Assembly: GCF_002251755.1 (NCBI RefSeq) | Contig: NZ_NOXT01000121.1 | Location: 1 to 64,000 of the forward strand | Reading direction: 5' to 3' | DNA length: 64,000 nucleotides | DNA from: Sandarakinorhabdus cyanobacteriorum | Lineage (GTDB): Bacteria > Pseudomonadota > Alphaproteobacteria > Sphingomonadales > Sphingomonadaceae | Shown here: one piece after another, positions 1 to 64,000 of the stretch | How the letters are laid out: each line of letters opens with the position of its first letter | Position numbering within the stretch: the first letter of the stretch is position 1 | Notes under the pieces: generated by a model | Databases searched by the model: none | Seen by the model: the letters and a program-made list of their open reading frames with translations, nothing else | What the model was told of the DNA's origin: nothing | Program-made: the position numbers and the translations under genes

Positions 1-253
1 CGCTACCCTCATAACCTACACCACCTGCCGGGACGCGACCGCCGGTTGCATTGGATTGTTCGGCTGGTTTGGCATTTTGCCCCCTCCGCGTGTGATAGTG
101 GGATTGCTCGGCGACGATGGCTTCCCCGCCGTGGTTCACATGCACATGCCGCACGGTCTGCTCTCTGGGCTGGTAGAACTTGGCGAGCGCCTCACAGGTT
201 GCCATGGAACGGCGGGCTTCAGGATGGTCTCGCGGCCACTCGAATGACTGGTG
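1..253 (-). pseudogene. 3' part of a conserved protein from a mobile region, probably 5'-truncated; runs off the left edge
   Basis: The minus-strand frame is open from a stop at 254-256 to the window edge, with an internal ATG at 205. It reads EALAKFYQPREQTVRHVHVN followed by GGEAIVAEQS and a polar His/Gln/Asn-rich tail. From memory, not from a search, this resembles the C-terminal part of small proteins found near integrated elements in sphingomonads (a 'VRHVHV..GGQAIV' pattern). The upstream part expected for such a family is missing, so this is probably a remnant, although a short protein starting at 205 is possible. It lies on the 3' side of tRNA-Arg, where integrative elements usually insert. 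Confidence 0.45.
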
Positions 254-501
254 TCAGGGCGATTAGCGATCTTAGCAAGTTTAGCTGGAACAGCCCTACT
301 TGCGCCGTCACACCGACGGGATGGCACACCAAAGAACGAGTCACCCACCTCCTCGCGGAGTGGGAAAGCGACACCGGCCATGGGCGCAGCCTCTGCTGCT
401 ACAAGCTGAAGAATCGATCCAGGTGCACCGAAACCACAACCACGGTTTTCCGTATTTTTTCCATACGGATGAAACTGAAAGGGCATAAGTGTTTGAAAAT
501 A
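254..501. other. Intergenic stretch with no supported gene
   Basis: No frame here has convincing coding character. The open frames on both strands overlap one another and carry no recognisable motif. Base composition looks less G+C-rich than in the flanking core genes, with A/T-rich runs around 440-500. Decayed mobile DNA between the remnant at 1-253 and the tRNA is the simplest reading. No attachment-site repeat can be shown, because only one end of any element would be inside the window. Confidence 0.5.
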
Positions 502-578
<77 letters not shown>

Positions 579-624
579 GTGGGCAGGGCTGTTAGCAGGG
601 GTGACGGGCGGGCGCCAGCGGGAA

Positions 625-987
625 TCAGCGTTTGGTCTTTGGGGGTGGCGGCGGTTGGGCCACGAATTTGCCCAGGCCGCAGCTGGCGCCGCGCATCAGG
701 CCGCCCATGTTCTGCAGCACGGTGATGATGTCCTGGCTGCACAGCTGGCTTTGCGCGGTGGCGTAGGAAAAGGCGCGTTCAAAGCCGAGTTGCGGGCATT
801 CGCCGGCTGGCAGGGTGCTGCGCCACACGCTGCCATCGCGCAGGGTGAAATCGATGGTCTTGCCATCGACAACCTTGGTGCCGCGGATCATCGCGAGCGC
901 AAGGCAGGATCGGGTGGTGCCGGGTTCGGGCGGTGCCGCGCTGGCGGGAACGGCCAGCAGGGCCAGAGTGAGGATCAGATGGCGCAT
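625..987 (-). CDS. Small secreted protein of unknown function
   Basis: This 120-residue protein starts with a clear signal peptide (MRHLILTLALLAVPASA, then APPEP), so it should be exported. The mature part contains two cysteines near CSQD and CGLGKF plus the single CLALA cysteine, and ends in a proline- and lysine-rich tail (QPPPPPKTKR). No family is recognised. It lies 55 bp downstream of nth on the same strand and could be co-transcribed with it. Length, composition and a typical signal peptide support a real gene. Confidence 0.7.
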   Translation of the reverse strand: MRHLILTLALLAVPASAAPPEPGTTRSCLALAMIRGTKVVDGKTIDFTLRDGSVWRSTLPAGECPQLGFERAFSYATAQSQLCSQDIITVLQNMGGLMRGASCGLGKFVAQPPPPPKTKR

Positions 988-1042
988 CAGTCACTCCCTT
1001 CGCCGCGCAGGCTGCGGACTGGCGGCTGAACCCGTGCTGAAC

Positions 1043-1708
1043 TCAGCCGGCCGCCAGCGCCTTGCCGCGGAACTGGCAGAGATCGGCCACCGCGCACTCC
1101 CCGCATTTCGGGCTGCGGGCGGTGCAGACATAGCGGCCGTGCAGGATCAGCCAATGATGGGCATCGCGCCGCCACGGCGCCTTCACCCGTTTCATGATGC
1201 CGTTTTCCACCGCCAGCGGGGTCTTGCCGGGTGCGAGGCCGGTGCGGTTGGCCAGCCGGAACACATGGGTATCGACCGCACAGGTTTCCTGGCCGAACAG
1301 CACGTTCACCACGACATTGGCGGTCTTGCGGCCAACGCCGGGCAGGGTTTCCAGCACATCGCGGCTGTCGGGCACTTCGCCGCCAAACTCCGCCACCAGC
1401 CGGTGCGACAGGGCGATGACATTCTTGGCCTTGCTGTTGAACAGGCCGATGGTGCGGATATGCGCCTTCAGCCCCTCCTCGCCCAGTTCCAGCATCTGGG
1501 CCGGGGTGTGGACCAGTTCGAACAGCCGCCGCGTCGCCTTGTTCACCCCCACATCGGTGGCCTGGGCCGACAGCACGACGGCCACCAGCAGCTGGTAGCC
1601 ATTGCCATAGGCCAATTCCGTCACCGGCGCCGGGTTGGCGGCCGACAGCCGGGCGAAAAACGCGTGGATCTCGGGCGGCGTCATCTGCCGGCGGGCAAGC
1701 TTGGTCAT
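1043..1708 (-). CDS. nth: Endonuclease III (DNA glycosylase/AP lyase)
   Basis: Endonuclease III removes oxidised pyrimidines and nicks the abasic site in base-excision repair. The 221-residue product matches the usual length of about 210. The helix-hairpin-helix reads LPGVGRKTANVV with the catalytic lysine, and the catalytic aspartate lies in VDTHVFR. A [4Fe-4S] ligand set near the C terminus follows the C-x6-C-x2-C-x5-C pattern (CTARSPKCGECAVADLC). The start at 1708 (MTKLARRQ) gives the normal N terminus; the frame stays open upstream, but those residues do not look conserved. It is divergent from the DUF2244 gene, 67 bp away. Confidence 0.96.
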   Translation of the reverse strand: MTKLARRQMTPPEIHAFFARLSAANPAPVTELAYGNGYQLLVAVVLSAQATDVGVNKATRRLFELVHTPAQMLELGEEGLKAHIRTIGLFNSKAKNVIALSHRLVAEFGGEVPDSRDVLETLPGVGRKTANVVVNVLFGQETCAVDTHVFRLANRTGLAPGKTPLAVENGIMKRVKAPWRRDAHHWLILHGRYVCTARSPKCGECAVADLCQFRGKALAAG

Positions 1709-1775
1709 GGTGCGACCTTGCTTCCACCAAAGCCGGTGGCGGGTAAAGTGGCTGTGACATAAAGAACGGGGCGTC

Positions 1776-2240
1776 GTGATTCTCGATCTCACCCTCACCC
1801 CCAATCGTTCGCTGCGCAGGGATCAGGCGCGGTGGTTGCTGGTGCTGGTGGGTGGGTTTTTCCTGATCGGGTCCATCCGCTTCCTGATTCTGGGCCTATG
1901 GCCGGTGATCCCGTTCATGGTCGCCGATGTGGCGCTGCTGGCCTGGGCCTTGCGGGCCAGTTACCGGTCGGGCGGGGCGCGGGAACGGCTGGTGCTGGCC
2001 GATGATGGCCAGTTCACCTTCACCCGCATCTCGCCGTGGGGGGAGGCCAGGGTGGCCGAGCTGGAGCCCTATTTCACCCGTGTCCACATCGAGGAGACGC
2101 CGCTGGGCGACGCGCATCTGTTCCTGGCCAGCCAGGGCAGGCGGTTGCGGGTTGGCCAGTTCCTGTCGGCCCCCGAACGGCGCGAGGTGGGCGCGCTGAT
2201 CCGCGAGGGCCTGGCGCGCTGGCGCAACCAGGCCCGCTAG
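1776..2240 (+). CDS. DUF2244-type membrane protein
   Basis: This 154-residue protein has two adjacent transmembrane helices near residues 20-60 (LLVLVGGFFLIGSIRFLILG and IPFMVADVALLAWAL) and a soluble C-terminal domain rich in short beta-like segments. The pattern and the C-terminal 'LxxPERREVGALIREGL' fit the DUF2244 family, small integral membrane proteins of unknown role common in alphaproteobacteria, often beside nth. The start is a GTG; no better ATG is available without losing the first helix. It ends only 8 bp before the convergent amidase pseudogene. Confidence 0.8.
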   Translation: MILDLTLTPNRSLRRDQARWLLVLVGGFFLIGSIRFLILGLWPVIPFMVADVALLAWALRASYRSGGARERLVLADDGQFTFTRISPWGEARVAELEPYFTRVHIEETPLGDAHLFLASQGRRLRVGQFLSAPERREVGALIREGLARWRNQAR

Positions 2241-2248
2241 GGTCAGGA

Positions 2249-3806
2249 TCAGCGTTTGGCCGGGGCAAACAGCGCCTGCACCTCGGCGCTTTCTTCCACC
2301 GTCTGCACCATGGCCGGGATCAGCTTCATGGTCGGGGCGGCCTGTTCAAAGGCATAACCCATGGCGAGCAGCCGTGCCTCACTCCACGCCGGGCCGATGA
2401 ACGACAGGCCAACCGGCAGGCCGCGCACGCCGCCCATCGGCACGGTGAGGTGGGGGTAGCCTGCCACTGCCGCCAGCCCGCCGGCACCGCCGCCCGGCGC
2501 CTGATCGGCGTTGACCGGATCGATGAACCAGGCCGGCGCGGCCGTGGGGGCGACCAGCACCTCCACCTTGGCCTCGGCCAGCATCTTGTCGATCCCTTCC
2601 TTGCCGGCGAATTTCAGCGAGGTTTCGCGCGCCTTCAGATAGGCGGGATCGGTCAGGCCCTTGGTGGCTTCGGCCTTTTCAAACGTGTCCTGCCCGAACA
2701 GGCCCATTTCCGTGCCGGCATTGGCCTTGTTGAAGACAATCACGTCGGCCAGTGTGCGGGTTTTGACCGTGGCCGGCGTGCTGGCGAGATAGGCCGCCAG
2801 ATCGGCCTTCAGTTCGGTCAGCAGCACCTGGAATTCGTTGGGGCCGATTTCGCGCCGGTTGGGGCCGGTGGTGATGTCCACCAGCGTGGCCCCTTGCGCC
2901 TTCAGCACGGCCAACGCGGCTTCGAAGCGGGCATCGACGCCGGCGTGCCAGCCGGTGGCCCAACGCAGCACGCCGATGCGCGCGCCCTTCAGGGCATCGG
3001 GCTTCAGCGCAGCGGTGTAATCGGTCTTGCGCGCGTCCGCCTCTTTCGTCGCCGGATCGGCCGGGTCGCTGCCGGCCATGGCGGTGAGCAGCCGGGCGGC
3101 AGTGCGCACGTCGCGGGTCATCGGGCCCGCCGTGTCCTGGCTGTGGCTGATCGGCACGACATGGGTGCGGCTGACGAGGCCAACGGTCGGCTTGATGCCG
3201 ACAATGCCGTTCATCGCCGCCGGGCAGGTGATGCTGCCATCGGTTTCGGTGCCGATCGCGGCATCGACCATCTGGGCAGCCACCGCCGCGCCGCTGCCCG
3301 AGGAGGAGCCGCAGGTGTTGCGCGACAGGGCATGCGGGTTGCGGGTTGCGGGTCTGCCCGCCCACCGCGCTCCAGCCCGAGATCGAGGCATCGGCGCGGA
3401 TATTCGCCCATTCCGACAGGTTGGTCTTGCCCAGCAGCACGGCGCCGGCAGCGCGCAGCCGGGCGAGGAACGGCGCATCGCGGCCGGTGACATTGTCTTT
3501 CAGGGCCAGGCTGCCGGCGGTGGTGGGCAGCGGGCCGGCCATGTCGACATTGTCCTTCACCAGGATCGGCAGGCCAAACAGGGGCCCGCGCGTCTTGGCG
3601 GCATCCAGCACTTTCGCCTGATCCAGCGCGGTGGGATCGATGGCGATCACCGCGTTGAGGCGCGGGTTCAGCGCCTTGATGCGGGTGATGGCGGCGGTGG
3701 TGTTGGCTTCGGCAACGCCCACCGCCGGGGCAGAGACGCCCACCGCAGGCGCGGCGAGGGCCGGGGCGGTGCTGGCCAGCAGCAGGGCAAACAGGGTGGT
3801 GCGCAT
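2249..3806 (-). pseudogene. Secreted amidase-signature hydrolase, frameshifted
   Basis: The N-terminal part ([18 protein letters not shown], a signal peptide) and the C-terminal part are in different frames. The first frame carries the catalytic lysine segment ([11 protein letters not shown]). The second carries the serine-rich SCGSSSGSG-like stretch and the nucleophile region [11 protein letters not shown], i.e. a complete Ser-cisSer-Lys amidase when joined. The frames switch at a tandem heptamer at 3334-3354; removing one 7-bp copy restores [14 protein letters not shown] and a 516-residue protein. This is a very recent lesion, a reversible slippage site or a sequencing error, since the rest of the frame is intact. 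The restored enzyme would be a periplasmic amidase of unknown substrate. Confidence 0.85.
3334..3354. repeat. Tandem heptamer (gcgggtt, gcgggtt, gcgggtc) at the amidase frameshift
   Basis: Three back-to-back 7-mers occupy 3334-3340, 3341-3347 and 3348-3354; the third differs at the last base. Seven is not a multiple of three, so gain or loss of one copy shifts the amidase frame. With two copies the amidase reads through; with the present three it is broken. Confidence 0.9.
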
Positions 3807-3922
3807 CGATGATCCCCCTCGCAAATGCGTGTGGCCTGCTCATGCCAGCCCCGCTGCCATTTGCAACGGACGCAATGTCACCCTAATGTTTGCCGCAGTG
3901 CAGCACAGACGGGGGATGCAGC

Positions 3923-5377
3923 GTGCCATCACGGCCGCCAGGGGAGGACAGCACGGCGCAGCAACTGGCGGCGCTGGCCCAGGCGCGCGATGTCGCCGAA
4001 GCGGCCAATCTGGCCAAGACGCGGTTCCTGATGGGCCTGAGCCACGAGATCCGCACGCCGCTGAATGCCATCCACGGCTATGCCCAGTTGCTGGAGCGCG
4101 GCGCGGCAATCTCCCCCAGCGAGGCCGGGCGCATCATCCGCCGGTCCTCCGAACATCTCGCCGATCTGGTCGAAGGGCTGCTGGACATCAGCCGGATTGA
4201 ATCGGGCGTGCTCAAGCTCAACCGCGAAACCGTGGGCCTGCGCGCGCTGCTGGAACAGGTGGCGGCGATGTTCCGCATCGAGGCCGGCAACAAGGGGCTG
4301 GATTTCGCCTACAACGCCGCGCCCAATCTGCCGGCCTGGGTGCTGGCCGATGAACGCCGGTTGCGCCAGGTGCTGATCAACCTCCTCTCCAACGCCATCA
4401 AATACACGCAGAGCGGCAGCGTGGTGTTGACCGTGCGCTACCGGTCGATGGTGGCGGAGATCGAGGTGGCTGATACCGGCATCGGCATCGCCCCCGAGGA
4501 TATGGACCGGATTTTTCTGCCCTTTGATCGCGGCGGTGGCCGGGCGGCGGGCGTGGCGCCGGGCATCGGCCTGGGCCTCGCCCTGTCGCGCATGCTGTCC
4601 CAGGTGATGGGCGGCGATATTTCGGTGAAGAGCGTGCCTGGCCAGGGCAGCCGCTTTGTGCTCAAGCTGTTGCTGCCGCAACCGAACCAGCCGCCCAATG
4701 AAGAGGCGCGCGGCCTGCCCATCGGCTATGAAGGCCAGCGCCGCACCATATTGGCGGTGGATGATGATCCCGGCCAGCTCGCCCTGTGGCAGGAACTGTT
4801 GCGGCCGCTGGGGTTCAACCTGTTTGTGGCGGGATCGGGCGGCGCGGCGCTGTCGCTGGCCGATCTGGGCCGGCCCGATCTGGTGCTGCTGGATGTGTCG
4901 ATGCCGGGCCTCAATGGCTGGGAAGTCGCCGAACGGCTGCGCAGCCGCTTTGGCCGCAGCATCACCATCCTGATGGCTTCGGGCAATGCCAGCGAACTCG
5001 TGGGGGCCGAAGGCAAGGGATTGCACGATGGCTTCGTGCTGAAGCCGGTGGACCAGGCGCTGTTTTTCGAACAGCTGGGCCGGCAGTTGAACCTGACCTG
5101 GCTGTATGAAGGCACCGACCGGGCGCCATGGCGGGCCAGCGCCCTGCCCGATGCGGCACGCGCCCATCTTTCAGAGCTGGCGCGGCTGGCGCGGACCGGG
5201 CATGTGCGCGGCCTGGCAGCGGCGCTGGCGGCGCTGGATGCCGCGGTGCCCGATGCCAAGCCGCTGGTCGGCCGCTTGACGGCGGCGTTGGATGCGTTTG
5301 ATCTAGTGCAATTCCAGAAGCTGCTGAACGAACAGGCGACAGACAGTCGCGACGACAGGGGAGAGACCGGCCGATGA
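3923..5377 (+). CDS. Soluble hybrid sensor histidine kinase with C-terminal receiver
   Basis: The 484-residue protein has no membrane segment and no evident sensor domain. A short N-terminal helix leads into a HisKA box (FLMGLSHEIRTPLNAI, phospho-accepting His41). A HATPase domain follows with N box INLLSNAIKYT, G1 VADTGIGIAPED and G2 GIGLGLALSRML. A receiver domain begins near residue 273 (LAVDDDPGQL, phospho-Asp in LLDVSMPG). About 90 C-terminal residues are alpha-helical and could be an Hpt-like or docking tail, but no HxxKG-type motif is evident. The GTG start at 3923 sits 6 nt after GGGGGA, a better site than the upstream TTG at 3890. The stop overlaps the next gene by 4 bp (ATGA). Confidence 0.9.
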   Translation: MPSRPPGEDSTAQQLAALAQARDVAEAANLAKTRFLMGLSHEIRTPLNAIHGYAQLLERGAAISPSEAGRIIRRSSEHLADLVEGLLDISRIESGVLKLNRETVGLRALLEQVAAMFRIEAGNKGLDFAYNAAPNLPAWVLADERRLRQVLINLLSNAIKYTQSGSVVLTVRYRSMVAEIEVADTGIGIAPEDMDRIFLPFDRGGGRAAGVAPGIGLGLALSRMLSQVMGGDISVKSVPGQGSRFVLKLLLPQPNQPPNEEARGLPIGYEGQRRTILAVDDDPGQLALWQELLRPLGFNLFVAGSGGAALSLADLGRPDLVLLDVSMPGLNGWEVAERLRSRFGRSITILMASGNASELVGAEGKGLHDGFVLKPVDQALFFEQLGRQLNLTWLYEGTDRAPWRASALPDAARAHLSELARLARTGHVRGLAAALAALDAAVPDAKPLVGRLTAALDAFDLVQFQKLLNEQATDSRDDRGETGR

Positions 5378-6273
5378 GCGAAAGCCCGCGCGCCAATGTT
5401 CAGGCCACGATCCTGGTGGTGGATGATGCGCCCGACAGCCTGCGTTTCCTCACCGACACGCTGGAGGCCGAAGGCTATGCCGTGCGCATCGCGCTGAATG
5501 GCGAGACGGCGCTGGCCAGCCTGGCCGAGGAACTGCCCGATCTGGTGCTGATGGATGCGATGATGCCGGGCATGGACGGGTTTGAGACCACCCGCCGCAT
5601 CAAGGCCGATCCGGCGCTGGCGCTGGTGCCGGTGATCTTCATGACCGGGCTGACCGATACCCAGAATGTCGTGGACGGCCTGGCCGCCGGCGGCGTCGAT
5701 TATGTCAAGAAGCCGATCGTGCTGCCCGAATTGCTGGCGCGGTTGAAGGTGCATCTGGGCAATGCCCGCATCACCGCCGGGGCGCAGGGCGCGCTGGATG
5801 CCAGCAACCGGCCGCTGATGGCGCTGGACGGCGAGGGCCGCATCGCCTGGACGACGCCGCGCAGCGCCGAGATCCTGGCCCAGCGCTTTGGCGCCGGCGT
5901 GGGCGACCGTCTGCCCGGCCCGCTGGTGGGCCAGCTGCAGCGGCTGGGCGAAGGCCGGGTGAAGCAGGATTTCCCCGGCGGCCAGGTGGAGTTCACCGTG
6001 GTCGCCACCCAGGGCGACGAACGCCATTACCGGCTGACCGAAACGCTGGAAGGGGCGGAAGAGAAATTGCTGGCCCAGCGCCACGGCCTGACCGAGCGTG
6101 AGGCCGAGGTGTTGCTGTGGATCAGCCGCGGCAAGGCCAACCGCGAGATTTCGGAAATCCTGGGCATTTCCCCGCGCACGGTGAACAAGCATCTGGAACA
6201 GATTTTCGAGAAGATGGGCATCGAGAATCGCGCCTCGGCGGCGGCGGCGGCGGTGAAGACGCTGAGCCAATAG
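5374..6273 (+). CDS. Response regulator, receiver plus LuxR-type HTH
   Basis: This is a 299-residue DNA-binding regulator. The N-terminal receiver has the acidic pair in ILVVDDAPD, phospho-acceptor Asp61 (LVLMDAMMPG) and the conserved lysine in YVKKPI. A linker of about 90 residues resembles a small PAS-like fold. The C-terminal LuxR helix-turn-helix reads LTEREAEVLLWISRGKANREI and ISPRTVNKHLEQIFEK (quoted in two parts). It overlaps the hybrid kinase by 4 bp, so the two are certainly translated together and very likely form a phosphorelay. The target genes cannot be read from the sequence; the divergent amidase is one candidate. Confidence 0.92.
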   Translation: MSESPRANVQATILVVDDAPDSLRFLTDTLEAEGYAVRIALNGETALASLAEELPDLVLMDAMMPGMDGFETTRRIKADPALALVPVIFMTGLTDTQNVVDGLAAGGVDYVKKPIVLPELLARLKVHLGNARITAGAQGALDASNRPLMALDGEGRIAWTTPRSAEILAQRFGAGVGDRLPGPLVGQLQRLGEGRVKQDFPGGQVEFTVVATQGDERHYRLTETLEGAEEKLLAQRHGLTEREAEVLLWISRGKANREISEILGISPRTVNKHLEQIFEKMGIENRASAAAAAVKTLSQ

Positions 6274-6317
6274 CCCGCGCGTTTGGCAGGCCGCACCAGA
6301 CCGGCTATGGCAGCGCC

Positions 6318-8018
6318 ATGATCATCGGCATCGATCTTGGCACCACCAACAGCGCCGCAGCCTATTGGGCGGATGGCGCGCCCGTTCTCATCCCCAACCG
6401 GCTGGGGGAGCTGCTGACGCCGTCGGCGGTGGGGCTGGATGATGATGGCGGCCTGCTGGTCGGCCGCCCGGCGCGGGAGCGCATGGCCAGCCACGCCGGC
6501 CTGACCGCCACCGCCTTCAAACGCTATATGGGCACCCAGCACCGGGTGACGCTGGGCAGAAAAGATTATGGCGCCGAGGAATTGTCGGCGATGGTGCTGC
6601 GCAGCCTGAAGGAGGATGCCGAGGCGCATCTGGGCCAGGCCGTGACGGAAGCGGTGATCACCGTGCCGGCCTATTTCAACGACAAGCAGCGCAAGGCCAC
6701 GCGCCGTGCCGGCGAACTGGCCGGGCTGAAGGTGGAGCGGCTGATCAACGAGCCGACCGCGGCGGCGCTGGCCTATGGCATCCACCAGCTGGCGGGCGAG
6801 ACCCGGTTCCTGGTGTTCGATCTGGGCGGTGGCACCTTTGACGTGTCGGTGCTGGAGATTTTCGAAGGGGTGATCGAAGTGCGCGCCTCCACCGGGGACA
6901 ACCGGCTGGGCGGCGAGGATTTCAACCAGGCGCTGGCCAACCTGATGGCGGCGGCCGACAAGCGGCTGGCGGCCGGCCTGCAGGGCGACCGCCAATTGTC
7001 GGCCAAGCTGATGGAAGCGGCCGAGCGGGCCCGCCGGGCGCTGACCAGCGCCAGCAGCACGACAATGACACTGAGCTGGCAGGGCGAGCAATTTGCCCAT
7101 GATGTGACGGCGGAAGGCTTTGAGTCCGCCGCCCAGCCGCTGCTCGACCGCATGCGCAACCCTGTGCTGCGCGCGCTGCGCGATGCCGATATCGCGCCCG
7201 ACAGCCTGTCGGAAATCATCCTGATCGGCGGCGCCACCCGCATGCCGATCGTGCGCCGCACCGTGGCCAAGATGTTTGGCCGCTTCCCCAACGCCAGCAT
7301 CAACCCGGATGAGGCGGTCGCCCTGGGCGCTGCCGTGCAGGCCGGGCTGAAGGCGCGTGACGCCGCCCTGAAGGAAGTGGTGGTCACCGATGTCTGCCCC
7401 TATTCGCTGGGGGTGAATATTGCCGAGCGGCTGCCCGGCGGGGCGATTGAAGAGGGCATTTTCTCGCCGATCATCGAGCGCAACACCACGGTGCCGGTGA
7501 GCCGGGTGAACATCTATGAGACGATGTCGGCCAACCAGAAGCAGATCGTGCTGGGCATTTACCAGGGCGAGGCACGGCGCGTGGCCGACAATGTGCGCAT
7601 CGGCGAGCTGAAGGTGCCGATGCCGCGCGGGCCGGAAGGCCAGCCCATCGAGGTGCGCTTCAGTTACGACATCAACGGGCTTCTGGAGGTGGATGTCCAC
7701 GTGATTCCCACCGGGGAGCGGCACAATCTGGTGATCGCCGATCCGGAGGATCAGGTGAGCCCGGCCGAGATGGAGCGCCGGCGGGCGGCGTTGGCGCTGC
7801 TGAAGCAGCACCCGCGCGACAGCGAGGCCAACCGTGCGGCGCTGGCCCGGGCCGAACGGCTGTGGGAAGACGCACTGGGCGACGAGCGGGACTGGATCGG
7901 CCGCCTGATCCAGCAGTTCCAGGGCGCGCTGGCCACGCAGGATGTGCGGGTGGCCGACACCGCCCGTGACGAATTGATGGCCGCGCTGGACCAGATTGAT
8001 GGGCCGCGCTGGCTGTGA
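6318..8018 (+). CDS. hscC: Hsp70-family chaperone of the HscC type
   Basis: The 566-residue protein is shorter than DnaK (about 640) and close to E. coli HscC (about 556). Its ATPase domain has phosphate-1 GIDLGTTNSAAAYW, phosphate-2 VFDLGGGTFDVSVLEI and adenosine motif GGATRMPIVRRTV. The substrate domain begins after KEVVVTDVCPYSLGV and the helical lid is short, without a C-terminal EEVD-like or disordered tail. The ATG at 6318 directly precedes the conserved MIIGIDLGTT and is preferred over upstream in-frame codons. Its stop overlaps the GTG of the J-like gene by 4 bp, matching the known pairing of HscC with dedicated, atypical J proteins. Confidence 0.9.
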   Translation: MIIGIDLGTTNSAAAYWADGAPVLIPNRLGELLTPSAVGLDDDGGLLVGRPARERMASHAGLTATAFKRYMGTQHRVTLGRKDYGAEELSAMVLRSLKEDAEAHLGQAVTEAVITVPAYFNDKQRKATRRAGELAGLKVERLINEPTAAALAYGIHQLAGETRFLVFDLGGGTFDVSVLEIFEGVIEVRASTGDNRLGGEDFNQALANLMAAADKRLAAGLQGDRQLSAKLMEAAERARRALTSASSTTMTLSWQGEQFAHDVTAEGFESAAQPLLDRMRNPVLRALRDADIAPDSLSEIILIGGATRMPIVRRTVAKMFGRFPNASINPDEAVALGAAVQAGLKARDAALKEVVVTDVCPYSLGVNIAERLPGGAIEEGIFSPIIERNTTVPVSRVNIYETMSANQKQIVLGIYQGEARRVADNVRIGELKVPMPRGPEGQPIEVRFSYDINGLLEVDVHVIPTGERHNLVIADPEDQVSPAEMERRRAALALLKQHPRDSEANRAALARAERLWEDALGDERDWIGRLIQQFQGALATQDVRVADTARDELMAALDQIDGPRWL

Positions 8019-10546
8019 ACCCCTGGGAAATTCTGGGCCTGCCGCCGGGCGCAGACCGCGACGCGATACGCCGTGCCTATGCGCGAGCTCTGAAGGGCGT
8101 GAACCCGGAGGATGATCCCGAAGGCTTCATGGCATTGCGGGCCGCCCATGATGCGGCGCTGAACCAGCTGAAATGGCGCCAGCAATGGCCGGACGAGGCG
8201 CCCGACGACGAAGCGCCGACCGCCGAAGCCCCTTCCCCCGCGCCGCCGCCCGAACCCGCCCCGCCCCAGGCTGATCTGACCACGCCGGTCGATCCGGCAG
8301 TGGCTGCGCTGGCGGCCGAGCGGGCGGCGGATCAGGCCGATCTGCTGGCACGGCAGCAGGCGCTGTTCGATGCCATCATCGCCGGGCCCGACCAGCCGCG
8401 CCAGCAGCGCGCGCTTGATGATTTGCTGGCGGCCCCGGCGCTGATCGACATTGCGGCGCGCGACCGCATCGAACCCTGGGTCGCGGCCGTGATGGCCCAT
8501 CATCTGCCCGACAGCGACCCGCTGGTGGTGCATGCGATCGAACGCTTTGGCTGGTCCGATCTGCCGCCGGGCCAGCGCAGCCCCGATATCGACCGGCTGC
8601 TGCGCCGGCGCGAGGAGGGCGAGTTCGTCGTCAACATGGCCCGCCGCCACACGCCGCTGCATCTGGGCTATGTCGCATTGTCGGCGCCGCCGGGCATGGG
8701 CTGGTGGCGGCAGCTGAAGGCGCTGTTTTCGGCCGAGCCGGCGCAGACGCGGCAGATCCTGGGCCTGGTGGACGGGCCCTTGCCGGGCATTGCCGATTGG
8801 CTGAATGCCGATGCGCTGGCCTGGTGGCGCAGCTATCATGGCAAGCCCCGGCTGCGGCTGTGGATGATCCTTGTCATGATCCCGCTGGCATCGGTGCTGC
8901 TGGTTGCCGCGCTCGATGGCGCGGGCTGGGCGGAGCCGGCCGCGGCCGGGCTCAGCCTGCTGGCCTGGGCGGCGCCGTGGGGCCTGTTGTGGCTGCTCCG
9001 CCGCCGCTTGGACTGGCAATCGGATTGGGACCGGCCGGAATGGCATTATGCGGCCTGGCCATTGGCCGTGCTGGCGCTGCCGCTGCTGGCCGCACTGTGG
9101 CCGGCGGTGCCGCTGCTGAACCCCCTGTTCCTGCTGCCGCTGCTGCTCGCCTGTGGCTGGATGCTGCTGGCCAATGATCAATTGCACCCGGAAGGCTGGC
9201 GCGATCTTGCCCCCGGCCTGATCCGCGCCCTGCCGGTTTGGCTGTTCCTGGCGCTGCTGGTGGGCGGTGCGCCGGCGGCGGATGGCCAAGGGCCGATCCG
9301 GGCCATGGCGATCTGCGGTTGCGGCCTGGCCTGGTGGCAGGCGGGAGACCAGATCAGCTGGGCGGCACGGCGGCTGCTGTCGCGCTGGGGGCAACAGGCG
9401 GGCGGGCCGCTGGCGCCCTGGCTGGTGCTGGCGGCCGGCGCGGTCGCTGCCGGTCTGGCGGCCGGCCTGGCGCTGATCGATGCCGGGCTGGTGGGCCGGG
9501 CCCTGGGCCTGCTGGCGCTGCCGGCGCTGGCAGGGCTGGTGGCCTTGCGGATGACCAGCGGCTGGCAACAGATCGCGCCGGTCGTGGCGTTGGCCGGGCT
9601 GGCCCTGCTGTGCCTTGAACTGATCAGCCTGATCGACCCATCGGTTGAGGGCGCCGGCGGGATCATCGCCGGGCTGGGCAGCAGCAGCTGGTGGATTGAC
9701 GAACGCACCGGCCTGCCGCGCACTGGCCTGCTGTTCTTCCTGGTGTTTGGCGCCACCTCGCTGTGGCGGATGCTGCGCGGCAACCAGGGCGATGGCGGCG
9801 GCTGGCTGGTGCGCTTTGTGGTGATTGCCGTGCTGGTGGCCATTGTGGCTGGCCTGTGGGAACGCCCGCCGGCTGGCGAGCAGCAGCCGCCGCGCCGGGA
9901 AGGCAAGTGGCAGCCGGCCCGGCCCGTGGGCGATACCAGGGCCTGGATCGATGCGGCCGCCCTGCAGGCGCCCGCCGGCGATTATCGCTATGAGGTGCGG
10001 CTGGCCGTTGCCGGTGATGGCCGCGTTGCCGATTGCAGCATGGCGCAATCAACCGGCGTTGCCCGCCTGGACAAGGCGCTGTGCCAGCAGATCATCGCCA
10101 ACGCCCGGTTCAAGCCGGCCCTGAACGATGCCGGACAGGCGATGGCCAGCCTGGAGTTTTTCAAGGGCCAGGTCCGCCAGCTGCCGCAGGTGGCACCGCC
10201 GCCGCCGGCTGCACCGCCGCCGATCCGCTGCCCCGACCGCCAGATCAGCGGGCCGATGGTGGCCGAGCCCTGCATGCAGGACCGCTGGTTCCATGATGGC
10301 AGTTATCCGGCGGCGGCGCTGGCGGCCGGGCACAGTGGCACCGTGGGCTATCGGCTGGAGGTCGGCCGTGATGGCCGGGTGGAATCCTGCCAGATCGACG
10401 CGTCAAGCGGGCACGCCAGCCTGGATCGCGGCACCTGCGTGTTGCTGAAGGCCCGGGCGCGGTTCGTGCCGGCCCAGGATGTGGATGGCAGCCCGATGCC
10501 CTGGACCTATCGCGGCGCGATTGAATGGCAGCTTGCGAAACGGTGA
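8015..10546 (+). CDS. J-like domain / polytopic membrane / double TonB-C-like protein, HscC partner
   Basis: This is an 843-residue multidomain protein. Residues 1-50 resemble the J-like domain of DjlB/DjlC-type proteins (MNPWEILGLPPGAD, AYARALK), but the HPD tripeptide is replaced by NPE in VNPEDDPEGF. A Pro/Ala/Glu-rich linker and an alpha-helical cytoplasmic part follow. Between about residues 282 and 615 there are some nine to eleven hydrophobic helices. The C terminus has two TonB-C-like repeats: near 650-715 (GDGRVADCSM, ARLDKALCQQI, ARFKPA) and near 755-840 (RDGRVESCQI, ASLDRGTCVLL, ARFVPA), each with a cysteine pair, separated by a proline-rich spacer. Such repeats normally face the periplasm. 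The GTG start overlaps hscC by 4 bp. I know HscC-J gene pairs but not this fusion. Confidence 0.8.
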   Translation: MNPWEILGLPPGADRDAIRRAYARALKGVNPEDDPEGFMALRAAHDAALNQLKWRQQWPDEAPDDEAPTAEAPSPAPPPEPAPPQADLTTPVDPAVAALAAERAADQADLLARQQALFDAIIAGPDQPRQQRALDDLLAAPALIDIAARDRIEPWVAAVMAHHLPDSDPLVVHAIERFGWSDLPPGQRSPDIDRLLRRREEGEFVVNMARRHTPLHLGYVALSAPPGMGWWRQLKALFSAEPAQTRQILGLVDGPLPGIADWLNADALAWWRSYHGKPRLRLWMILVMIPLASVLLVAALDGAGWAEPAAAGLSLLAWAAPWGLLWLLRRRLDWQSDWDRPEWHYAAWPLAVLALPLLAALWPAVPLLNPLFLLPLLLACGWMLLANDQLHPEGWRDLAPGLIRALPVWLFLALLVGGAPAADGQGPIRAMAICGCGLAWWQAGDQISWAARRLLSRWGQQAGGPLAPWLVLAAGAVAAGLAAGLALIDAGLVGRALGLLALPALAGLVALRMTSGWQQIAPVVALAGLALLCLELISLIDPSVEGAGGIIAGLGSSSWWIDERTGLPRTGLLFFLVFGATSLWRMLRGNQGDGGGWLVRFVVIAVLVAIVAGLWERPPAGEQQPPRREGKWQPARPVGDTRAWIDAAALQAPAGDYRYEVRLAVAGDGRVADCSMAQSTGVARLDKALCQQIIANARFKPALNDAGQAMASLEFFKGQVRQLPQVAPPPPAAPPPIRCPDRQISGPMVAEPCMQDRWFHDGSYPAAALAAGHSGTVGYRLEVGRDGRVESCQIDASSGHASLDRGTCVLLKARARFVPAQDVDGSPMPWTYRGAIEWQLAKR

Positions 10547-11113
10547 TTCGGCGGCCGATTCGGCACCGATTCGAACGAATGTGGCGCTGATCATGCCAAA
10601 TCGCGTAATTTTTTGACGCAATCGACCTTAACTTTTGTCATTTCCACCCTCGCCAAATGACGCAGAGCGGTGCGCATTTGGCGTGCGCGCTGCCATTTCC
10701 GGCATCGGCAGATGGTAAATGGCCCCGGTCGCCGCACCTGCGGGCCTGACCCATTTAGCACGCTGATTTCACGGGCTTTTCACGGCAGCGAATATTTTGG
10801 CAAGGGAGATTGCCAATTTCTCGCTGCGTGCCGCTAAGCCGTTGATATCCGCCTTTTTTTGCAATTAATCAATTTCTGTAAAACTTTGCTTCGTTCAAGT
10901 AAACATGGAGCATGTCGTTAGTTTTAATGAATATTGCTGTAACCATTTTGGATATTGTGCTGAAAAAAAAGCACCAATATGCATGTTTCTGGGATACCGG
11001 CTGGAGGGAGCAGTGGTTTCATCCGACCGGCATCAACGGTGATCCCCTGGATAGAAGTATTTTTCTATCCGGTCTCAATAACGGCTACGGCCGTAACAGC
11101 GGGAACAGTTGAA
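10547..11113. other. Long A/T-rich upstream region of the Flp pilin gene
   Basis: This is the most A/T-rich part of the window (especially 10840-11000) and separates the hscC operon from the Tad cluster. It holds no gene I can support. A 9-bp inverted repeat (CGCCAAATG / CATTTGGCG, 10651-10659 and 10675-10683) is visible. A/T-rich upstream DNA of this length suits a strong, multiply regulated pilin promoter with a long 5' leader, but no single promoter could be picked with confidence and no sigma-54 -24/-12 pair was found. Confidence 0.55.
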
Positions 11114-11311
11114 ATGATCAAGATCCTCAAGAACCTGAAGTCGAACAAGTCGGGCGCTTCGGCTGCCGAATACGCCCTGATCGTCGCCGTGCTGGGCGGC
11201 CTGGTCGTTGCCGGCGCCAACGCCTTCGGTGGCTCGCTGAGCACCGCCATGACCAGCGCCGGCACCGCGCTGGAAGGTCAGTCGGACGGCGACTTCAACG
11301 CCGCCAAGTAA
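11114..11311 (+). CDS. flp: Flp-type type IVb major pilin
   Basis: This 65-residue prepilin is the subunit of the Tad pilus. It has a short positively charged leader (MIKILKNLKSNKSG) ending in the glycine cleaved by prepilin peptidase. The mature N terminus is ASAAEYALIVAVLGG with the conserved Glu at position 5, then one hydrophobic helix and a small Ser/Thr/Gly-rich tail. The processing enzyme would be the CpaA-like peptidase at the far end of the cluster. A strong hairpin follows 9 bp after the stop, which may keep pilin mRNA abundant relative to the assembly genes. Confidence 0.95.
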   Translation: MIKILKNLKSNKSGASAAEYALIVAVLGGLVVAGANAFGGSLSTAMTSAGTALEGQSDGDFNAAK

Positions 11312-11320
11312 GCTGGTCGG

Positions 11321-11354
11321 GTTGGCTGGCCGGGCGACTGCCCGGCCAGCCAAC
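11321..11354 (+). terminator. Perfect 15-bp hairpin after the pilin gene
   Basis: GTTGGCTGGCCGGGC (11321-11335) pairs without mismatch with 11340-11354 across a GACT loop. There is no T-run, so this is not a textbook intrinsic terminator. It may act as a partial terminator or as a 3' stabiliser of flp mRNA, giving more pilin than assembly machinery. Confidence 0.65.
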
Positions 11355-11712
11355 AAGATTCTGGCCTTTGGCCACAGGTGCAGCCGGAACATCAGGCTGA
11401 TTGATCAGACGGTCCGACGGGGTTCGCGCGCCAGGCGAGGCAAACAGCAGCTGGTGCGACCCGGCACAAGCAAGGACCCCGACCAGCGTAAGGGGCAGGG
11501 GTGCGTTATCCTTGGACGTGCGCCGGCGCAGGGCCGGACGACATGCCAGGCCAGGCCGGCATGAACCATCCAAGGGGTCGATACGTGGGCATGCCCGAGT
11601 TCGCGAAGTTTCTCCCGTCCGTCCGCCCGGATGCCGGCCATGGCCGCCCGGCGCGACGTGATCCTGCCCGGATGCCGGCGCCGCGCGCCGCCCGGATGCG
11701 GTTGCCGCGCTG
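11355..11712. other. Gap between pilin and cpaB; nothing recognised
   Basis: About 360 bp without a supported gene. Many Tad clusters carry the prepilin peptidase gene here; in this window it is at the other end (21144-21629). No remnant of it could be read in any frame. The stretch may hold a secondary promoter for cpaB, but none is obvious. Confidence 0.5.
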
Positions 11713-12591
11713 ATGCGCCGGTCTTCCATCATCATGCTGATTGCCGCCGTGGCGCTGGGCCTGGTGGCCGTGCTGTTTGCCCGCACCTTCATGGGCGTCG
11801 GCGGTGGCGCCGGGGCCGATTCCAGCCGTCGGCTGCGCACCGTGCCCACCGTGGTGGCAGCGGCAGACATCAATTTCGGCGAGAAGCTTGCGCCGGCCAA
11901 GCTGAAGCTGGTCGAATGGCCGGCCGACAATGTGCCGGCGGGCAGCTTCCAGCGCATCGAGGATCTGACCAGCGCCGACGGCCGCACCGCGATGCGACCG
12001 ATCGTGGCCAACGAGATCCTGACGGAAAAATCCCTCGCCACGGGTGCCAATCGCCTGTCGACCGCGCCGTTGCTCAATCCGCAAATGCGCGCCATCGCGG
12101 TGCCGGTGAACGAGGTCGCGGGCGTGTCCGGCCTGATTTTCCCCGGCGACCGGGTGGACGTGTTCTTCACCCGCCAGCCGGAAGAGGCGATGCCCTATGC
12201 CGAGCTGCTGGCGCAGGGCGTGCGCGTGCTGGCCGTGGGCAGCGACACCAACCTGGGCAAGGAAAAGCCCGAGGTGGTGAAGACGGCCACGATCGAGGTG
12301 ACGCCACTGCAGGCGCAGAAAATCTCGCTCGCCCAGACTGTCGGCACGCTCAACCTGGTGCTGCGCCACTTCACCGATGAAGCCCGCGTGCGGCTGGAAA
12401 CCGCCCAGGTGATGGACCTGAACGATGGCACGATCACCCGGCTGGTGCGCAAGCCCGGCGCGGGCAGTGGCGGCGGTGGCGGCCCTGCCGGCGCGCCGGC
12501 GACCGGTGGTTCGACGCCGGCGCCGCCGCCGCCTGGGGTGGTGGTGATGCGGGGCACAACGGAATCCGTTCAGCCGGTGATGGGCAAATGA
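11713..12591 (+). CDS. cpaB: Tad pilus assembly protein CpaB (RcpC-like, SAF domain)
   Basis: CpaB/RcpC is a periplasmic, membrane-anchored protein that works with the secretin in Tad pilus biogenesis. The 292-residue product has an N-terminal anchor (IIMLIAAVALGLVAVLFA). A SAF-like domain follows around residues 45-110 (VVAAADINFGEKLAPAKLKL, then LVEWP), and a conserved block reads MRAIAVPVNEVAGVSGLIFPG, quoted from the RcpC core in one short piece. The C terminus is Gly/Pro-rich. The stop overlaps the start of cpaC (ATGATG at 12588). Confidence 0.92.
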   Translation: MRRSSIIMLIAAVALGLVAVLFARTFMGVGGGAGADSSRRLRTVPTVVAAADINFGEKLAPAKLKLVEWPADNVPAGSFQRIEDLTSADGRTAMRPIVANEILTEKSLATGANRLSTAPLLNPQMRAIAVPVNEVAGVSGLIFPGDRVDVFFTRQPEEAMPYAELLAQGVRVLAVGSDTNLGKEKPEVVKTATIEVTPLQAQKISLAQTVGTLNLVLRHFTDEARVRLETAQVMDLNDGTITRLVRKPGAGSGGGGGPAGAPATGGSTPAPPPPGVVVMRGTTESVQPVMGK

Positions 12592-13985
12592 TGAAACGCG
12601 CCTTCCTGATCGCGGCCTTGGCCGCCGCTGCCCTGCCGGTGTTGCCGGCGATGGCGCAGGCCAGCATGGAGGCCCACACCGGCCTGTCGCTCAACCTGCC
12701 GATCAACAAGTCGCAGACGCTGCGCGTGCCGCGCCCGTTTGCCCGGTTGGCGATCGGCAATGCCGATATTGCCGATGTCTCGGCGGTCACCACCAGTGTC
12801 GCCTATCTGCTGGGCAAGCAGATCGGCACCACCAACCTGACCCTGTATGACAAGGCCGGCGGCGTGATCGCAGTGGTTGATGTGACCGTGAGCCCGGATG
12901 CCATGGGCCTGAAGCAGAAGCTGGCCGAGATCCTGCCGACCGAGAATCTGGGCGTCCAGGTGGCGAACGACACGCTGATCCTGTCGGGCACCGCCTCCAG
13001 CGCTGCGGCGCTGCAGCGCGCGGCCTCGATCGCGGAGGCCTATGCCCCGCGCAAGGTGATGAACATGGCCGGTGTCGGCACCGCCCAGCAGATCCTGCTG
13101 GAGGTGCGCTTTGCCGAGATGCAGCGCGGCACGGTCAAGGCCCTGGGCATCAACAGCGTGGCCTTTGGCGGCCCGGCGCGCGGCACTCTGACCCCGGAAG
13201 GGGTGGTGACCGAAGGCGGCACCATCTCGACGCCGGGCGCCGGCATCAGCGGCACCTTTGGCGCCGCCCTGCGTTTTCCCGGCCTCAACGTCTCGTTCCA
13301 GGCGCTGGAGAGCAAGGGCCTGATCCGCACCCTGGCCCAGCCCAACATCATCGCGCTGTCGGGTGAAACCGCCAACTTCCTGGCGGGCGGCGAGTTTCCG
13401 GTGCCCACCGGTGTTGCGGTGAACGGTCAGGTTTCGATCGAGTTCAAGCAGTTTGGCGTGGCGCTGGCCTTCACGCCCACCTTGCTGGAAGATGGGCTGA
13501 TCAACCTGCTGGTCGCACCCGAAGTGTCGAGCCTTGACCCGACGGCCGGGATTGACCTGAATGGCCTGCGCATTCCCGGCCTGAAGGTGCGCCGTGCCCG
13601 CACCACGCTGGAACTGCGCGATGGCCAGACCTTTGCGCTGGCCGGGCTGATCCAGAATGATTTCCGCGACACCATCAATGCGGTGCCGCTGCTGGGTCGC
13701 CTGCCGATCCTGGGCGCGCTGTTCCGGTCAAGCGGCTTCAACCGCCAGGAAACCGAGCTGGTGATCCTGGTGACACCGCGCATCGTGCGGCCGGTGGCGG
13801 CCGACAGCGGCGCGCTGGCCCTGCCCACCGACCAGGTGGACGAGCCGAGCGACACCGATTTCTTCCTGCTGGGCAACAGCGAACGCCGCGGGCCGATGCT
13901 GCCGGCGCTGCCGCTGCCGGGCCCGGCCAATGCCATCAACAAGCCAGGCGGCGTCGCAGCCGACCACGGCCATATCGTGAGGTGA
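12588..13985 (+). CDS. cpaC: Tad pilus outer-membrane secretin CpaC (RcpA)
   Basis: CpaC forms the outer-membrane pore of the Tad pilus. The 465-residue precursor has a signal peptide (FLIAALAAAALPVLPAMAQA), a pilus-type N-terminal domain with PFARLAIGNADIADV, a BON-like segment (NLGVQVANDTLILSG) and the secretin core (LLEVRFAEMQRGTVKALGIN to QETELVILVTPRIV). The terminal beta signature 'ETELVILVTPRIVRP' is clear. The C-terminal extension after this is short, with a Pro/Leu-rich piece. It starts inside the cpaB stop and is followed after 3 bp by the next reading frame. Confidence 0.94.
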   Translation: MMKRAFLIAALAAAALPVLPAMAQASMEAHTGLSLNLPINKSQTLRVPRPFARLAIGNADIADVSAVTTSVAYLLGKQIGTTNLTLYDKAGGVIAVVDVTVSPDAMGLKQKLAEILPTENLGVQVANDTLILSGTASSAAALQRAASIAEAYAPRKVMNMAGVGTAQQILLEVRFAEMQRGTVKALGINSVAFGGPARGTLTPEGVVTEGGTISTPGAGISGTFGAALRFPGLNVSFQALESKGLIRTLAQPNIIALSGETANFLAGGEFPVPTGVAVNGQVSIEFKQFGVALAFTPTLLEDGLINLLVAPEVSSLDPTAGIDLNGLRIPGLKVRRARTTLELRDGQTFALAGLIQNDFRDTINAVPLLGRLPILGALFRSSGFNRQETELVILVTPRIVRPVAADSGALALPTDQVDEPSDTDFFLLGNSERRGPMLPALPLPGPANAINKPGGVAADHGHIVR

Positions 13986-13988
13986 TGC

Positions 13989-14291
13989 ATGGGCAAGGCT
14001 GCCATCCTTCTGGTTGCCCTGGTGCTGGCCGCACCGGCTGCCGCGCAAGACCGCCAACTGGGTGCTTCGGTGCAGAAGAATGTGGCTGCCCATGTGGTTG
14101 ATCTGCATCCCACCTATGCCGGCGTGAAGATCGAGGGCAGCAATGGCGTGCGCTCCGAAGCTGCCATCAACCGCTATCTTGATGGCCGGGTGACCCCGCT
14201 GCGTTCGATCAGCGGTGAATCCCAGGTGGGTGCCAATGCACAACAGCGGGGCTCTGGCGGCCCCGCCGCCAGCCCGTCGGGGCCACGCTGA
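13989..14291 (+). CDS. Small exported protein in the cpaD position of the Tad cluster
   Basis: The 100-residue protein has a signal peptide (MGKAAILLVALVLAAPAAA, then QDRQ) and no lipobox. The mature part is polar, with SEAAINRYLDGRVTPLRSIS in the middle and a Gly/Ser-rich end. Its place between cpaC and cpaE is where CpaD lipoproteins (about 200 residues) usually lie, but it is half that length and lacks an N-terminal lipidation cysteine, so I do not call it CpaD. Start and stop are tightly coupled to neighbours (TGATG with cpaE), so it is surely expressed with them. Confidence 0.75.
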   Translation: MGKAAILLVALVLAAPAAAQDRQLGASVQKNVAAHVVDLHPTYAGVKIEGSNGVRSEAAINRYLDGRVTPLRSISGESQVGANAQQRGSGGPAASPSGPR

Positions 14292-15517
14292 TGGCTCTGC
14301 TGGCTCGCCTTGGTGCCTTTGCCGGCAAGGCCGCCGATGCCGGCGATACAGCCGCGCGCGAGGGCGGCGACCTGCGCGTGACCATGGTGTTGCACCCGCA
14401 GACGGCCGCCAAGCTGGATGGCGGGCGGCTGAACGTGCTCAACGCCGATATCCGGCTGTTTGACGGTGGCTTTGCCGCCTTTGCCGGCAATGCGCCGCTG
14501 ATCCGCCGCACCGATCTGCTGGTGGTGCAGATCGATCCCGACAATGCCGCCGATCTGGCCGCACTGGAAAATTTTGCCGCCGGCCCCGGCCAGCGTATTC
14601 CGGTGGTGGCTGCGGTGGAGGATCTGACCATCGCCATCACCCGCCGGCTGCTGCGTTCCAGCATCGCCGATGTGCTGCCCATCCCCTTCAGCCTGGAGGA
14701 ACTGGGCCAGGCCATCGATGCCGGGCGGGACCGGGTGGCGCGCGCCACGGGCCAGGGCCCGGCGCGTCAGGCCAATATCATTGCCGTGCAGGGCGTGCTG
14801 GGCGGCATGGGCACCAGCATGGTGGCCACCCAGCTGGCGCAGCTGTGGGCTGATGGCAAGCAGGTGCTGCTGATCGATCTGGACGTGCAGCGGGGCAACG
14901 CCGCGCTCTATCTCAACCTCAAGCCGCGGCTGTCGATCGCCGATCTGATCGAGGCCGAAGACCGGCTGGACGCCGAATTCCTGCGCATGGTGGTGGAACG
15001 CCACCAATCCGGCATGGGCGTGGTGGCGGCCCCGGCCGACATGAACCCGCTGGACGCCCTGACGCCGGAATTCATGGAACGGCTGCTGGATGTGGCGGCG
15101 CAGAATTATGATCTGGTCGTGCTCGACATGCCCGGCGTGTGGATCGACTGGTCGGCCGCCGCCATGCAGAAGGCGGATCAGATCCTGCTGGTGTCACAGC
15201 TCACCGTGTCGGGCGTGCAGCAGTGCCGCCGCCAGCTCGATGTGCTGGAAGCCAATAATCTGGGTGAGCGGGTGCGGGTGGTGATGAACCGCATGACCCC
15301 CGGCCTGTTCGGCAAATATGATCTGTCGGAGGCGGAATCCGTGCTGCGCCACAAGGTGCATTTCGCGCTGTGCAATGATTATCCCACCGTGTCGGCGGCG
15401 CTGGATGAAGGCAAGCCGGTCGGCCAGATGAAGCTGAAGGCGCGCATCGACAAGGAAATGCGCACCATGGCGGCCGCCCTGGCCGATGAACTGCTGGCGC
15501 TGGAGGTCGGGGCATGA
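14291..15517 (+). CDS. cpaE: Tad pilus assembly protein CpaE, MinD/ParA-like with altered P-loop
   Basis: CpaE localises and organises the Tad machine. The 408-residue product has an N-terminal receiver-like domain with no clear phosphorylation site, then a ParA/MinD-type ATPase fold starting near residue 158. The P-loop reads VQGVLGGMGTSMVATQL. Both lysines of the deviant Walker motif (KGGxGKT) are absent, replaced by L and T. Later motifs LLIDLDVQRGN and LVVLDMPG are kept. Loss of the P-loop lysine occurs in other CpaE proteins, but the signature lysine is also missing here. The gene overlaps both neighbours. Confidence 0.9.
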   Translation: MALLARLGAFAGKAADAGDTAAREGGDLRVTMVLHPQTAAKLDGGRLNVLNADIRLFDGGFAAFAGNAPLIRRTDLLVVQIDPDNAADLAALENFAAGPGQRIPVVAAVEDLTIAITRRLLRSSIADVLPIPFSLEELGQAIDAGRDRVARATGQGPARQANIIAVQGVLGGMGTSMVATQLAQLWADGKQVLLIDLDVQRGNAALYLNLKPRLSIADLIEAEDRLDAEFLRMVVERHQSGMGVVAAPADMNPLDALTPEFMERLLDVAAQNYDLVVLDMPGVWIDWSAAAMQKADQILLVSQLTVSGVQQCRRQLDVLEANNLGERVRVVMNRMTPGLFGKYDLSEAESVLRHKVHFALCNDYPTVSAALDEGKPVGQMKLKARIDKEMRTMAAALADELLALEVGA

Positions 15518-16908
15518 TTTTCCCCACCCGTCGCAAGCCCGCGGCGGCGGCACCGCCCACTGCCGACAATGCACCGGCGGCCGTTGCCGCCCCGACCCCG
15601 GCACCGGTGGTGAGCATCAAGGACCGGCGGCGCGACGATTACACCGAACTGAAGGTGACGCTGCACCAGAATCTGATCGATCGCATCAATCTGGCCGCGC
15701 TGGAAACCATGACGCGCGATCAGATGCAGCGCGACATCGGCGACATCGTTCAGGAAATGCTGAAGGAAAACAACCAGGCCCTGAACGCTGCCGAGCGGCG
15801 CCAGCTGGTTGAGGACATATTGGACGAGTTGCTGGGGCTGGGCCCGCTGGAGCCGTTGCTGAAGGATCCGACCATTTCCGACATCATGGTCAACAGCGCG
15901 ACCAAGGTGTTCGTCGAGCGGCGCGGCCGCATCGAGGAGGTGGGCACCCGCTTTGCCAGCGACCAGCACCTGCTGCGCATCATCGGCAAGATCGTTTCCA
16001 ACGTTGGCCGCCGGGTGGACGAAAGCTCGCCGATGGTCGATGCCCGCCTGCCCGACGGCAGCCGCATCAATGCCATCATCCCGCCGCTGGCCATCGATGG
16101 GCCCTGCCTGTCGATCCGCAAATTCCCGCCCAGCCGCACCAGCATCGACAAGCTGGTCGAGTATGGATCGATGACCCCGGATTGCGCCACCATGCTGAAG
16201 GCGGTGGTGGCCAGCCGGCGCAACGTCATCGTGTCGGGCGGCACCGGTTCGGGCAAGACGACGATGCTGAACGCCCTGTCGGCCTCCATCGGTGCCCATG
16301 AACGCGTGGTCACCATCGAGGATTCGGCCGAGCTGCAGTTGCAGCAGAGCCATGTCGTGCGGCTGGAAACCCGCCCGGCCAACATCGAGGGCCGCGGCGA
16401 GGTCAACCAGCGCGATCTGGTGAAGAACGCGCTGCGGATGCGGCCCGACCGGGTGATCCTGGGCGAAATCCGATCGGGTGAAGCCTTCGACATGCTGCAG
16501 GCGATGAACACCGGCCACGATGGTTCGATGACGACGCTGCATGCCAACACGCCGCGCGATGCGCTGTCGCGCCTGGAACAGATGATCGGCATGTCGGGCA
16601 TCGATATCAGCCCGAAATCGGCGCGCGCCCAGATCGCATCGGCGATCAACGTGGTGCTGCAACTGGAACGCCTGCAGGATGGCACCCGCCGTGTCACCTC
16701 GGTGGCGGAAATCACCGGGATGGAAGGCGACATCATCCTGATGCAGGAAATCTTCAAGTTCGTGCGCGAAGGGGTGGATGCCGAAGGCAAGGTGATCGGC
16801 GAGATGCGGCCGATGGGCGTGCGGCCCAAGTTCATGGAAGTGTTGAAATCGCGCGGCTATGATCTGCCGTCGACGATGTTCGACCCGTTCCGGCGCAAGG
16901 ACAGCTGA
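15514..16908 (+). CDS. cpaF: Tad secretion ATPase CpaF (TadA)
   Basis: This hexameric ATPase powers pilus extension and retraction at the inner membrane. The 464-residue product has a variable Pro/Ala-rich N terminus, an N-terminal domain with DILDELLGLGPLEPLLKDP, Walker A SGGTGSGKTTML, an Asp box in VVTIEDSAELQL, Walker B in DRVILGEIRSGEAFDMLQ and a His box around GHDGSMTTLHANTPRDAL. The start overlaps the cpaE stop by 4 bp (ATGA). It is followed after 3 bp by tadB. Confidence 0.97.
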   Translation: MIFPTRRKPAAAAPPTADNAPAAVAAPTPAPVVSIKDRRRDDYTELKVTLHQNLIDRINLAALETMTRDQMQRDIGDIVQEMLKENNQALNAAERRQLVEDILDELLGLGPLEPLLKDPTISDIMVNSATKVFVERRGRIEEVGTRFASDQHLLRIIGKIVSNVGRRVDESSPMVDARLPDGSRINAIIPPLAIDGPCLSIRKFPPSRTSIDKLVEYGSMTPDCATMLKAVVASRRNVIVSGGTGSGKTTMLNALSASIGAHERVVTIEDSAELQLQQSHVVRLETRPANIEGRGEVNQRDLVKNALRMRPDRVILGEIRSGEAFDMLQAMNTGHDGSMTTLHANTPRDALSRLEQMIGMSGIDISPKSARAQIASAINVVLQLERLQDGTRRVTSVAEITGMEGDIILMQEIFKFVREGVDAEGKVIGEMRPMGVRPKFMEVLKSRGYDLPSTMFDPFRRKDS

Positions 16909-16911
16909 GCC

Positions 16912-17913
16912 ATGACGCTGCCCGCCTTCATCAATCCGGAACTGGTGCTCTATGGCATCATCTTCTTGGCGGCGGTGTTGCTGTTCGAAGGCGTGTTCCT
17001 GTGGTGGCGCGACACCTATGGCGCAAAGCGCCGGGTGTCCAAGCGCATGGCCCTGATCGAACAGGGCGCCAGCAGCGCCGAAATCATCACGGCGCTGCGC
17101 CGGCAGACCACCGACGTGTCGAAATCGCTGCTGCCATCGGTCATCCGCTATCTCGACAGCCGGATGAGCCAGGCCGGCATCCGGATGAGCGCGCAACGCA
17201 TGCTCACCCTGATGGCCACCACCACCGCGCTGATTGCCTTCATCTTCCCGGTGCTCGGCGGCATCACCGGCCAGATCCGGTCGCCCAGCGCGGTGCTGGT
17301 GCTGCTGCTGTTCGCCGCCGGCATCGGCATGGTGCTGCCGGTGCTGTGGATCAACTATGTCGCCGCCCGCCGGCTGAAGCTGATCGAGGCGCAGTTCCCC
17401 ACCGCGCTTGATGTGCTGGTGCGTGGTCTGCGCGCGGGTTACCCGATCAACTCGGCCCTGGAACTGGTGGTGGAGGAGCTGCCGGATCCGCTCTCGTCCG
17501 AACTGGGGTTGGTGCTGGCCGAAATGAACTATGGCTATGCGCTGCGCGATGCGCTGGCCAATCTGGCCGATCGGGTGCAGACGCCCGATCTGGCGATGTT
17601 CGTCGTGTCGGTTTCGATCCAGACCGAAACCGGCGGCAGCCTGGCCGACATTCTGGACGGGTTGTCGCGCGTGATCCGCGACCGCGCCGCCATGGTGCTG
17701 AAGGTCAGGGCGCTCGCCTCGGAAGGCAAGATGACCGGCAGCCTGCTCACCGCGCTGCCGGTGCTCACCTTCATCAGCGTCTTCACCAAGGATCCATCCT
17801 TCTATCTGGATGTGGCGGACGATCGCTGGTTCATGCCCGGCGTGCTGGGCGTGCTGTTCATGTATGTTCTGGGGGTGGTGATCATGCGCCGCCTGATCGC
17901 GATCAAGGTCTGA
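16912..17913 (+). CDS. tadB: Tad inner-membrane platform protein TadB
   Basis: This is a 333-residue GspF-like platform protein. It has an N-terminal helix (LYGIIFLAAVLLFEGVFLWW), a pair of helices around residues 95-145, a cytoplasmic T2SF domain (PTALDVLVRGLRAGYPINSAL, TETGGSLADILDGLSRVIR) and two C-terminal helices ending IMRRLIAIKV. TadB and TadC together form the inner-membrane platform that CpaF drives. The gene is 3 bp after cpaF and 13 bp before tadC, in one operon. Confidence 0.95.
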   Translation: MTLPAFINPELVLYGIIFLAAVLLFEGVFLWWRDTYGAKRRVSKRMALIEQGASSAEIITALRRQTTDVSKSLLPSVIRYLDSRMSQAGIRMSAQRMLTLMATTTALIAFIFPVLGGITGQIRSPSAVLVLLLFAAGIGMVLPVLWINYVAARRLKLIEAQFPTALDVLVRGLRAGYPINSALELVVEELPDPLSSELGLVLAEMNYGYALRDALANLADRVQTPDLAMFVVSVSIQTETGGSLADILDGLSRVIRDRAAMVLKVRALASEGKMTGSLLTALPVLTFISVFTKDPSFYLDVADDRWFMPGVLGVLFMYVLGVVIMRRLIAIKV

Positions 17914-17926
17914 GGCGGGGCGGGCG

Positions 17927-18901
17927 ATGGCATTGACCGGAGATCTTGCCAACTGGATCGTGCTGGGCCTGGTGTTCATTGCCGTGGTGCTGGTGGTGCT
18001 GGCGCTGGCGCCGATCGTGCTGGGCCGCACCGATATCAAGGCGCGGCTGGCGGCACAGGGCGGCGGCAGCGCGCCCGATGCAGGCCCCGGCAGCATCCGC
18101 AACGATATCGCCACCGGCACCTGGTCGCGCCTGGTGCAGGAAATCGAACGGCGCGGCATCGGCCTCACCGATTCCACGTCCGACAAGCTGGTCGAGAAGC
18201 TGGCGATGGCCGGCTTTGATCAAAGCTATGCGCCGCGCGCCTTCACGCTGGCCCGGGCCGTGGCGACGTTGGCCCTGCCTTCGTTCGTGCTGCTCCTGAT
18301 CACCATCAGCGGCAACTGGCCATCGTCCACCAAGCTCTATGTCATGCTGATCGGTGCGGCCGCGCTTGGCCTTTATGTGCCCGGCATCATCGTCTCGTCG
18401 CGCGCCAGCGAGCGGGCCAAGGAAATCCTGAACGGCTTTCCCGACACGCTCGATCTCATGCTCGTCTGTCTGGAAGCCGGCCTCGGCATCGATGCCGCCT
18501 TCAGCCGTGTCGGCGCCGAGATCACCGGTTCGCACCCGCTGCTGGCGCGGCTGTTTGCCCAGGTCAGCCTGGAACTGCGCGCCGGGCGCAGCCGCGAGGT
18601 GGCCTTGCGCATGCTTGCCCGCAAGAGCGGCGTGGCCGAGATCACCGCCTTCACCACCCTCATCATCCAGTCCGACAAGCTGGGGGCATCGGTCGCCAGC
18701 GCCCTGCGCATCTACAGCGCCGAAATGCGCGAGGCCCGTCGCCTGCGCGCCGAGGAAAAGGCTCACCGCATTCCCGTGCTGCTGTCGGTTCCGCTGGTGT
18801 GCTTCATGCTGCCGGTGATGGTGGCGGTGCTGATGCTGCCGGCGGCGATCGGGATGCGCGATGCCATGCAGACCGCCACTGACGCGAGCGAGAGCAAGTG
18901 A
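17927..18901 (+). CDS. tadC: Tad inner-membrane platform protein TadC
   Basis: The 324-residue second platform protein is paralogous to TadB. It has an N-terminal helix (WIVLGLVFIAVVLVVLALAP), a central hydrophobic pair near residues 105-155, a T2SF domain (FPDTLDLMLVCLEAGLGIDA, then FSRVG, and QSDKLGASVASALRIYSAEM) and a C-terminal pair around PVLLSVPLVCFMLPVMVAVL. The stop shares one base with the ATG of the following TPR gene. Confidence 0.95.
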   Translation: MALTGDLANWIVLGLVFIAVVLVVLALAPIVLGRTDIKARLAAQGGGSAPDAGPGSIRNDIATGTWSRLVQEIERRGIGLTDSTSDKLVEKLAMAGFDQSYAPRAFTLARAVATLALPSFVLLLITISGNWPSSTKLYVMLIGAAALGLYVPGIIVSSRASERAKEILNGFPDTLDLMLVCLEAGLGIDAAFSRVGAEITGSHPLLARLFAQVSLELRAGRSREVALRMLARKSGVAEITAFTTLIIQSDKLGASVASALRIYSAEMREARRLRAEEKAHRIPVLLSVPLVCFMLPVMVAVLMLPAAIGMRDAMQTATDASESK

Positions 18902-20115
18902 TGATGGTCGGCCGCTCCAGCCTTGTCTGCGCCATGCTGCTGGCATCGGCGGCCAGCGCGCGCGATCTGCCGTCCGACATGCGCAGCCGCGTCAGCGCGC
19001 TGCCGGGTGCCACGCCGGGCCTCGGGCCGGCCGCTTCGGTTGAATCCGGCCTTGATGAAGGCCGCGCCCTGCTGCTGGCGGCCAATCCGGTGCAGGCCAT
19101 CGCCGCCTTCCGCACGGTTCTGGCTGTCGATGCCGGCAATGTTGCAGCGCTCAATGGCCTGGGTGTCGCCTATGACCGGCTGGGCCGGGCCGATCTGGCC
19201 CGCCAGCATTTCGAACAGGCCCTCGCCATCGAACCCACCGCCGCCGACATCGCCTACAATCTGGGCTGGTCGCTGGCGCGCGCCGGCCACGACCGCGAGG
19301 CCATCGCGCCGCTGCAGCGCGCGGCTGCCGGCAGCGACCCCCGCGTTGCCGGCGCCGCCCGCCGCGCCCTTGCCCAGATTGCCGCCCGGCTGGAGGCCGC
19401 CGCCGCGCCGGCCGCGGCCCTGCCGCCCGCAGCGGCGCCGCTGCGGCTGGCGGCGGCCCGCATCGACATGGTGGCCAACGGCGAAGCCGTGCTGGTGCTG
19501 CCCACACCCCAGACGCCAGCGCCGGCCCGCGCCCCCGCGCCGCCACCCACCGCGGTGGCAGCCGCCCGGCCCGCCACGCCCCGGCTGGCGGCCGCGCTGC
19601 CGCCGGCTCCGGTCGCTGTGCCGGTGCTGCCAGTCCAGCGGCTGGCGGCCCCCAAAGGCCAGGCCGAAGCCTTGCCGGCCGAACTTGCGGCGCGCCTGGG
19701 CGATGCCGCCGATCTCACCCGCCCGGCGCAGCCATTGCCCCCCGCATCGCCGACCCCGGCCCTGGCCACCCCCGTGGCCGCTGCGAGGGCGGCGGATGCA
19801 TCGCCCCCGGCCCAGAAGGCGCAACGCCCGGTTGCGCCCGCGCCACTGCCCAATCCTGCGCCCGATCCCGCCCCGGCCTTGGCGCCACCGCCGGCGCTCG
19901 CCGCCGCGCCGCGTCGCAACGATCAGGCGCTGCTGATCCTGGCCCAGGCGGCCGTGCTGCCGATGGACCACCGCACCCTGCTGGCGCCGCCGCGCCGCGC
20001 CACGCCGCAACCGCTGTTGCCGCCATCGGCACCGGCCGATCCGGCCGCCGATATCCGCCGCGCCATCGCCCGGCTGGAACGGCTGGTCGCCCGCATCGAG
20101 GCCAGCCGTGCCTGA
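18901..20115 (+). CDS. Exported TPR protein of the Tad cluster with Pro/Ala-rich tail
   Basis: This is a 404-residue precursor with a signal peptide (SLVCAMLLASAASA, then RDLP). Residues 45-160 contain three to four TPR units (ALNGLGVAYDRLGRADLARQ, AYNLGWSLARAGHDREAI). The remaining 240 residues are extremely Pro/Ala-rich with repeated PAPAPP-like stretches and end in a short alpha-helical piece. TadD, a TPR lipoprotein, is the usual pilus component here; this protein has no lipobox, so it is TadD-like only. The low-complexity tail could span peptidoglycan. The start choice is an ATG overlapping the tadC stop. Confidence 0.85.
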   Translation: MMVGRSSLVCAMLLASAASARDLPSDMRSRVSALPGATPGLGPAASVESGLDEGRALLLAANPVQAIAAFRTVLAVDAGNVAALNGLGVAYDRLGRADLARQHFEQALAIEPTAADIAYNLGWSLARAGHDREAIAPLQRAAAGSDPRVAGAARRALAQIAARLEAAAAPAAALPPAAAPLRLAAARIDMVANGEAVLVLPTPQTPAPARAPAPPPTAVAAARPATPRLAAALPPAPVAVPVLPVQRLAAPKGQAEALPAELAARLGDAADLTRPAQPLPPASPTPALATPVAAARAADASPPAQKAQRPVAPAPLPNPAPDPAPALAPPPALAAAPRRNDQALLILAQAAVLPMDHRTLLAPPRRATPQPLLPPSAPADPAADIRRAIARLERLVARIEASRA

Positions 20116-21136
20116 CCGGTTCGGTCTCGATCCAGACGGCGGCCGCAGCAGCGTGCTGGCCGAGGCGCGATCCTTTGCGGCCGGGGCAGAGGCCGGGCGC
20201 ATCCGCCGGCTGCACAAGCTGGCGGTGCTGGTGCTGCTGATGGCGATGGTGATAGCGCTGGTTGCGCCGGCCTTCGCCCGCGAGCGCAAGCCCGCCGCCG
20301 ATGCGGCCGCTGTGTTGGCCCAGGCCAGTGCCCCACCAACGCCCGAGGCGCTGGCGCTGCTGGATGCGGCGATCGCGAGCGGCCGGCTGGCCGATGCCCG
20401 CGCCCTGATTGCCCCGATGTGGGCCGCCGGCAGCGCGGATGTGGCCCTGCGTGGGGCCGAACTGGCGCTGGCCGGTGGCTCGCTGCCCGAAGCCGCCGAC
20501 GGCTTTGGTGCCTTGACCGAAGGGGCGCTTGCCGCCCGGGCCTGGCAGGGGCTGGGCATCACCCGGCTGAAGCAGGCGCGGCTGGATGACGCCATCGCCG
20601 CGCTGGACAAGGCGGTGGCGCTGGATGCCGGCCTTGCCCGGGCCTGGAACGCCCGGGCCGTGATTGCCGATCGCCGCAAGGATTGGGCCACTGCCGATGC
20701 GGCCTATGAAAAGGCGATTGCGGCCGCGCCCGGTGATGCGGCCATGCTGGCCAACCGGGGCTGGTCGATGCTGCTGCGCGGCCACCATGTCGCGGCCGAG
20801 CGCGATCTGGAACGGGCGCAGGCGCTGGCCCCCAATGATCGGGTGGTGCGCACCAATCTGGCGCTGGCCCGTGCCATGCAGGGCCGTTACCAGGAGGCCT
20901 TCCGCCACAGCAACCGCGCCAGCCTGGCGGTTGATCTGAACACCGTAGGCTATGCCGCCATGGCGCGCGGCGATCTCACCGTCGCCGAAGCCTATTTCAA
21001 CCGGGCGCTCAGCCTCAATCCCCAGTTTGACCGCACCGCCTGGGCCAATCTGCAATATCTGGCCGATCTGAAGGCGCGCAGCCGGCCGGCGATGGGGGTG
21101 CAGCCTGGCCCGCAGGCCGCCACCGCCCAACAATGA
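20108..21136 (+). CDS. TadD-like TPR protein with N-terminal membrane anchor
   Basis: The 342-residue product starts at a GTG that overlaps the previous stop by 8 bp. About 40 cytoplasmic residues precede one membrane helix (LAVLVLLMAMVIALVAPAFA), after which four to six TPR units run to the C terminus (AWQGLGITRLKQARLDDAI, AWNARAVIADRRKDWATADA, NTVGYAAMARGDLTVAEAYF). Two TPR genes in a row after tadC match many alphaproteobacterial Tad operons, where one is TadD, a factor needed for secretin assembly. Which of the two is the functional TadD cannot be decided here. Confidence 0.87.
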   Translation: MPDRFGLDPDGGRSSVLAEARSFAAGAEAGRIRRLHKLAVLVLLMAMVIALVAPAFARERKPAADAAAVLAQASAPPTPEALALLDAAIASGRLADARALIAPMWAAGSADVALRGAELALAGGSLPEAADGFGALTEGALAARAWQGLGITRLKQARLDDAIAALDKAVALDAGLARAWNARAVIADRRKDWATADAAYEKAIAAAPGDAAMLANRGWSMLLRGHHVAAERDLERAQALAPNDRVVRTNLALARAMQGRYQEAFRHSNRASLAVDLNTVGYAAMARGDLTVAEAYFNRALSLNPQFDRTAWANLQYLADLKARSRPAMGVQPGPQAATAQQ

Positions 21137-21143
21137 CCTTGGC

Positions 21144-21629
21144 ATGACATTGGCCACCGCTGGCCTGGCCTTGCTGGCCATCGCCGTCATCGCCGCGGCC
21201 GGCTTTGATCTGTGGCGCTATGAAATTCCCGACACGCTGACCGTCCTGATCATCATTGCCGCTGTTCTCCACGGGCTGGGCACGCCGGGCTTTGCCTGGG
21301 CCAGCCATGCGGCGGCCGGCGGGATCTTCTTTGCCTTTGGCCTGCTGGCCTTTGCCCGCGGCTGGCTGGGCGGCGGCGATGTCAAGGTGATGACCGGCTG
21401 CGCCTGCTGGGCCAGCCTGGCCACCCTGGCCGAACAGGTGGTGCTGATCGCATTGGCCGGCGGGGTGCTGGCGCTGCTGCTCATGCTGCTGCGCCGCTCG
21501 CTCAGCCTGGCCGGCGTGGTGGGTGACGATGCACCGCGCCTGATCCGGGTGGGCGCCGATCTGCCCTATGCCGTGGCCATTGCCGCCGGCATGGCGCTTT
21601 GGGCCTGGCGCCACCTGCCGCTGGTCTGA
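21144..21629 (+). CDS. cpaA: Prepilin peptidase, CpaA/TadV-like
   Basis: This is a 161-residue type IV-type aspartyl protease of the short TadV class, lacking the methylase domain of full PilD. The two catalytic aspartates are visible in AAGFDLWRYEIPD and in the GGGDVKVM motif. Four or five hydrophobic helices fill the rest. It should cleave the Flp leader encoded at 11114. Its place as the last gene of the cluster is unusual, since cpaA is commonly next to flp. It starts 7 bp after the TPR gene. Confidence 0.92.
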   Translation: MTLATAGLALLAIAVIAAAGFDLWRYEIPDTLTVLIIIAAVLHGLGTPGFAWASHAAAGGIFFAFGLLAFARGWLGGGDVKVMTGCACWASLATLAEQVVLIALAGGVLALLLMLLRRSLSLAGVVGDDAPRLIRVGADLPYAVAIAAGMALWAWRHLPLV

Positions 21630-21646
21630 ACTTCACAATTCTGACA

Positions 21647-21697
21647 TTGTAACGCAAACGTCATCCAACTGACGTCAAACAGTCACGCCATTGTCAT
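21647..21697 (+). promoter_or_regulatory. Array of five Pho-box half-sites before the porin gene
   Basis: Heptamers spaced exactly 11 nt apart resemble the PhoB half-site CTGTCAT: TTGTAAC (21647), ACGTCAT (21658), CTGACGT (21669), CAGTCAC (21680) and TTGTCAT (21691), each separated by 4 nt, usually A-rich as in the known box. The array ends 50 bp before the porin ATG. It predicts activation by PhoB under phosphate starvation. Confidence 0.85.
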
Positions 21698-21747
21698 ACC
21701 GCCGCAGCATTCGCGCTGGCCCGGCCGGCGCTGACTGGGTCGCCTTG

Positions 21748-23181
21748 ATGATGCGTGTCTCGCTTGCTCCCCTGCTGGTTGTTGCCGGCCTTTCCCAACC
21801 GGTGGCGGCCCAGCCGGCGCCGGCCGATCCGGCGGCCACCATTGCCGAGATGCAGCGCCAGATTGCCGAGCTGAAGGCGATGGTGGCCGAATTGCGCGCG
21901 GCGGTTCAGGCCGGCGCTGCCGCCCCACCGGCGGCCAGTCCGCCCGCGGCCGTGGCGGCTGCAGCGCCGACGGTCCAGCTCGCCGCTGCCCGCGCGCCCG
22001 ATGCCATCGTGCTCAAGGCCCCGGCCCGGCGCGGCAAGCCCTGGTATGAAAAGCTCACGCTGCGCGGCTATACCCAGATGCGGGTCAACGAGATCGTGGC
22101 GGGCGCGGCCACCGCGCCGGCCGGCGTCTCGCGGCTGCGGTCCATCGGTGACAACAGCATCAGCGACCGCAACAATTTCAGCTTCCGCCGCGTCCGCCTG
22201 ATCCTGCAGGGCGATCTGTCGGATCATGTCTCGCTCTATCTGCAGCCGGATTTCGCCTCGGCCGTGTCCAACCAGTCGGTCGGGGAACGGCGCGAGGGCT
22301 TTGGCCAGCTGCGCGATGCCTATGTCGATATCTTCCCCACCGAAGATCACAGCCTGCGCCTGCGCCTGGGCCAGTCCAAGGTGCCGTTCGGGTGGGAGAA
22401 TCTGCAAAGCTCCAGCGCCCGCCTGGCGCTTGACCGCACCGATGGCATCAACACCGCGGTTCCCACCGAACGGGATCTGGGTGCGGTGCTGTTTTACACC
22501 CCGCCCCAGGTGCAGCAGATCTGGAACCGGCTGGCATCCGACGGGCAAAAGCTGTTCGGCAATTATGGCGCCTTCGGCGTCGCGCTCTACAATGGCCAGG
22601 GCACCAACCGGGCCGAAAGCAACAACAGCCTGATGGCGGTGGCGATGGCCACCTGGCCCTTTGCGCTGGACGGGCTGGGCCTTGATGGCCAGGTGCTGGA
22701 AGTGGGCGGCGCCATCATGCGCAACAAGGTGCAGCCCGAACTGCGCAGCGGCGGGGTGAACCCCACGGCGATCACCGACAATCGGGTGGGCGTGCACGCC
22801 ATGCTCTATCCGCAGCCGATCGGATTCCAGGCCGAATGGAACTGGGGCACCGGGCCGGAATTTGATCCGGCCACGCAGTCCATCAAGGCCAAGCCGCTGA
22901 CCGGCGGCTATGTTCAGGCCATGGGCCGGGTGCGGCAATCGCCGCTGGGGCCGTTCATGCCGTTTGCGCGCTGGCAATTTTATCGCGGCGGCTTCAAGGC
23001 CGGGCTGAACGCGCCGCGCCTGGAAACCGATGAACTGGAACTGGGCATCGAATTCCAGCCGGGGGTGCCGCTGGAGTTCACCCTGTCCTATGGCTGGGCC
23101 CGCCGCCGCGAAGCCGATGAACGCCGGGCCGGCCAGGCCGAAGGCCAGGTATTGCGCGCCCAGGTGCAGTGGAATTATTGA
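21748..23181 (+). CDS. OprO/OprP-type phosphate-selective porin
   Basis: This outer-membrane porin is probably for phosphate or polyphosphate. From the ATG at 21748 the precursor is 477 residues with a signal peptide (SLAPLLVVAGLSQPVAA), then a short coiled-coil (TIAEMQRQIAELKAMVAEL) typical of OprP trimers. A linker rich in Ala/Pro follows, then a beta-barrel with LRGYTQMRVNEI, FSFRRVRLILQGDLSDHVSL and a terminal aromatic strand ending QVQWNY. In-frame codons before 21748 lie inside the Pho-box array, which rules them out as starts. Downstream come a TonB receptor and a phytase with their own Pho array. Confidence 0.9.
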   Translation: MMRVSLAPLLVVAGLSQPVAAQPAPADPAATIAEMQRQIAELKAMVAELRAAVQAGAAAPPAASPPAAVAAAAPTVQLAAARAPDAIVLKAPARRGKPWYEKLTLRGYTQMRVNEIVAGAATAPAGVSRLRSIGDNSISDRNNFSFRRVRLILQGDLSDHVSLYLQPDFASAVSNQSVGERREGFGQLRDAYVDIFPTEDHSLRLRLGQSKVPFGWENLQSSSARLALDRTDGINTAVPTERDLGAVLFYTPPQVQQIWNRLASDGQKLFGNYGAFGVALYNGQGTNRAESNNSLMAVAMATWPFALDGLGLDGQVLEVGGAIMRNKVQPELRSGGVNPTAITDNRVGVHAMLYPQPIGFQAEWNWGTGPEFDPATQSIKAKPLTGGYVQAMGRVRQSPLGPFMPFARWQFYRGGFKAGLNAPRLETDELELGIEFQPGVPLEFTLSYGWARRREADERRAGQAEGQVLRAQVQWNY

Positions 23182-23187
23182 CGCCGG

Positions 23188-23249
23188 CCGTCACAAAGCT
23201 GCAACCCGCCCGACGCCAAATCGTCATCCCGGTGCAATCATGACGTCAT
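23188..23249 (+). promoter_or_regulatory. Array of six Pho-box half-sites before the TonB receptor gene
   Basis: Six heptamers repeat every 11 nt: CCGTCAC (23188), CTGCAAC (23199), CCGACGC (23210), TCGTCAT (23221), GTGCAAT (23232) and ACGTCAT (23243). Three are close to CTGTCAT and three are degenerate, but the period is exact. A -10-like TAATGG lies at 23260-23265, about 10 bp beyond the array, as at known PhoB-activated promoters. It controls the receptor and the overlapping phytase gene. Confidence 0.82.
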
Positions 23250-23315
23250 GGCGGCTGGGTAATGGCCGGCCCGCAGCGCTGCGCGATCCCGTGCGGCGCA
23301 CTGGGGCCTGCTGCC

Positions 23316-26156
23316 ATGATCCTGTCTTCCCGCCGTGCCGGTCTCCGGCTTGCCTTGCTGGCCAGTCTGGCCGCCACCCCGGCCTTTGGCCAGATCGTCG
23401 CCGCCGCCGAGGACCAGCCGGCCCCAGCCAATGCCCCTGCCAATGCCAGCGCCGGCGACACCAGCGGGCAGGATGGCGAGATCGTGGTGGTGGGCAGCCG
23501 GCCGATTGCCGAATCGCTGGCCGCCGCGCTGGCCGTGCAGAAGAACAGCGACAGCCTGGTCAGCGTGCTGGCGGCCGACAGCATCGGCCGCCTGCCGGAT
23601 CAGAACATCGCCCAGGCCATCAGCCGCCTGCCCGGCCTGTCGGTGCAGCGCGACCAGGGCCAGGCGCGCTATGTCAACATCCGGGGCGCGCCGCTGCAAT
23701 GGACCACCCTGTCGTTCGACGGCATCTATGTGATCAGCCCGGAAGGCCGCGACGCGCGCTTTGATTCGCTGCCGTCGGCCATTGCCGCCCAGGTGGTGGT
23801 GAACAAGGCGGTGACCCCCGATCTGAACGGCGAAACCATCGCCGGCAATGTCAATATCGTCACGCGCTCCGCCTTTGATTACAAGGGGATGCATTTCCAA
23901 TCCAAGGCTGGCCTGGGCTATAATGATCTGGGCGGCGGCATGGAGTATGAAATCTCCGGCGTGCTGTCGAACCGCTGGGAAACCGGCATCGGCGACATTG
24001 GCGCGCTGATTTCCGGCAGCTTCTATCAGCGCCGCATGGGCACCGACAATTTCGAGATCGACTGGGAAACCGTGGATCAGGATGTTCGCCCTGTCACCGG
24101 CAGCGATCCCAATACGCTGATGGACACCGCCGCCGGCCCGCGCCGCGTGTGGGCGCGGGAGATCGAGAACAAATTCTATCGCCTCACCCGCCAGAACTGG
24201 TCGGTCACCGGCCGGCTTGACTGGCAGCCCGATGCCAACAACCGCATCTTCCTCAACAGCATCTATTCGATCTTCATCGACGATGAGCTGCGCGACAATT
24301 TCCGCATCGACGCCGATGACCAGCAGAGCCGCGTGCCCAGCGCCGCCTGCACCGGCACCACGCCGCAGCTGCCGGCGGCGGGCACCACCGGCTATGCCGA
24401 TGTCTGCACCGGCAACACGCCGCTCAAGGGCACCATCTATGGCGTCGATTTCGATGCCCGGTTCCGCCAGACCGCCTATCGCCAGAGCGTGTTCACCAAC
24501 ACGGTTGGCGGCGATCACACGCTGTCGGATGCCATCACCATCCGCTGGCGCGGCAACTATACCCGTTCCGAAGATGATCGCAGCCAGCCCTATCTGATTT
24601 CCTATCAGTCGCCGGGCTTTGGCAGCAGCGGCGCCACCGCCACCAGCCGCGTGGCTGCCACCTATGATTTCACCAATGCGTTCAACAGCCAGGTGCAATT
24701 GTTCAACACGCTGCGCAGCGCGACCGGCGTGCTTTCGGCCGGGACGCCGCTTGCCCGTTACAGCGATTTCCCCAACGCGATGACCAATGTCACCAGCCTT
24801 GATGCGCTGGATGTGACCAACGCCTACACCGCCAAGCTGGAGCTGTTCTGGAAGACCGGCCTGTTTGGCGACACCCGCCTGCGCTTTGGCGCCCAGTATG
24901 ACAATCGCACCAAGACGGCGCGGGAAAGCCAGCTGTCGGTTTCGGGTGCCACCGGATCGCCGCTGGCCAACAATCTGGCCGCACTCGGCATTCCCAACAC
25001 GCTGGCCGGCATCACCAGCAACGAACCTTATGCAGGCAAGCTGCGCCCTGGCTATTTCTTCAACTATTTCAGTGACCCGCGTGCCGAAACCATCCTCGCC
25101 GAAGCCCGCAAGCTGGGCACGTTCGCGCCGGTGGATGCCAATTTCTACCGGGTCGAGGAAAGCGTGTGGTCCGGCTATGCCATGGGCACCACCCGCTTTG
25201 ACTGGGGCAATATCGTCTATGGCGCGCGGGTGGAGCATGTGAAGAACAGCGGCACCGCCTTCGTGTTCGGCCTGCCCGGCGCCGCGGCCGTGCTGACCAC
25301 CATCGATACCAGCCAGACCCTGGTGTTCCCCAGCGCCCATGTGAACTGGAACGTGAGCGACGAGCACAAGCTGCGCCTGTCGTTCACCACCGGTGCCGCG
25401 CGGCCGGATTACACCGTGGCCCGCCCCAACCTCACCTTCAACGATGCCAACCAGACCGTGTCGGGCGGCAATCCCTTTGCCCGGCCGGAACGGGCGCGCG
25501 GGCTTGATCTTTATTGGGAATATTATGGCCGCGACGGCGGCTTCGCCAGCGTCGGCGTCTTCTACAAATGGGTGTCGAGCGCGCTGTTCAACGACACGCG
25601 CATCTTTGGCGACACCCGCTTCGATGCCCTGCCCCAGTTCGAACGCAGCGATTACCGCTTCTCCACCACGGTCAACGGCGGCAGCGGCTATATTGGCGGC
25701 GCCGAAGCCGCGCTGCAGTTGCAGGTCGATGATTTCGGCGGCGACCATGGCTTCATCGGCGGCTTTGGCGTCATCGCCAACGTCACCTGGAACAAGAGCC
25801 GGGTGACCACGCCCGACGGCCGCCGCATCAGCTTCCCCGGCACCTCGCGCTGGGTCTATAATGTCGGCCCCTATTTCGAGAAATATGGCGTGTCGGCGCG
25901 CATCGTCTACCAGAAGCGCACCGAATGGCTGTCGGAACTGGGTGGGCCGGATACCGGCGGCGACCTGTTCTGGGATACGGATGGCGAACTCGATGCCTCG
26001 ATCCGCTATGCCATCACCCCCAATTTCGAAATCTATGCCGAAGGCGGCAACCTGCTGAACGGCCCCGGCCGCCGCTATGTCGGCAACAAGGTGCGGACTC
26101 TGGAATTCGAGAAATTCGGCCGCCGCTTCCAGGCCGGCGTGCGCGTCACCTATTGA
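23316..26156 (+). CDS. TonB-dependent outer-membrane receptor, probably for phytate or its products
   Basis: The 946-residue precursor has a signal peptide (LRLALLASLAATPAFGQ), a TonB-box-like GEIVVVGSR, a plug domain (SIGRLPDQNIAQAISRLPGL, RYVNIRGAPLQ) and a 22-strand barrel ending in RFQAGVRVTY. The plug type is common in sphingomonad receptors for complex substrates. The start at 23316 leaves room for a promoter after the Pho array; an upstream in-frame ATG at 23262 would fall at the promoter. The stop overlaps the phytase ATG (TGATG at 26154-26158), so the two are translationally coupled. Substrate is inferred from this coupling and the Pho control. Confidence 0.9.
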   Translation: MILSSRRAGLRLALLASLAATPAFGQIVAAAEDQPAPANAPANASAGDTSGQDGEIVVVGSRPIAESLAAALAVQKNSDSLVSVLAADSIGRLPDQNIAQAISRLPGLSVQRDQGQARYVNIRGAPLQWTTLSFDGIYVISPEGRDARFDSLPSAIAAQVVVNKAVTPDLNGETIAGNVNIVTRSAFDYKGMHFQSKAGLGYNDLGGGMEYEISGVLSNRWETGIGDIGALISGSFYQRRMGTDNFEIDWETVDQDVRPVTGSDPNTLMDTAAGPRRVWAREIENKFYRLTRQNWSVTGRLDWQPDANNRIFLNSIYSIFIDDELRDNFRIDADDQQSRVPSAACTGTTPQLPAAGTTGYADVCTGNTPLKGTIYGVDFDARFRQTAYRQSVFTNTVGGDHTLSDAITIRWRGNYTRSEDDRSQPYLISYQSPGFGSSGATATSRVAATYDFTNAFNSQVQLFNTLRSATGVLSAGTPLARYSDFPNAMTNVTSLDALDVTNAYTAKLELFWKTGLFGDTRLRFGAQYDNRTKTARESQLSVSGATGSPLANNLAALGIPNTLAGITSNEPYAGKLRPGYFFNYFSDPRAETILAEARKLGTFAPVDANFYRVEESVWSGYAMGTTRFDWGNIVYGARVEHVKNSGTAFVFGLPGAAAVLTTIDTSQTLVFPSAHVNWNVSDEHKLRLSFTTGAARPDYTVARPNLTFNDANQTVSGGNPFARPERARGLDLYWEYYGRDGGFASVGVFYKWVSSALFNDTRIFGDTRFDALPQFERSDYRFSTTVNGGSGYIGGAEAALQLQVDDFGGDHGFIGGFGVIANVTWNKSRVTTPDGRRISFPGTSRWVYNVGPYFEKYGVSARIVYQKRTEWLSELGGPDTGGDLFWDTDGELDASIRYAITPNFEIYAEGGNLLNGPGRRYVGNKVRTLEFEKFGRRFQAGVRVTY

Positions 26157-27166
26157 TGCGCGCTGCCGTCCTTCTGCCCCTGCTGCTCGGCGCCTGCGCG
26201 CCGGCGGCGGTGGCGCCCGGCATTCCCACCGCCAGTGTCACCGCCACGGCCGAAACCATGGCCGTGCGCTCCGCCGATGATGCCGCCGATGATCCCGCCA
26301 TCTGGCAGAGCGCCGCCAACCCGGCCGCCAGCCTGATCGTCGGGACCGACAAGCAGGCCGGGCTCTATGTCTATGGTCTTGATGGCCGGGTGCGCGATTT
26401 CTTCGATGCCGGCCGGGTCAACAATGTCGATCTGGCCGAAACCCCGGCCGGGGTGATCGTGGCGGCCAGCGACCGCAATGATGAGGCCAGGGCGCAGATC
26501 GCGCTGTTCCGGCTTGACACCGCCAGCGCGCGCCTTGTCCCGCTGGGCAAGGTGCCGGCCGGAGCGGGCGAAGCCTATGGCCTGTGCCTGTGGGCAACAC
26601 CGGGTGCTTTGACCGCCTTCATCGTCATCAAGGATGGCACCATCCGCCAGGTTGAACTGGATACCACGACGGCGACGGGCCGCATCGTGCGCAGCATGAA
26701 GCTCGCAAGCCAGTCCGAAGGCTGCGTGGTCGATCCCCGCACCGCCCGCCTCTATGTGGCGGAAGAAGATGTCGGCCTCTGGCGCTTTGACGCGCGGGCC
26801 AGCGGCAGCCCCACGCCGGTGAAGATCGCCGGCACCGACACGTCCCGGCTGGTCGCCGATGCCGAAGGGCTGGCCATCGCGGCCGAAGGCGCCGGCAATG
26901 GCGGCTGGCTGGTGGCGTCGAGCCAGGGCGACAATGCCTATGCCGTGTGGCGGCTGGCCGATGACCGTTACATGGGCCGGTTCCGCATTGTGGCCGGCCG
27001 CGTTGGCAGCACGCAGGAAACCGACGGCATCGCGCTCGCCACCGGCGATTTCGGCCCGGCCTATCCGGCTGGCCTGCTGGTGGTGCAGGATGGCGACAAC
27101 CAGCCGGCGCAGAATTTCAAGCTGGTCAGCTGGGCCCGGGTGAAGGCGGCGCTTCGCCTCCCCTGA
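26156..27166 (+). CDS. Lipoprotein beta-propeller phytase (3-phytase family)
   Basis: Beta-propeller phytases hydrolyse phytate with calcium. The 336-residue precursor has a lipoprotein signal with lipobox LLGAC (lipid Cys14), so the enzyme should be membrane-anchored, facing the periplasm or surface. Family motifs are clear: DDAADDPAIW (41-50), GLYVYGLDGR, NNVDL, the EGCVVDPRTARLYVAEEDVG core, then LWRF, and DAEGLAIA. It overlaps the receptor gene by one base and lies in the same Pho-controlled unit. Together with the porin this gives a route from extracellular phytate to periplasmic phosphate. Confidence 0.92.
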   Translation: MRAAVLLPLLLGACAPAAVAPGIPTASVTATAETMAVRSADDAADDPAIWQSAANPAASLIVGTDKQAGLYVYGLDGRVRDFFDAGRVNNVDLAETPAGVIVAASDRNDEARAQIALFRLDTASARLVPLGKVPAGAGEAYGLCLWATPGALTAFIVIKDGTIRQVELDTTTATGRIVRSMKLASQSEGCVVDPRTARLYVAEEDVGLWRFDARASGSPTPVKIAGTDTSRLVADAEGLAIAAEGAGNGGWLVASSQGDNAYAVWRLADDRYMGRFRIVAGRVGSTQETDGIALATGDFGPAYPAGLLVVQDGDNQPAQNFKLVSWARVKAALRLP

Positions 27167-27232
27167 AGCGCCAGATTGACCGGCCCTCCCCACTGCGCCA
27201 CCTTGGCGCCAACATATTGGGGAGACAGGCGC

Positions 27233-28042
27233 ATGGCGCTGCTGCAAGGCTATCAACGCTTCACCTTCACGCGCGGCCAGTTCGGGCATGATCGGGTGCT
27301 CACCGCCACCATCACCGGCAACAATCCGGTGAACGGCGTGGACGAACAGATGCACCACGAACTGGCGCGGGTGTTCACCGATCTCCAGCAGGATCGGGAC
27401 AGCGACATCATCGTGCTCACCGGTGCCGGCCGGGCCTTTTGCGCCGGCGGCGATTTCGACTGGTTCGAGGAACAGATCGCCAATCCCGCCAGTTTCCGCG
27501 ACATCGGCTGGGATGCGAAGCGCATCGTCACCAGCCTGCTGGAGATCGAAAAGCCGGTGATCTGCCGCATGAACGGCGCCGCCGCCGGCCTGGGCGCCAC
27601 CATCGCCCTGTTGTGCGACATGATCGTGGCCGATGAACATGCCGTGATCGGCGACCCGCATGTGAAGGTGGGGCTGGTGGCCGGTGATGGCGGCGCGGTG
27701 ATCTGGCCGCAACTGATCGGCTATGCCCGCGCCAAGGAGTTTCTGATGACCGGCGATCTGATCAAGGCCCCGCGCGCCGAGGCGATGGGCCTGATCAACT
27801 ATGCCGTGCCCGGCGACCAGCTGGATGCCAAGGTTGCCGAACTTGTGGCCAAGCTGATGAACAATCCCAAATATGCCGTGCGCTGGTCCAAGGTTGTGGC
27901 CAACCAGCCGCTGCGCGTGCTGGCGCAGCAGTTGATGGACGCCTCCATCCCCTATGAAACCCTGTCCAACCTGGCGGCGGACCGGGCAGAGGCGGTGCGC
28001 GCCTTCCGCGAACGCCGGGCGCCGAAGCTGACGGGCGAATGA
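27233..28042 (+). CDS. Enoyl-CoA hydratase/isomerase (crotonase family)
   Basis: This is a 269-residue crotonase-fold enzyme. The first oxyanion-hole segment is GAGRAFCAGGDFDWF and the second is NGAAAGLGATIALLCDMIVA, with acidic residues near IGDPHVKVGLV. The start at 27233 follows GGGGAGAC at good spacing; the frame open upstream lacks a site. The gene overlaps the acyl-CoA dehydrogenase by 4 bp, so the pair probably degrades an acyl-CoA intermediate. The substrate cannot be told; no peroxisomal-type or menaquinone-type signature is present. Confidence 0.88.
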   Translation: MALLQGYQRFTFTRGQFGHDRVLTATITGNNPVNGVDEQMHHELARVFTDLQQDRDSDIIVLTGAGRAFCAGGDFDWFEEQIANPASFRDIGWDAKRIVTSLLEIEKPVICRMNGAAAGLGATIALLCDMIVADEHAVIGDPHVKVGLVAGDGGAVIWPQLIGYARAKEFLMTGDLIKAPRAEAMGLINYAVPGDQLDAKVAELVAKLMNNPKYAVRWSKVVANQPLRVLAQQLMDASIPYETLSNLAADRAEAVRAFRERRAPKLTGE

Positions 28043-29223
28043 GCATGGCCCCCCCGCTGCCCCCCGTGACCTTCACCGACGAGCCGGATCATGTCGCCCA
28101 GCTGCGCGACACGCTGCGCCGGTTCGTTGCGGACCATGCCCCGCGTGAGGCGCGCATCCAGTGGGATCGCGATCACCGCTGGCCGCGTGACGTTTACGCC
28201 GAACTGAACAAACTGGGCCTCACCGCGCTCACCGTGCCGGAGGAATTTGGCGGGGCCGGGCAGGATCTGGTCGCCGCCATCGCAGTGATCGAGGAACTGG
28301 CCCAGGCCGGCCCGTGCCTGGCTGGCCCCTATATCCACACCGCCTTTTATGGCGGCATGAACCTCTCTGAAAACGGCAGCCCGGAACAGAAGGCCGAGTT
28401 TCTGCCCCGGCTGGCCAGGGGCGAATTGTTCTTTGCCTATGGCCTGTCCGAACCCGATGTTGGCGGCGATCTGGCCAGCGTCACCACCCGCGCCCGGCTC
28501 GACGGCGACGAGGTGGTGATCGACGGCGCCAAGCGCTGGTGCACGGGGGCGGACTGGAGCGATTATATCTACACGTTGGTGCGCTCCGGCCCTGCGGAGG
28601 ACCGCTATCGCAACCTCAGTTTCGTGCTGATCCCGACCAACGCCCCCGGCGTGCGCATGCAGGATATCCATCACGCCAATTTGCGCTACACCGCCAGCCA
28701 GGACGTGTATTTTGACGGCGTGCGCGTGCCGGTGAGCCACATCGTTGGCGGGCCGCAGATGTGGAACCAGGGCTGGAAACTGCTCGCCGGCCGCGCGCTC
28801 GACGTGGAGAAACTGGAAATCACAGCGGTGGCCTTCGGTATCGCCCGGGCCGCGCTGGATGAGGCGTGGGACTATGCGCAGCAACGCGTGCAGTTCAGCA
28901 AGCCGATCAGCCAGCACCAGGCCATCCGCCACAAGCTGGTGGTGGCGCGCACCAAGCTGCAGGCCGCCCGCCACATGCTCTATCATGCGGCCTGGCTCGC
29001 CAATGAAGGCCGGCCGTGCAGCACCGAAACCAGCATGGCCAAATTGTTCGTCGCCGATGTCGGCGTGGAGATCGCGCTCGCCTGCCAGCAGGTGATCGGC
29101 TCCTATGCCCTGTCCGACGCGTTCGACATGGAACGGCATGTGCGCGATCTGCTCGGCATGCCGATCGTCGGCGGATCGAGCGACATGCAGAAGAACAATC
29201 TGGCCAGCCTGTGGAAGTTGTGA
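28039..29223 (+). CDS. Acyl-CoA dehydrogenase
   Basis: The 394-residue flavoprotein has the three acyl-CoA dehydrogenase domains: N-terminal helical (ALTVPEEFGGAGQDLVAAIA), middle beta (AYGLSEPDVGGDLASVTT, GAKRWCTGADWSDYI) and C-terminal helical (QFSKPISQHQAIRHKLVVAR, LGMPIVGGSSDMQKN). The catalytic glutamate position of short-chain enzymes (YxGG loop) is not clear here, which resembles the divergent members seen in steroid and terpenoid degradation. Start ATG overlaps the crotonase stop (ATGA). Confidence 0.9.
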   Translation: MSMAPPLPPVTFTDEPDHVAQLRDTLRRFVADHAPREARIQWDRDHRWPRDVYAELNKLGLTALTVPEEFGGAGQDLVAAIAVIEELAQAGPCLAGPYIHTAFYGGMNLSENGSPEQKAEFLPRLARGELFFAYGLSEPDVGGDLASVTTRARLDGDEVVIDGAKRWCTGADWSDYIYTLVRSGPAEDRYRNLSFVLIPTNAPGVRMQDIHHANLRYTASQDVYFDGVRVPVSHIVGGPQMWNQGWKLLAGRALDVEKLEITAVAFGIARAALDEAWDYAQQRVQFSKPISQHQAIRHKLVVARTKLQAARHMLYHAAWLANEGRPCSTETSMAKLFVADVGVEIALACQQVIGSYALSDAFDMERHVRDLLGMPIVGGSSDMQKNNLASLWKL

Positions 29224-29239
29224 TGGGCCTTGTTTCCAG

Positions 29240-29349
29240 ATCCTCCCCCTCTGGGGGAGGTGCCGACCGCAGGGAGGCGGAGGGGGCGGGCGAGCGCCGC
29301 CTCCAAAGCCCCCTCCGCCCTGCGGGCACCTCCCCCAGAGGGGGAGGAT
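29240..29349. repeat. 110-bp G+C-rich palindromic intergenic repeat
   Basis: A perfect 25-bp outer inverted repeat (29240-29264 and 29325-29349, built around CCTCCCCCTCTGGGGGAGG) encloses a second imperfect pair (CCGCAGGGaGGCGGAGGGGG against CCCCCTCCGCCCTGCGG). The whole can fold into one long hairpin. Similar elements at 40234-40300 and 58531-58560 suggest a family of dispersed repeats. It lies between two same-strand genes and may end or stabilise the upstream mRNA. Confidence 0.85.
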
Positions 29350-29376
29350 TGTGAACCTCAATCGAAAACTTGCCCG

Positions 29377-30513
29377 ATGATCCCCCAACCCCTCCTCACC
29401 ACCATCGCCGCCCGCGCGGCCGACACCGAACAGGCCCGCCGCCTGCCGGCCGATCTCGCCGCCGAACTGGCCGCAGCCGGCGCCTTCCGGATGCTGGTGC
29501 CCAGATCGCTGGGCGGCGCCGAAACCGATGTCGCCCGCCTGTTCGACAGCCTGGAACAACTGGGCCGCGCCGATGCCGCCACCGGCTGGTGCGTGATGAT
29601 CGGCGGCACCACGGCGCTGATCTCCGCCTGGCTGCCGATGGACCATGCCCGCGAAATCTGGGCTGATCCCAATGTCATCACCGGCGGGGTGTTCGCGCCG
29701 ATGGGCCGGGCCGTGGTGGACGGCGATGATTATCTGGTCAGCGGCCGCTGGGCCTGGGGATCGGGCAGCGCCAATTGCTCCTGGCTGCTGGGCGGCGCGC
29801 TGATCATGGACGGCGGCGAGTTGCGCCGGCTGCCATCGGGCGCGCCCGATCACCGCATGATGGTGATGCGCGCAGCAGAGGTGGAGTTGATCGACACCTG
29901 GGACGCCCTGGGCATGCGCGGCACCGGGTCAGGCGATCTGGCCGCCAAGGACGTGCGCGTGCCGCAGGGCCGCAGCGTGTCGTTCATCACCGACACCCCG
30001 CGGGAGGATGGCCCGCTCTATCGCTTCGCCCCGTTCGGCCTGCTGGCACTCGGCATTGCCGCCGTGGCCAGTGGCAATGCGCTGGGCGCGCTTTATGATC
30101 TGAAGGCGCTGGCCGTGGCCAAGAAAGGCCAAGGGTCAAGCCGCAGCCTCGCCGAACGCGGCGTGGTGCAGGCGGAATTCGCCGTGGCCCAGGCCGATCT
30201 CGATGCCGCCCGCGCGCTGGTCCATGCCGAGATCGCCACCGCGTGGGGGAAGGTGGTGGCCGGCGATGCCCTGGATCTGCCCGCCCGCGCCCGGCTGCGG
30301 CTGGCGGCAACCCGGCTCACCCAGGTGGCGGCCCGGGTGGCGGCCAAGATGCACGAACTGGCCGGCGGCACCTCGGTCTATGCCAGCCACCCGCTGAACC
30401 GCCGCTTCCGCGATGCCCATGTCGCGACCCAGCACGTGATGGTCGCCCCGCCCACGCTCGAACTGGCCGGCCGCGTGCTGCTCGGCCTGCCCGCCGATGC
30501 GTCAATGCTGTAA
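29377..30513 (+). CDS. Flavin-dependent monooxygenase of the acyl-CoA dehydrogenase fold
   Basis: The 378-residue protein resembles the oxygenase components HsaA, HpaB-C2 and DszC, which use reduced flavin supplied by a reductase. Visible blocks are LVPRSLGGAETDVARLFD (N-terminal domain), GRWAWGSGSANCSWLLGG and TWDALGMRGTGSGDLAAKDV (middle domain), and a C-terminal domain (ASHPLNRRFRDAHVATQHVM) typical of Acyl-CoA_dh_2. No reductase gene is adjacent. It may act with the upstream crotonase and dehydrogenase, but the 110-bp repeat between them could separate the transcripts. Confidence 0.85.
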   Translation: MIPQPLLTTIAARAADTEQARRLPADLAAELAAAGAFRMLVPRSLGGAETDVARLFDSLEQLGRADAATGWCVMIGGTTALISAWLPMDHAREIWADPNVITGGVFAPMGRAVVDGDDYLVSGRWAWGSGSANCSWLLGGALIMDGGELRRLPSGAPDHRMMVMRAAEVELIDTWDALGMRGTGSGDLAAKDVRVPQGRSVSFITDTPREDGPLYRFAPFGLLALGIAAVASGNALGALYDLKALAVAKKGQGSSRSLAERGVVQAEFAVAQADLDAARALVHAEIATAWGKVVAGDALDLPARARLRLAATRLTQVAARVAAKMHELAGGTSVYASHPLNRRFRDAHVATQHVMVAPPTLELAGRVLLGLPADASML

Positions 30514-30790
30514 CCATCCCACCAACCAGGGTGAGCCGTATGCCGTTGGTGGCGCCGGCTGGGTGGGGATGGCACGGGCCCCGCGTTTTTGTCTGCGCTG
30601 AACGCGGCTTGACGCTTTGCAGCGTCCTTCCGGCATGCCGCTTGATCAAGCGCCTGTGGGGATCATTGATGGCCCCTCGCCTCGGCAATCGGCCGCGCCG
30701 CGCCGTCGCGCGCGTCTGCCGCCTTGCCCCGTTGGCAAGTTTCACGATTCGCGAACGTTGCTGCGGCAAGCCTTGCTGCAGGAGAAAGGC
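30514..30790 (+). promoter_or_regulatory. Upstream region of the FAD oxidase gene with a 14-bp palindrome
   Basis: No gene is supported. Three symmetric elements are visible: CCACCAAC/GTTGGTGG (30519-30526 and 30545-30552, possibly the end of the previous gene), GACGCT-ttgc-AGCGTC (30611-30626) and the perfect palindrome CGCTTGATCAAGCG (30639-30652). The last is a good operator candidate 140 bp before the oxidase start. A ribosome-binding AGGAGAAAGG lies directly before the ATG at 30791. Confidence 0.5.
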
Positions 30791-32434
30791 ATGACTCAGA
30801 CAAGCGGCAAGCGCCCACTCAAATGGCAGAATTATCATGAGACTGTGGAGCGGACGGCGCCCGATCTGCGTGATCTGGCAACTGTCAGCAGCGGGAATCT
30901 GGCGGCCTGGCTGGCGGCCAGCACCGCCGCCGCGCAAGCGCTGCTGACCGAAGCGGCGGCAGCGGGAACCATGGTTCAGGTTTTGGGCGGCACCTGGTCC
31001 TTCAGCCGGCTGTTGTCGGGCAACGGCATCCTGGCAGACCCGAAGCTTGTCAATGTCGATGACCTGCCGATCTTCGGACTGACAAGCGCCGACACCGCAA
31101 ACCCGCGCGTGCTCGTCGGCGGCGGCGTGCGCATCGGCCAGTTGAACGCCTGGCTGGAGGCCCGGCAGCTTTCGCTGTTCACATCGGGCGCCCATGATGG
31201 CCAGACGGTGGCAGGGGCCTGCGCCACCAGCACCCATGGGTCGGTGGTGGGCTATGGCGCCTTCCAGAATCATGTGCGCGCAATCCAGTTGGTGACCGGG
31301 CCGCAGGATTCCGTCTGGCTTGAACCCCAGGAAGACCGGGGCGCCAGGGTGGATGACGCGCTGCTGGCTGGCGTGGCCCGGCGGATGCCCGATGATGAGT
31401 TGTTTGCTGCGGCCCTGGTCCATTTGGGGGGACTGGGCATCGTCAACGTGCTCGTGCTTGAAGTGAGTCCGGCCTACAGCGTGGCCGTGGTGCGCCGCCG
31501 GCAGCTGTGGGACGAAGGGCTGAGCCGCCTGCTGCAGGATGGGCAATATGCCGCGTTCGCAGCACAGGTTTGGCCAGACGCCATTGCCCAATTCGGCAAG
31601 CAGCCGCCTTATTATATCGAGGTGATCCTGCATCCGTTCCGCAATGTCGTCCAGAATCTGCCGCCGCCGTTCAACAAACCCCGCCCCGCGCTCATCTCAT
31701 TATACTGGCAAGGCGCTGCACCGGCCGATGAAGAGGATGCGCGCTGGTTCGACGATACGCTCAACCTGCTCGAGCGCTTCGTGCGCCGCCGGCCATCGGA
31801 ATTGCCCGGCGACCTGTTTGACCGCATCGCCCAGAGCCTGGCTGACACCTTGCCCGTGCCGTGGGCCGTCGGCGATGCAGTCGGCGCCATGTTCCGCCAG
31901 ACGCCCGACGCGGGCGATCGTCCTCGCCGCGCCACCTGGGGCAAAGCCAATGGCCCCCATCAAAAGCTGCCCATCGATCTGTTCAACGCGGCCTATGCCA
32001 TCCCGCGCGCCCAACTGGATGGGGCGCTGGACGTCATCCACAAGGCCTTTCTGGCCGATGGGATTGGCGGAGCGGCTCCGGTTGTGTTCACTCTGCGCTT
32101 TGTTCAGGGGGCAGCGGGCTTGCTGGCATTTCAGCGTTTTCCCGAAACCGTGGTGATCAACATGGATGGGTTGCGCTCAACCGCCTGTTTCCAGGCCGCG
32201 GCACGCATCGCCCTGGCGCTGGAAATGGCCGACATCCCGTTCAGCCAGCATTGGGGCAAACAGGGCGAGATCACCGCATCGCGCGTGGCGCGTGAATATG
32301 ATGGCGGCAACGATGGCAACCCGCTGGGGCAGGACCGGGCCCAGAGGTGGCGGGCGGCCAGAGCCCGGCTGCTGGCCGCGCCGATGCACGATATCCTGAC
32401 CAACGACAGCTTGCAGGACTGGCAGTTGGGTTGA
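30791..32434 (+). CDS. FAD-linked oxidase (PCMH-type FAD domain)
   Basis: The 547-residue protein has an N-terminal FAD-binding domain of the PCMH class: MVQVLGGTWSFSRLLSG, VLVGGGVRIGQLNAWLEARQ and SGAHDGQTVAGACATSTHGS, the last fitting the pyrophosphate/flavin loop of aldonolactone and sugar oxidases. The position used for covalent flavin attachment in D-arabinonolactone-type oxidases is not obvious. Oxidases of this group often pass electrons to O2 and make H2O2. No signal peptide is seen. The start follows a strong AGGAGAAAGG. It converges with the regulator gene (28 bp gap) and lies on the same strand as the peroxidase locus. Substrate unknown. Confidence 0.8.
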   Translation: MTQTSGKRPLKWQNYHETVERTAPDLRDLATVSSGNLAAWLAASTAAAQALLTEAAAAGTMVQVLGGTWSFSRLLSGNGILADPKLVNVDDLPIFGLTSADTANPRVLVGGGVRIGQLNAWLEARQLSLFTSGAHDGQTVAGACATSTHGSVVGYGAFQNHVRAIQLVTGPQDSVWLEPQEDRGARVDDALLAGVARRMPDDELFAAALVHLGGLGIVNVLVLEVSPAYSVAVVRRRQLWDEGLSRLLQDGQYAAFAAQVWPDAIAQFGKQPPYYIEVILHPFRNVVQNLPPPFNKPRPALISLYWQGAAPADEEDARWFDDTLNLLERFVRRRPSELPGDLFDRIAQSLADTLPVPWAVGDAVGAMFRQTPDAGDRPRRATWGKANGPHQKLPIDLFNAAYAIPRAQLDGALDVIHKAFLADGIGGAAPVVFTLRFVQGAAGLLAFQRFPETVVINMDGLRSTACFQAAARIALALEMADIPFSQHWGKQGEITASRVAREYDGGNDGNPLGQDRAQRWRAARARLLAAPMHDILTNDSLQDWQLG

Positions 32435-32461
32435 CGGACGCAGGCGGCGCCGGTTCCGATA

Positions 32462-34138
32462 TCAGGGTGCGAGCCATTGCTGCAGTTGGCGCTGGTGATC
32501 AGGGTGCCGGAGCACCGCCCGGATGACCAGCGCACCATTGCCGGCCGCAAGTCGATCCGCCCAGTGGCGGCTTGCATTGATGTGACCGCTTCGGCGCTCC
32601 CAGACCATCGCGGCCAGCAGGGCCGGCGCGAAATGCGGTACCAGCGTGGCCGCCTCGAGCGCCATGGCGGCATGCGTGCCGGCGTCGGCAGCATCGCCTT
32701 GCGGATCGGCCAGCAACCGCGCCAATGACAGGCCGGCCAGTGCATAGGGACGCACCGCCAGTTCCGGATTGTGCCGCAAGGCCAGTTCCAGCTGCCGCAT
32801 GGCATCCCCGGCACGGCCCCGTGCCAGCGCGATCCAGCCTGCCCAGAAGCGGCAGCCCGGCATGGTTGGCCCCAATGCAATTGCCCGTTCGATCAGGCTC
32901 TGGGCTTCGTCCAACTGGCCACCCGTACCGATCAGGGTGGCGGCAAGGTTGCTCAGCACCATCGGATCACTGCTGCCCGCGGCGAGCGCCAGCTGATAGT
33001 GGGTCTGCGCCTCCTGCAATGCCGTCATGGGATCCGCAGCCCAGCCGTTGATCAGCGCCACCGCATTGGCAAAGGCCAGCAAGGATGCAGCCCAGGCATT
33101 GCCCGGTTCAATCACCAGCACCTGGCGCGCCATGTCGCGCGCCCGGGCAGTGCTGTCGGGCTGCCAGAGACGGATATCGGCGTTGGCCCGCCAATAAAGA
33201 TGATGGGCTTCCGGAGCGGTGATCGGGCGCTGCACCGCCAATTGGCGCTCGTGCTTTTCGATCTTGCTGTCGATCAATGGCGCCACTTCGCTGACAATCT
33301 CGTCGAGCATGGCAAAAACATTGGCGTGGCTGATCTGCCGGCGGGCCGACCACAGTCGTTCCCCCACCGCGGCATCAACCAGCCAGATGGTGAGAATCAT
33401 GCCGCCTGCATGCGCCCGCATCTGACCATCAAGCAGATAGCGAACATCGTGCATCCGCGCCGTGACCATCGGCGTTTGGTCGGGCCGGTGCGGACCGGCC
33501 TGCACCACAAACAGGGTTGACCATGACGACAGGCCATCAATCAGCGAGCGCGCCATCAACCCGCCAAGCCCCGAATCCGCCAGGCTGCCGTCCCCATCGT
33601 GCCAGCCGAAATCGACGATACCAAGCGTGGGTTTGAGAGCCACCGCAACACGGCGGCGCCAGACTTGATCGCGGGCGTGGCGCAGCATGCGGCGCACAAA
33701 ACTGCGCTGTTCGGTCAGCCAGTCTTCAAAGGCCTCGGCGTCCGAGAGATCAATGCCTTCCAGCAGCGTGATGTCGGGATCGATATTTGCCGCGGCGGGA
33801 TGGGGCGGATCAAGCAGCAGGGCATCGACCTCGATCCTGGTCAAGTCGAGTGCAACTTGCTGGCGATCAATGACCAGCAACGGTGGCGCATTGACTGGGT
33901 TCAGGCAACGCCGCAGCGTCGACAGCTCGCGGCGCAGGCTGCCATCCCGCCGCGCGGCATCAACCTCACCCCACAACAGGCTGCCCAGCCAATGCCGATC
34001 GCGACGGCCGTTGCGCCCCATGGCCAGCAAGGCAATCAGCGCTTGGGCACGCCGGCTGGCGATGCGAATTATGCTTCCGTCCGGCTCGAACAGCGCGAAC
34101 GGGCCAAGAATTTGCAGGCGATATTTGCCCGTGGCCAT
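32462..34138 (-). CDS. SARP/BTAD-like transcriptional regulator with TPR region
   Basis: The 558-residue protein opens with an OmpR-like winged-helix of the SARP type: YRLQILGPFALFEPDGSIIR, SRRAQALIALLAMGRNGRRD, and RDGSLRRELSTLRRCL as the recognition region. A central domain follows (FVVQAGPHRPDQTPMVTARM, ARMHDVRYLLDGQMR), resembling the CadC/adenylate-cyclase-like periplasmic module but without a membrane helix. Residues 310-540 form TPR-like helical repeats (AQTHYQLALAAGSSDPMVLS, GWIALARGRAGDAMRQLELA). It lies between the oxidase (convergent) and the four-gene peroxidase operon (divergent, 159 bp) and is the likely regulator of both. Confidence 0.82.
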   Translation of the reverse strand: MATGKYRLQILGPFALFEPDGSIIRIASRRAQALIALLAMGRNGRRDRHWLGSLLWGEVDAARRDGSLRRELSTLRRCLNPVNAPPLLVIDRQQVALDLTRIEVDALLLDPPHPAAANIDPDITLLEGIDLSDAEAFEDWLTEQRSFVRRMLRHARDQVWRRRVAVALKPTLGIVDFGWHDGDGSLADSGLGGLMARSLIDGLSSWSTLFVVQAGPHRPDQTPMVTARMHDVRYLLDGQMRAHAGGMILTIWLVDAAVGERLWSARRQISHANVFAMLDEIVSEVAPLIDSKIEKHERQLAVQRPITAPEAHHLYWRANADIRLWQPDSTARARDMARQVLVIEPGNAWAASLLAFANAVALINGWAADPMTALQEAQTHYQLALAAGSSDPMVLSNLAATLIGTGGQLDEAQSLIERAIALGPTMPGCRFWAGWIALARGRAGDAMRQLELALRHNPELAVRPYALAGLSLARLLADPQGDAADAGTHAAMALEAATLVPHFAPALLAAMVWERRSGHINASRHWADRLAAGNGALVIRAVLRHPDHQRQLQQWLAP

Positions 34139-34297
34139 CCCGATGCTCCCCCATCAGCCAACAGATTAGCATGATTTGTGAACCGGCAGCGTTTTTTTCA
34201 CGCTGCGCGAACGCTGGACGAACGACTGTTCAGCAATGAAGCCGCCAGTAGCAGGTTTTTTGCTTTGCAATTGTGTGACGGTTGGGAGGAAAATGAA
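34139..34297. promoter_or_regulatory. Divergent promoter region between the regulator and the peroxidase operon
   Basis: A perfect 7-bp inverted repeat GCAGCGT / ACGCTGC (34186-34192 and 34200-34206) with a T-rich loop sits in the middle. The heptamer GCAGCGT also occurs at 30619-30625 upstream of the FAD oxidase. The region is less G+C-rich than its surroundings. A strong site GGGAGGA at 34284-34290 is 7 nt before the ATG at 34298. Confidence 0.5.
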
Positions 34298-35503
34298 ATG
34301 AAACCGTTACCTTGTGGAATGGCGCGGGCGGGATGCGCTGTGCTGCTGGCCCTTTCCGCTTCAGCCGCGATGGCAGCGCCAGAACCGCCAAAAACGGACT
34401 CGCTGGCGCCACCGAATTCGGCCGCAGTGGCAAACCTGACCATCGATCATGGCGACAGGCCGAATCGGGGTGGCGGGCCGACCTTTGTGGTTTCCACCGG
34501 CAAATCCGCAGCGAACATCAACGGCCTTTTCGTCCGCCGTGTGGAGGTGACGCACGGGGACATGGCCTTTGAAGTGGCAAATGGCTGGTCGCTGTCCACA
34601 ACGACACCCGGCTGCAAGGTTCCGCCCACAACCCAGAAGGCGTTCCGCCAGTGCAGCTTCATCCTCCAGCCGAACGACACGCCGTTGGACCGGTTGGGGC
34701 TGCCGGAACCGGGGAGCCATCGCATCCGGATGGCGCTGATCGATGGCAATGGCGAAATCCGCAATTTCGATCTGTTGGCCGATCGCCATTGGGGCTGGAT
34801 CTGGCTGCTGCTGGCCCTGGTGGCTGGCACGGGCGGCGGCGTGCTGGTGGGCCGTTGGCGGGACGGTGGCCGGGCCCAGGTGCAACAATTGTTGGCGGTC
34901 AACAGCGCCCGGGCACAGCTGCATGCGGCGCTGGCAGGCACGGCCTTTGGTGCAAGCCAATTGCTGGGCCTGGCCGATGATCTGGCAAAGCGCATTGCCG
35001 CAGAGCCACATGATCTGCAGGCGGAGGTGGCGGAACTGCAGCGGCGGATCGGGATCGCCACCCGATTGATTGACGGATCAGACAGCACGTCTGCCGAGGT
35101 GATCAGCGGAATGCTGGTCTGGTTGGGCGACCGGCCGGACGGTCTGGTCAAGCCGGTCTCGACAGCCGAGGTTGAAGAGAAACTGCAGCAGCTCACGCCG
35201 GCGGTGGTGATGGCGCAAGCAATGGCTCCCGCTGGCGCCCAGGCTTTGCTGCCAATATCGGCCACACAATTGGAGCCCGACAGCGCGCCGGCCGACCTGC
35301 GCCGCCAGCTGCGCTGGCAGGATGGCAAGGTGCACTACATTCTGCTCAGCCTGTTCGTGCTCGTGGCCTTCGTCGCGCAATGGAGCGCGACCTGGGGCGG
35401 CATTGGCGACGTGGTGACGGCTGTCGCCACCGGCTTTGGTGCCTGGGCCACCCTCAATCAGGGCGTTGATGTCCTGGTCTCCACCGCACGCCGCCGCACT
35501 TGA
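34298..35503 (+). CDS. Unrecognised exported membrane protein, first gene of the peroxidase operon
   Basis: No family is recognised. The 401-residue protein has a signal peptide (GCAVLLALSASAAMAAP) and an extracytoplasmic domain of about 135 residues with a cysteine pair (PGCKVPP and RQCSFIL). One transmembrane helix follows near residue 170 (WIWLLLALVAGTGGGVLVG), then a cytoplasmic alpha-helical part (QVQQLLAVNSARAQLHAALA, LQAEVAELQRRIGIATRLID) and two C-terminal helices (YILLSLFVLVAFVAQWSATW and VVTAVATGFGAWATL). The layout could couple an outside domain to a cytosolic coiled region. The start was chosen for its GGGAGGA site; the frame is open upstream to 34178. Confidence 0.7.
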   Translation: MKPLPCGMARAGCAVLLALSASAAMAAPEPPKTDSLAPPNSAAVANLTIDHGDRPNRGGGPTFVVSTGKSAANINGLFVRRVEVTHGDMAFEVANGWSLSTTTPGCKVPPTTQKAFRQCSFILQPNDTPLDRLGLPEPGSHRIRMALIDGNGEIRNFDLLADRHWGWIWLLLALVAGTGGGVLVGRWRDGGRAQVQQLLAVNSARAQLHAALAGTAFGASQLLGLADDLAKRIAAEPHDLQAEVAELQRRIGIATRLIDGSDSTSAEVISGMLVWLGDRPDGLVKPVSTAEVEEKLQQLTPAVVMAQAMAPAGAQALLPISATQLEPDSAPADLRRQLRWQDGKVHYILLSLFVLVAFVAQWSATWGGIGDVVTAVATGFGAWATLNQGVDVLVSTARRRT

Positions 35504-35532
35504 TCCGAATTTGCCGAAGGGGAGGATTTGCC

Positions 35533-36345
35533 ATGAAGATCAACTTGTTTGCTGCCGGGATGATGCTCTGGGCCACAGGCGCAACCGCTGCCGAGCTCCC
35601 GCTTGCCACCAACCGCTTGGCCGCGACAGTCACGCTGACGCGCGGGCAATGCGAGGGTCCCGATGAGCAGGCCGCCCCCGCTGCCACAGCTGCCGGCCCC
35701 GTCCTGATCGGCATCGTGGCCTCGGCTGCCGTGAATTTGGTCGGCAGCCTGCTGCAGCAATGGCGCGACGGTGCCAGCGGCCAATTCCTGGCCACCGGTG
35801 TGGTCGATAGCCCACTCTGCAACGGCGTCCACACCCTCAAGATTGAGCGCAAGCTGCTTGTCAGCGGCGGCAAGATGGAGCCATTCGAACTGACCGCGAA
35901 ACTGGCGAACAAGGACGGCCAGCTCACGCTGACACCGAACCAGCTGTCCTACGGGAGCACCTCTGCTGCTCGGCAAACCCGAACCAAGCATGTGTCGATC
36001 GTGCCCGCTTTCAGCAGCCAGGCGCCAAGTGACGGCAAAACGGTCAATGAGGAAAAGGCGCTCGCGTCCTTCCGGTTGAACTTTGGCGAACTCGAGATGG
36101 GCAAGCGATATGATGCAAGCCTGTTGGAAGGCACCGCGGTTATGGCCTCGCTGCCCAAGGACACCAAGGGCTTCAACATGGCCGCGCTGGTGACCGAAAG
36201 CCGCGAGGCCGGGCCGGCCCTGAAGGCGCTGGTCGATGCCTATGCCGACGGCAAGGATGACCTGGCCAAGACCTTGGCCAAGCTCATCGAAAAGACCGCC
36301 GGGATCAAGAGCGACGACGCCAAGACGAAAACCGACAGCAAATAA
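35533..36345 (+). CDS. Unrecognised exported protein, second gene of the peroxidase operon
   Basis: The 270-residue precursor has a signal peptide (INLFAAGMMLWATGATAAE) and no known family that I can name. Near residue 55 a hydrophobic segment (GPVLIGIVASAAVNLVGSLL) may insert into a membrane. The middle looks beta-rich (HTLKIERKLLVSGG, DGQLTLTPNQLSYG), and the end is a charged, Lys/Asp-rich helix (DDLAKTLAKLIEKTAGIKSD). It follows the previous gene by 29 bp with GGGGAGG before the ATG at 35533 and precedes the haem peroxidase by 24 bp. Confidence 0.7.
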   Translation: MKINLFAAGMMLWATGATAAELPLATNRLAATVTLTRGQCEGPDEQAAPAATAAGPVLIGIVASAAVNLVGSLLQQWRDGASGQFLATGVVDSPLCNGVHTLKIERKLLVSGGKMEPFELTAKLANKDGQLTLTPNQLSYGSTSAARQTRTKHVSIVPAFSSQAPSDGKTVNEEKALASFRLNFGELEMGKRYDASLLEGTAVMASLPKDTKGFNMAALVTESREAGPALKALVDAYADGKDDLAKTLAKLIEKTAGIKSDDAKTKTDSK

Positions 36346-36369
36346 TCGAAACACGAGGGGAGACAGGAC

Positions 36370-38100
36370 ATGCTCTATTCCATCGGTCACGGATCCGTGG
36401 TGGTGTTGCGGGCTGGCACACCGGAAGGCGGCCAGGGCGAGATGGCGGCTGGCATCGTGGCCGCCTTTGCCGATAACGGCCGTCGGGCCACCGGCACTGC
36501 CGGCACCACTGGCGCCACCGGCAGTTTCGGCTTCCTGTTCCCGGGGGCGCCGCTGTTCCCGGCCCAGCCCAACATCGGGACGCTGCTCGACAATCTGGGC
36601 AATGCGATGGCCGAAACATCGGATGCGGAGGTCAGCACCCCGCCCAAGCCCAGCCTGCCGGCCATCTTCACCTATTTCGGCCAATTCGTTGATCACGACA
36701 TCACCGCCGCCACCGACAGCGATCCCGGCAACAATTCGCCGTTGCGGATCATGGTCAATGATCTGCAGCAGGCCAATCGCAGCCTGGTGGTGACCACCCT
36801 GCAGAATCTGCGTTTGGGCACACTGGGGCTGGACAGTGTCTATGGCGATGGCACCGATCAGTCGCCGGCCGTGCTGCGGCTGGAACGGCAGTTGCGCGAT
36901 CCCGATGGCCTGCGCATGCGGGTGGGCAGCGTGGTGCCGACGCCGGGCGCCAACGGCCGACCGCCCCGCCTGCCGGTTGAATTGCCGGGCAAACATCCGC
37001 GTCAGGCCGATCTGCCGCGCATGGGGCTGGTGGTGCCGTCCGTCATTCCCCAGGATCAACTGCCGCCACAACTGGCGAGCCTGCCAGAGGACAGCCTCAA
37101 GCGGCGCGCGCTGATCGCCGATGCCCGCAACGATGAAAATCTGGTGGTGGCCCAATTGCACACCGCGGTGCTGCGCTTCCACAATGCCATGGTCGATCGG
37201 CTCGGCGATGCCGCCACCTTCGAGGCGGCGCGCGATCTGACCGTGCTGCATTATCAATGGCTGGTGGGCGAACATTATCTGCCCGGCATCTGCGATCCGG
37301 CCATTGTTGCCGATGTGAAGGCGCGCGGCGCCCCGCTCTATGCCCATATGCTGGCTGCCGGCCGGCGCGCGGGCACCGTGCCGGTGGAATTCGCCACCGC
37401 CGCCTTCCGCTTCGGCCACTCGATGGTGCGCGAAGCCTATGACTACAACAGCAATTTCGAGATTGGTGGCATAGCCGCGACGCTCAATCTCCTGTTCCTG
37501 TTCACCGGGCGCTCCTCGAACCCGCTCGGCGGGGAAGGCGTCACCGGCCTGCCTGACAATTGGGTGATCGACTGGGCACGCTTTGTGGACAGGCACGACC
37601 AGGATCGGTTGGCCCGGCCGATCGATACCCGGCTGGCGCAAACCCTGAACAGGCTGCCCAATGAAAGCAGCCCGACCTTCAACGATCTGATCAAGTCGCT
37701 GGCCCGGCGCAATCTGCGCCGTGGCTATGCCCTGGGCCTGCCCAGCGCCCAGACCTTGATCGCCGAAATGAAGGCCGCCGGCATCGCCGATATTCCGGTG
37801 ATGAGCGATGCGGACCTGCGCGGCCCGGACAACCAGCGCCGGGCCGCCCTCGATGCCGGCAACTTCGTGCAGCACACCCCGCTCTGGTATTATATCCTGC
37901 GCGAGGCTGAAATTTCCTCCGGCCCGCATCTCGGGCCATTGGGATCGCGCATCGTCGCCGAAACCCTGTGGGGCCTGCTGCTCAACGATCCCCGCGCCTA
38001 CCCCGGCCGCGGCTGGACCCCGGCGGCAGCACCTGGCGCTGCCACCCACGGGCCCATCGATGGCTTTGAGGCCTTCCTGCGCGCCGCAGGTGCCCTGTGA
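36370..38100 (+). CDS. Animal-type haem peroxidase
   Basis: The 576-residue protein belongs to the peroxidase-cyclooxygenase superfamily. Aligned by eye to myeloperoxidase, the distal site is FGQFVDHDI with Gln105, Asp108, distal His109 and calcium-site Asp110. ADARNDENL gives catalytic Arg253 and Glu256, the latter equivalent to the haem-ester Glu. The proximal ligand is His350 in AAFRFGHSMV. The Tyr three residues before the proximal His that defines cyclooxygenases is Arg here, so this is a peroxidase and not a fatty-acid dioxygenase. No signal peptide is present, so secretion would need another route. Its last bases overlap the patatin gene (GTGA). H2O2 could come from the nearby FAD oxidase. 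Confidence 0.9.
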   Translation: MLYSIGHGSVVVLRAGTPEGGQGEMAAGIVAAFADNGRRATGTAGTTGATGSFGFLFPGAPLFPAQPNIGTLLDNLGNAMAETSDAEVSTPPKPSLPAIFTYFGQFVDHDITAATDSDPGNNSPLRIMVNDLQQANRSLVVTTLQNLRLGTLGLDSVYGDGTDQSPAVLRLERQLRDPDGLRMRVGSVVPTPGANGRPPRLPVELPGKHPRQADLPRMGLVVPSVIPQDQLPPQLASLPEDSLKRRALIADARNDENLVVAQLHTAVLRFHNAMVDRLGDAATFEAARDLTVLHYQWLVGEHYLPGICDPAIVADVKARGAPLYAHMLAAGRRAGTVPVEFATAAFRFGHSMVREAYDYNSNFEIGGIAATLNLLFLFTGRSSNPLGGEGVTGLPDNWVIDWARFVDRHDQDRLARPIDTRLAQTLNRLPNESSPTFNDLIKSLARRNLRRGYALGLPSAQTLIAEMKAAGIADIPVMSDADLRGPDNQRRAALDAGNFVQHTPLWYYILREAEISSGPHLGPLGSRIVAETLWGLLLNDPRAYPGRGWTPAAAPGAATHGPIDGFEAFLRAAGAL

Positions 38101-39641
38101 GCCGGCGCCCGCGCACCCTGCGGCTGGCCCTGCTGGCCGGCACCGCCGCCCTGTTGGCCGGCTGCGGCGGCAAGACCCGCGTGCAGATTGCCGATCCACA
38201 GGTCTGCCCGCTGACGTTGCTTGATATCAGCACCGATCCGATCCCCAGCAAGCCGGCCACCGGCGCTGCCACTGCAACAGCCGCGACCGCCAAAGCCGAA
38301 CCACCGCCGCCGGAAAGCCCATTTTTCTCAGAGGTGAAACGGGCGCTGAAATCGTATCGCTACACGCCGAAGCCCACGGCTGCCCCATCTGATGGGGCCG
38401 TTCCCGCAGCCGCCGCCGTCCCAGCGGCGGCCCCAGCGCCCAGCGGACCGCCATTTGAACGGCGCGCGCTGGTGCTGTCGGGCGGCGGCAAATGGGGCAG
38501 CTTCGGCGCCGGCTTCCTGCAGGCGCTCTATGGCAATGATGCCGGCTGGGCGGGTGGCCCGAAGGAGTTCGCCGTGGTGACCGGGGTCAGCACCGGCGCA
38601 TTGCAGGCGCCCTTCATGTTTGTCGCCGCCGAAAAGGTGAAAAACGGCAACACCCGCTACACGGCCGCCGCCGATACTCTGCTGGCCAAAACCGACGTGC
38701 CGGTGGGCAAGCGCACCTACCTCGATGATCTGCCGCTTGCCTATCGCATCAGCCGGTCCAAGAGCGTCGTTGATCTTCATGTCAAATCGGCCGGCAGCCT
38801 TGATCTCTGGGCCGGCATCACCGCGCTGCGCAAGGGCAGTCTGGGCGATCTGAAGGGGCTGCGCACCCGGCTCGCCGCCCTGGTGGACGATGGCATGTTG
38901 GAAGCGATTGCCAAGGGCGAAGACGCTGACCGCAAACTCTTCGTCGGCATCGTCGATTTCGACAGCGGACGCCCGTTCGCCGTCGACATGACCAAGCTTG
39001 CCAAAGCCTATACGGATGCGGCCGATACCGACAAACCCCGGCTGATCGGCTGCTTCCACGATGTGCTGGTCGCATCCTCATCGGAACCACTGCTGGCCCA
39101 GCCAGTGTTCATCCGCAGACAAGCACCAAAGGGACAGAAGCAGGATGATGAACCAACCCGCATGTACATGGATGGCGGTGTCCGCCACGGCGTGTTCCTG
39201 CGTGAGGTCGTCGATGCCGCCCAGGGACAGACGAAGCAGGAAACCACCGTCATCATCAACGGCACGCTCACCCCTGCGGATCGCAGCGGGGATTCCGGCT
39301 GGATGGCGAAATGGGATCTGCTCGGTCTGGTGCGGCGGGCCCAGGCCCTGGTGACGGATCAGCTTTATCAATCATCGGTGGAACGCGTGCGCGATTTTGC
39401 CGTGGCCCAGGGCGTTGTGCGCATCAAGACCGCACGCAACTATGAGAAGCATGTCTATGCCAGCAAAACCGGCGATCCGGTTCCGAACCAAAGCATGATG
39501 TGCAAGGACTGGCAAAAGGCCGAACAGAACGAAGGCTTCCCGCTGATGTTCATGCGCTGCCTGATCGATTTCGGTGCAAAGGAAGCCGGGCACCCCAATG
39601 GCAAGCCGAACTGGGATCTGGTGCGCCCCGAACCATCCTGA
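38097..39641 (+). CDS. Patatin-like phospholipase lipoprotein
   Basis: The 514-residue precursor starts at a GTG overlapping the peroxidase stop by 4 bp. Lipobox LLAGC (ALLAGTAALLAGC) predicts a lipoprotein. After a Pro/Ala-rich linker the patatin domain starts near residue 120: oxyanion loop LSGGGKWGSFGAGFLQAL, nucleophile elbow GVSTGAL and the catalytic-dyad aspartate in YMDGGVRHG. Patatins are Ser-Asp lipid acyl hydrolases. The C-terminal 120 residues have two conserved-looking cysteines (MMCKDW and MRCLID). Its coupling to the peroxidase implies joint action in the envelope. Confidence 0.9.
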   Translation: MSRRPRTLRLALLAGTAALLAGCGGKTRVQIADPQVCPLTLLDISTDPIPSKPATGAATATAATAKAEPPPPESPFFSEVKRALKSYRYTPKPTAAPSDGAVPAAAAVPAAAPAPSGPPFERRALVLSGGGKWGSFGAGFLQALYGNDAGWAGGPKEFAVVTGVSTGALQAPFMFVAAEKVKNGNTRYTAAADTLLAKTDVPVGKRTYLDDLPLAYRISRSKSVVDLHVKSAGSLDLWAGITALRKGSLGDLKGLRTRLAALVDDGMLEAIAKGEDADRKLFVGIVDFDSGRPFAVDMTKLAKAYTDAADTDKPRLIGCFHDVLVASSSEPLLAQPVFIRRQAPKGQKQDDEPTRMYMDGGVRHGVFLREVVDAAQGQTKQETTVIINGTLTPADRSGDSGWMAKWDLLGLVRRAQALVTDQLYQSSVERVRDFAVAQGVVRIKTARNYEKHVYASKTGDPVPNQSMMCKDWQKAEQNEGFPLMFMRCLIDFGAKEAGHPNGKPNWDLVRPEPS

Positions 39642-39682
39642 TCTCGTCCCCGGCAGTTGATCCGCCCGGGCTCAAACATCGC

Positions 39683-39722
39683 GCGCGTCATGGGCCGGGA
39701 ACAACCCCAGCCCATGACGCGC
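39683..39722. terminator. 13-bp inverted repeat after the patatin gene
   Basis: GCGCGTCATGGGC (39683-39695) pairs perfectly with 39710-39722 over a 14-nt loop. It lies 41 bp after the patatin stop with no T-run, so it may be a Rho-assisted end of the peroxidase operon, or an operator for the thioesterase gene that follows. Confidence 0.5.
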
Positions 39723-39839
39723 CGCGCCTGGGCGCCAGACACCATTTGCCGTATTGGTTTCCGCCCCATCTGTCCCGATAGGATGCCACCGGGGACGAAC
39801 CACAGCGCACCACAGGTGCACCATACCGGGGGGCATGAA

Positions 39840-40220
39840 TTGGCACCAGACGGCTTTCGCGAACCCGCCATCCGCATCACCGCCATGCCGGCCGATGCCA
39901 ACCCGGCCGGCGACATCTTCGGCGGCTGGCTGATGGCCCAGATGGACATGGCCGCCGGCATCGCCGCCGCCCGCCGCAGCAAGGGCCGCTGCGCCACCGT
40001 CGCCGTGGAGGCGATGACCTTCCTGCAACCCGTGCGCATCGGCGACGAAGTCACCGTCTACGCCGATCTGGTCAAGGTCGGCCGCACCTCCATCACCATC
40101 GAAGTCGAAGCCTGGCGCCGCCCCCGCTCCGCCGAGGAACGCACCCAGGTCACCCACGCCCGCTTCATCTTCGTCGCCATCGACGCCGACGGCAAACCCC
40201 GCGTGGTCCCACCGGCGTAA
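39840..40220 (+). CDS. YciA-type acyl-CoA thioesterase (hotdog fold)
   Basis: The 126-residue hotdog protein carries the family core NPAGDIFGGWLMAQMDMAAG with the catalytic Asp in the 'GG..MAQMD' helix. RCATVAVEAMTFLQPVRIGD and a final basic strand (THARFIFVAID) follow. E. coli YciA is 132 residues. The start is a TTG at 39840 preceded at 7 nt by GGGGGG; an in-frame ATG at 39783 would add a non-conserved 19-residue leader. Such enzymes release CoA from a range of acyl-CoAs. Confidence 0.85.
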   Translation: MAPDGFREPAIRITAMPADANPAGDIFGGWLMAQMDMAAGIAAARRSKGRCATVAVEAMTFLQPVRIGDEVTVYADLVKVGRTSITIEVEAWRRPRSAEERTQVTHARFIFVAIDADGKPRVVPPA

Positions 40221-40233
40221 GTCGATCCCCAAT

Positions 40234-40300
40234 CGATCCTCCCCAGCCGCAGGATGGGGAGGGGGACCACAGAAGCTGGTGGAGGGGTCGCGCCGCCGGA
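40234..40300. repeat. G+C-rich intergenic palindromic repeat, degenerate copy
   Basis: CCTCCCC (40238-40244) and GGGGAGG (40256-40262) form a short stem, followed by CCAC..GTGG and GGAGGGGTC. The arrangement resembles a dispersed repeat common between genes of sphingomonads (recollection). It is related in sequence style to the element at 29240-29349. Confidence 0.6.
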
Positions 40301-40372
40301 GCCATGGCACCAACGCCGACCCTGCATTCTCGCCCTGTCCTACAACGAACCAAATGGGTTACATTCTCGTTC

Positions 40373-40903
40373 ATGGACAGCTATCTCGACCTCGTGCCCC
40401 AGGCCCCGCATCGCCAGAACCACAACGGCTGGACGCCGGAGCGGCAGCAGCGGTTTCTCAACCATCTTGGGGTGCATGGCAGTGTGGCGGCGGCGGCGCG
40501 GCATGTGGGGATGAGCCGGCAATCGGCTTATTGGTTGCGGCGGCAGCCGCTGGGGGCGGAATTTGGTGCGGCCTGGGATGCGGCGTTGGCGGACCGGGAC
40601 CGGTTGATTGATGATGTGGCGATGGATCGTCTGCTCGATGGGGAGGAGGAGGTGATCGAGCGCGAGGGCGTGGTGGCGGCGGTGCGGCGGCGGCCGGTGG
40701 ATGTGCGCTTGCTGCTGTTCCACCTCAAGCGGGTGGAACAGCGGAAAATCGTGGAATTGCAACGCCAGAATCCGGTGGATTCGACAATTGTGTCAAAACT
40801 GCGCGCCGAACTGCGGGCGTTGGCGGAGATGCCATACGACCCGGAGGATGATATGCTGGCCCCGCCGTGGCCGGCGGCGCCGTTCACTTCTGCCGACGGA
40901 TGA
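40373..40903 (+). CDS. Small helix-turn-helix protein of unknown role
   Basis: The 176-residue protein has a clear helix-turn-helix near residues 28-55 (RQQRFLNHLGVHGSVAAAAR, then HVGMSRQSAYWLRRQP), like the DNA-binding part of phage terminase small subunits and resolvases. The rest is helical and charged (RLLDGEEEVIEREGVVAAVR, DVRLLLFHLKRVEQRKIVEL). The ATG at 40373 (MDSYLDLVPQ) is preferred to an upstream in-frame ATG that would add repeat-derived sequence. Similar stand-alone proteins occur in sphingomonads beside intergenic repeats. Its 3' end overlaps the convergent carboxypeptidase gene by 20 bp. Confidence 0.7.
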   Translation: MDSYLDLVPQAPHRQNHNGWTPERQQRFLNHLGVHGSVAAAARHVGMSRQSAYWLRRQPLGAEFGAAWDAALADRDRLIDDVAMDRLLDGEEEVIEREGVVAAVRRRPVDVRLLLFHLKRVEQRKIVELQRQNPVDSTIVSKLRAELRALAEMPYDPEDDMLAPPWPAAPFTSADG

Positions 40904-42377
40904 AATCCCTGAGATCGTTTGACAATTTCACCCGGCTGGGGCCGTGGACATACATCATGTGGCCGGCGTCGTAATAATGATATTCCACCCGGTCCGTGGG
41001 CCAGCCGGGGCGGTTCATCGAATATTCGGCGAAGGCGAACGGGGTGGCGAAATCATACCAGCCCTGGCCCACCCAGACCTTGGTGCGGCTGTTCTCCCGC
41101 AGCGTGCGGGCAAGGCCGGGGGCAACGTTGACATAGGCATCGCGGCCATTGCCCAGCCGCCAATCCCATGGGCCAACGCCGCCGATGGAGACATAGCTAC
41201 GGTCGGTCTTGTAGCCGAGATCACCGCGCAAGTAAGCATTCACCGCCGCCGGGTAGGAGGCATCGATGCCATAGAAGCTGGGGTCGTTGTCGGGCCCCTC
41301 GCCGGCATTGTCATAATCCTTGCCGGTGTAGCGGGCATCAAGCCGGCCGATGGTGAGGCCGCGGTCGCGCAGCAGTTCCTTGTAGAAGCGGCCCGGGGTG
41401 ACGCGCAGATTGGCCTGTTCCAGATAGGTTTCCGACAGGCCGGTGAGGCGGGCCAATTCCTTGCGGATGGCGGCGCGCTCGGCGGCGGGCAGGCTGTTCC
41501 CCTTGATCAGCGCGCTGATGTAGGGGCCGGTGGCAAAGGCGCGGGCTTCGGCGGCCCAGGCCTCCACGCTCGCCGGCTTGCCCGCGATCTTGTCGTGATA
41601 CCAGGCGGCGGCGGCATAGCTGGGCAGCAGGCCCATATATTGCATCTCGTTGCCTTCATCCTCGGCCTCAAGCCCGAAATCGAGGATGGCGGAAATGAGC
41701 ACGACACCGTTCAGCGCCACATCATTATAGCCCTTGTTGAGCTCATGGGCGACGGCGGCAGAGCGGGTGGTGCCATAGGATTCGCCGCCCAGGAACTTGG
41801 GCGCGTTCCAGCGGTTGTGCTCATTGAGCCAGAGCCGGATGAACTCGGCGACCGAACGGGCATCGCTGTTGACGCCCCAGAATTCCTTGGGATCGGTCTT
41901 GCCCAGGGCATGGCTCCAGCCGGTGCCAACGGGATCGATGAACACCAGATCGGCCACGTCGAGCAGCGATTCGGGGTTGTCCGTGATGTCATAGGGCGGG
42001 GCGCCATCATCCTTGGCATCAGGGATGTTCACCCGCTTCGGGCCAAAAGCGCCCATGTGCAGCCACAGCGAACCCGAACCGGGGCCGCCGTTGAACAGGA
42101 AGAACACCGGGCGGTTCGGCTCCGGATTGTCCTTGAGGTACGTGGTGGAGAAGATGGCGGCGGTGGGCTTGCCGTCCTTGTCCTTCAGGAAGGTTTCACC
42201 GGCGATCGCCGTGTAGTTCATCTTGACGCCGCCGAAGGTGCCGCTGCGCTTGACCACCACGCGGTTGGGGCTGGGCATGGCGCTGTCCGCCTTTTCGGCG
42301 GGCTTGTCGGCGGTCTGGGCCACGGCCGGCAGTGCGAGGGCAGCCGAAAGGGCCAACAGCGAAACGAAACGCAGCAT
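40884..42377 (-). CDS. Secreted S10-family serine carboxypeptidase
   Basis: The precursor is about 497 residues with a signal peptide (MLRFVSLLALSAALALPAVA). Peptidase S10 landmarks are FFLFNGGPGSGSLWLHMGAF (oxyanion region), the nucleophile serine in LGGESYGTTRSAA and the catalytic histidine in DAGHMMYVHGPS; an aspartate is expected about 60 residues before the His. These enzymes remove C-terminal residues from peptides in the periplasm or outside. The start at 42377 is 6 nt after GGGGAGG; ATG codons at 42383 and 42392 in frame are alternatives adding two to five residues. The 3' end overlaps the HTH gene. Confidence 0.9.
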   Translation of the reverse strand: MLRFVSLLALSAALALPAVAQTADKPAEKADSAMPSPNRVVVKRSGTFGGVKMNYTAIAGETFLKDKDGKPTAAIFSTTYLKDNPEPNRPVFFLFNGGPGSGSLWLHMGAFGPKRVNIPDAKDDGAPPYDITDNPESLLDVADLVFIDPVGTGWSHALGKTDPKEFWGVNSDARSVAEFIRLWLNEHNRWNAPKFLGGESYGTTRSAAVAHELNKGYNDVALNGVVLISAILDFGLEAEDEGNEMQYMGLLPSYAAAAWYHDKIAGKPASVEAWAAEARAFATGPYISALIKGNSLPAAERAAIRKELARLTGLSETYLEQANLRVTPGRFYKELLRDRGLTIGRLDARYTGKDYDNAGEGPDNDPSFYGIDASYPAAVNAYLRGDLGYKTDRSYVSIGGVGPWDWRLGNGRDAYVNVAPGLARTLRENSRTKVWVGQGWYDFATPFAFAEYSMNRPGWPTDRVEYHYYDAGHMMYVHGPSRVKLSNDLRDFIRRQK

Positions 42378-42431
42378 CTTCATCCTCCCCATCTTGCCGA
42401 CGTGATTAGCCGGCCATGGGAAGGCGCGCAA

Positions 42432-42740
42432 TCAATAGCCGTCAGACGCGGCCGCCCAGGCAATCGGCGGCGGGGTGACGATGGGGGCGCGAGCCGGCTT
42501 GGGCTGTTCCACCGGCGCGGCGGCAGCCGGGGCCGATCTCGCCAGTTGCCCCAGCCCCCACGCCCCCACCGCCATGGCCGCCAGGCCCAGCGGCGAGACG
42601 CGGCGCAGCGCAAACGGCAGGGCGACGGCGGCAACATTGCCGATGGGCCCCAGATCGGCGCCCTTCACCCGGGCGGCAATCTGGCGGGTGGCGGCGGCAG
42701 CGGCGGCGCGAACGGCAAGACGGGCAAGCGGATTGGCCAT
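42432..42740 (-). CDS. Small membrane-associated protein of unknown function
   Basis: This 102-residue, very Ala-rich protein has a basic N terminus, one or two hydrophobic segments (IGNVAAVALPFALR and PLGLAAMAVGAWGLGQLA) and a Pro-rich C-terminal tail. No family is recognised. It lies 55 bp upstream of the carboxypeptidase gene on the same strand. Its codon choice resembles that of neighbours and a GGAGC-like site precedes the ATG, so it is probably real. Confidence 0.6.
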   Translation of the reverse strand: MANPLARLAVRAAAAAATRQIAARVKGADLGPIGNVAAVALPFALRRVSPLGLAAMAVGAWGLGQLARSAPAAAAPVEQPKPARAPIVTPPPIAWAAASDGY

Positions 42741-42775
42741 GAGTCGGCTCCTTTGGATGCAGGATCATAGCACAG

Positions 42776-43240
42776 ATGGGCGCGGCGCGCCGGCCTTCAA
42801 GCCTCGCGCTCGGCGAGCTGCCGCGCTATGCCATCGGCATGCCGCACCCGCGCCCGTCCGTGCCCGATGCCCTGCTGCGCCTGTGGCTGGCCGCCGAAAT
42901 CGCCATGGCCGGCCTGTATGCCTGGCTGGCCCATGCGATGCGGGATTGGCCCGCCGATCTGCCAGGGCCACAAAGGCTGCAATCGGTGGCGATCACCGAG
43001 TTCATGTACCTGTTTGTCTTCGTGCCGGCGGCGATTGTGGTGGCGATGCGCTGGAAAGCGACGCGGGACCGGTGGCTGGCCGGGCTGGCACTATTCTATG
43101 GCCTAGCTTCGGCCGCGTCGTTCGCAGCCTGGGCGCAGGCCGATACCGCCGGCATGATGCGGGCCTTGTTCTGGGCCGATGCCGCCATTTCGCTGACTGG
43201 CGTGCCGGTGGCGGCGCGGGCGCTCCGGCTCAGGGGCTGA
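42776..43240 (+). CDS. Four-helix membrane protein of unknown function
   Basis: The frame encodes four hydrophobic segments typical of small DUF-type membrane proteins: LLRLWLAAEIAMAGLYAWLA, FMYLFVFVPAAIVVAMRW, WLAGLALFYGLASAASFAAW and ALFWADAAISLTGVPVAARA. No family is recognised. The start is uncertain: ATG at 42776 gives 154 residues, while ATG at 42839 (MPHPRPSVPD) gives 133 and leaves the helices intact. The 3' end overlaps the convergent secreted-protein gene by 11 bp. Confidence 0.65.
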   Translation: MGAARRPSSLALGELPRYAIGMPHPRPSVPDALLRLWLAAEIAMAGLYAWLAHAMRDWPADLPGPQRLQSVAITEFMYLFVFVPAAIVVAMRWKATRDRWLAGLALFYGLASAASFAAWAQADTAGMMRALFWADAAISLTGVPVAARALRLRG

Positions 43241-43907
43241 TCTTCGCCGCGCTGGTGGCACCCGACAGCGTGTCCACCGCCGTCACCCAGCTGGCCCCGG
43301 CCGGCACCTCGGCAGCGAAGCGCCCGGTCTGCCCCGCCCATTTCAGCGGCACGGCCTGTGCACCCACCCAGGCGTTCAGGCGGAACCGGCTTTCATCCCA
43401 CAAGGTGCCGGGTGCGATCGGGCAGCCGCACAGCATCGACACATCGGCCACCACCTGCCCGCCCTCGCGCCTTGCGGTGAGCGCGAGGCCGCGCAGTTCC
43501 AGCACCCAGCCATCGCCCACCACCGGCTGGCCGGGCAACAGCCAATGGGAGGCGCTTGCGGTCACCGCGACCCCGGCCGGCTTCAGCGGGCCCTTCACCG
43601 TCACCAGCACGGCGCGCGGCGCATCGATATCGATCATGGCATCAAATTTCGCCGTCTTGTCATCGGCCTGCGGCGTGCCGCGCGGAGCGCCGGGCATGAT
43701 CTTCGCGGTGTCGCCGGTGCCGCCCTCGATGCGGCCGCTGGCCAGCGGCGCGCCGGTGGCGGCATCGGCCAACGTCACTTCCACCCCGCCCATGCCGGTG
43801 CCGATGAACTTGGCGCCCTGGCTGATCACCCGCACCGTCACCGGGGTGGGCACCGCCAATGCCGGGGCAGCAGCGATCAGGGCGAGCAGCGGCAAGATGC
43901 GGATCAT
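43230..43907 (-). CDS. Secreted beta-rich protein of unknown function
   Basis: The 225-residue precursor has a signal peptide ([17 protein letters not shown]). The mature part looks like one or two immunoglobulin-like beta domains ([40 protein letters not shown]) and has one CGC pair ([11 protein letters not shown]). It overlaps the 3' end of the DJ-1/PfpI gene by 4 bp (ATGA) and is therefore the second gene of a two-gene unit. No family is recognised. Confidence 0.7.
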
Positions 43908-44587
43908 GCGGTTTCTCCCATCAGGCGGGCGGCAGCGGCCCGCATTTCGGCGTCGCGGTGGCCCAGGCGCGTGGCCGTGGCGGCCTGCACTTGCGCGATG
44001 ATCTCGGGCCGGGCGGTGGCCGGCGTGCCACCATCATGCTGTTCCGGATCATATTCCAGCGCCAGCCGCAGCATCGCCGCCACATCGGGCCCATGCAGAT
44101 GCGCCAGCACCCGGAAGGCGAAATCGATGCCGCTCGTCACTCCGCCGGCCGAAATGATGTTGCCATCGAACACGGTGCGTTCGGCGACGAACTCGGCCCC
44201 GAACAGCGGCAGATAATGGCCCCAGGCCCAGTGGCAGCCGGCCTTGCGGCCCTTCAGCAGCCCGGCAGCCGCCAGCACCAGCGATCCGGTGCACACGCTG
44301 GTGATCCATTGCAGCCCGGGCGCCTGGGCGCGCAGCCAGTCCAGAATCTCGGCATCATTCATCGCCGCCGAACAGCCAAAGCCGCCAGGCACGCACAGCA
44401 GATCCAACTGGCCCACATCGGCCAGCGTGGCGGTGGGCATCAGGGCGAGGCGACAATCGCTCATCACCGGGTCCATCGTCTTGGCGACATAGTCCACGGT
44501 GGCGCCGGGCATGCGGCTCAGCACCTGGGCCGGGCCGGTCATGTCAAGCTGGGTCAGCTGGTCATAGAGCAGGAATCCGATGCGCAT
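43904..44587 (-). CDS. DJ-1/PfpI-family protein, isonitrile-hydratase-like
   Basis: The 227-residue protein has the DJ-1/PfpI (class I glutamine amidotransferase-like) fold: [20 protein letters not shown] at the N terminus, [14 protein letters not shown], and the nucleophile elbow [20 protein letters not shown] with the catalytic cysteine. The elbow sequence matches isonitrile hydratase and related proteins rather than the GATase1-AraC regulators; no HTH domain is attached. The chosen ATG at 44587 gives MRIGFLLYD directly. It is divergent from kup (126 bp). Confidence 0.87.
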
Positions 44588-44713
44588 CAGCGTCACTCCC
44601 TTCGAGGCCGCAGCCATAGCGCGCTGGCATGGCTGGGGCCAGCGCTGCCGCATTGCAGCATCAGCAGAGCCATGCTAATCGCCGCCGCCTGTTCAACGGG
44701 TGGGCATATTCGC

Positions 44714-46624
44714 ATGTCAAACCAGGGTGCGTCACCGGATGCGTCCGCTCATGCTGATCACCACGGGCACGACCAATCGCTGTTGAAGCTGGCGCTGGGC
44801 GCCGTTGGGGTCGTGTTCGGTGATATCGGCACCAGCCCGCTCTATGCGTTCAAGGAAACCTTTGCGGGGCATCACCCGCTCGCCCTTGATCCCACCTCCA
44901 TCTATGGCGTCATCTCGCTGATCTTCTGGACGATGATGCTGGTGGTGACGGTGAAATATGTCTCCGTCATCATGCGGGCCGACAATCGTGGCGAAGGCGG
45001 CTCGCTTGCCCTCATCGCGCTGATCTCCCGCCTGTCACCGGGCGACACGCGCTCGGCCCAGTTGGTGCTGCTGGGCGTGATGGCCACCGCCCTGTTCTTT
45101 GGCGATGCCATCATCACGCCAGCCATGTCGGTGCTGTCGGCGGTGGAGGGCATCACGGTGGTGGAAGCGCGCATGGCGCCGCTGGTGCTGCCCATCGCCA
45201 TCGCCATCCTGCTCGCGCTGTTCCTGCTGCAAAGCCGCGGCACCGCCAGGGTGGGGGCCATCTTCGGCCCGATCGTGCTGGTCTATTTCGCCACGCTGGC
45301 CGTGCTGGGCATCACCAACATCATCGCCAATCCGGGCATCATCAATGCCCTCAACCCGCTGTTCGCCGCGAAATTCATCGCCGCCAAACCGCTGGCAGCC
45401 TTTCTGGCGCTGGGCAGCGTCGTGCTGTCGGTCACCGGAGCCGAGGCGCTTTATGCCGACATGGGGCATTTCGGTGCCCGGCCGATCCGGCTGGCCTGGT
45501 ATGCGCTGGTGCTGCCGGCGCTGATGATCAACTATCTTGGCCAGGGCGCCCTGCTCACCGCCCACCCCGAAGCGGTGGCCAATCCCTTCTTCCTCATGGC
45601 GCCAGACTGGGCGCGGCTGCCGCTGGTGGTGCTGGCCACGCTGGCCACCATCATCGCCAGCCAGGCGGTGATCTCGGGCGCCTTCTCTGTCACCATGCAG
45701 GCCATCCAGCTCGGCTTCCTGCCGCGCATGAAGATCGTCCACACCTCGGCATCGGCATTCGGGCAAATCTATATCCCGGCGGTCAACTGGGCGCTGCTGG
45801 TGCTGGTGATGTTCCTGGTGCTGGGCTTCCAGACCTCGTCCAACCTCGCCGCCGCCTATGGCATCGCCGTCACCGGCACCATGCTGATCGACACGCTGCT
45901 GGTCAGCGTGCTGGTGCTCACCATCTGGCGCTGGCCGGCCTGGTGGGCGGCGCCGCTGCTGGCGATCTTCGCCCTGGTTGATTTCGCCTATTTTGCCTCC
46001 AACCTCACCAAGGTGCCCGATGGCGGCTGGTTCCCGCTGGTCATCGGACTCATCGGCTTCACCGGCCTCACCACCTGGTCGCGCGGCCGCGCCCTGATGC
46101 AGGATCGCCTGCGCGACAGTTCGATGCCGATGGACGTGTTCATCAAGTCCGCCGCCGCCGCTGCCACCCGCGTGCCCGGCACCGCGGTGTTCATGACGAC
46201 AAGTCCGGTCGGTGTGCCGCAGGCGCTGCTGCACAATCTGAAGCACAACAAGATCCTGCACGAACGCATCATGATCCTGACCGTGGTGATCGACGAAGTG
46301 CCCTATGTCTCCGACGAGGATCGGATTGGCGTCAAGGATCTGGGCGGTGGCTTCTACCGCATCCTCATCCGCTATGGCTTCATGCAGGAAATCGACATTC
46401 CGGCCGTGCTGAAGAAGGTGGAAAACTGCGGACCACGGCTGAAGATGATGGAAACCAGCTTCTTCCTGTCGCGCCAGACGCTGCTGGCCAGTGACAAGCC
46501 CGGCATGGCGATCTGGCGCGAGCATCTGTTCAGCTGGATGATGCGCAACGCCGAAAGCGCGATGGACTTCTTCAAGCTGCCCACCAACCGCGTCGTCGAG
46601 CTTGGCAGCCAGGTTGAAATCTGA
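44714..46624 (+). CDS. kup: Kup-type potassium uptake protein
   Basis: The 636-residue H+/K+ symporter has a cytoplasmic His/Asp-rich start ([12 protein letters not shown]), the family signature [20 protein letters not shown] and about twelve membrane helices ([40 protein letters not shown]). A C-terminal cytoplasmic domain of about 180 residues has [20 protein letters not shown]. Kup takes up K+ at low external levels or acid pH. The ATG at 44714 fits the family; the frame is open far upstream but those codons overlap the divergent gene. Confidence 0.95.
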
Positions 46625-46665
46625 GGATATTTGGCCTTTGACGCCGGGCAGGCTATGGTGCCGCC

Positions 46666-47826
46666 ATGGTTGAGCGCGTGGCCCGAGGCTTTTTTCACGA
46701 CAAGAACCGCGCCTTCTGGCTGCTGCAGGGCGGTGGCTGGCTGGCCTATTTCCTGCTGCGGGCGCTGTCGGGCCTGGCCAACTCCATGGGCCTGGCCTTC
46801 GTGCTGCCGGCCATCATCGTGACCGCCACCGGGGCGTCCATCACCCTGCTGCTCGCCGCCGCCTATCGCCGGCTGATCACCATGAAGCCGCTGTTCACCT
46901 GGACGGCCACCGCGCTGCTGCTGGTCTCGGCCTCGGCCCTGTTCTCGGCGCTGGAGGTGTGGGCCCATGCCACCTTCTACCAGCCGGGCTGGCAGCCCAA
47001 GGGCGTGGAGTTCCTTGGCGCCATCCTGCTGGATTTCTCGGTGCTGGGCGCCTGGACCGGGCTCTATTACGGCATCAACTATTATCTGCTGCTGGCCGAA
47101 CAGTCAGAACGCATGCTGACCATGGCAGCCCAGGCCAACAATGCCCAGCTCGCCATGCTGCGCTATCAGCTCAACCCGCATTTCCTGTTCAACACGCTGA
47201 ACAGCATCTCCACCCTGGTGCTGCTGAAACAGACCGACCGCGCCAACGCCATGCTGTCGCGCCTCGCCAGCTTCCTGCGCTACAGTCTGGTGGGCGAGCG
47301 GGAGGGCCTGGCAACGGTGGCGCAAGAGGCCGAGGCGCTCAAACTCTATCTGGATATCGAGCGCACCCGCTTTGAAAGCCGGCTGCGCACCCGCTTCGAT
47401 ATCGCGCCCGATGTGATGGAGGCCCGGCTGCCCAGCCTGTTGCTGCAACCGCTGATCGAAAACGCCATCAAATATGCCGTCACCCCAGCGGAAGACGGCG
47501 CCGACATATTGGTGGACGCCCGCCGCATGGCCGACCGGCTGGTGATCACCATCGCCGATACCGGGCCCGGCCTGGGCGGTGTGGCGCCCGAAGCCGGCGG
47601 CACTGGCGTCGGCCTCACCAACATCCGCGAGCGCCTCGCCCAAAGCTATGGCCCCGATCACCGCTTCGAACTGGCCGACAATGAACCGCACGGCCTGATC
47701 GTCCTGATCGACGTGCCCTACCAGACCGACGCGCAGTCGCCGCAGGGCAGCCCGCCGCCGCTCGCCGCAAAGCCTCCACTCGTCGCAAATCCGGTTGCCG
47801 TGCCGGCCGCAGCACCACAGGTGTAA
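46666..47826 (+). CDS. LytS-type membrane sensor histidine kinase
   Basis: The 386-residue kinase has four membrane helices in the first 150 residues (LQGGGWLAYFLLRALSGLAN, LAFVLPAIIVTATGASITLL) without a recognisable ligand domain. A His_kinase domain of the LytS/AlgZ family (MLRYQLNPHFLFNTLNSIST, with the phospho-acceptor His) and a HATPase domain follow (LLQPLIENAIKYAV, ADTGPGLGG, GVGLTNIRERLAQSYG). A Pro/Ala-rich tail ends the protein. It lies 3 bp before the LytTR regulator, so they are a pair. Confidence 0.92.
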   Translation: MVERVARGFFHDKNRAFWLLQGGGWLAYFLLRALSGLANSMGLAFVLPAIIVTATGASITLLLAAAYRRLITMKPLFTWTATALLLVSASALFSALEVWAHATFYQPGWQPKGVEFLGAILLDFSVLGAWTGLYYGINYYLLLAEQSERMLTMAAQANNAQLAMLRYQLNPHFLFNTLNSISTLVLLKQTDRANAMLSRLASFLRYSLVGEREGLATVAQEAEALKLYLDIERTRFESRLRTRFDIAPDVMEARLPSLLLQPLIENAIKYAVTPAEDGADILVDARRMADRLVITIADTGPGLGGVAPEAGGTGVGLTNIRERLAQSYGPDHRFELADNEPHGLIVLIDVPYQTDAQSPQGSPPPLAAKPPLVANPVAVPAAAPQV

Positions 47827-47829
47827 GCC

Positions 47830-48621
47830 ATGCCGATCCGCACCATCCTGGTTGATGACGAACCGCTGGCCATCCAGGGCCTGGAACTGCGCCTGCAACC
47901 GTTCGAGGATATCGAGATCATCGAGCGTTGCGCCAACGGCCGCGAGGCCATCAAGGCCGTGCGCGCCCACAAGCCGGATCTGGTCTTCCTCGATATCCAG
48001 ATGCCGGGCTTTGACGGCTTTCAGGTCGTCGCCGGCCTTGCCGATATCGAGCCGCCGCTGTTCGTCTTCGTCACCGCCTTCACCCAGCACGCGCTGAAAG
48101 CCTTCGAGGCCGAGGCGGTGGATTATCTGCTGAAGCCTGTCGACGAAGAGCGTCTGGCCGCCACCATCGAACGCGTCCGCCAGCGCCTCGCCGAAAAACA
48201 GGGCATGGCCGGGGCGGAACGGCTGAAGGAAATCCTGTCCGAAGTGGCGCCCGATGCGCTGCCCGACGATCTGGGCGACGCCGGCCAGACCAGCCGCTAT
48301 GAGAAGATCATCAACATCAAGGATCGCGGCCAGATTTTCCGCGTCGATGTCGCCGATATCGAACGCATCGATGCCGCCGGCGATTATATGTGCATCTACA
48401 CCGCCGATCAGACGCTGGTGCTGCGCGAAACGATGAAGGATCTGGAGCGCCGGCTCGATCCGAAGAAGTTCCAGCGCATCCACCGTTCAACAATCGTCAA
48501 CCTTGATAACATCAAGAGTGTGAAGCCGCACACCAATGGTGAATGTTTCTTGATTCTTGGCAGCGGCACGCAAGTAAAAGTTTCCAGAAGTTACCGGGAT
48601 GTTGTCGCAAGATTTCTGTAA
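47830..48621 (+). CDS. LytTR-type response regulator
   Basis: The 263-residue DNA-binding regulator has a receiver domain (ILVDDEPLAIQGLEL, phospho-acceptor Asp55 in VFLDIQMPGFDGF, lysine in YLLKPVDEE) and a C-terminal LytTR domain (IKDRGQIFRVDVADIERIDA, then AGDYMCIY, and FQRIHRSTIVNLDNI). LytTR proteins bind pairs of short direct repeats. It is translated with the LytS-type kinase. The target is not known; the PEP-CTERM gene immediately downstream is a positional candidate. Confidence 0.94.
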   Translation: MPIRTILVDDEPLAIQGLELRLQPFEDIEIIERCANGREAIKAVRAHKPDLVFLDIQMPGFDGFQVVAGLADIEPPLFVFVTAFTQHALKAFEAEAVDYLLKPVDEERLAATIERVRQRLAEKQGMAGAERLKEILSEVAPDALPDDLGDAGQTSRYEKIINIKDRGQIFRVDVADIERIDAAGDYMCIYTADQTLVLRETMKDLERRLDPKKFQRIHRSTIVNLDNIKSVKPHTNGECFLILGSGTQVKVSRSYRDVVARFL

Positions 48622-48655
48622 CCAATTGAAACGCAATATTTTCAGGCAGAGTTTA

Positions 48656-48673
48656 CAGTCACGAATCTGTCAC
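48656..48673 (+). promoter_or_regulatory. Single Pho-box-like pair before the PEP-CTERM gene
   Basis: CAGTCAC (48656-48662), four bases GAAT, and CTGTCAC (48667-48673) match the PhoB box layout with 11-nt spacing. It lies 36 bp upstream of the sigma-54 promoter and 116 bp before the next ATG. A lone pair is weaker evidence than the arrays at 21647 and 23188, and such repeats might instead serve another activator. Confidence 0.45.
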
Positions 48674-48708
48674 AAGGATAGCCACTTCGAAGATCGTCGG
48701 AATTTGGC

Positions 48709-48724
48709 TGGCACGCAATTTGCA
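48709..48724 (+). promoter_or_regulatory. Sigma-54 (RpoN) -24/-12 promoter of the first PEP-CTERM gene
   Basis: TGGCACG-caat-TTGCA is a full match to the RpoN consensus, with GG at 48710-48711 and GC at 48722-48723, ten bases apart. Transcription would start near 48735, giving a leader of about 37 nt. PEP-CTERM genes under RpoN and the PrsK/PrsR pair are known in several proteobacteria. Confidence 0.85.
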
Positions 48725-48771
48725 CAGCATCGCATGGGGCCTGTCCCCCTGTTGTTGTGGAGTAGCGTATC

Positions 48772-49401
48772 ATGTTCAGATTTCTCGTCACGGGGCTGCT
48801 CGCCCTCGCCGCACAGCCCGCTGCCGCCGTCAGTTTTGTAAACGGCAGTTTCGAACTCGGTAACTTCAGCGGAGCCCCCTCCGATGACCTCACCGCGCCC
48901 AGCACCGATATCACCGGCTGGCAGGTCGGCCCGCTCGGTGTCGACTGGGTCGCCAGCCTGTGGAACGCCTCGCGCGGTCTGCGCTCGCTGGAACTGGCCT
49001 CCACCGATCGCGGCCAGATTTTCCAGCGCCTCACCGGCCTCACCGTCGGCCGCACCTATCGCGTTGGCTTCGATGTGGCCGGCAATCCCTTCGGCGGCCC
49101 GGCCACCTATGGCTTTGGCACCACCACCTCCGGCGCCCAGGTGACCAATTTCACCGTCGATGTGACCGCCGCCAACTCACCCACCAACATGGGCTGGGGC
49201 CGGCGCTTCGTCACCTTCGTCGCCGTTGCCAACAATCAGAACTTCTCGTTCATCGGGCGCACCGATGGGCCCTTTGGTGCGGTGATCGACAATGTGACGA
49301 TCACCGCCGTTCCCGAACCGAAGGGCTGGGCGCTGCTGATCATGGGCTTCGGCCTGGTTGGCGTCGCCGCCCGCCGCCGTCTGCCGGTGGTTTCCGCCTG
49401 A
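48772..49401 (+). CDS. PEP-CTERM surface protein (choice-of-anchor type)
   Basis: The 209-residue precursor has a signal peptide (FLVTGLLALAAQPAAAVS) and a lectin-like beta-sandwich typical of choice-of-anchor proteins (FVNGSFELGNFSGAPSDD, SLELASTDRGQIFQRLTGLT). The sorting signal is VPEPKGWALLIMGFGLVGVA followed by ARRR. The motif is the PEPxxWA variant processed by exosortases and used for envelope or biofilm proteins in sphingomonads. No exosortase gene is in the window. It has its own RpoN promoter. Confidence 0.92.
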   Translation: MFRFLVTGLLALAAQPAAAVSFVNGSFELGNFSGAPSDDLTAPSTDITGWQVGPLGVDWVASLWNASRGLRSLELASTDRGQIFQRLTGLTVGRTYRVGFDVAGNPFGGPATYGFGTTTSGAQVTNFTVDVTAANSPTNMGWGRRFVTFVAVANNQNFSFIGRTDGPFGAVIDNVTITAVPEPKGWALLIMGFGLVGVAARRRLPVVSA

Positions 49402-49409
49402 AACGCTTG

Positions 49410-49436
49410 GGGGGTCCGGCCGCGATCCGGGCCCCC
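49410..49436. terminator. G+C-rich hairpin between convergent genes
   Basis: GGGGGTCCGG (49410-49419) pairs with CCGGGCCCCC (49427-49436), with one G-T pair and a 7-nt loop. It sits in the 38-bp space between the PEP-CTERM gene and the convergent hydrolase gene, where a shared terminator is expected. There is no T-run. Confidence 0.6.
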
Positions 49437-49439
49437 GCC

Positions 49440-50585
49440 TCAGGCCAGGCCGTGCTGGCCCAACCAGCCGGTCACGAACCCGGCGGCCTGCTTCAGATGT
49501 TCGGGCTGGAAGGCATAATAATGCGTCGCGCCCTTCACCGCGTGCAGCTCGCGCGATGCGGCATTGGGCACGCAATCGAACAGGCGCTGCGTGTGGCTGG
49601 GCGTGCAGGCATCATCGGCCGTGTTGCCCACCACCAGCACCGGCACAAGGATGCGATGCCCAACCTTCAACGAACAGGCGTTGGACTTGAGGCTCCACTG
49701 CGACAGCCAGGATCGCAGTGTGGTGAAGCGGCCAAGCCCGCCAGGCGAATCGTTGATCAGCCTGGGATCGCCCAGGTAACAGCGGCCGGGCGCCCGGTCA
49801 TTGGCATCCACCGCCGGATCCAGCCAACAAGGCGCCGCCATGGTGCCATGCACGATGAAGGCGCGCTCGGCATGCGGGCCCTCCCGCGCGGTCAATTCGG
49901 CCAGCTGCGCTTCGGCCCAGGCGGTGATGCGGTTCGATCGCGCCACCTGCCGCGCCGCATATTCGGCCAGGAAATCGGCGCTGTAAGGAGGCTGCGGGCA
50001 TTCCGGGCTGTAGAGATTCCATTTGGGATCGCGCGACCGTCCCGCCTCGTCGATCACCGAGGCATCCAGCCATTCGGTGAGCGTTTGCGCCCGGCTGACA
50101 TGCGCCGCCAGCAGCATCACGCCATCCACCGGCGGCAGCTTGGCCTCGGCCAGCGGGAAGGGCTCGCCGGCTGGCGTGTGGGTCACCTGCGGGTCGCTCG
50201 CCTCGGCCTGATAGAACAGCGCCAGGCTGCCCCCGCCCGACCAGCCGGCCAGCACGACCCGCTTGTAACCCAGCACCTCGCGGCAATGCGCCACCCAGCG
50301 GCCCAGATCGACCGCAACCTTCTCCATGATCAGCGCCGAATCATTGTTCGGATATCGCGACACCGCGGTCAGCACATGCACGCCGGCCGCCGCCAGTGCC
50401 GGGGGCAGCGGCAGATAATGCATGATGCCCATCGGGTGCATGAAAATGACAATCGTGTCCGACGGCGCTTCGGGCTTCAGATGATGGGCCTGCAGCGCCA
50501 CCACCCCATCAATGCCGCCATAGGTGTCGCGCAGGCCCACCGCCTCGCGGAAGGCAATCAACAGGGGCACGCGGGCAAAGCTCAC
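49440..50585 (-). CDS. Alpha/beta hydrolase
   Basis: The 381-residue hydrolase has an oxyanion segment IVIFMHPMGIMHYLPLP, the nucleophile elbow LAGWSGGGSLALFYQ, an acidic region near NTADDACTPSHTQRL and a final histidine in GATHYYAFQPEHL, giving a complete Ser-Asp-His set. No signal peptide is seen. The ATG overlaps the upstream VOC gene by 4 bp. A VOC-type dioxygenase next to a hydrolase recalls ring-cleavage plus C-C hydrolase pairs in aromatic catabolism, but the hydrolase sequence does not clearly belong to the meta-cleavage group. Confidence 0.85.
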   Translation of the reverse strand: MSFARVPLLIAFREAVGLRDTYGGIDGVVALQAHHLKPEAPSDTIVIFMHPMGIMHYLPLPPALAAAGVHVLTAVSRYPNNDSALIMEKVAVDLGRWVAHCREVLGYKRVVLAGWSGGGSLALFYQAEASDPQVTHTPAGEPFPLAEAKLPPVDGVMLLAAHVSRAQTLTEWLDASVIDEAGRSRDPKWNLYSPECPQPPYSADFLAEYAARQVARSNRITAWAEAQLAELTAREGPHAERAFIVHGTMAAPCWLDPAVDANDRAPGRCYLGDPRLINDSPGGLGRFTTLRSWLSQWSLKSNACSLKVGHRILVPVLVVGNTADDACTPSHTQRLFDCVPNAASRELHAVKGATHYYAFQPEHLKQAAGFVTGWLGQHGLA

Positions 50586-51109
50586 GCCGCCCGCCCTTCG
50601 GCGCGGGCGGCGGCCTTGCGCTCGGTCCAGGCCTTGATGATGGCATGGGCGGTCTTGGCGTCTTCGGCCAGGATGGCATCATGGCTGGCAACGCGGGCGG
50701 TGATTTCCAGCGGCAGCCCGTTGGGATCAGCGAAATAGACCGATTTCACGAAACCATGATCGATCGGCCCGAAACAGGGCACGCCGGCGGCGTTCAGCTT
50801 GGCCTGCCATTCCAGCAGCCGCGCCTCATCCTCCGCCTCGAAGGCGACATGGCGGTCAAAGCCGTGGACGAGGGCAAAATCCCCCTCCTTCACCGTGTTC
50901 GGCGCGTCGAAGAAGGCGATGAACTTGCCGTCGCCCATGCGGAAGAACAGGTGCACGAACGGGTTGGGCAGGCGCGAACCGGGCTCGCGTTCCTCCTGCA
51001 CCACGGCGGCCAGCGGCAGGCCCAGCACATCCTCGTAAAAGGCGCGCGTTTCCTCGGCATCGCGGCAGCGATAGGCGCTGTGGTGAATGCCCTTGAGCGG
51101 TGTCGTCAT
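50582..51109 (-). CDS. VOC-family (glyoxalase/dioxygenase fold) metalloenzyme
   Basis: The 175-residue protein has the paired beta-alpha-beta-beta-beta modules of the vicinal oxygen chelate family. Likely metal ligands are His in IHHSAYRC, His in DRHVAFEAED and Glu in GLPLEITARV, with ADPNGLPLEI as the usual terminal motif. It may be a dioxygenase, isomerase or hydrolase component. It is the first gene of a pair with the alpha/beta hydrolase (4-bp overlap). The start at 51109 (MTTPLKGIHH) is the family-like one; the open frame extends further upstream. Confidence 0.85.
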   Translation of the reverse strand: MTTPLKGIHHSAYRCRDAEETRAFYEDVLGLPLAAVVQEEREPGSRLPNPFVHLFFRMGDGKFIAFFDAPNTVKEGDFALVHGFDRHVAFEAEDEARLLEWQAKLNAAGVPCFGPIDHGFVKSVYFADPNGLPLEITARVASHDAILAEDAKTAHAIIKAWTERKAAARAEGRAA

Positions 51110-51385
51110 GGCCGTGTCCTCCCTTGCCGCCAAGGCTGGCACAAGCGCCGCGCTGCGCCAAGCCTGCCCGAACTGGCGGTCTGCGCCAGACCGCATGGGT
51201 AAGCATACGCAATCACGGATCATGCGACGGGTAGTTTCCGAGTCTGCCAGCGCAGCAATTTCTTATGCAGTCTTGGCACTCAGGAAAGGCCAACAGTCCT
51301 TCATGTGAAGATAGAAGATCATGTTTTCATGATAATCTATCTTGCGTGAATCATAATCACATGGCCGCTTGGAAAGGAAACTGCC
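51110..51385. promoter_or_regulatory. Divergent upstream region of the VOC gene and the second PEP-CTERM gene
   Basis: No gene is supported. The right half (51290-51365) is A/T-rich. It holds an imperfect hairpin at 51309-51342: AGATAGA and ATCATG on the left, a TTTT loop, then CATGAT and TCTATCT on the right, with two internal mismatches. This may be an operator or a leader structure for the PEP-CTERM gene. No good sigma-54 site is placed correctly for this gene, unlike the two other genes of this region. Confidence 0.5.
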
Positions 51386-52018
51386 ATGCGCGGAATATTT
51401 CTTGCTGCCCAGTGTGCTGCAATCAGCTTGATTGCTTTTCCCGCTGCGGCAACCATCGCGATCTATACTTCACCGGGCGCCGTCCAGCCGGCAGAGAATG
51501 TGTTGTTCAGCGGCCCCGATCCCATCGGCAACACCGTGATAGGCTTCACCAACCAGACCCAGACCCGCGTGACCTTCAACGGAATCGAGCCGCTGGTCAG
51601 CCCGCCAGCCGGCCAGGCGCGGATCGAGGCGACGGACGGCGGGCTGACCGAGCTGTCGTTCGGGCTTGATCCCGGTCTGGGCTTCAAGGAGGTGGAGTTC
51701 GACTTGTTCGGCACCCATGCCGAGGCCACGCAGGTGGTTCTGAATTTCACTGACCAGTTCAGCACCATCTTCGCCGGCACCTATGCCATCCACCAGGGCG
51801 GGAATTTCTTCTCGGCCCGCGCCTTCGACAACCAGCTCATCACCAACGTCCGGTTCATGCTTGATGGCCCGATCATCGATGCCGGCCAGTTCCGCATCGG
51901 CGGCGTGGGCGAGGCAGGCGCGGTGCCGGAACCGGCGATGTGGGCGATGATGATGGCCGGGATGGGCCTGGTCGGCGTGGCGATGCGGCGGCGCAAGGCA
52001 GCACTTGCGGCGGCGTGA
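51386..52018 (+). CDS. PEP-CTERM surface protein
   Basis: The 210-residue precursor has a signal peptide (AAISLIAFPAAATIA). A beta-rich body (NVLFSGPDPIGNTVIGFTNQ, LSFGLDPGLGFKEVEFDL) leads to the sorting signal VPEPAMWAMMMAGMGLVGVA, then MRRRK. This is the PEPxxWAMM form typical of sphingomonads. It is unrelated in body sequence to the PEP-CTERM protein 2.6 kb upstream. AAAGGAAA precedes the ATG at 51386. Confidence 0.92.
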   Translation: MRGIFLAAQCAAISLIAFPAAATIAIYTSPGAVQPAENVLFSGPDPIGNTVIGFTNQTQTRVTFNGIEPLVSPPAGQARIEATDGGLTELSFGLDPGLGFKEVEFDLFGTHAEATQVVLNFTDQFSTIFAGTYAIHQGGNFFSARAFDNQLITNVRFMLDGPIIDAGQFRIGGVGEAGAVPEPAMWAMMMAGMGLVGVAMRRRKAALAAA

Positions 52019-52248
52019 CGGCCGCCGATCGGCGCGGGCCGTCGATCTGCTCGATCGAATTGCTGGGCGCGGTGGACTTGCCGTTGCCGAACGTCTCGGT
52101 GGCGACCAGATCATATGGCCCGCCAAGCCTGCCGAAGCTGCGCAATCTGCGCATTGCGCAATGGCATGGCATCTCATCCTGCAATTCCGGTTGCAGCCAT
52201 CGCCGGCCTTATGCAGGCAAGGCATTGAAATCTGGAGGAATCGCAGAT
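52019..52248. other. Intergenic stretch before the PAP2 gene, possible regulator-binding region
   Basis: No gene is supported. TTGCGCAA-like symmetric pieces occur around 52140-52163 (GCGCAATCTGCGCATTGCGC). Because a sigma-54 promoter follows at 52249, this stretch is the place where an enhancer-binding protein would act; the TGCGCA-rich cluster about 90-110 bp upstream of the promoter is a reasonable candidate site. Confidence 0.4.
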
Positions 52249-52264
52249 TGGCACCACTCTTGCG
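52249..52264 (+). promoter_or_regulatory. Sigma-54 (RpoN) -24/-12 promoter of the PAP2 gene
   Basis: TGGCACC-actc-TTGCG matches the RpoN consensus at all key positions, with GG at 52250-52251 and GC at 52262-52263. A start near 52275 leaves about 32 nt of leader before the ATG at 52307, nearly the same geometry as the promoter at 48709. Confidence 0.82.
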
Positions 52265-52306
52265 ACGCAGGGCATCATTCCACGCCGTTTTGCAAGAAGG
52301 CTCACC

Positions 52307-53021
52307 ATGCTGCCCCACCCCGATCTTGTTCTGTCGCATGCGATGGCCAGCCTGAACGGCCACTGGCCGTTGTTCGATGCCTTCGTGCTGGCGTTGTCGG
52401 CCAATGCCCTGTTGAAGGGCGGGGAGATGTGCGGCCTGTTGTGGTGGGCCTGGTGTGCCCATGGCGATGCCCCGGGTGAACGCAGCCAGCATGACCGGCG
52501 GCTGATCCTCGCCGTGCTGGCCAGTTGCGGGCTGGGTGAGGTGCTGGCCCGGCTGTTTGTTGTCCAAGACACTGCCGTTCCGCCCCCGCCCGCTGCTCGA
52601 TCCCGACCTGCCGTTCCGCCTGCCCGGCGGGCTGACGGCCGAGGCGCTGGGCATCACCACCGAAAGCAGCTTCCCCAGCGATCATGGCGTGCTGTTCTTC
52701 GCGCTGGCCACCGGCATCTGGCTGGTCTCGCGCCGGGCCGGGCTGCTGGCCTTCACCTGGGCGCTGGTGATGATTGCCCTGCCCCGCCTCTATCTCGGCT
52801 TGCATTATGCCAGCGATCTTCTGGCCGGGGCCGCCATCGGGGTGGTGGTTTCGCTGGCCGGCGCCCGGCTGCTGCCACGGCTGGCGCCAGTCAAATGGGC
52901 TGCCGCCTGGGCCAGCCGCCAGCCGGCGCTGTTCTACCCGATGTTCTTTGTCGCCATGATGGAACTGGCCACCATGCTGGTCGATGTGCGGGCGCTGGTG
53001 GTGGTGCTGCGTCAGGCCTGA
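52307..53021 (+). pseudogene. PAP2-family membrane phosphatase, frameshifted
   Basis: Two frames together encode one complete PAP2 (phosphatidic acid phosphatase type 2) protein. Frame one, from 52307, gives ALLKGGEMCGLLWWAW and LAVLASCGLGEVLARLFVV. Frame two resumes with KTLPFRPRP (motif 1), ESSFPSDHGVLFF (motif 2, SDH in place of SGH) and PRLYLGLHYASDLLAG (motif 3). The switch is at 52561-52566; dropping one C from 'gtccaag' restores a 237-residue frame. The lesion may be a real inactivation or a base-calling error. The intact RpoN promoter and AAGAAGG ribosome site argue for recent or artefactual damage. The 3' end overlaps convergent ubiG by 10 bp. Confidence 0.82.
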
Positions 53022-53749
53022 GGCGTGGCGGTGAGGAAATAATTCACGCTGACATCGCTCCCGATCACGAAGCCCGCACCCGGCCGCCAGCTCAGGCCGG
53101 CCGGCTCGCCCGGCACCAGGCCGGCATGGGTCAGCGCCTCGGCCAGTTCGGCCGGGGTGAAGAAACGGTTCCAGTCGTGCGCGCCGCGCGGGATGGAGCG
53201 GGTGATATATTCGGCGCCGGCAATCACCACCGCCCAGCTGGCCGGCGTGCGGTTGGGCGTGGAAAACACCGCCAGCCCGCCGGGCTTCAGCAATTGGGCA
53301 ATGGCGGCGAAAAAGGCATCGCGGCCCGCCACATGCTCCACCACCTCCAGGCAGGTGATCAGATCAAAACGCGCGCCGGTCGCGGCCAGATCCTCCACCG
53401 CGATGCACTGATAATCGATGGCAAGCCCCTGGCCCTGCGCATGCACGCGGGCGGCCGCGATATTCTCTGGCGCGGCATCGATGGCGCTGGTCGCCGCCCC
53501 CATGCGGGCCAGCGGCTCGGCCATCAGCCCGGCGCCGCAGCCGACATCCAGGGCGCTCAGCCCCGCCAGCGGCCGGCGGCTGCGGCCATCCAGCCCGAAA
53601 TGCGCCAGCGCTTCGCCACGGATATGCGCCACCCGCGTCGGCGTGATCCGGTGCAGCATGGCCGATGTGCCCTTGGGGTTCCACCAGTCAGCCGCCAGCT
53701 TGCCGAAGAATGCGGCTTCATCGGGGTTGATGCTGGCAGCTTGAGACAT
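53012..53749 (-). CDS. ubiG: Ubiquinone biosynthesis O-methyltransferase
   Basis: UbiG methylates both hydroxyl groups of ubiquinone precursors. The 245-residue protein matches the family length. The SAM-binding motif is ALDVGCGAGLMAEPLARMG, with INPDEAAFFGKLAADWWNPK at the N terminus and ITCLEVVEHVAGRDAFFAAI and NRTPASWAVVIAGAEYI later. The start at 53749 (MSQAASINPDE) is the family one. It is divergent from lysC by 100 bp, an arrangement conserved in sphingomonads. Confidence 0.95.
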   Translation of the reverse strand: MSQAASINPDEAAFFGKLAADWWNPKGTSAMLHRITPTRVAHIRGEALAHFGLDGRSRRPLAGLSALDVGCGAGLMAEPLARMGAATSAIDAAPENIAAARVHAQGQGLAIDYQCIAVEDLAATGARFDLITCLEVVEHVAGRDAFFAAIAQLLKPGGLAVFSTPNRTPASWAVVIAGAEYITRSIPRGAHDWNRFFTPAELAEALTHAGLVPGEPAGLSWRPGAGFVIGSDVSVNYFLTATPQA

Positions 53750-53849
53750 TTTCTTGTTCCCATCTGGGGCAGGGCTTTCTTGCCATTGCCCCTCCACGTT
53801 CCTATCAGGCAAGGGCAATAGTGAAGCAGCACGAAGGATGATGCCGGCC

Positions 53850-55094
53850 ATGGCCCGGATCGTGATGAAATTTGGTGGCACTTCGATGGCGGGAACGGAG
53901 CGGATTCGCAACGTTGCCAACCGGGTGAAGCGCGAAGTGGATGCCGGCAACGAGGTGGCGGTGGTGGTCTCGGCCATGGCGGGCGAGACCGACCGGCTGG
54001 TCGGCTATTGCCGCGAAGCCTCGCCGCTGGCCGATCCGGCCGAATATGATGTGGTGGTGGCGGCCGGCGAGCAGATCACCTCCGGCCTGTTGGCCATCAC
54101 GCTGCAGGCGCTGGGCGTGCACGCCCGCAGCTGGCTGGGCTGGCAATTGCCGATCCACACCAGCGCCGCGCACAGCGTCGCCCGCATCGAGGAGATCGGG
54201 ACTGACGCGATCATCAGCAGCATGAAGGCCGGGGCCGTGGCCGTGGTGCCGGGCTTCCAGGGCATGACCCGCGATGGCCGGGTGACGACGCTGGGCCGCG
54301 GCGGGTCCGACACGTCGGCGGTGGCGCTGGCGGCGGCGGTGAAGGCGGATCGCTGCGACATCTACACCGATGTCGACGGCGTCTACACCACCGATCCCCG
54401 CATCGTGCCGCGCGCCCGCAAGCTGCAGAAGATCACCTATGAAGAAATGCTGGAACTGGCCAGCGTGGGCGCCAAGGTGTTGCAAACCCGGTCAGTCGAA
54501 CTGGCCATGAAGGAAAAGGTGGTGGTGCAGGTGCTGTCGAGCTTCTCCGACGCGCCCGGCACGCTGGTGGTGGACGAGGATGACGAGATGGAACGTGAAC
54601 TGATCGCCGGCGTGGTCGCGGATCGCAACGAAGCCAAGGTGACGCTGGTGGGCGTGGCCGACCGGCCGGGCGTGGTGGCCAGCATCTTCGGCCCGCTTGC
54701 CGATGCCAATGTCAATGTCGACATGATCGTGCAGAACATCGCCAAGGACGAAGGCCGCACCGATGTGACCTTCACCGTGCCACGCGCGCAGCTGCCGGCC
54801 AGCACCGACGTGCTGGAAAAGGCCAAGGACGCCATCGGTTTCCAGAGCCTGATCGCCGACGATGATGTCGCCAAGATCAGCGTGGTCGGCGTCGGCATGA
54901 AGAGCCATGCCGGGGTCGCCGCCACCATGTTCCGCGCACTGGCCAGCCGCGGCATCAACATCCAGGCCATCACCACGTCGGAAATCAAGGTGAGCGTGCT
55001 GATCCCCAAGGATTATGTCGAACTGGCCGTGCGCGTGCTGCACACCGCCTATGGCCTGGATGGGCCGGCGCCCGCCGATGGGGACGATGCATGA
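53850..55094 (+). CDS. lysC: Aspartate kinase
   Basis: Aspartokinase makes aspartyl phosphate, the first step to lysine, threonine, methionine and diaminopimelate. The 414-residue monofunctional enzyme starts with RIVMKFGGTSMAG, has the substrate loop TTLGRGGSDTSAVALAAAVK and AERCDIYTDVDG-like TDVDGVYTTDP, and ends in two ACT domains (VADRPGVVASIFGPLADANV and VGMKSHAGVAATMFRALASR), implying end-product feedback. ATG codons at 53838, 53841 and 53850 are in frame or close; MARIVMKFGG at 53850 is the conserved start. It overlaps the next gene by 4 bp. Confidence 0.96.
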   Translation: MARIVMKFGGTSMAGTERIRNVANRVKREVDAGNEVAVVVSAMAGETDRLVGYCREASPLADPAEYDVVVAAGEQITSGLLAITLQALGVHARSWLGWQLPIHTSAAHSVARIEEIGTDAIISSMKAGAVAVVPGFQGMTRDGRVTTLGRGGSDTSAVALAAAVKADRCDIYTDVDGVYTTDPRIVPRARKLQKITYEEMLELASVGAKVLQTRSVELAMKEKVVVQVLSSFSDAPGTLVVDEDDEMERELIAGVVADRNEAKVTLVGVADRPGVVASIFGPLADANVNVDMIVQNIAKDEGRTDVTFTVPRAQLPASTDVLEKAKDAIGFQSLIADDDVAKISVVGVGMKSHAGVAATMFRALASRGINIQAITTSEIKVSVLIPKDYVELAVRVLHTAYGLDGPAPADGDDA

Positions 55095-56119
55095 CGGCCA
55101 CGCCGCATCTTGATGCCGCCTCGGCGCGCGGTCGCGAATTCCTGGGCACGCGCCACGCCATCATGGCCGGCGCCATGACCTGGGTGAGCGAGCGCAACCT
55201 CGTCTCCGCCATCTCCAACGCCGGCGGCTTTGGCGTGCTCGCCTGCGGGGCGATGCCGCCGGCCATGCTGGAAGCCGAAATCGCCGCCACCCGCGCCCTC
55301 ACCGACAAGCCGTTTGGCGTCAACCTCATCACCCTGCACCCGCAGTTGGACGAGTTGATCCAGGTCTGCGCGCGGCAACAGGTGAGCCATGTCGTGCTGG
55401 CCGGCGGCCTGCCGCCCGGCCCGGCCATTGCCGCGATCAAGGGCTTTGGTGCCAAGCTGATGTGCTTTGCCCCCACCGCCGCGCTGGCCAAGAAACTGGT
55501 GCGGTCGGGCGTGGATGCCATCGTGATCGAGGGGTCGGAAGCCGGCGGCCATATCGGCCCCGTCAGCCTCACCGTGCTGGCGCAGGAGATTTTGCCGGTG
55601 ATCACCGATGTGCCGGTGTTCGTCGCCGGTGGCATCGGGCGCGGCAACGCCATTGCCGCCTATCTCGACATGGGCGCGTCGGGCGTGCAGCTGGGCACCC
55701 GCTTTGCCGCTGCTGCTGAAAGTGTGGCGCACGACCGGTTCAAGCAGGCCTTCGTGCGCGCCAGCGCCCGCGAAGCCATCGCATCAGTGCAGATCGATCC
55801 ACGCCTGCCGGTGATCCCGGTGCGCGCCCTGAAGAACGCCGGCAGCGATGCCTTCAACGAACGCCAGCGCGAGGTGGCCGCCGCCGTTGACCGGGGCGAG
55901 ATGGACCTGGCCGCCGGCCAATTGGCCATCGAACATTATTGGGCCGGGGCCCTGCGCCGCGCCGTTGTCGAAGGCGATGTCGAAACCGGCAGCCTGATGG
56001 CTGGGCAATCGGTGGGCATGGTCACCAAGGTGCAGCCGGTGGCCGAGATCATCGCCGAACTGGTCGCCGAGGCCGAAGCCGCGCTGGCCCGCGCCAACGC
56101 GCGGGAGGCCGCCGCCTGA
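55091..56119 (+). CDS. Nitronate monooxygenase / FabK-like flavin oxidoreductase
   Basis: The 342-residue TIM-barrel FMN enzyme belongs to the 2-nitropropane dioxygenase family. Motifs are IMAGAMTWVSERNLVSAISN, AGGFGVLACG, IEGSEAGGHIG with the conserved His, and FVAGGIGRGNAIAAYLDMGA, then GVQLGTRF. Members detoxify nitronates or act as enoyl-ACP reductase FabK; the motif set fits either. Its coupling to lysC (ATGA) and ptsP (TGATG) is common in sphingomonads and does not by itself reveal a function. Confidence 0.88.
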   Translation: MTATPHLDAASARGREFLGTRHAIMAGAMTWVSERNLVSAISNAGGFGVLACGAMPPAMLEAEIAATRALTDKPFGVNLITLHPQLDELIQVCARQQVSHVVLAGGLPPGPAIAAIKGFGAKLMCFAPTAALAKKLVRSGVDAIVIEGSEAGGHIGPVSLTVLAQEILPVITDVPVFVAGGIGRGNAIAAYLDMGASGVQLGTRFAAAAESVAHDRFKQAFVRASAREAIASVQIDPRLPVIPVRALKNAGSDAFNERQREVAAAVDRGEMDLAAGQLAIEHYWAGALRRAVVEGDVETGSLMAGQSVGMVTKVQPVAEIIAELVAEAEAALARANAREAAA

Positions 56120-58380
56120 TGCCGCCTGCCAGCGCCGCCCGCATCATCCTGCGCCGTCTTCACGATGTGATGGCGGCCAAGACGGGCGCGCAGGCCAAGC
56201 TGAACCAGGTGGTGCGCATCGTCGCGGCCGAGCTGAACAGCGAGGTCGCCTCCATCTATCTGCTGCGCGATGGCGTGCTGGAACTGTTTGCCACGCAAGG
56301 CCTTGCCCAATCGGCCGTGCACGTGACGCGGCTGTCGATGGGCCAGGGCCTGGTGGGCAATATCGCCGCCCGGCGCGAGCCGCTCAGCCTCGCCGAAGCC
56401 AAGGCCCACCCCGATTTCGCCTATCGCCCGGAAACCGGCGAAGATGATTTCCACAGCTTCTGCGGCGTGCCCATCGTGCGCCGCGAGGCCGCCATCGGCG
56501 TGCTCGCCGTGCAGCACCGCGAGCCGCGCGATTATGCCGAGGTGGAGATCGAGGCGCTGCAAACCGTTGCCATGGTGCTGTCCGAACTCATCCACGGTGC
56601 CGGGCTGGTCGATGATGCCCAGGCCGCCCGCCTGCGCGCCGCCAACAGCGGGCCGACCCGGCTGAACGGCCTGAAGCTGGTCGATGGCCTGGCGCGCGGC
56701 GTGGCCGTGTTTCACCAGCCGCGCGTGGTGGTGGAACACACGGTCGCCGATGATGTCGACACCGAACGCGCCCGCCTGGTCGAAGCCTTCCGCCGCATGC
56801 GCGAGCAGATCGAACGGATGATGGGCCAGGCCGATTTCGTCGCCGGCACCGATCACCACGAGATCCTCGAAACCTACAAGATGTTCGCCTATGATGAAGG
56901 CTGGGCCCGCCGCATCAACGAGGCGATCGAAACCGGCCTCACCGCCGAAGCCGCGGTGGAACGCGTGCAGGCGCGCAACCGCACCCGCATGCGCAGCATC
57001 GATGATCCCTATCTGCGCGAACGGCTGACCGATCTCGATGATCTGTCCAACCGGCTGCTGCGCATCCTGTCGGGCCAGCTCGACACCGCCGCCAAGCAGG
57101 GGCTTACGGCCGACACCATTCTCATCGCCCGAAACCTCGGCCCGGCCGAGCTGCTGGAGTATGACAAGCGCCAGCTGAAGGGCGTGGTGCTGGAAGAAGG
57201 CAGCCTCACCGCCCATGTCATCATCGTCGCGCGCGCCATGGGCGTGCCGGTGCTGGGCCGGGTCGGCCAGTTGTTTGCCCAGGTCAATGATGGCGACGAA
57301 CTGATTGTCGATGCCGGCAACAACGCGCTGCTGGTGCGGCCAACGGCGGCCACCATCAAATCCTATCAGGCGATGCGCGCGCTCAAGGCCCGCCAGGCCG
57401 AGGAATGGGCCAAGGTGCGCGATCTGGCCGCCATCTCCCGCGATGGCAAGCAGATCAGCCTCTACATGAACGCCGGCCTTGCCGATGATGCCGCCGGCAT
57501 CGCGCTGGCCGGCGCCGATGGCATCGGCCTGTTCCGCACCGAATTCCAGTTCCTCGTTTCCGCCACGCTGCCGCGCCGGGAGCGCCAGCAGGCGCTGTAC
57601 AAGACCGTGCTCGATGCCGCCGGCGACAAGCCGGTGGTGTTCCGCACCGTCGACATCGGCGGGGACAAGGCCGTGCCCTATCTGGGTGGCGGCGAGGAGG
57701 ACGAGAACCCCGCCATGGGCTGGCGCGCCCTGCGCCTGGCGCTCGGCCGCGATGGCCTGATGAAGGTGCAGGCCCGCGCCCTGCTCGAGGCCGCCGCCGG
57801 CCGCACGCTGGCCGTGATGTTCCCCATGGTTTCCGAACCCTGGGAATTCGCCGAAGCCCGTGCCCTGGTCGAAGCCCAGAAGGACCGGCTGGCCAGCCTG
57901 GGCCGCCCGGTGCCCTCCGACATCCAATATGGCGCGATGATCGAGGTGCCGGCCCTCATCGAACAGCTCGACCTGCTGCTGCCGATGACCGATTTCGTCT
58001 CCATCGGCACCAATGATCTCACCCAGTTCCTGTTCGCGGCCGACCGCGCCAATCCGCGCCTCGCCGACCGGTATGACTGGCTGTCTCCCGCCATCCTGCG
58101 CGTCATCCGCCGCGTCGTCTGCGCCGCCGCCCTGCACGATGTGCCGGTCACCGTCTGCGGCGAGATGGGCGGCCGCCCGCTGGAGGCCCTGGCGCTGATG
58201 GCGCTGGGCGTGGAGCGCCTGTCGATCACGCCGGCCGGCATCGGCCCGATCAAGGCCATGGTGCGCGGCGCCACGCTGGAGCCGCTGTTCGACGCCATGC
58301 AGGAATGGCTGGCCAAACCCGGCGTCAACATCCGCGCCGAACTGTCAAGCGCCGCCAAGCGCCAGGGGTTGCTGATCTAG
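56119..58380 (+). CDS. ptsP: Nitrogen PTS phosphoenolpyruvate-protein phosphotransferase (EI-Ntr)
   Basis: EI-Ntr takes phosphate from phosphoenolpyruvate and passes it to NPr and EIIA-Ntr, linking carbon, nitrogen and K+ status. The 753-residue protein has an N-terminal GAF domain (LNSEVASIYLLRDGVLELFA, HSFCGVPIVRREAAIGVLAV), the EI N-terminal domain, the phospho-histidine His366 in EGSLTAHVIIVARAMGVPVL, and the PEP-binding barrel (GLFRTEFQFLV, FVSIGTNDLTQFLFAADR, VCGEMGGRPLEAL with the catalytic Cys). The ATG shares bases with the previous stop. K+ transporter Kup is encoded 10 kb upstream, a functional but not an operonic link. Confidence 0.96.
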   Translation: MPPASAARIILRRLHDVMAAKTGAQAKLNQVVRIVAAELNSEVASIYLLRDGVLELFATQGLAQSAVHVTRLSMGQGLVGNIAARREPLSLAEAKAHPDFAYRPETGEDDFHSFCGVPIVRREAAIGVLAVQHREPRDYAEVEIEALQTVAMVLSELIHGAGLVDDAQAARLRAANSGPTRLNGLKLVDGLARGVAVFHQPRVVVEHTVADDVDTERARLVEAFRRMREQIERMMGQADFVAGTDHHEILETYKMFAYDEGWARRINEAIETGLTAEAAVERVQARNRTRMRSIDDPYLRERLTDLDDLSNRLLRILSGQLDTAAKQGLTADTILIARNLGPAELLEYDKRQLKGVVLEEGSLTAHVIIVARAMGVPVLGRVGQLFAQVNDGDELIVDAGNNALLVRPTAATIKSYQAMRALKARQAEEWAKVRDLAAISRDGKQISLYMNAGLADDAAGIALAGADGIGLFRTEFQFLVSATLPRRERQQALYKTVLDAAGDKPVVFRTVDIGGDKAVPYLGGGEEDENPAMGWRALRLALGRDGLMKVQARALLEAAAGRTLAVMFPMVSEPWEFAEARALVEAQKDRLASLGRPVPSDIQYGAMIEVPALIEQLDLLLPMTDFVSIGTNDLTQFLFAADRANPRLADRYDWLSPAILRVIRRVVCAAALHDVPVTVCGEMGGRPLEALALMALGVERLSITPAGIGPIKAMVRGATLEPLFDAMQEWLAKPGVNIRAELSSAAKRQGLLI

Positions 58381-58787
58381 ACCCGATTGCGTTTTGCTGG
58401 AATCCCAAACCCGCTCATGCCGAGCTTGTCGAGGCACCGACCGCGCTTTGAGCGTGCCTCGACAAGCTCGCCCTTCGGCGGGCTCAGGATGAGGGGTTCA
58501 ATCAAACTGCAATCGAGCCCAGGGCGCTCCGGCTCCCCTCCCGCTTGCGGGAGGGGTTGGGGGTGGGAATGCTTCACCCATCCGCCGAATCCAGGTGCAG
58601 CAACACACGGCCGGCGGCAGAGCCGCCGAGTCCGTTTCAGGGTGCAAGGACAAGAAACCAGGAAGGGCGCGGCGGAGCCACGCCGTCGGACGACACCCGA
58701 AAAATCCGGCTGGAGAGCCGGGTTTTTTGGTCGCCGGCTGGCCTTGCGCGAGTCCGTGCCATCGCTGCGCGATCGCCACTGGCCGCG
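58381..58787. repeat. Repeat-rich intergenic region after ptsP
   Basis: No gene is supported in about 400 bp. A perfect 17-bp inverted repeat (CGAGCTTGTCGAGGCAC, 58421-58437, and its complement at 58454-58470) is followed by a GCGGGCTCAGGATGAGG tail. A second, different hairpin (CCCCTCCCGC / GCGGGAGGGG, 58535-58544 and 58547-58556) lies 65 bp further. Both types look like dispersed intergenic repeats of alphaproteobacteria. The rest is unremarkable apart from the terminator at 58701-58728. Confidence 0.75.
58701..58728 (-). terminator. Intrinsic terminator, bidirectional, for the YciI gene
   Basis: CCGGCT (58706-58711) and AGCCGG (58716-58721) form a stem over a GGAG loop. It is flanked by AAAA on the left and TTTTTT (58723-58728) on the right. 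It can end transcription on either strand; the nearest upstream gene is the minus-strand YciI gene ending at 58788. Confidence 0.85.
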
Positions 58788-59066
58788 CTACGGCAACACC
58801 TTATGCCAGTTCGTCACCGACCGGCTCTCGAACAGGCCAGCCAGATGATAGGGATCGGCATTTGCAAAGGCGATGGCGGCATCGCGATCATCAAATTCCA
58901 TGATCAGCAGGCTGCCCATCGCCCGGCCATCGGGGCGCAGCAGCGGCCCTGCGACCAGCACCTTGTCCTTGTGGGCGTTGATGTGCGCCAGGTGATCGGC
59001 ACGCGTTTCGGCGCGCAGATCGGCCGAATCGGGCTTGTCGATGCAGTGGATGGCAAACCAGGGCAT
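58788..59066 (-). CDS. YciI-family protein
   Basis: The 92-residue protein has the YCII fold: MPWFAIHCIDKPDSADLR at the start, a conserved His in RADHLAHINAHKD, GPLLRPDGRAMGSLLIMEFD in the middle and ANADPYHLAGLFESRSV near the end, with the family Asp-His pair. Function is unclear; related domains act as small dehalogenase-like or sigma-associated modules. The start at 59066 gives the normal family length; the open frame extends upstream into rpmB's leader. It is divergent from rpmB. Confidence 0.87.
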   Translation of the reverse strand: MPWFAIHCIDKPDSADLRAETRADHLAHINAHKDKVLVAGPLLRPDGRAMGSLLIMEFDDRDAAIAFANADPYHLAGLFESRSVTNWHKVLP

Positions 59067-59254
59067 GGCGATGTTCTGCACCGGCAGCGCGGGCGCGTCC
59101 AGCCCCCACACCACGGCAAGCGGCGATTGCGGCCGTGCATGGTTGACGCCTGTGCCCTGCTGGGTTATGCGCCGCCCCCTGTTGCGAACCTGCCTGTTCC
59201 GGGCGGGTTTGCGTGCACAGATTCGATTCACGATTTCGACCAAGGACGTCTGCC

Positions 59255-59545
59255 ATGTCGCGCGTTTGCGAACTGACCGCCAAGGGCCGCCAGATCGGCC
59301 ACAACGTGTCCCACGCCAACAACAAGACCAAGCGCACCTTTCTGCCCAACCTGCAGAATGTGACGCTGATTTCGGATACGCTGGGCCGCGGCGTGCGCCT
59401 GCGCGTTTCCATGAACGGCCTGCGTTCGGTGGAACATGTCGGCGGCCTCGACAACTGGCTGATGAAGACCAGCGACAGCCTGCTGTCGGATCGCTGCGTC
59501 AAGCTGAAGAAGGAAATCGCCAAGAAGCAGGCCGCCGCTGCCTGA
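59255..59545 (+). CDS. rpmB: Ribosomal protein bL28
   Basis: The 96-residue large-subunit protein has the bL28 pattern: [35 protein letters not shown] and a basic C-terminal helix. It is longer than E. coli bL28 (78 residues) because of the C-terminal extension common in alphaproteobacteria. Transcribed alone; a hairpin terminator follows at 59579. Confidence 0.97.
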
Positions 59546-59578
59546 GGGCAGCGCGACGCTCGCTTCGGGCTGATGCAG

Positions 59579-59607
59579 GCGGCCGGGGCCCAGGCTCCGG
59601 CCGCTTT
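59579..59607 (+). terminator. Intrinsic terminator of rpmB
   Basis: GCGGCCGG (59579-59586) pairs with CCGGCCGC (59597-59604) over a 10-nt loop and is followed by TTT. It lies 33 bp after the rpmB stop. Confidence 0.8.
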
Positions 59608-59643
59608 CGTGCGTTCCGGTGCCAGCGGCGCTATCCTGCCGCC

Positions 59644-60252
59644 ATGCGCACCCCGCCCCCGATTCGCGCCGCCACCCCGGCAGACCGGCCGGCCATGGCC
59701 GCCGTGCTCGCCGATGCCTTTGGCGACGATCCGGCGCTGGCCTGGATTTTCCCCGATCCCGCCAGCCGGCCGGCGCGGCTGCGGCGCTTCTTCGATCTGA
59801 TCCTCCACGCCGCGCCCCGGCTCGACCGGGCGCAGCTGGCGCTTGCCGCTGATGGCAGCATTGCCGGCGTGGCGCTGTGGCGGCCGCCGGGCGATTGGGC
59901 GCTGCCGCTGCCCACGCTGATCGCCAATCTGCCGCGCCTCGTCCATTGCTTCGGCCGCGCGCTGCCGCGCACACTGGGCCTGATGGGCGCCATGGATCAT
60001 CAGCATGATCGCCGCCCGCACCATTATCTGCAGTTCATCGGGGTGGCATCCGCTGCGCAGGGGCAGGGCATCGGCGGCGCCCTGCTGCGCGCCGGGCGGG
60101 CGCAGGCGGACGGCGCGCCGGCCTATCTGGAAACCGCAACGCCCTCCAACGTCGGCCTGTACCAGGCCCATGGCTTTGCAGTGCGCAACCAGTGGCAGCA
60201 CGGCGAAGCACCGCCCTTCTGGTCGATGTGGCATGAAGGAGAGACAGGATGA
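59644..60252 (+). CDS. GNAT-family acetyltransferase
   Basis: The 202-residue GNAT protein has IRAATPADRPAMAAVLADAF at the start, the acetyl-CoA binding motif FIGVASAAQGQGIGGALLRA and a C-terminal AYLETATPSNVGLYQAHGFA. The last two together are typical of the N-acetyltransferases with a 'LET..S.N..LY...GF' pattern. The acceptor is unknown. It overlaps the RidA-like gene by 4 bp. Confidence 0.9.
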   Translation: MRTPPPIRAATPADRPAMAAVLADAFGDDPALAWIFPDPASRPARLRRFFDLILHAAPRLDRAQLALAADGSIAGVALWRPPGDWALPLPTLIANLPRLVHCFGRALPRTLGLMGAMDHQHDRRPHHYLQFIGVASAAQGQGIGGALLRAGRAQADGAPAYLETATPSNVGLYQAHGFAVRNQWQHGEAPPFWSMWHEGETG

Positions 60253-60701
60253 AATCCCCGTTGATGGCGCTGGCGATGCTGGCCGCCGGCCCCGCCGCCG
60301 CCCTGCCGGCCGGCAGCGTGCTGATGTCGGAAAACCCCGCCGAACGCGCCTTTCAGGAAAAATATGGCTATGCCGATGCGGTGATCGCGGGCGACACCGT
60401 CTATCTGTCGGGCGTTGTCGTCGGCCTCGCACCCGGCGAGGTGGACCCCAGCGCCGCCTATGAACGCGCCTTCAAGCGCATTGGCGCCATCCTGGCGCGC
60501 GCCGGTGTCGGCTGGGCCGATGTGGTGGAGATCACCAGCTTCCACACCGATGTGAAGGCGCAGCTTGATCCGATGGCGGCGGTGAAGAACCGCTATATCA
60601 AGCCGCCCTTCCCGGCGTGGACGGCGATCAGCGTGTCGCGCCTGCTGCCCGATACCGGCATCACCGAAATCAAGGTGATTGCGCGCCGTCCAGCGGGTTG
60701 A
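60249..60701 (+). CDS. RidA/YjgF-family protein with an export signal
   Basis: The 150-residue precursor joins a probable signal peptide (LMALAMLAAGPAAALPAG) to a RidA-like domain (YADAVIAGDTVYLSGVVVG, ADVVEITSFHTDVKAQLD and PFPAWTAISVSRLLPD). The arginine that binds the substrate carboxylate in enamine-deaminating RidA ('IEVeaiA' strand, R105) has its likely counterpart in VSRLL. Exported RidA-like proteins are a separate subgroup of unknown role. It follows the GNAT gene (ATGA overlap), and its 3' end overlaps a convergent gene by 32 bp. Confidence 0.85.
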   Translation: MKSPLMALAMLAAGPAAALPAGSVLMSENPAERAFQEKYGYADAVIAGDTVYLSGVVVGLAPGEVDPSAAYERAFKRIGAILARAGVGWADVVEITSFHTDVKAQLDPMAAVKNRYIKPPFPAWTAISVSRLLPDTGITEIKVIARRPAG

Positions 60702-61695
60702 CCAGCTCCAGCCGCAACAACAGCGTGCGCTGGGCCGGGTTGAAATTGTCGTCCGACACCAGGAACAACATCGTCCGGCCGCCGGCACGCACCAGCGTCA
60801 GCCCTTCCATATTGTCGATGGGCCACGGGGCGTCGCGGCCCCAGCGCACCAGCGGCCGCATGGTGGCGCTGTCGCCGCCGGCCAGCACCGGCGCCAGATC
60901 AACCAGGGTGATGGCGGCTTCCACCGACACGCCATCAAATTTGCGGTGCAGCAGCAGCAGGCGCTGGCCATCCAGCACGGTCACATCAGTGGGGGCAAAA
61001 TGCTCGGGCACCGGAATGCCGATCTGGCGGGTGGTGCCATCGGCGGCGGTCAGCAACGCCATGGCGACACCGGGGGCCAGTCGCGCATCCTCCGAAATCC
61101 AGAGCGTCTCCCCTCCTGGCAGCAGCGCCAGCGATTCGCCGCCGCCATTGGGCGGCCAGCTCGCCGCCGCCGTGTGAAAGATCAGGCCTTCGGGCTGGAA
61201 CGGCGGCGCCTGGCCCTTCAGCACCAGGATGCGATGGCGCTGCTCCATGCTGATCAGGGTGCGGCCATCCGGCGTCAGCACAATGGCTTCGGAATCAAGG
61301 TCGCTCTTCTCCGCGCCGCTGGCAACGCCGGCCATGCGCGCCGCGCCCACCCCCGCCAGCCGGCCGGCCACATCCTGCGGCGTCAGCGTCAGCCACTGGC
61401 CGGCATCGGTCACCGCCACCAGCCGGCCTTCGCCCGCGGCCGCCAGGCCCGACAGGCCACCAAAGCCGGCGTCTTCGCTGCGCAGCGCCAGCGCACCGGT
61501 GAGGCGGAACGGGCCGATCTGGCTGCCCACGCCGTCAAGCGCCGTGGCACTGATCGTCACGGCCCGGTCCGGCGCTGGCGGCGCGGCGCGGGCGATGGGG
61601 CCCAGCTCGCTCCACAGGATCCACAGCGCCAGCGGGATCAGCAGCGCGGGCAAGGCCCAGGGCGCGCGGGCTTTCAGGCGGTTGGCCATGGTCAT
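60670..61695 (-). CDS. Exported 'esterase-like activity of phytase' protein
   Basis: The 341-residue protein has an N-terminal anchor or signal (ALPALLIPLALWILWSELGP) and a beta-propeller-like body (GLSGLAAAGEGRLVAVTDAG, LDSEAIVLTPDGRTLISMEQ, NGGGESLALLPGGETLWISE, NMEGLTLVRAGGRTMLFLVS). The 'DSEA / GGGES / NMEG' acidic sites fit the phytase-like domain PF13449. True phytase activity is not proven for this family. It is not in the Pho-controlled locus and has no Pho box. ATG codons at 61695 and 61689 are both usable. Confidence 0.87.
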   Translation of the reverse strand: MTMANRLKARAPWALPALLIPLALWILWSELGPIARAAPPAPDRAVTISATALDGVGSQIGPFRLTGALALRSEDAGFGGLSGLAAAGEGRLVAVTDAGQWLTLTPQDVAGRLAGVGAARMAGVASGAEKSDLDSEAIVLTPDGRTLISMEQRHRILVLKGQAPPFQPEGLIFHTAAASWPPNGGGESLALLPGGETLWISEDARLAPGVAMALLTAADGTTRQIGIPVPEHFAPTDVTVLDGQRLLLLHRKFDGVSVEAAITLVDLAPVLAGGDSATMRPLVRWGRDAPWPIDNMEGLTLVRAGGRTMLFLVSDDNFNPAQRTLLLRLELVNPLDGAQSP

Positions 61696-61964
61696 GCGCG
61701 CCACCATAGCGGCAGTTGCGGCAACACGGAACCGCGGCGCTGTCCTACACGGGCAAAGCCCGTCATGATGTGCAGGACGGCTGACAATTGAAAAATATGA
61801 CGCAAAATCAAATCTGAATCCCGGCGATTCCGTCAAAAGTGTCAAATCGGCCGCGCTGTCGCCGCGCACGCTGCCGCTCTTTCTCATTCGAACCGACCAT
61901 GCCCTGCCGGTGTCCCGCGCAATCGGCACTGGCCGTCCCGCCAGCACCGGGCTATCGCACCGCC

Positions 61965-63737
61965 ATGACCCCCCGGCAGTTGTTGAAACAGGTGTTTGGC
62001 CACGATGATTTTCGTGGGGACCAGGAAGCCATCATCGCCGATGTGCTGGCCGGGCGCGACGTGCTGACCATCATGCCCACCGGGGCCGGCAAATCCATCT
62101 GCTATCAGCTGCCGGCGCTGATCCGGCCGGGCACAGGCATCGTCATCTCGCCGCTGATCGCCCTGATGGAAGATCAGGTGCAGGCGCTCAAAGCCGTGGG
62201 GGTGCGCGCCGCCACGTTGAACAGCCAGTCGGCTGACAGCGGCCAGGTGTGGCGCGACATGGCCGATGGCCAGCTCGATCTCCTCTATGTTTCCCCCGAA
62301 CGGGCGTTGATGGAGGGGTTTGGCGCCCTGCTCAGCCGCACCGAAATCGCCCTGATCGCCATCGATGAAGCCCATTGCGTCAGCCAGTGGGGCCATGATT
62401 TCCGCCCGGAATATCGCCGCCTGCGCTCCTTGTGCGATGCCCTGCCCGGCGTGCCGCGCATCGCGCTCACCGCCACCGCCGATCGCGAAACCCGCGCCGA
62501 TATCGCCGTGCAGCTGGGGATCGCGCCCGACCGCATCACCCTGTCGGGCTTTGACCGGCCCAACATCCGCTATGAAGTGGCCGGGAAAGACAATCTCAGG
62601 CGCCAGCTGCTGGCCTTTCTGGCCGGGCAGGGCGGGCAGGCCGGCATCATCTATGCCCCCACCCGCGCCGCCACCGAAACCATCTGCGGCTGGCTCACCG
62701 AAGCGGGATTGCGCGCCCGCCCCTATCACGCCGGGCTGGATGCCATCACCCGCAGCCGCCACCAGGCCGATTTTGTCGCGGCCGAGGATATGGTGATGGT
62801 GGCGACCATCGCCTTTGGCATGGGCATCAACAAACCGGATGTGCGCTTTGTCGCCCACGCCGGCCTGCCCAAATCGATCGAGGCCTATTATCAGGAAACC
62901 GGCCGCGCCGGCCGCGATGGCGATCCGGCGGTGGCGCATCTGATCTGGGGCGGGGAGGATGTGGCGCGGTTGCGCGGCTTCATCGCAGCGGGCGAAGGCA
63001 GTGATGCCCATAAGGCCAGCGAAACCCGGCGGATGAACGCGCTGATCGGCTTTCTGGAAACCGCGGCCTGCCGGCGCCATGCGCTGCTGCGCTATTTCGG
63101 CGAAGCCCCGCCCGAACGCTGCGGCAATTGCGACAACTGCCTGAACCCGCCCAATCTGGTCGATGCGACGGGGGCGGCGCGCAAGCTGCTCTCGGCCGTC
63201 TATCGCACCGGCCAGCGCTTTGGCATCGCCCATCTGATCGACGTGCTGGCCGGCAAGACCAACGAGAAGGTGACGAAGTTCGGCCACGACCGCAGCAGCG
63301 TCTTCGGCATCGGCTGCGACTGGCCGGCCGATCAGTGGCGCAACCTCGGCCGCCAGCTGGAGGCGATCGACGCGCTGGAGCGCGACCCAGAAGGCGGCGG
63401 CCTGGTGCTGGGCCCCGCCGCCCGCGCCATCCTGAAGGGAGAGGTGCCGATCACCATGAAACAGGTGGCGCCGCGCCGCGCCGCTGCCCGGGCCAGCGCC
63501 AGCGCCGATCTGGCCGCCAGCGACCAGCCGCTGTTCGAACGGCTGCGCGCCCTGCGCCGGCAGCTGGCGGCCGAAGCCGGGGTGCCGCCCTATATCGTGT
63601 TTTCCGATGCAACGCTGCGGTCGATGGCCGCCAGCCGCCCACGCGACATGGCCGGCATGGCCCGCATCCCCGGTGTGGGCGCGGTGAAACTGGAAAGCTG
63701 GGGCGCGGTGTTCCTCGCGGCGATCAACGGCGACTGA
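61965..63737 (+). CDS. recQ: ATP-dependent DNA helicase RecQ
   Basis: RecQ is a 3'-5' helicase of recombination and fork repair. The 590-residue protein has Walker A IMPTGAGKSICYQLPAL, DEAH box AIDEAHCVSQWGHDFRPEY, motif VI region YYQETGRAGRDGDPA, the zinc-binding cysteines (CRRHALLRYFGEAP and RCGNCDNC), the winged helix and a C-terminal HRDC domain (FERLRALRRQLAAEAGVPPY). The ATG at 61965 (MTPRQLLKQVFG) is the family start. The upstream region to the divergent esterase-like gene (269 bp) is A/T-rich at 61785-61840, probably the promoter; no LexA box was seen. Confidence 0.97.
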   Translation: MTPRQLLKQVFGHDDFRGDQEAIIADVLAGRDVLTIMPTGAGKSICYQLPALIRPGTGIVISPLIALMEDQVQALKAVGVRAATLNSQSADSGQVWRDMADGQLDLLYVSPERALMEGFGALLSRTEIALIAIDEAHCVSQWGHDFRPEYRRLRSLCDALPGVPRIALTATADRETRADIAVQLGIAPDRITLSGFDRPNIRYEVAGKDNLRRQLLAFLAGQGGQAGIIYAPTRAATETICGWLTEAGLRARPYHAGLDAITRSRHQADFVAAEDMVMVATIAFGMGINKPDVRFVAHAGLPKSIEAYYQETGRAGRDGDPAVAHLIWGGEDVARLRGFIAAGEGSDAHKASETRRMNALIGFLETAACRRHALLRYFGEAPPERCGNCDNCLNPPNLVDATGAARKLLSAVYRTGQRFGIAHLIDVLAGKTNEKVTKFGHDRSSVFGIGCDWPADQWRNLGRQLEAIDALERDPEGGGLVLGPAARAILKGEVPITMKQVAPRRAAARASASADLAASDQPLFERLRALRRQLAAEAGVPPYIVFSDATLRSMAASRPRDMAGMARIPGVGAVKLESWGAVFLAAINGD

Positions 63738-63754
63738 TCAGCGGCAGGGCCAGA

Positions 63755-64000
63755 TCAGCGGCAGCGGTTGCTGCCCCGTTCAATGGCCGCACCCGTGAGA
63801 CCGCCAACCAGGCCGCCAATCAGCGTGCCAACCCCGCGCTCGCGCCGGTTGGACAGGCCAAAGCCCAGCGCCGCGCCCGACAGCGCGCCGATGGTGGCAC
63901 CCCGGCCCGACGAAGGCCGGCAATAGCCATCGGCCGGATCGCCATAGGCACCGCTGCGCCAGCCATTGGCGCCCACCGGCGCCGGGCCATCGCCATAGCC
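63755..64000 (-). CDS. Glycine-zipper protein, 5' end beyond the window
   Basis: The C-terminal 81 residues are visible. A Gly/Tyr-rich part (SGAYGDPADGYC) precedes a glycine-zipper helix (GALSGAALGFGLSNRRERGV, TLIGGLVGGLTGAAIERGS). Such proteins sit in the outer or inner membrane and resemble the OmpA-like/Rickettsia 17-kDa group. The start lies past 64000, since the frame stays open to the edge. A GTG at 63976 would give a 73-residue protein with no signal peptide and is unlikely. Confidence 0.7.
   Translation of the reverse strand, partial: GYGDGPAPVGANGWRSGAYGDPADGYCRPSSGRGATIGALSGAALGFGLSNRRERGVGTLIGGLVGGLTGAAIERGSNRCR

Follow-up and report, generated by a model that had tools for sequence, protein, structure and literature searches.

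A probable regulator, oxidase and patatin module of sphingomonads, joined in one genome by an animal-type haem peroxidase

The island described here appears to hold a module conserved in sphingomonads, made up of a regulator, a VAO-type oxidase and a patatin lipoprotein, and the copy in the window (the whole stretch of 64,000 nucleotides that was analysed, a portion of contig 95 in a draft assembly of 3.53 Mb, placed among the sphingomonads by kinship tables and by Sphingomonas relatives of its loci) would add to it a haem peroxidase of animal type together with two exported orphans, a reading to which we give about even confidence. Its core has the firmer footing: the linkage of one oxidase clade to patatins, a second locus with the same three-gene layout and the grouping of the regulators argue, at the level of sequence comparison, that regulator, oxidase and patatin are a real module. 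It is apparently new to the literature, in which no description of this gene combination was found.

Gene content of the island

All six genes that an earlier sequence-only reading had placed between 30791 and 39641 were recovered at their positions (Table 1), with starts and ends taken from codon-usage gene calling and domains from Pfam (E-values of 1.2e-12 for FAD_binding_4, above the cut-off, 7.8e-16 for An_peroxidase, and 1.7e-13 for Patatin). The tight packing of the last four genes was also borne out, with spacings of 29, 24, and -4 nt, the letters GTGA at 38097-38100 being common to the peroxidase and patatin genes. The regulator diverges from this run across 159 bp and is convergent with the oxidase, which lies outside the run.

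Table 1. Features of the island and their positions in the window
Feature	Position	Strand	Evidence
VAO/FAD_binding_4 oxidase, 547 aa	30791..32434	+	Pfam, profile against PDB, residue columns, tree
Regulator, 558 aa, wHTH, TolB_N-like and TPR	32462..34138	-	Pfam TPRs, regulator tree
Divergent intergenic region, 159 bp, with tandem 11-bp direct repeat	34139..34297	.	
hypA, orphan with signal peptide	34298 (or 34370)..35503	+	
hypB, orphan, exported, with signal peptide	35533..36345	+	
Animal-type haem peroxidase, 576 aa, short bacterial peroxicin type	36370..38100	+	
Patatin-like phospholipase lipoprotein, 514 aa	38097..39641	+	Pfam, motifs, tree

The products of hypA and hypB do look like unrecognised exported proteins, as had been proposed, their signal peptides being assigned by inspection. 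HypA shows a signal peptide, a periplasmic beta-rich part, a transmembrane segment, a cytosolic helical part and a C-terminal transmembrane segment; searches of Pfam, NCBIfam and PADLOC assigned it to no family, none of its PHROG matches was significant, and within the 24 genomes of the genus it was found only in its own (0 of the 23 others). HypB likewise matched no Pfam or other family, and no convincing relatives of either protein turned up in any database searched. Single-sequence AF2 models were uninformative (pLDDT of 39 for hypA and 36 for hypB), and plasmid searches with patatin, hypA, and hypB gave no matches.

The left edge of the island is a synteny breakpoint, since the gene order after an acyl-CoA dehydrogenase (30513) differs in all six congeners compared; with flanks non-syntenic downstream of 30513 in these six, no clean insertion site could be demonstrated. 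No full PADLOC model of a known anti-phage system matched at the island, the sole match being a weak one to a generic phospholipase effector (2.1e-4), and on this negative result a defence-system reading was rejected. Elsewhere in the window, an Hsp70-family gene overlaps one whose 843-aa product has a TonB domain at its C-terminus (6318-10546), a Tad pilus cluster comprises secretin, AAA, T2SSE, and TadB/C-type T2SSF genes (12588-18901), and a small HTH protein resembles a phage terminase small subunit (phrog_4044; 40373-40903).

Linkage of oxidase, patatin and regulator

Relatives of the oxidase were present in 59 of the 401 genomes of the order surveyed, a partial sample, and 15 of the 41 other oxidase loci fetched had a patatin no more than 2 kb away, in most cases directly adjoining, a figure that, like the other co-localisation counts, was taken without correction for kinship among genomes (gene calls in the reference loci were produced within the same analysis). 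At about 1-2 patatin homologues per 3-Mb genome, we estimate the chance expectation for such linkage at well under 1%. A single genus (g7) contributes about nine or ten of the linked loci as syntenic copies, and patatin-linked oxidases occur in at least six genera (g1, g2, g3, g6, g7, and g13). The oxidase tree, in which some branches are long, as they are in the patatin and regulator trees, has one clade of 16 members (100/99) including the window oxidase; patatin linkage is seen for 15 of these 16 and for none of the 19 sister oxidases outside the clade. The coupling of a probably H2O2-forming oxidase to a lipid hydrolase, proposed from the window alone, has turned out to be a conserved association with its own regulator, the latter being present at only four of the 41 other oxidase loci.

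Three or more layouts were found, with oxidase and patatin abutting on one strand (L102, L161, and L165), divergent (g7 and L136), or with the regulator between them (the window and L134). Locus L134 (genome G352) carries oxidase (+), regulator (-), and patatin (+) in the order and orientation of the window, without hypA, hypB, or the peroxidase, and with one TAG inside the regulator reading frame. In L102 and L165 the order is regulator, trypsin-like protease, oxidase, patatin. In the regulator tree the window protein clusters with the VAO-linked regulators of L134, L165, and L171, and with that of L254 (100/99).

The patatin was rightly called a lipoprotein by the sequence-only reading: it has the lipobox LAGC, the motif GGGKWG and a Ser/Asp dyad (GVSTG at 163 and DGG at 359). 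It shares lipobox, dyad and oxyanion motif with sphingomonad patatin-like lipoproteins, but differs from these in general in that the linked patatins are genomically tied to one oxidase clade. They come from three lineages, 14 forming one clade while those of the window and of L136 represent two others, and this suggests repeated association or partner replacement; a linkage kept or remade with different patatins argues for function. In another locus (L098:7012-10258) a RoxA-like dihaem lipoprotein is found directly upstream of a patatin.

One alternative is that the genes at the breakpoint are partly chance neighbours, a real oxidase-regulator pair standing beside an unrelated hypA-hypB-peroxidase-patatin operon devoted, for example, to peroxide or manganese chemistry. 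The broken gene order, the window patatin lying outside the main oxidase-linked lineage and a peroxidase that is usually solitary in other loci are all in keeping with it, but the clades of both oxidase and regulator show linkage with one another and with patatins, and in L134 the three genes have this layout with no insert; we regard this alternative as rather unlikely. In the genomes compared, hypA, hypB, and the peroxidase accompany oxidase and patatin only in the window genome and form an addition local to it.

Oxidase

Searched against the PDB, the profile of the oxidase family found alditol/xylitol oxidase (1e-17), GalDH and, weakly, DprE1. With these VAO aldonolactone/alditol oxidoreductases (AldO/xylitol oxidase 2VFR, GalDH 8QMY, and DprE1) the window protein has in common the FAD_binding_4 fold region, THGS and a C-terminal HWGK, and within the family R436 and the HW-x-K motif (HWGK 487-490) are invariant. 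In contrast to AldO, it is about 30% longer and has an invariant Trp (Trp69) at the site of the flavin-linked His and a Thr in place of the Glu in the AldO E-x-R motif. The covalent-flavin His and the ALO C-terminal domain are thus absent (Trp at the His site; no PF04030 match in Pfam), which sets it apart from the alditol/aldonolactone oxidases proper; by its sequence the enzyme is a distinct VAO/aldonolactone-type subfamily in a clade of its own.

Gly133, invariant in the 16 aligned family members, falls in the profile column of GalDH residue 113 (8QNC/8QMY), the O2-gatekeeper position, where VAO-family oxidases likewise have Gly. In GalDH, Ala113 blocks O2 and the A113G exchange gives an oxidase, turnover with oxygen rising 15- to 200-fold (PMC11099136). 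The invariant Gly makes O2 use and H2O2 formation by the window enzyme likely, in agreement with its earlier placement in an H2O2-making FAD oxidase class.

Regulator and its neighbourhoods

The regulator combines a SARP/CadC-like winged helix at the N-terminus with a TolB_N-like middle and a C-terminal TPR part. Of the SARP/TPR label that it had been given, the TPRs stand by Pfam, while SARP is a resemblance of the winged helix judged by eye, with no match to Trans_reg_C, SARP or BTAD in Pfam or the other models. Winged helix and TPR C-terminus are as in the SARP/CadC/HilA-like wHTH-TolB_N-TPR regulators; it differs in that BTAD is not matched and the neighbours are redox enzymes, and some of its relatives (in L102, L255, L260, and L265) carry TIR where the others have the wHTH. 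SARPs bind direct repeats, and the divergent intergenic region contains a tandem one of such a kind, of 11 bp, ACGCTGCGCGA/ACGCTGGACGA, at 34200-34221 (p ~0.002 by mononucleotide shuffles), which we consider a candidate operator. The repeat was not found upstream of related regulators, and a conserved operator was rejected for that reason.

Redox enzymes were encoded within 6 kb in 12 of 19 further regulator loci of the order, compared with none of 22 control loci, which were picked around unrelated anchors, not at random, and contained none of the modelled families. The 12 comprise eight with P450-DyP (fused or split), one with lipoxygenase and P450, two with a VAO/FAD oxidase (one of them also with a RoxA-like dihaem protein), and one with an amine-oxidase-like flavoprotein identified by Pfam. 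Several of the wHTH-TPR regulators adjoin a P450-DyP fusion of 1250-1620 aa, often at 4-nt spacing (L058:5277-11827, L259, L262, L264, L266, L268, and L271), and in L263 and L267 the two parts are split genes; such neighbours were found in sphingomonads, the same regulator and P450-DyP pair also lies on a plasmid of Sulfitobacter, and no description of the combination was found in the literature. A RoxA-like dihaem lipoprotein adjoins a TIR-TPR protein and FAD oxidase in L255:4173-9408, and in L260:5534-10533 a TIR-TPR protein lies beside lipoxygenase and P450, an oxylipin-like set. Lipoxygenases are present in 17 of 331 genomes of the order. At the 16 flanks besides L260 (genome G191) the regulator was not found, an indicative result, the lipoxygenase gene being uncalled in three of the 16, and an oxylipin generalisation was rejected on these grounds. 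Sphingomonad lipoxygenases often adjoin a gene for a conserved membrane protein of ~380 aa in several genera (L315-L328).

Haem peroxidase

The active site of the animal-type haem peroxidase is complete, as the sequence-only reading held: Q105, D108, H109, R253, E256, and H350 are invariant in ten aligned sequences, with the distal Gln-x3-His, the distal Arg and the proximal His all present. A search of the PDB related it to lacto-, myelo-, and eosinophil peroxidases and to peroxinectin. Cyclooxygenase-type dioxygenases use a Tyr three residues before the proximal His; the window enzyme has Arg there, in the motif FRFGH, and so does not fit the cyclooxygenase/fatty-acid dioxygenase branch. Its residues fit the short bacterial peroxicins of the scheme in PMC4420034 (compare the Rhodopirellula enzyme, PMC10204396), with the same distal Gln/His/Arg, ester-forming Asp/Glu and proximal RFGH, although it differs from these in lacking a signal peptide and in sharing an operon with the patatin and the exported orphans hypA and hypB. 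Neither it nor nine relatives showed a signal peptide or a hydrophobic signal stretch; export by a non-classical route is conceivable. Several of these signal-less peroxidases begin with an S-(I/L)-x-H-G-like motif (MLYSIGHG, MLFSLGHG, and MPRLGHG; 36370-36400 in the window), possibly a targeting or docking signal.

No patatin or window-type oxidase occurred within 6 kb of the peroxidase in 100 other loci (20 of the order and the best 80 of 261 GTDB candidates), no peroxidase was found at the 41 other oxidase loci, and the gene is missing from five congeners sampled. The oxidase-peroxidase pair put forward as a system finds no support in these counts. The five families were found together only in the window genome, so that the refuting condition named with the sequence-only reading, genes that rarely co-occur, holds for the set as a whole. 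Members of the regulator family lie within 6 kb in 10 of the 80 GTDB peroxidase loci (the best 80 of 261), four of these with PAP2; some such neighbours are background, because the family is common in Rhizobiales, the convincing part being the group with PAP2. Clusters of regulator, PAP2-superfamily protein (possibly haloperoxidase-like) and animal-type haem peroxidase occur in Rhodobacterales and relatives (L033:4319-12611, L175, L176, L193, and L217), in L033 and L193 with a subtilase, and a Palleronia plasmid has the order regulator-PAP2-S8-peroxidase. The peroxidase-linked regulators fall apart from the window regulator in the tree, and for this reason the window peroxidase looks like a separate recruitment.

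An oxylipin-like pathway, in which patatin frees fatty acids and a haem protein of the peroxidase-cyclooxygenase superfamily oxygenates or peroxidises them, could draw on the joining of the regulator family to lipoxygenase and P450, P450-DyP fusions, RoxA-like dihaem proteins or PAP2 with peroxidase, and on the RoxA-like and patatin pair of L098, but the proximal motif is of the peroxidase type and the regulators were not found at the order's other lipoxygenase loci, which leaves it improbable. An envelope antimicrobial like myeloperoxidase, in which oxidase H2O2 would feed hypohalite or hypothiocyanite formation while patatin attacks competitor lipids, retains a little probability, since E. 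coli is killed by a bacterial homologue, that of Rhodopirellula, given SCN- and H2O2 generated by glucose oxidase (PMC10204396). This reading would suit the ester-forming D108 and E256 of a full LPO/MPO-type site and a probably O2-reactive oxidase, but it is very improbable with no signal peptide or N-terminal hydrophobic stretch on the oxidase, its relatives or the peroxidase (only hypA, hypB, and patatin look exported), no oxidase-peroxidase linkage elsewhere, no immunity gene or secretion system recognised in the island, and a hypohalite that would be self-harming in the cell's own cytosol. A weapon modelled on myeloperoxidase thus finds no support in this bacterium, because peroxidase and hypA/hypB join oxidase and patatin in this genome only. 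With the lactoperoxidase/Duox-type pairing of H2O2 source and peroxidase the island has in common the gene for a flavoenzyme, here a probable H2O2 former, close to that for a haem peroxidase, but the window pairing is not conserved and lacks export signals, halide oxidation being conjectural.

Proposed function

Most likely, the island is an inducible module for the oxidation of lipids or polyols, to which a peroxidase that uses H2O2 was added recently; it would serve lipid or cell-surface metabolism or stress more probably than the killing of neighbours. From the layout, the wHTH-TolB_N-TPR regulator would sense a signal and control the divergent patatin run. The envelope-anchored patatin, by its motifs, would deacylate a lipid or glycolipid, and the oxidase could act on an alcohol of the polyol, sugar or lactone type that may be borne by the patatin's lipid or freed from it, although direct hand-over is doubtful because the two redox enzymes appear to be cytosolic and the patatin sits in the envelope. 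The gatekeeper Gly suggests that electrons would pass to O2, giving H2O2, which the peroxidase, by its position, may spend on an organic electron donor or remove, a coupling present only in the window genome.

More tentatively, the wHTH-TPR and TIR-TPR regulators may head an unrecognised class of mosaic bacterial modules that respond to a signal by chemically altering hydrophobic compounds or the lipids of membranes, each regulator having its own redox enzyme (VAO oxidase, P450-DyP fusion, animal-type peroxidase with PAP2, lipoxygenase with P450, or RoxA-like) and often a hydrolase (patatin, subtilase, or trypsin-like), the window island joining two enzyme types.

The focus thus moves away from a single peroxidase island and towards a partnership of regulator, probable H2O2-forming oxidase and lipid hydrolase that recurs across a large family of environmental bacteria, for which a phylogenetic handle is ready and the assays are clear. 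Many unstudied P450-DyP fusions, VAO oxidases, and peroxidases are encoded in the neighbourhoods that the regulator family marks, and the family could therefore guide searches for new oxidative chemistry.
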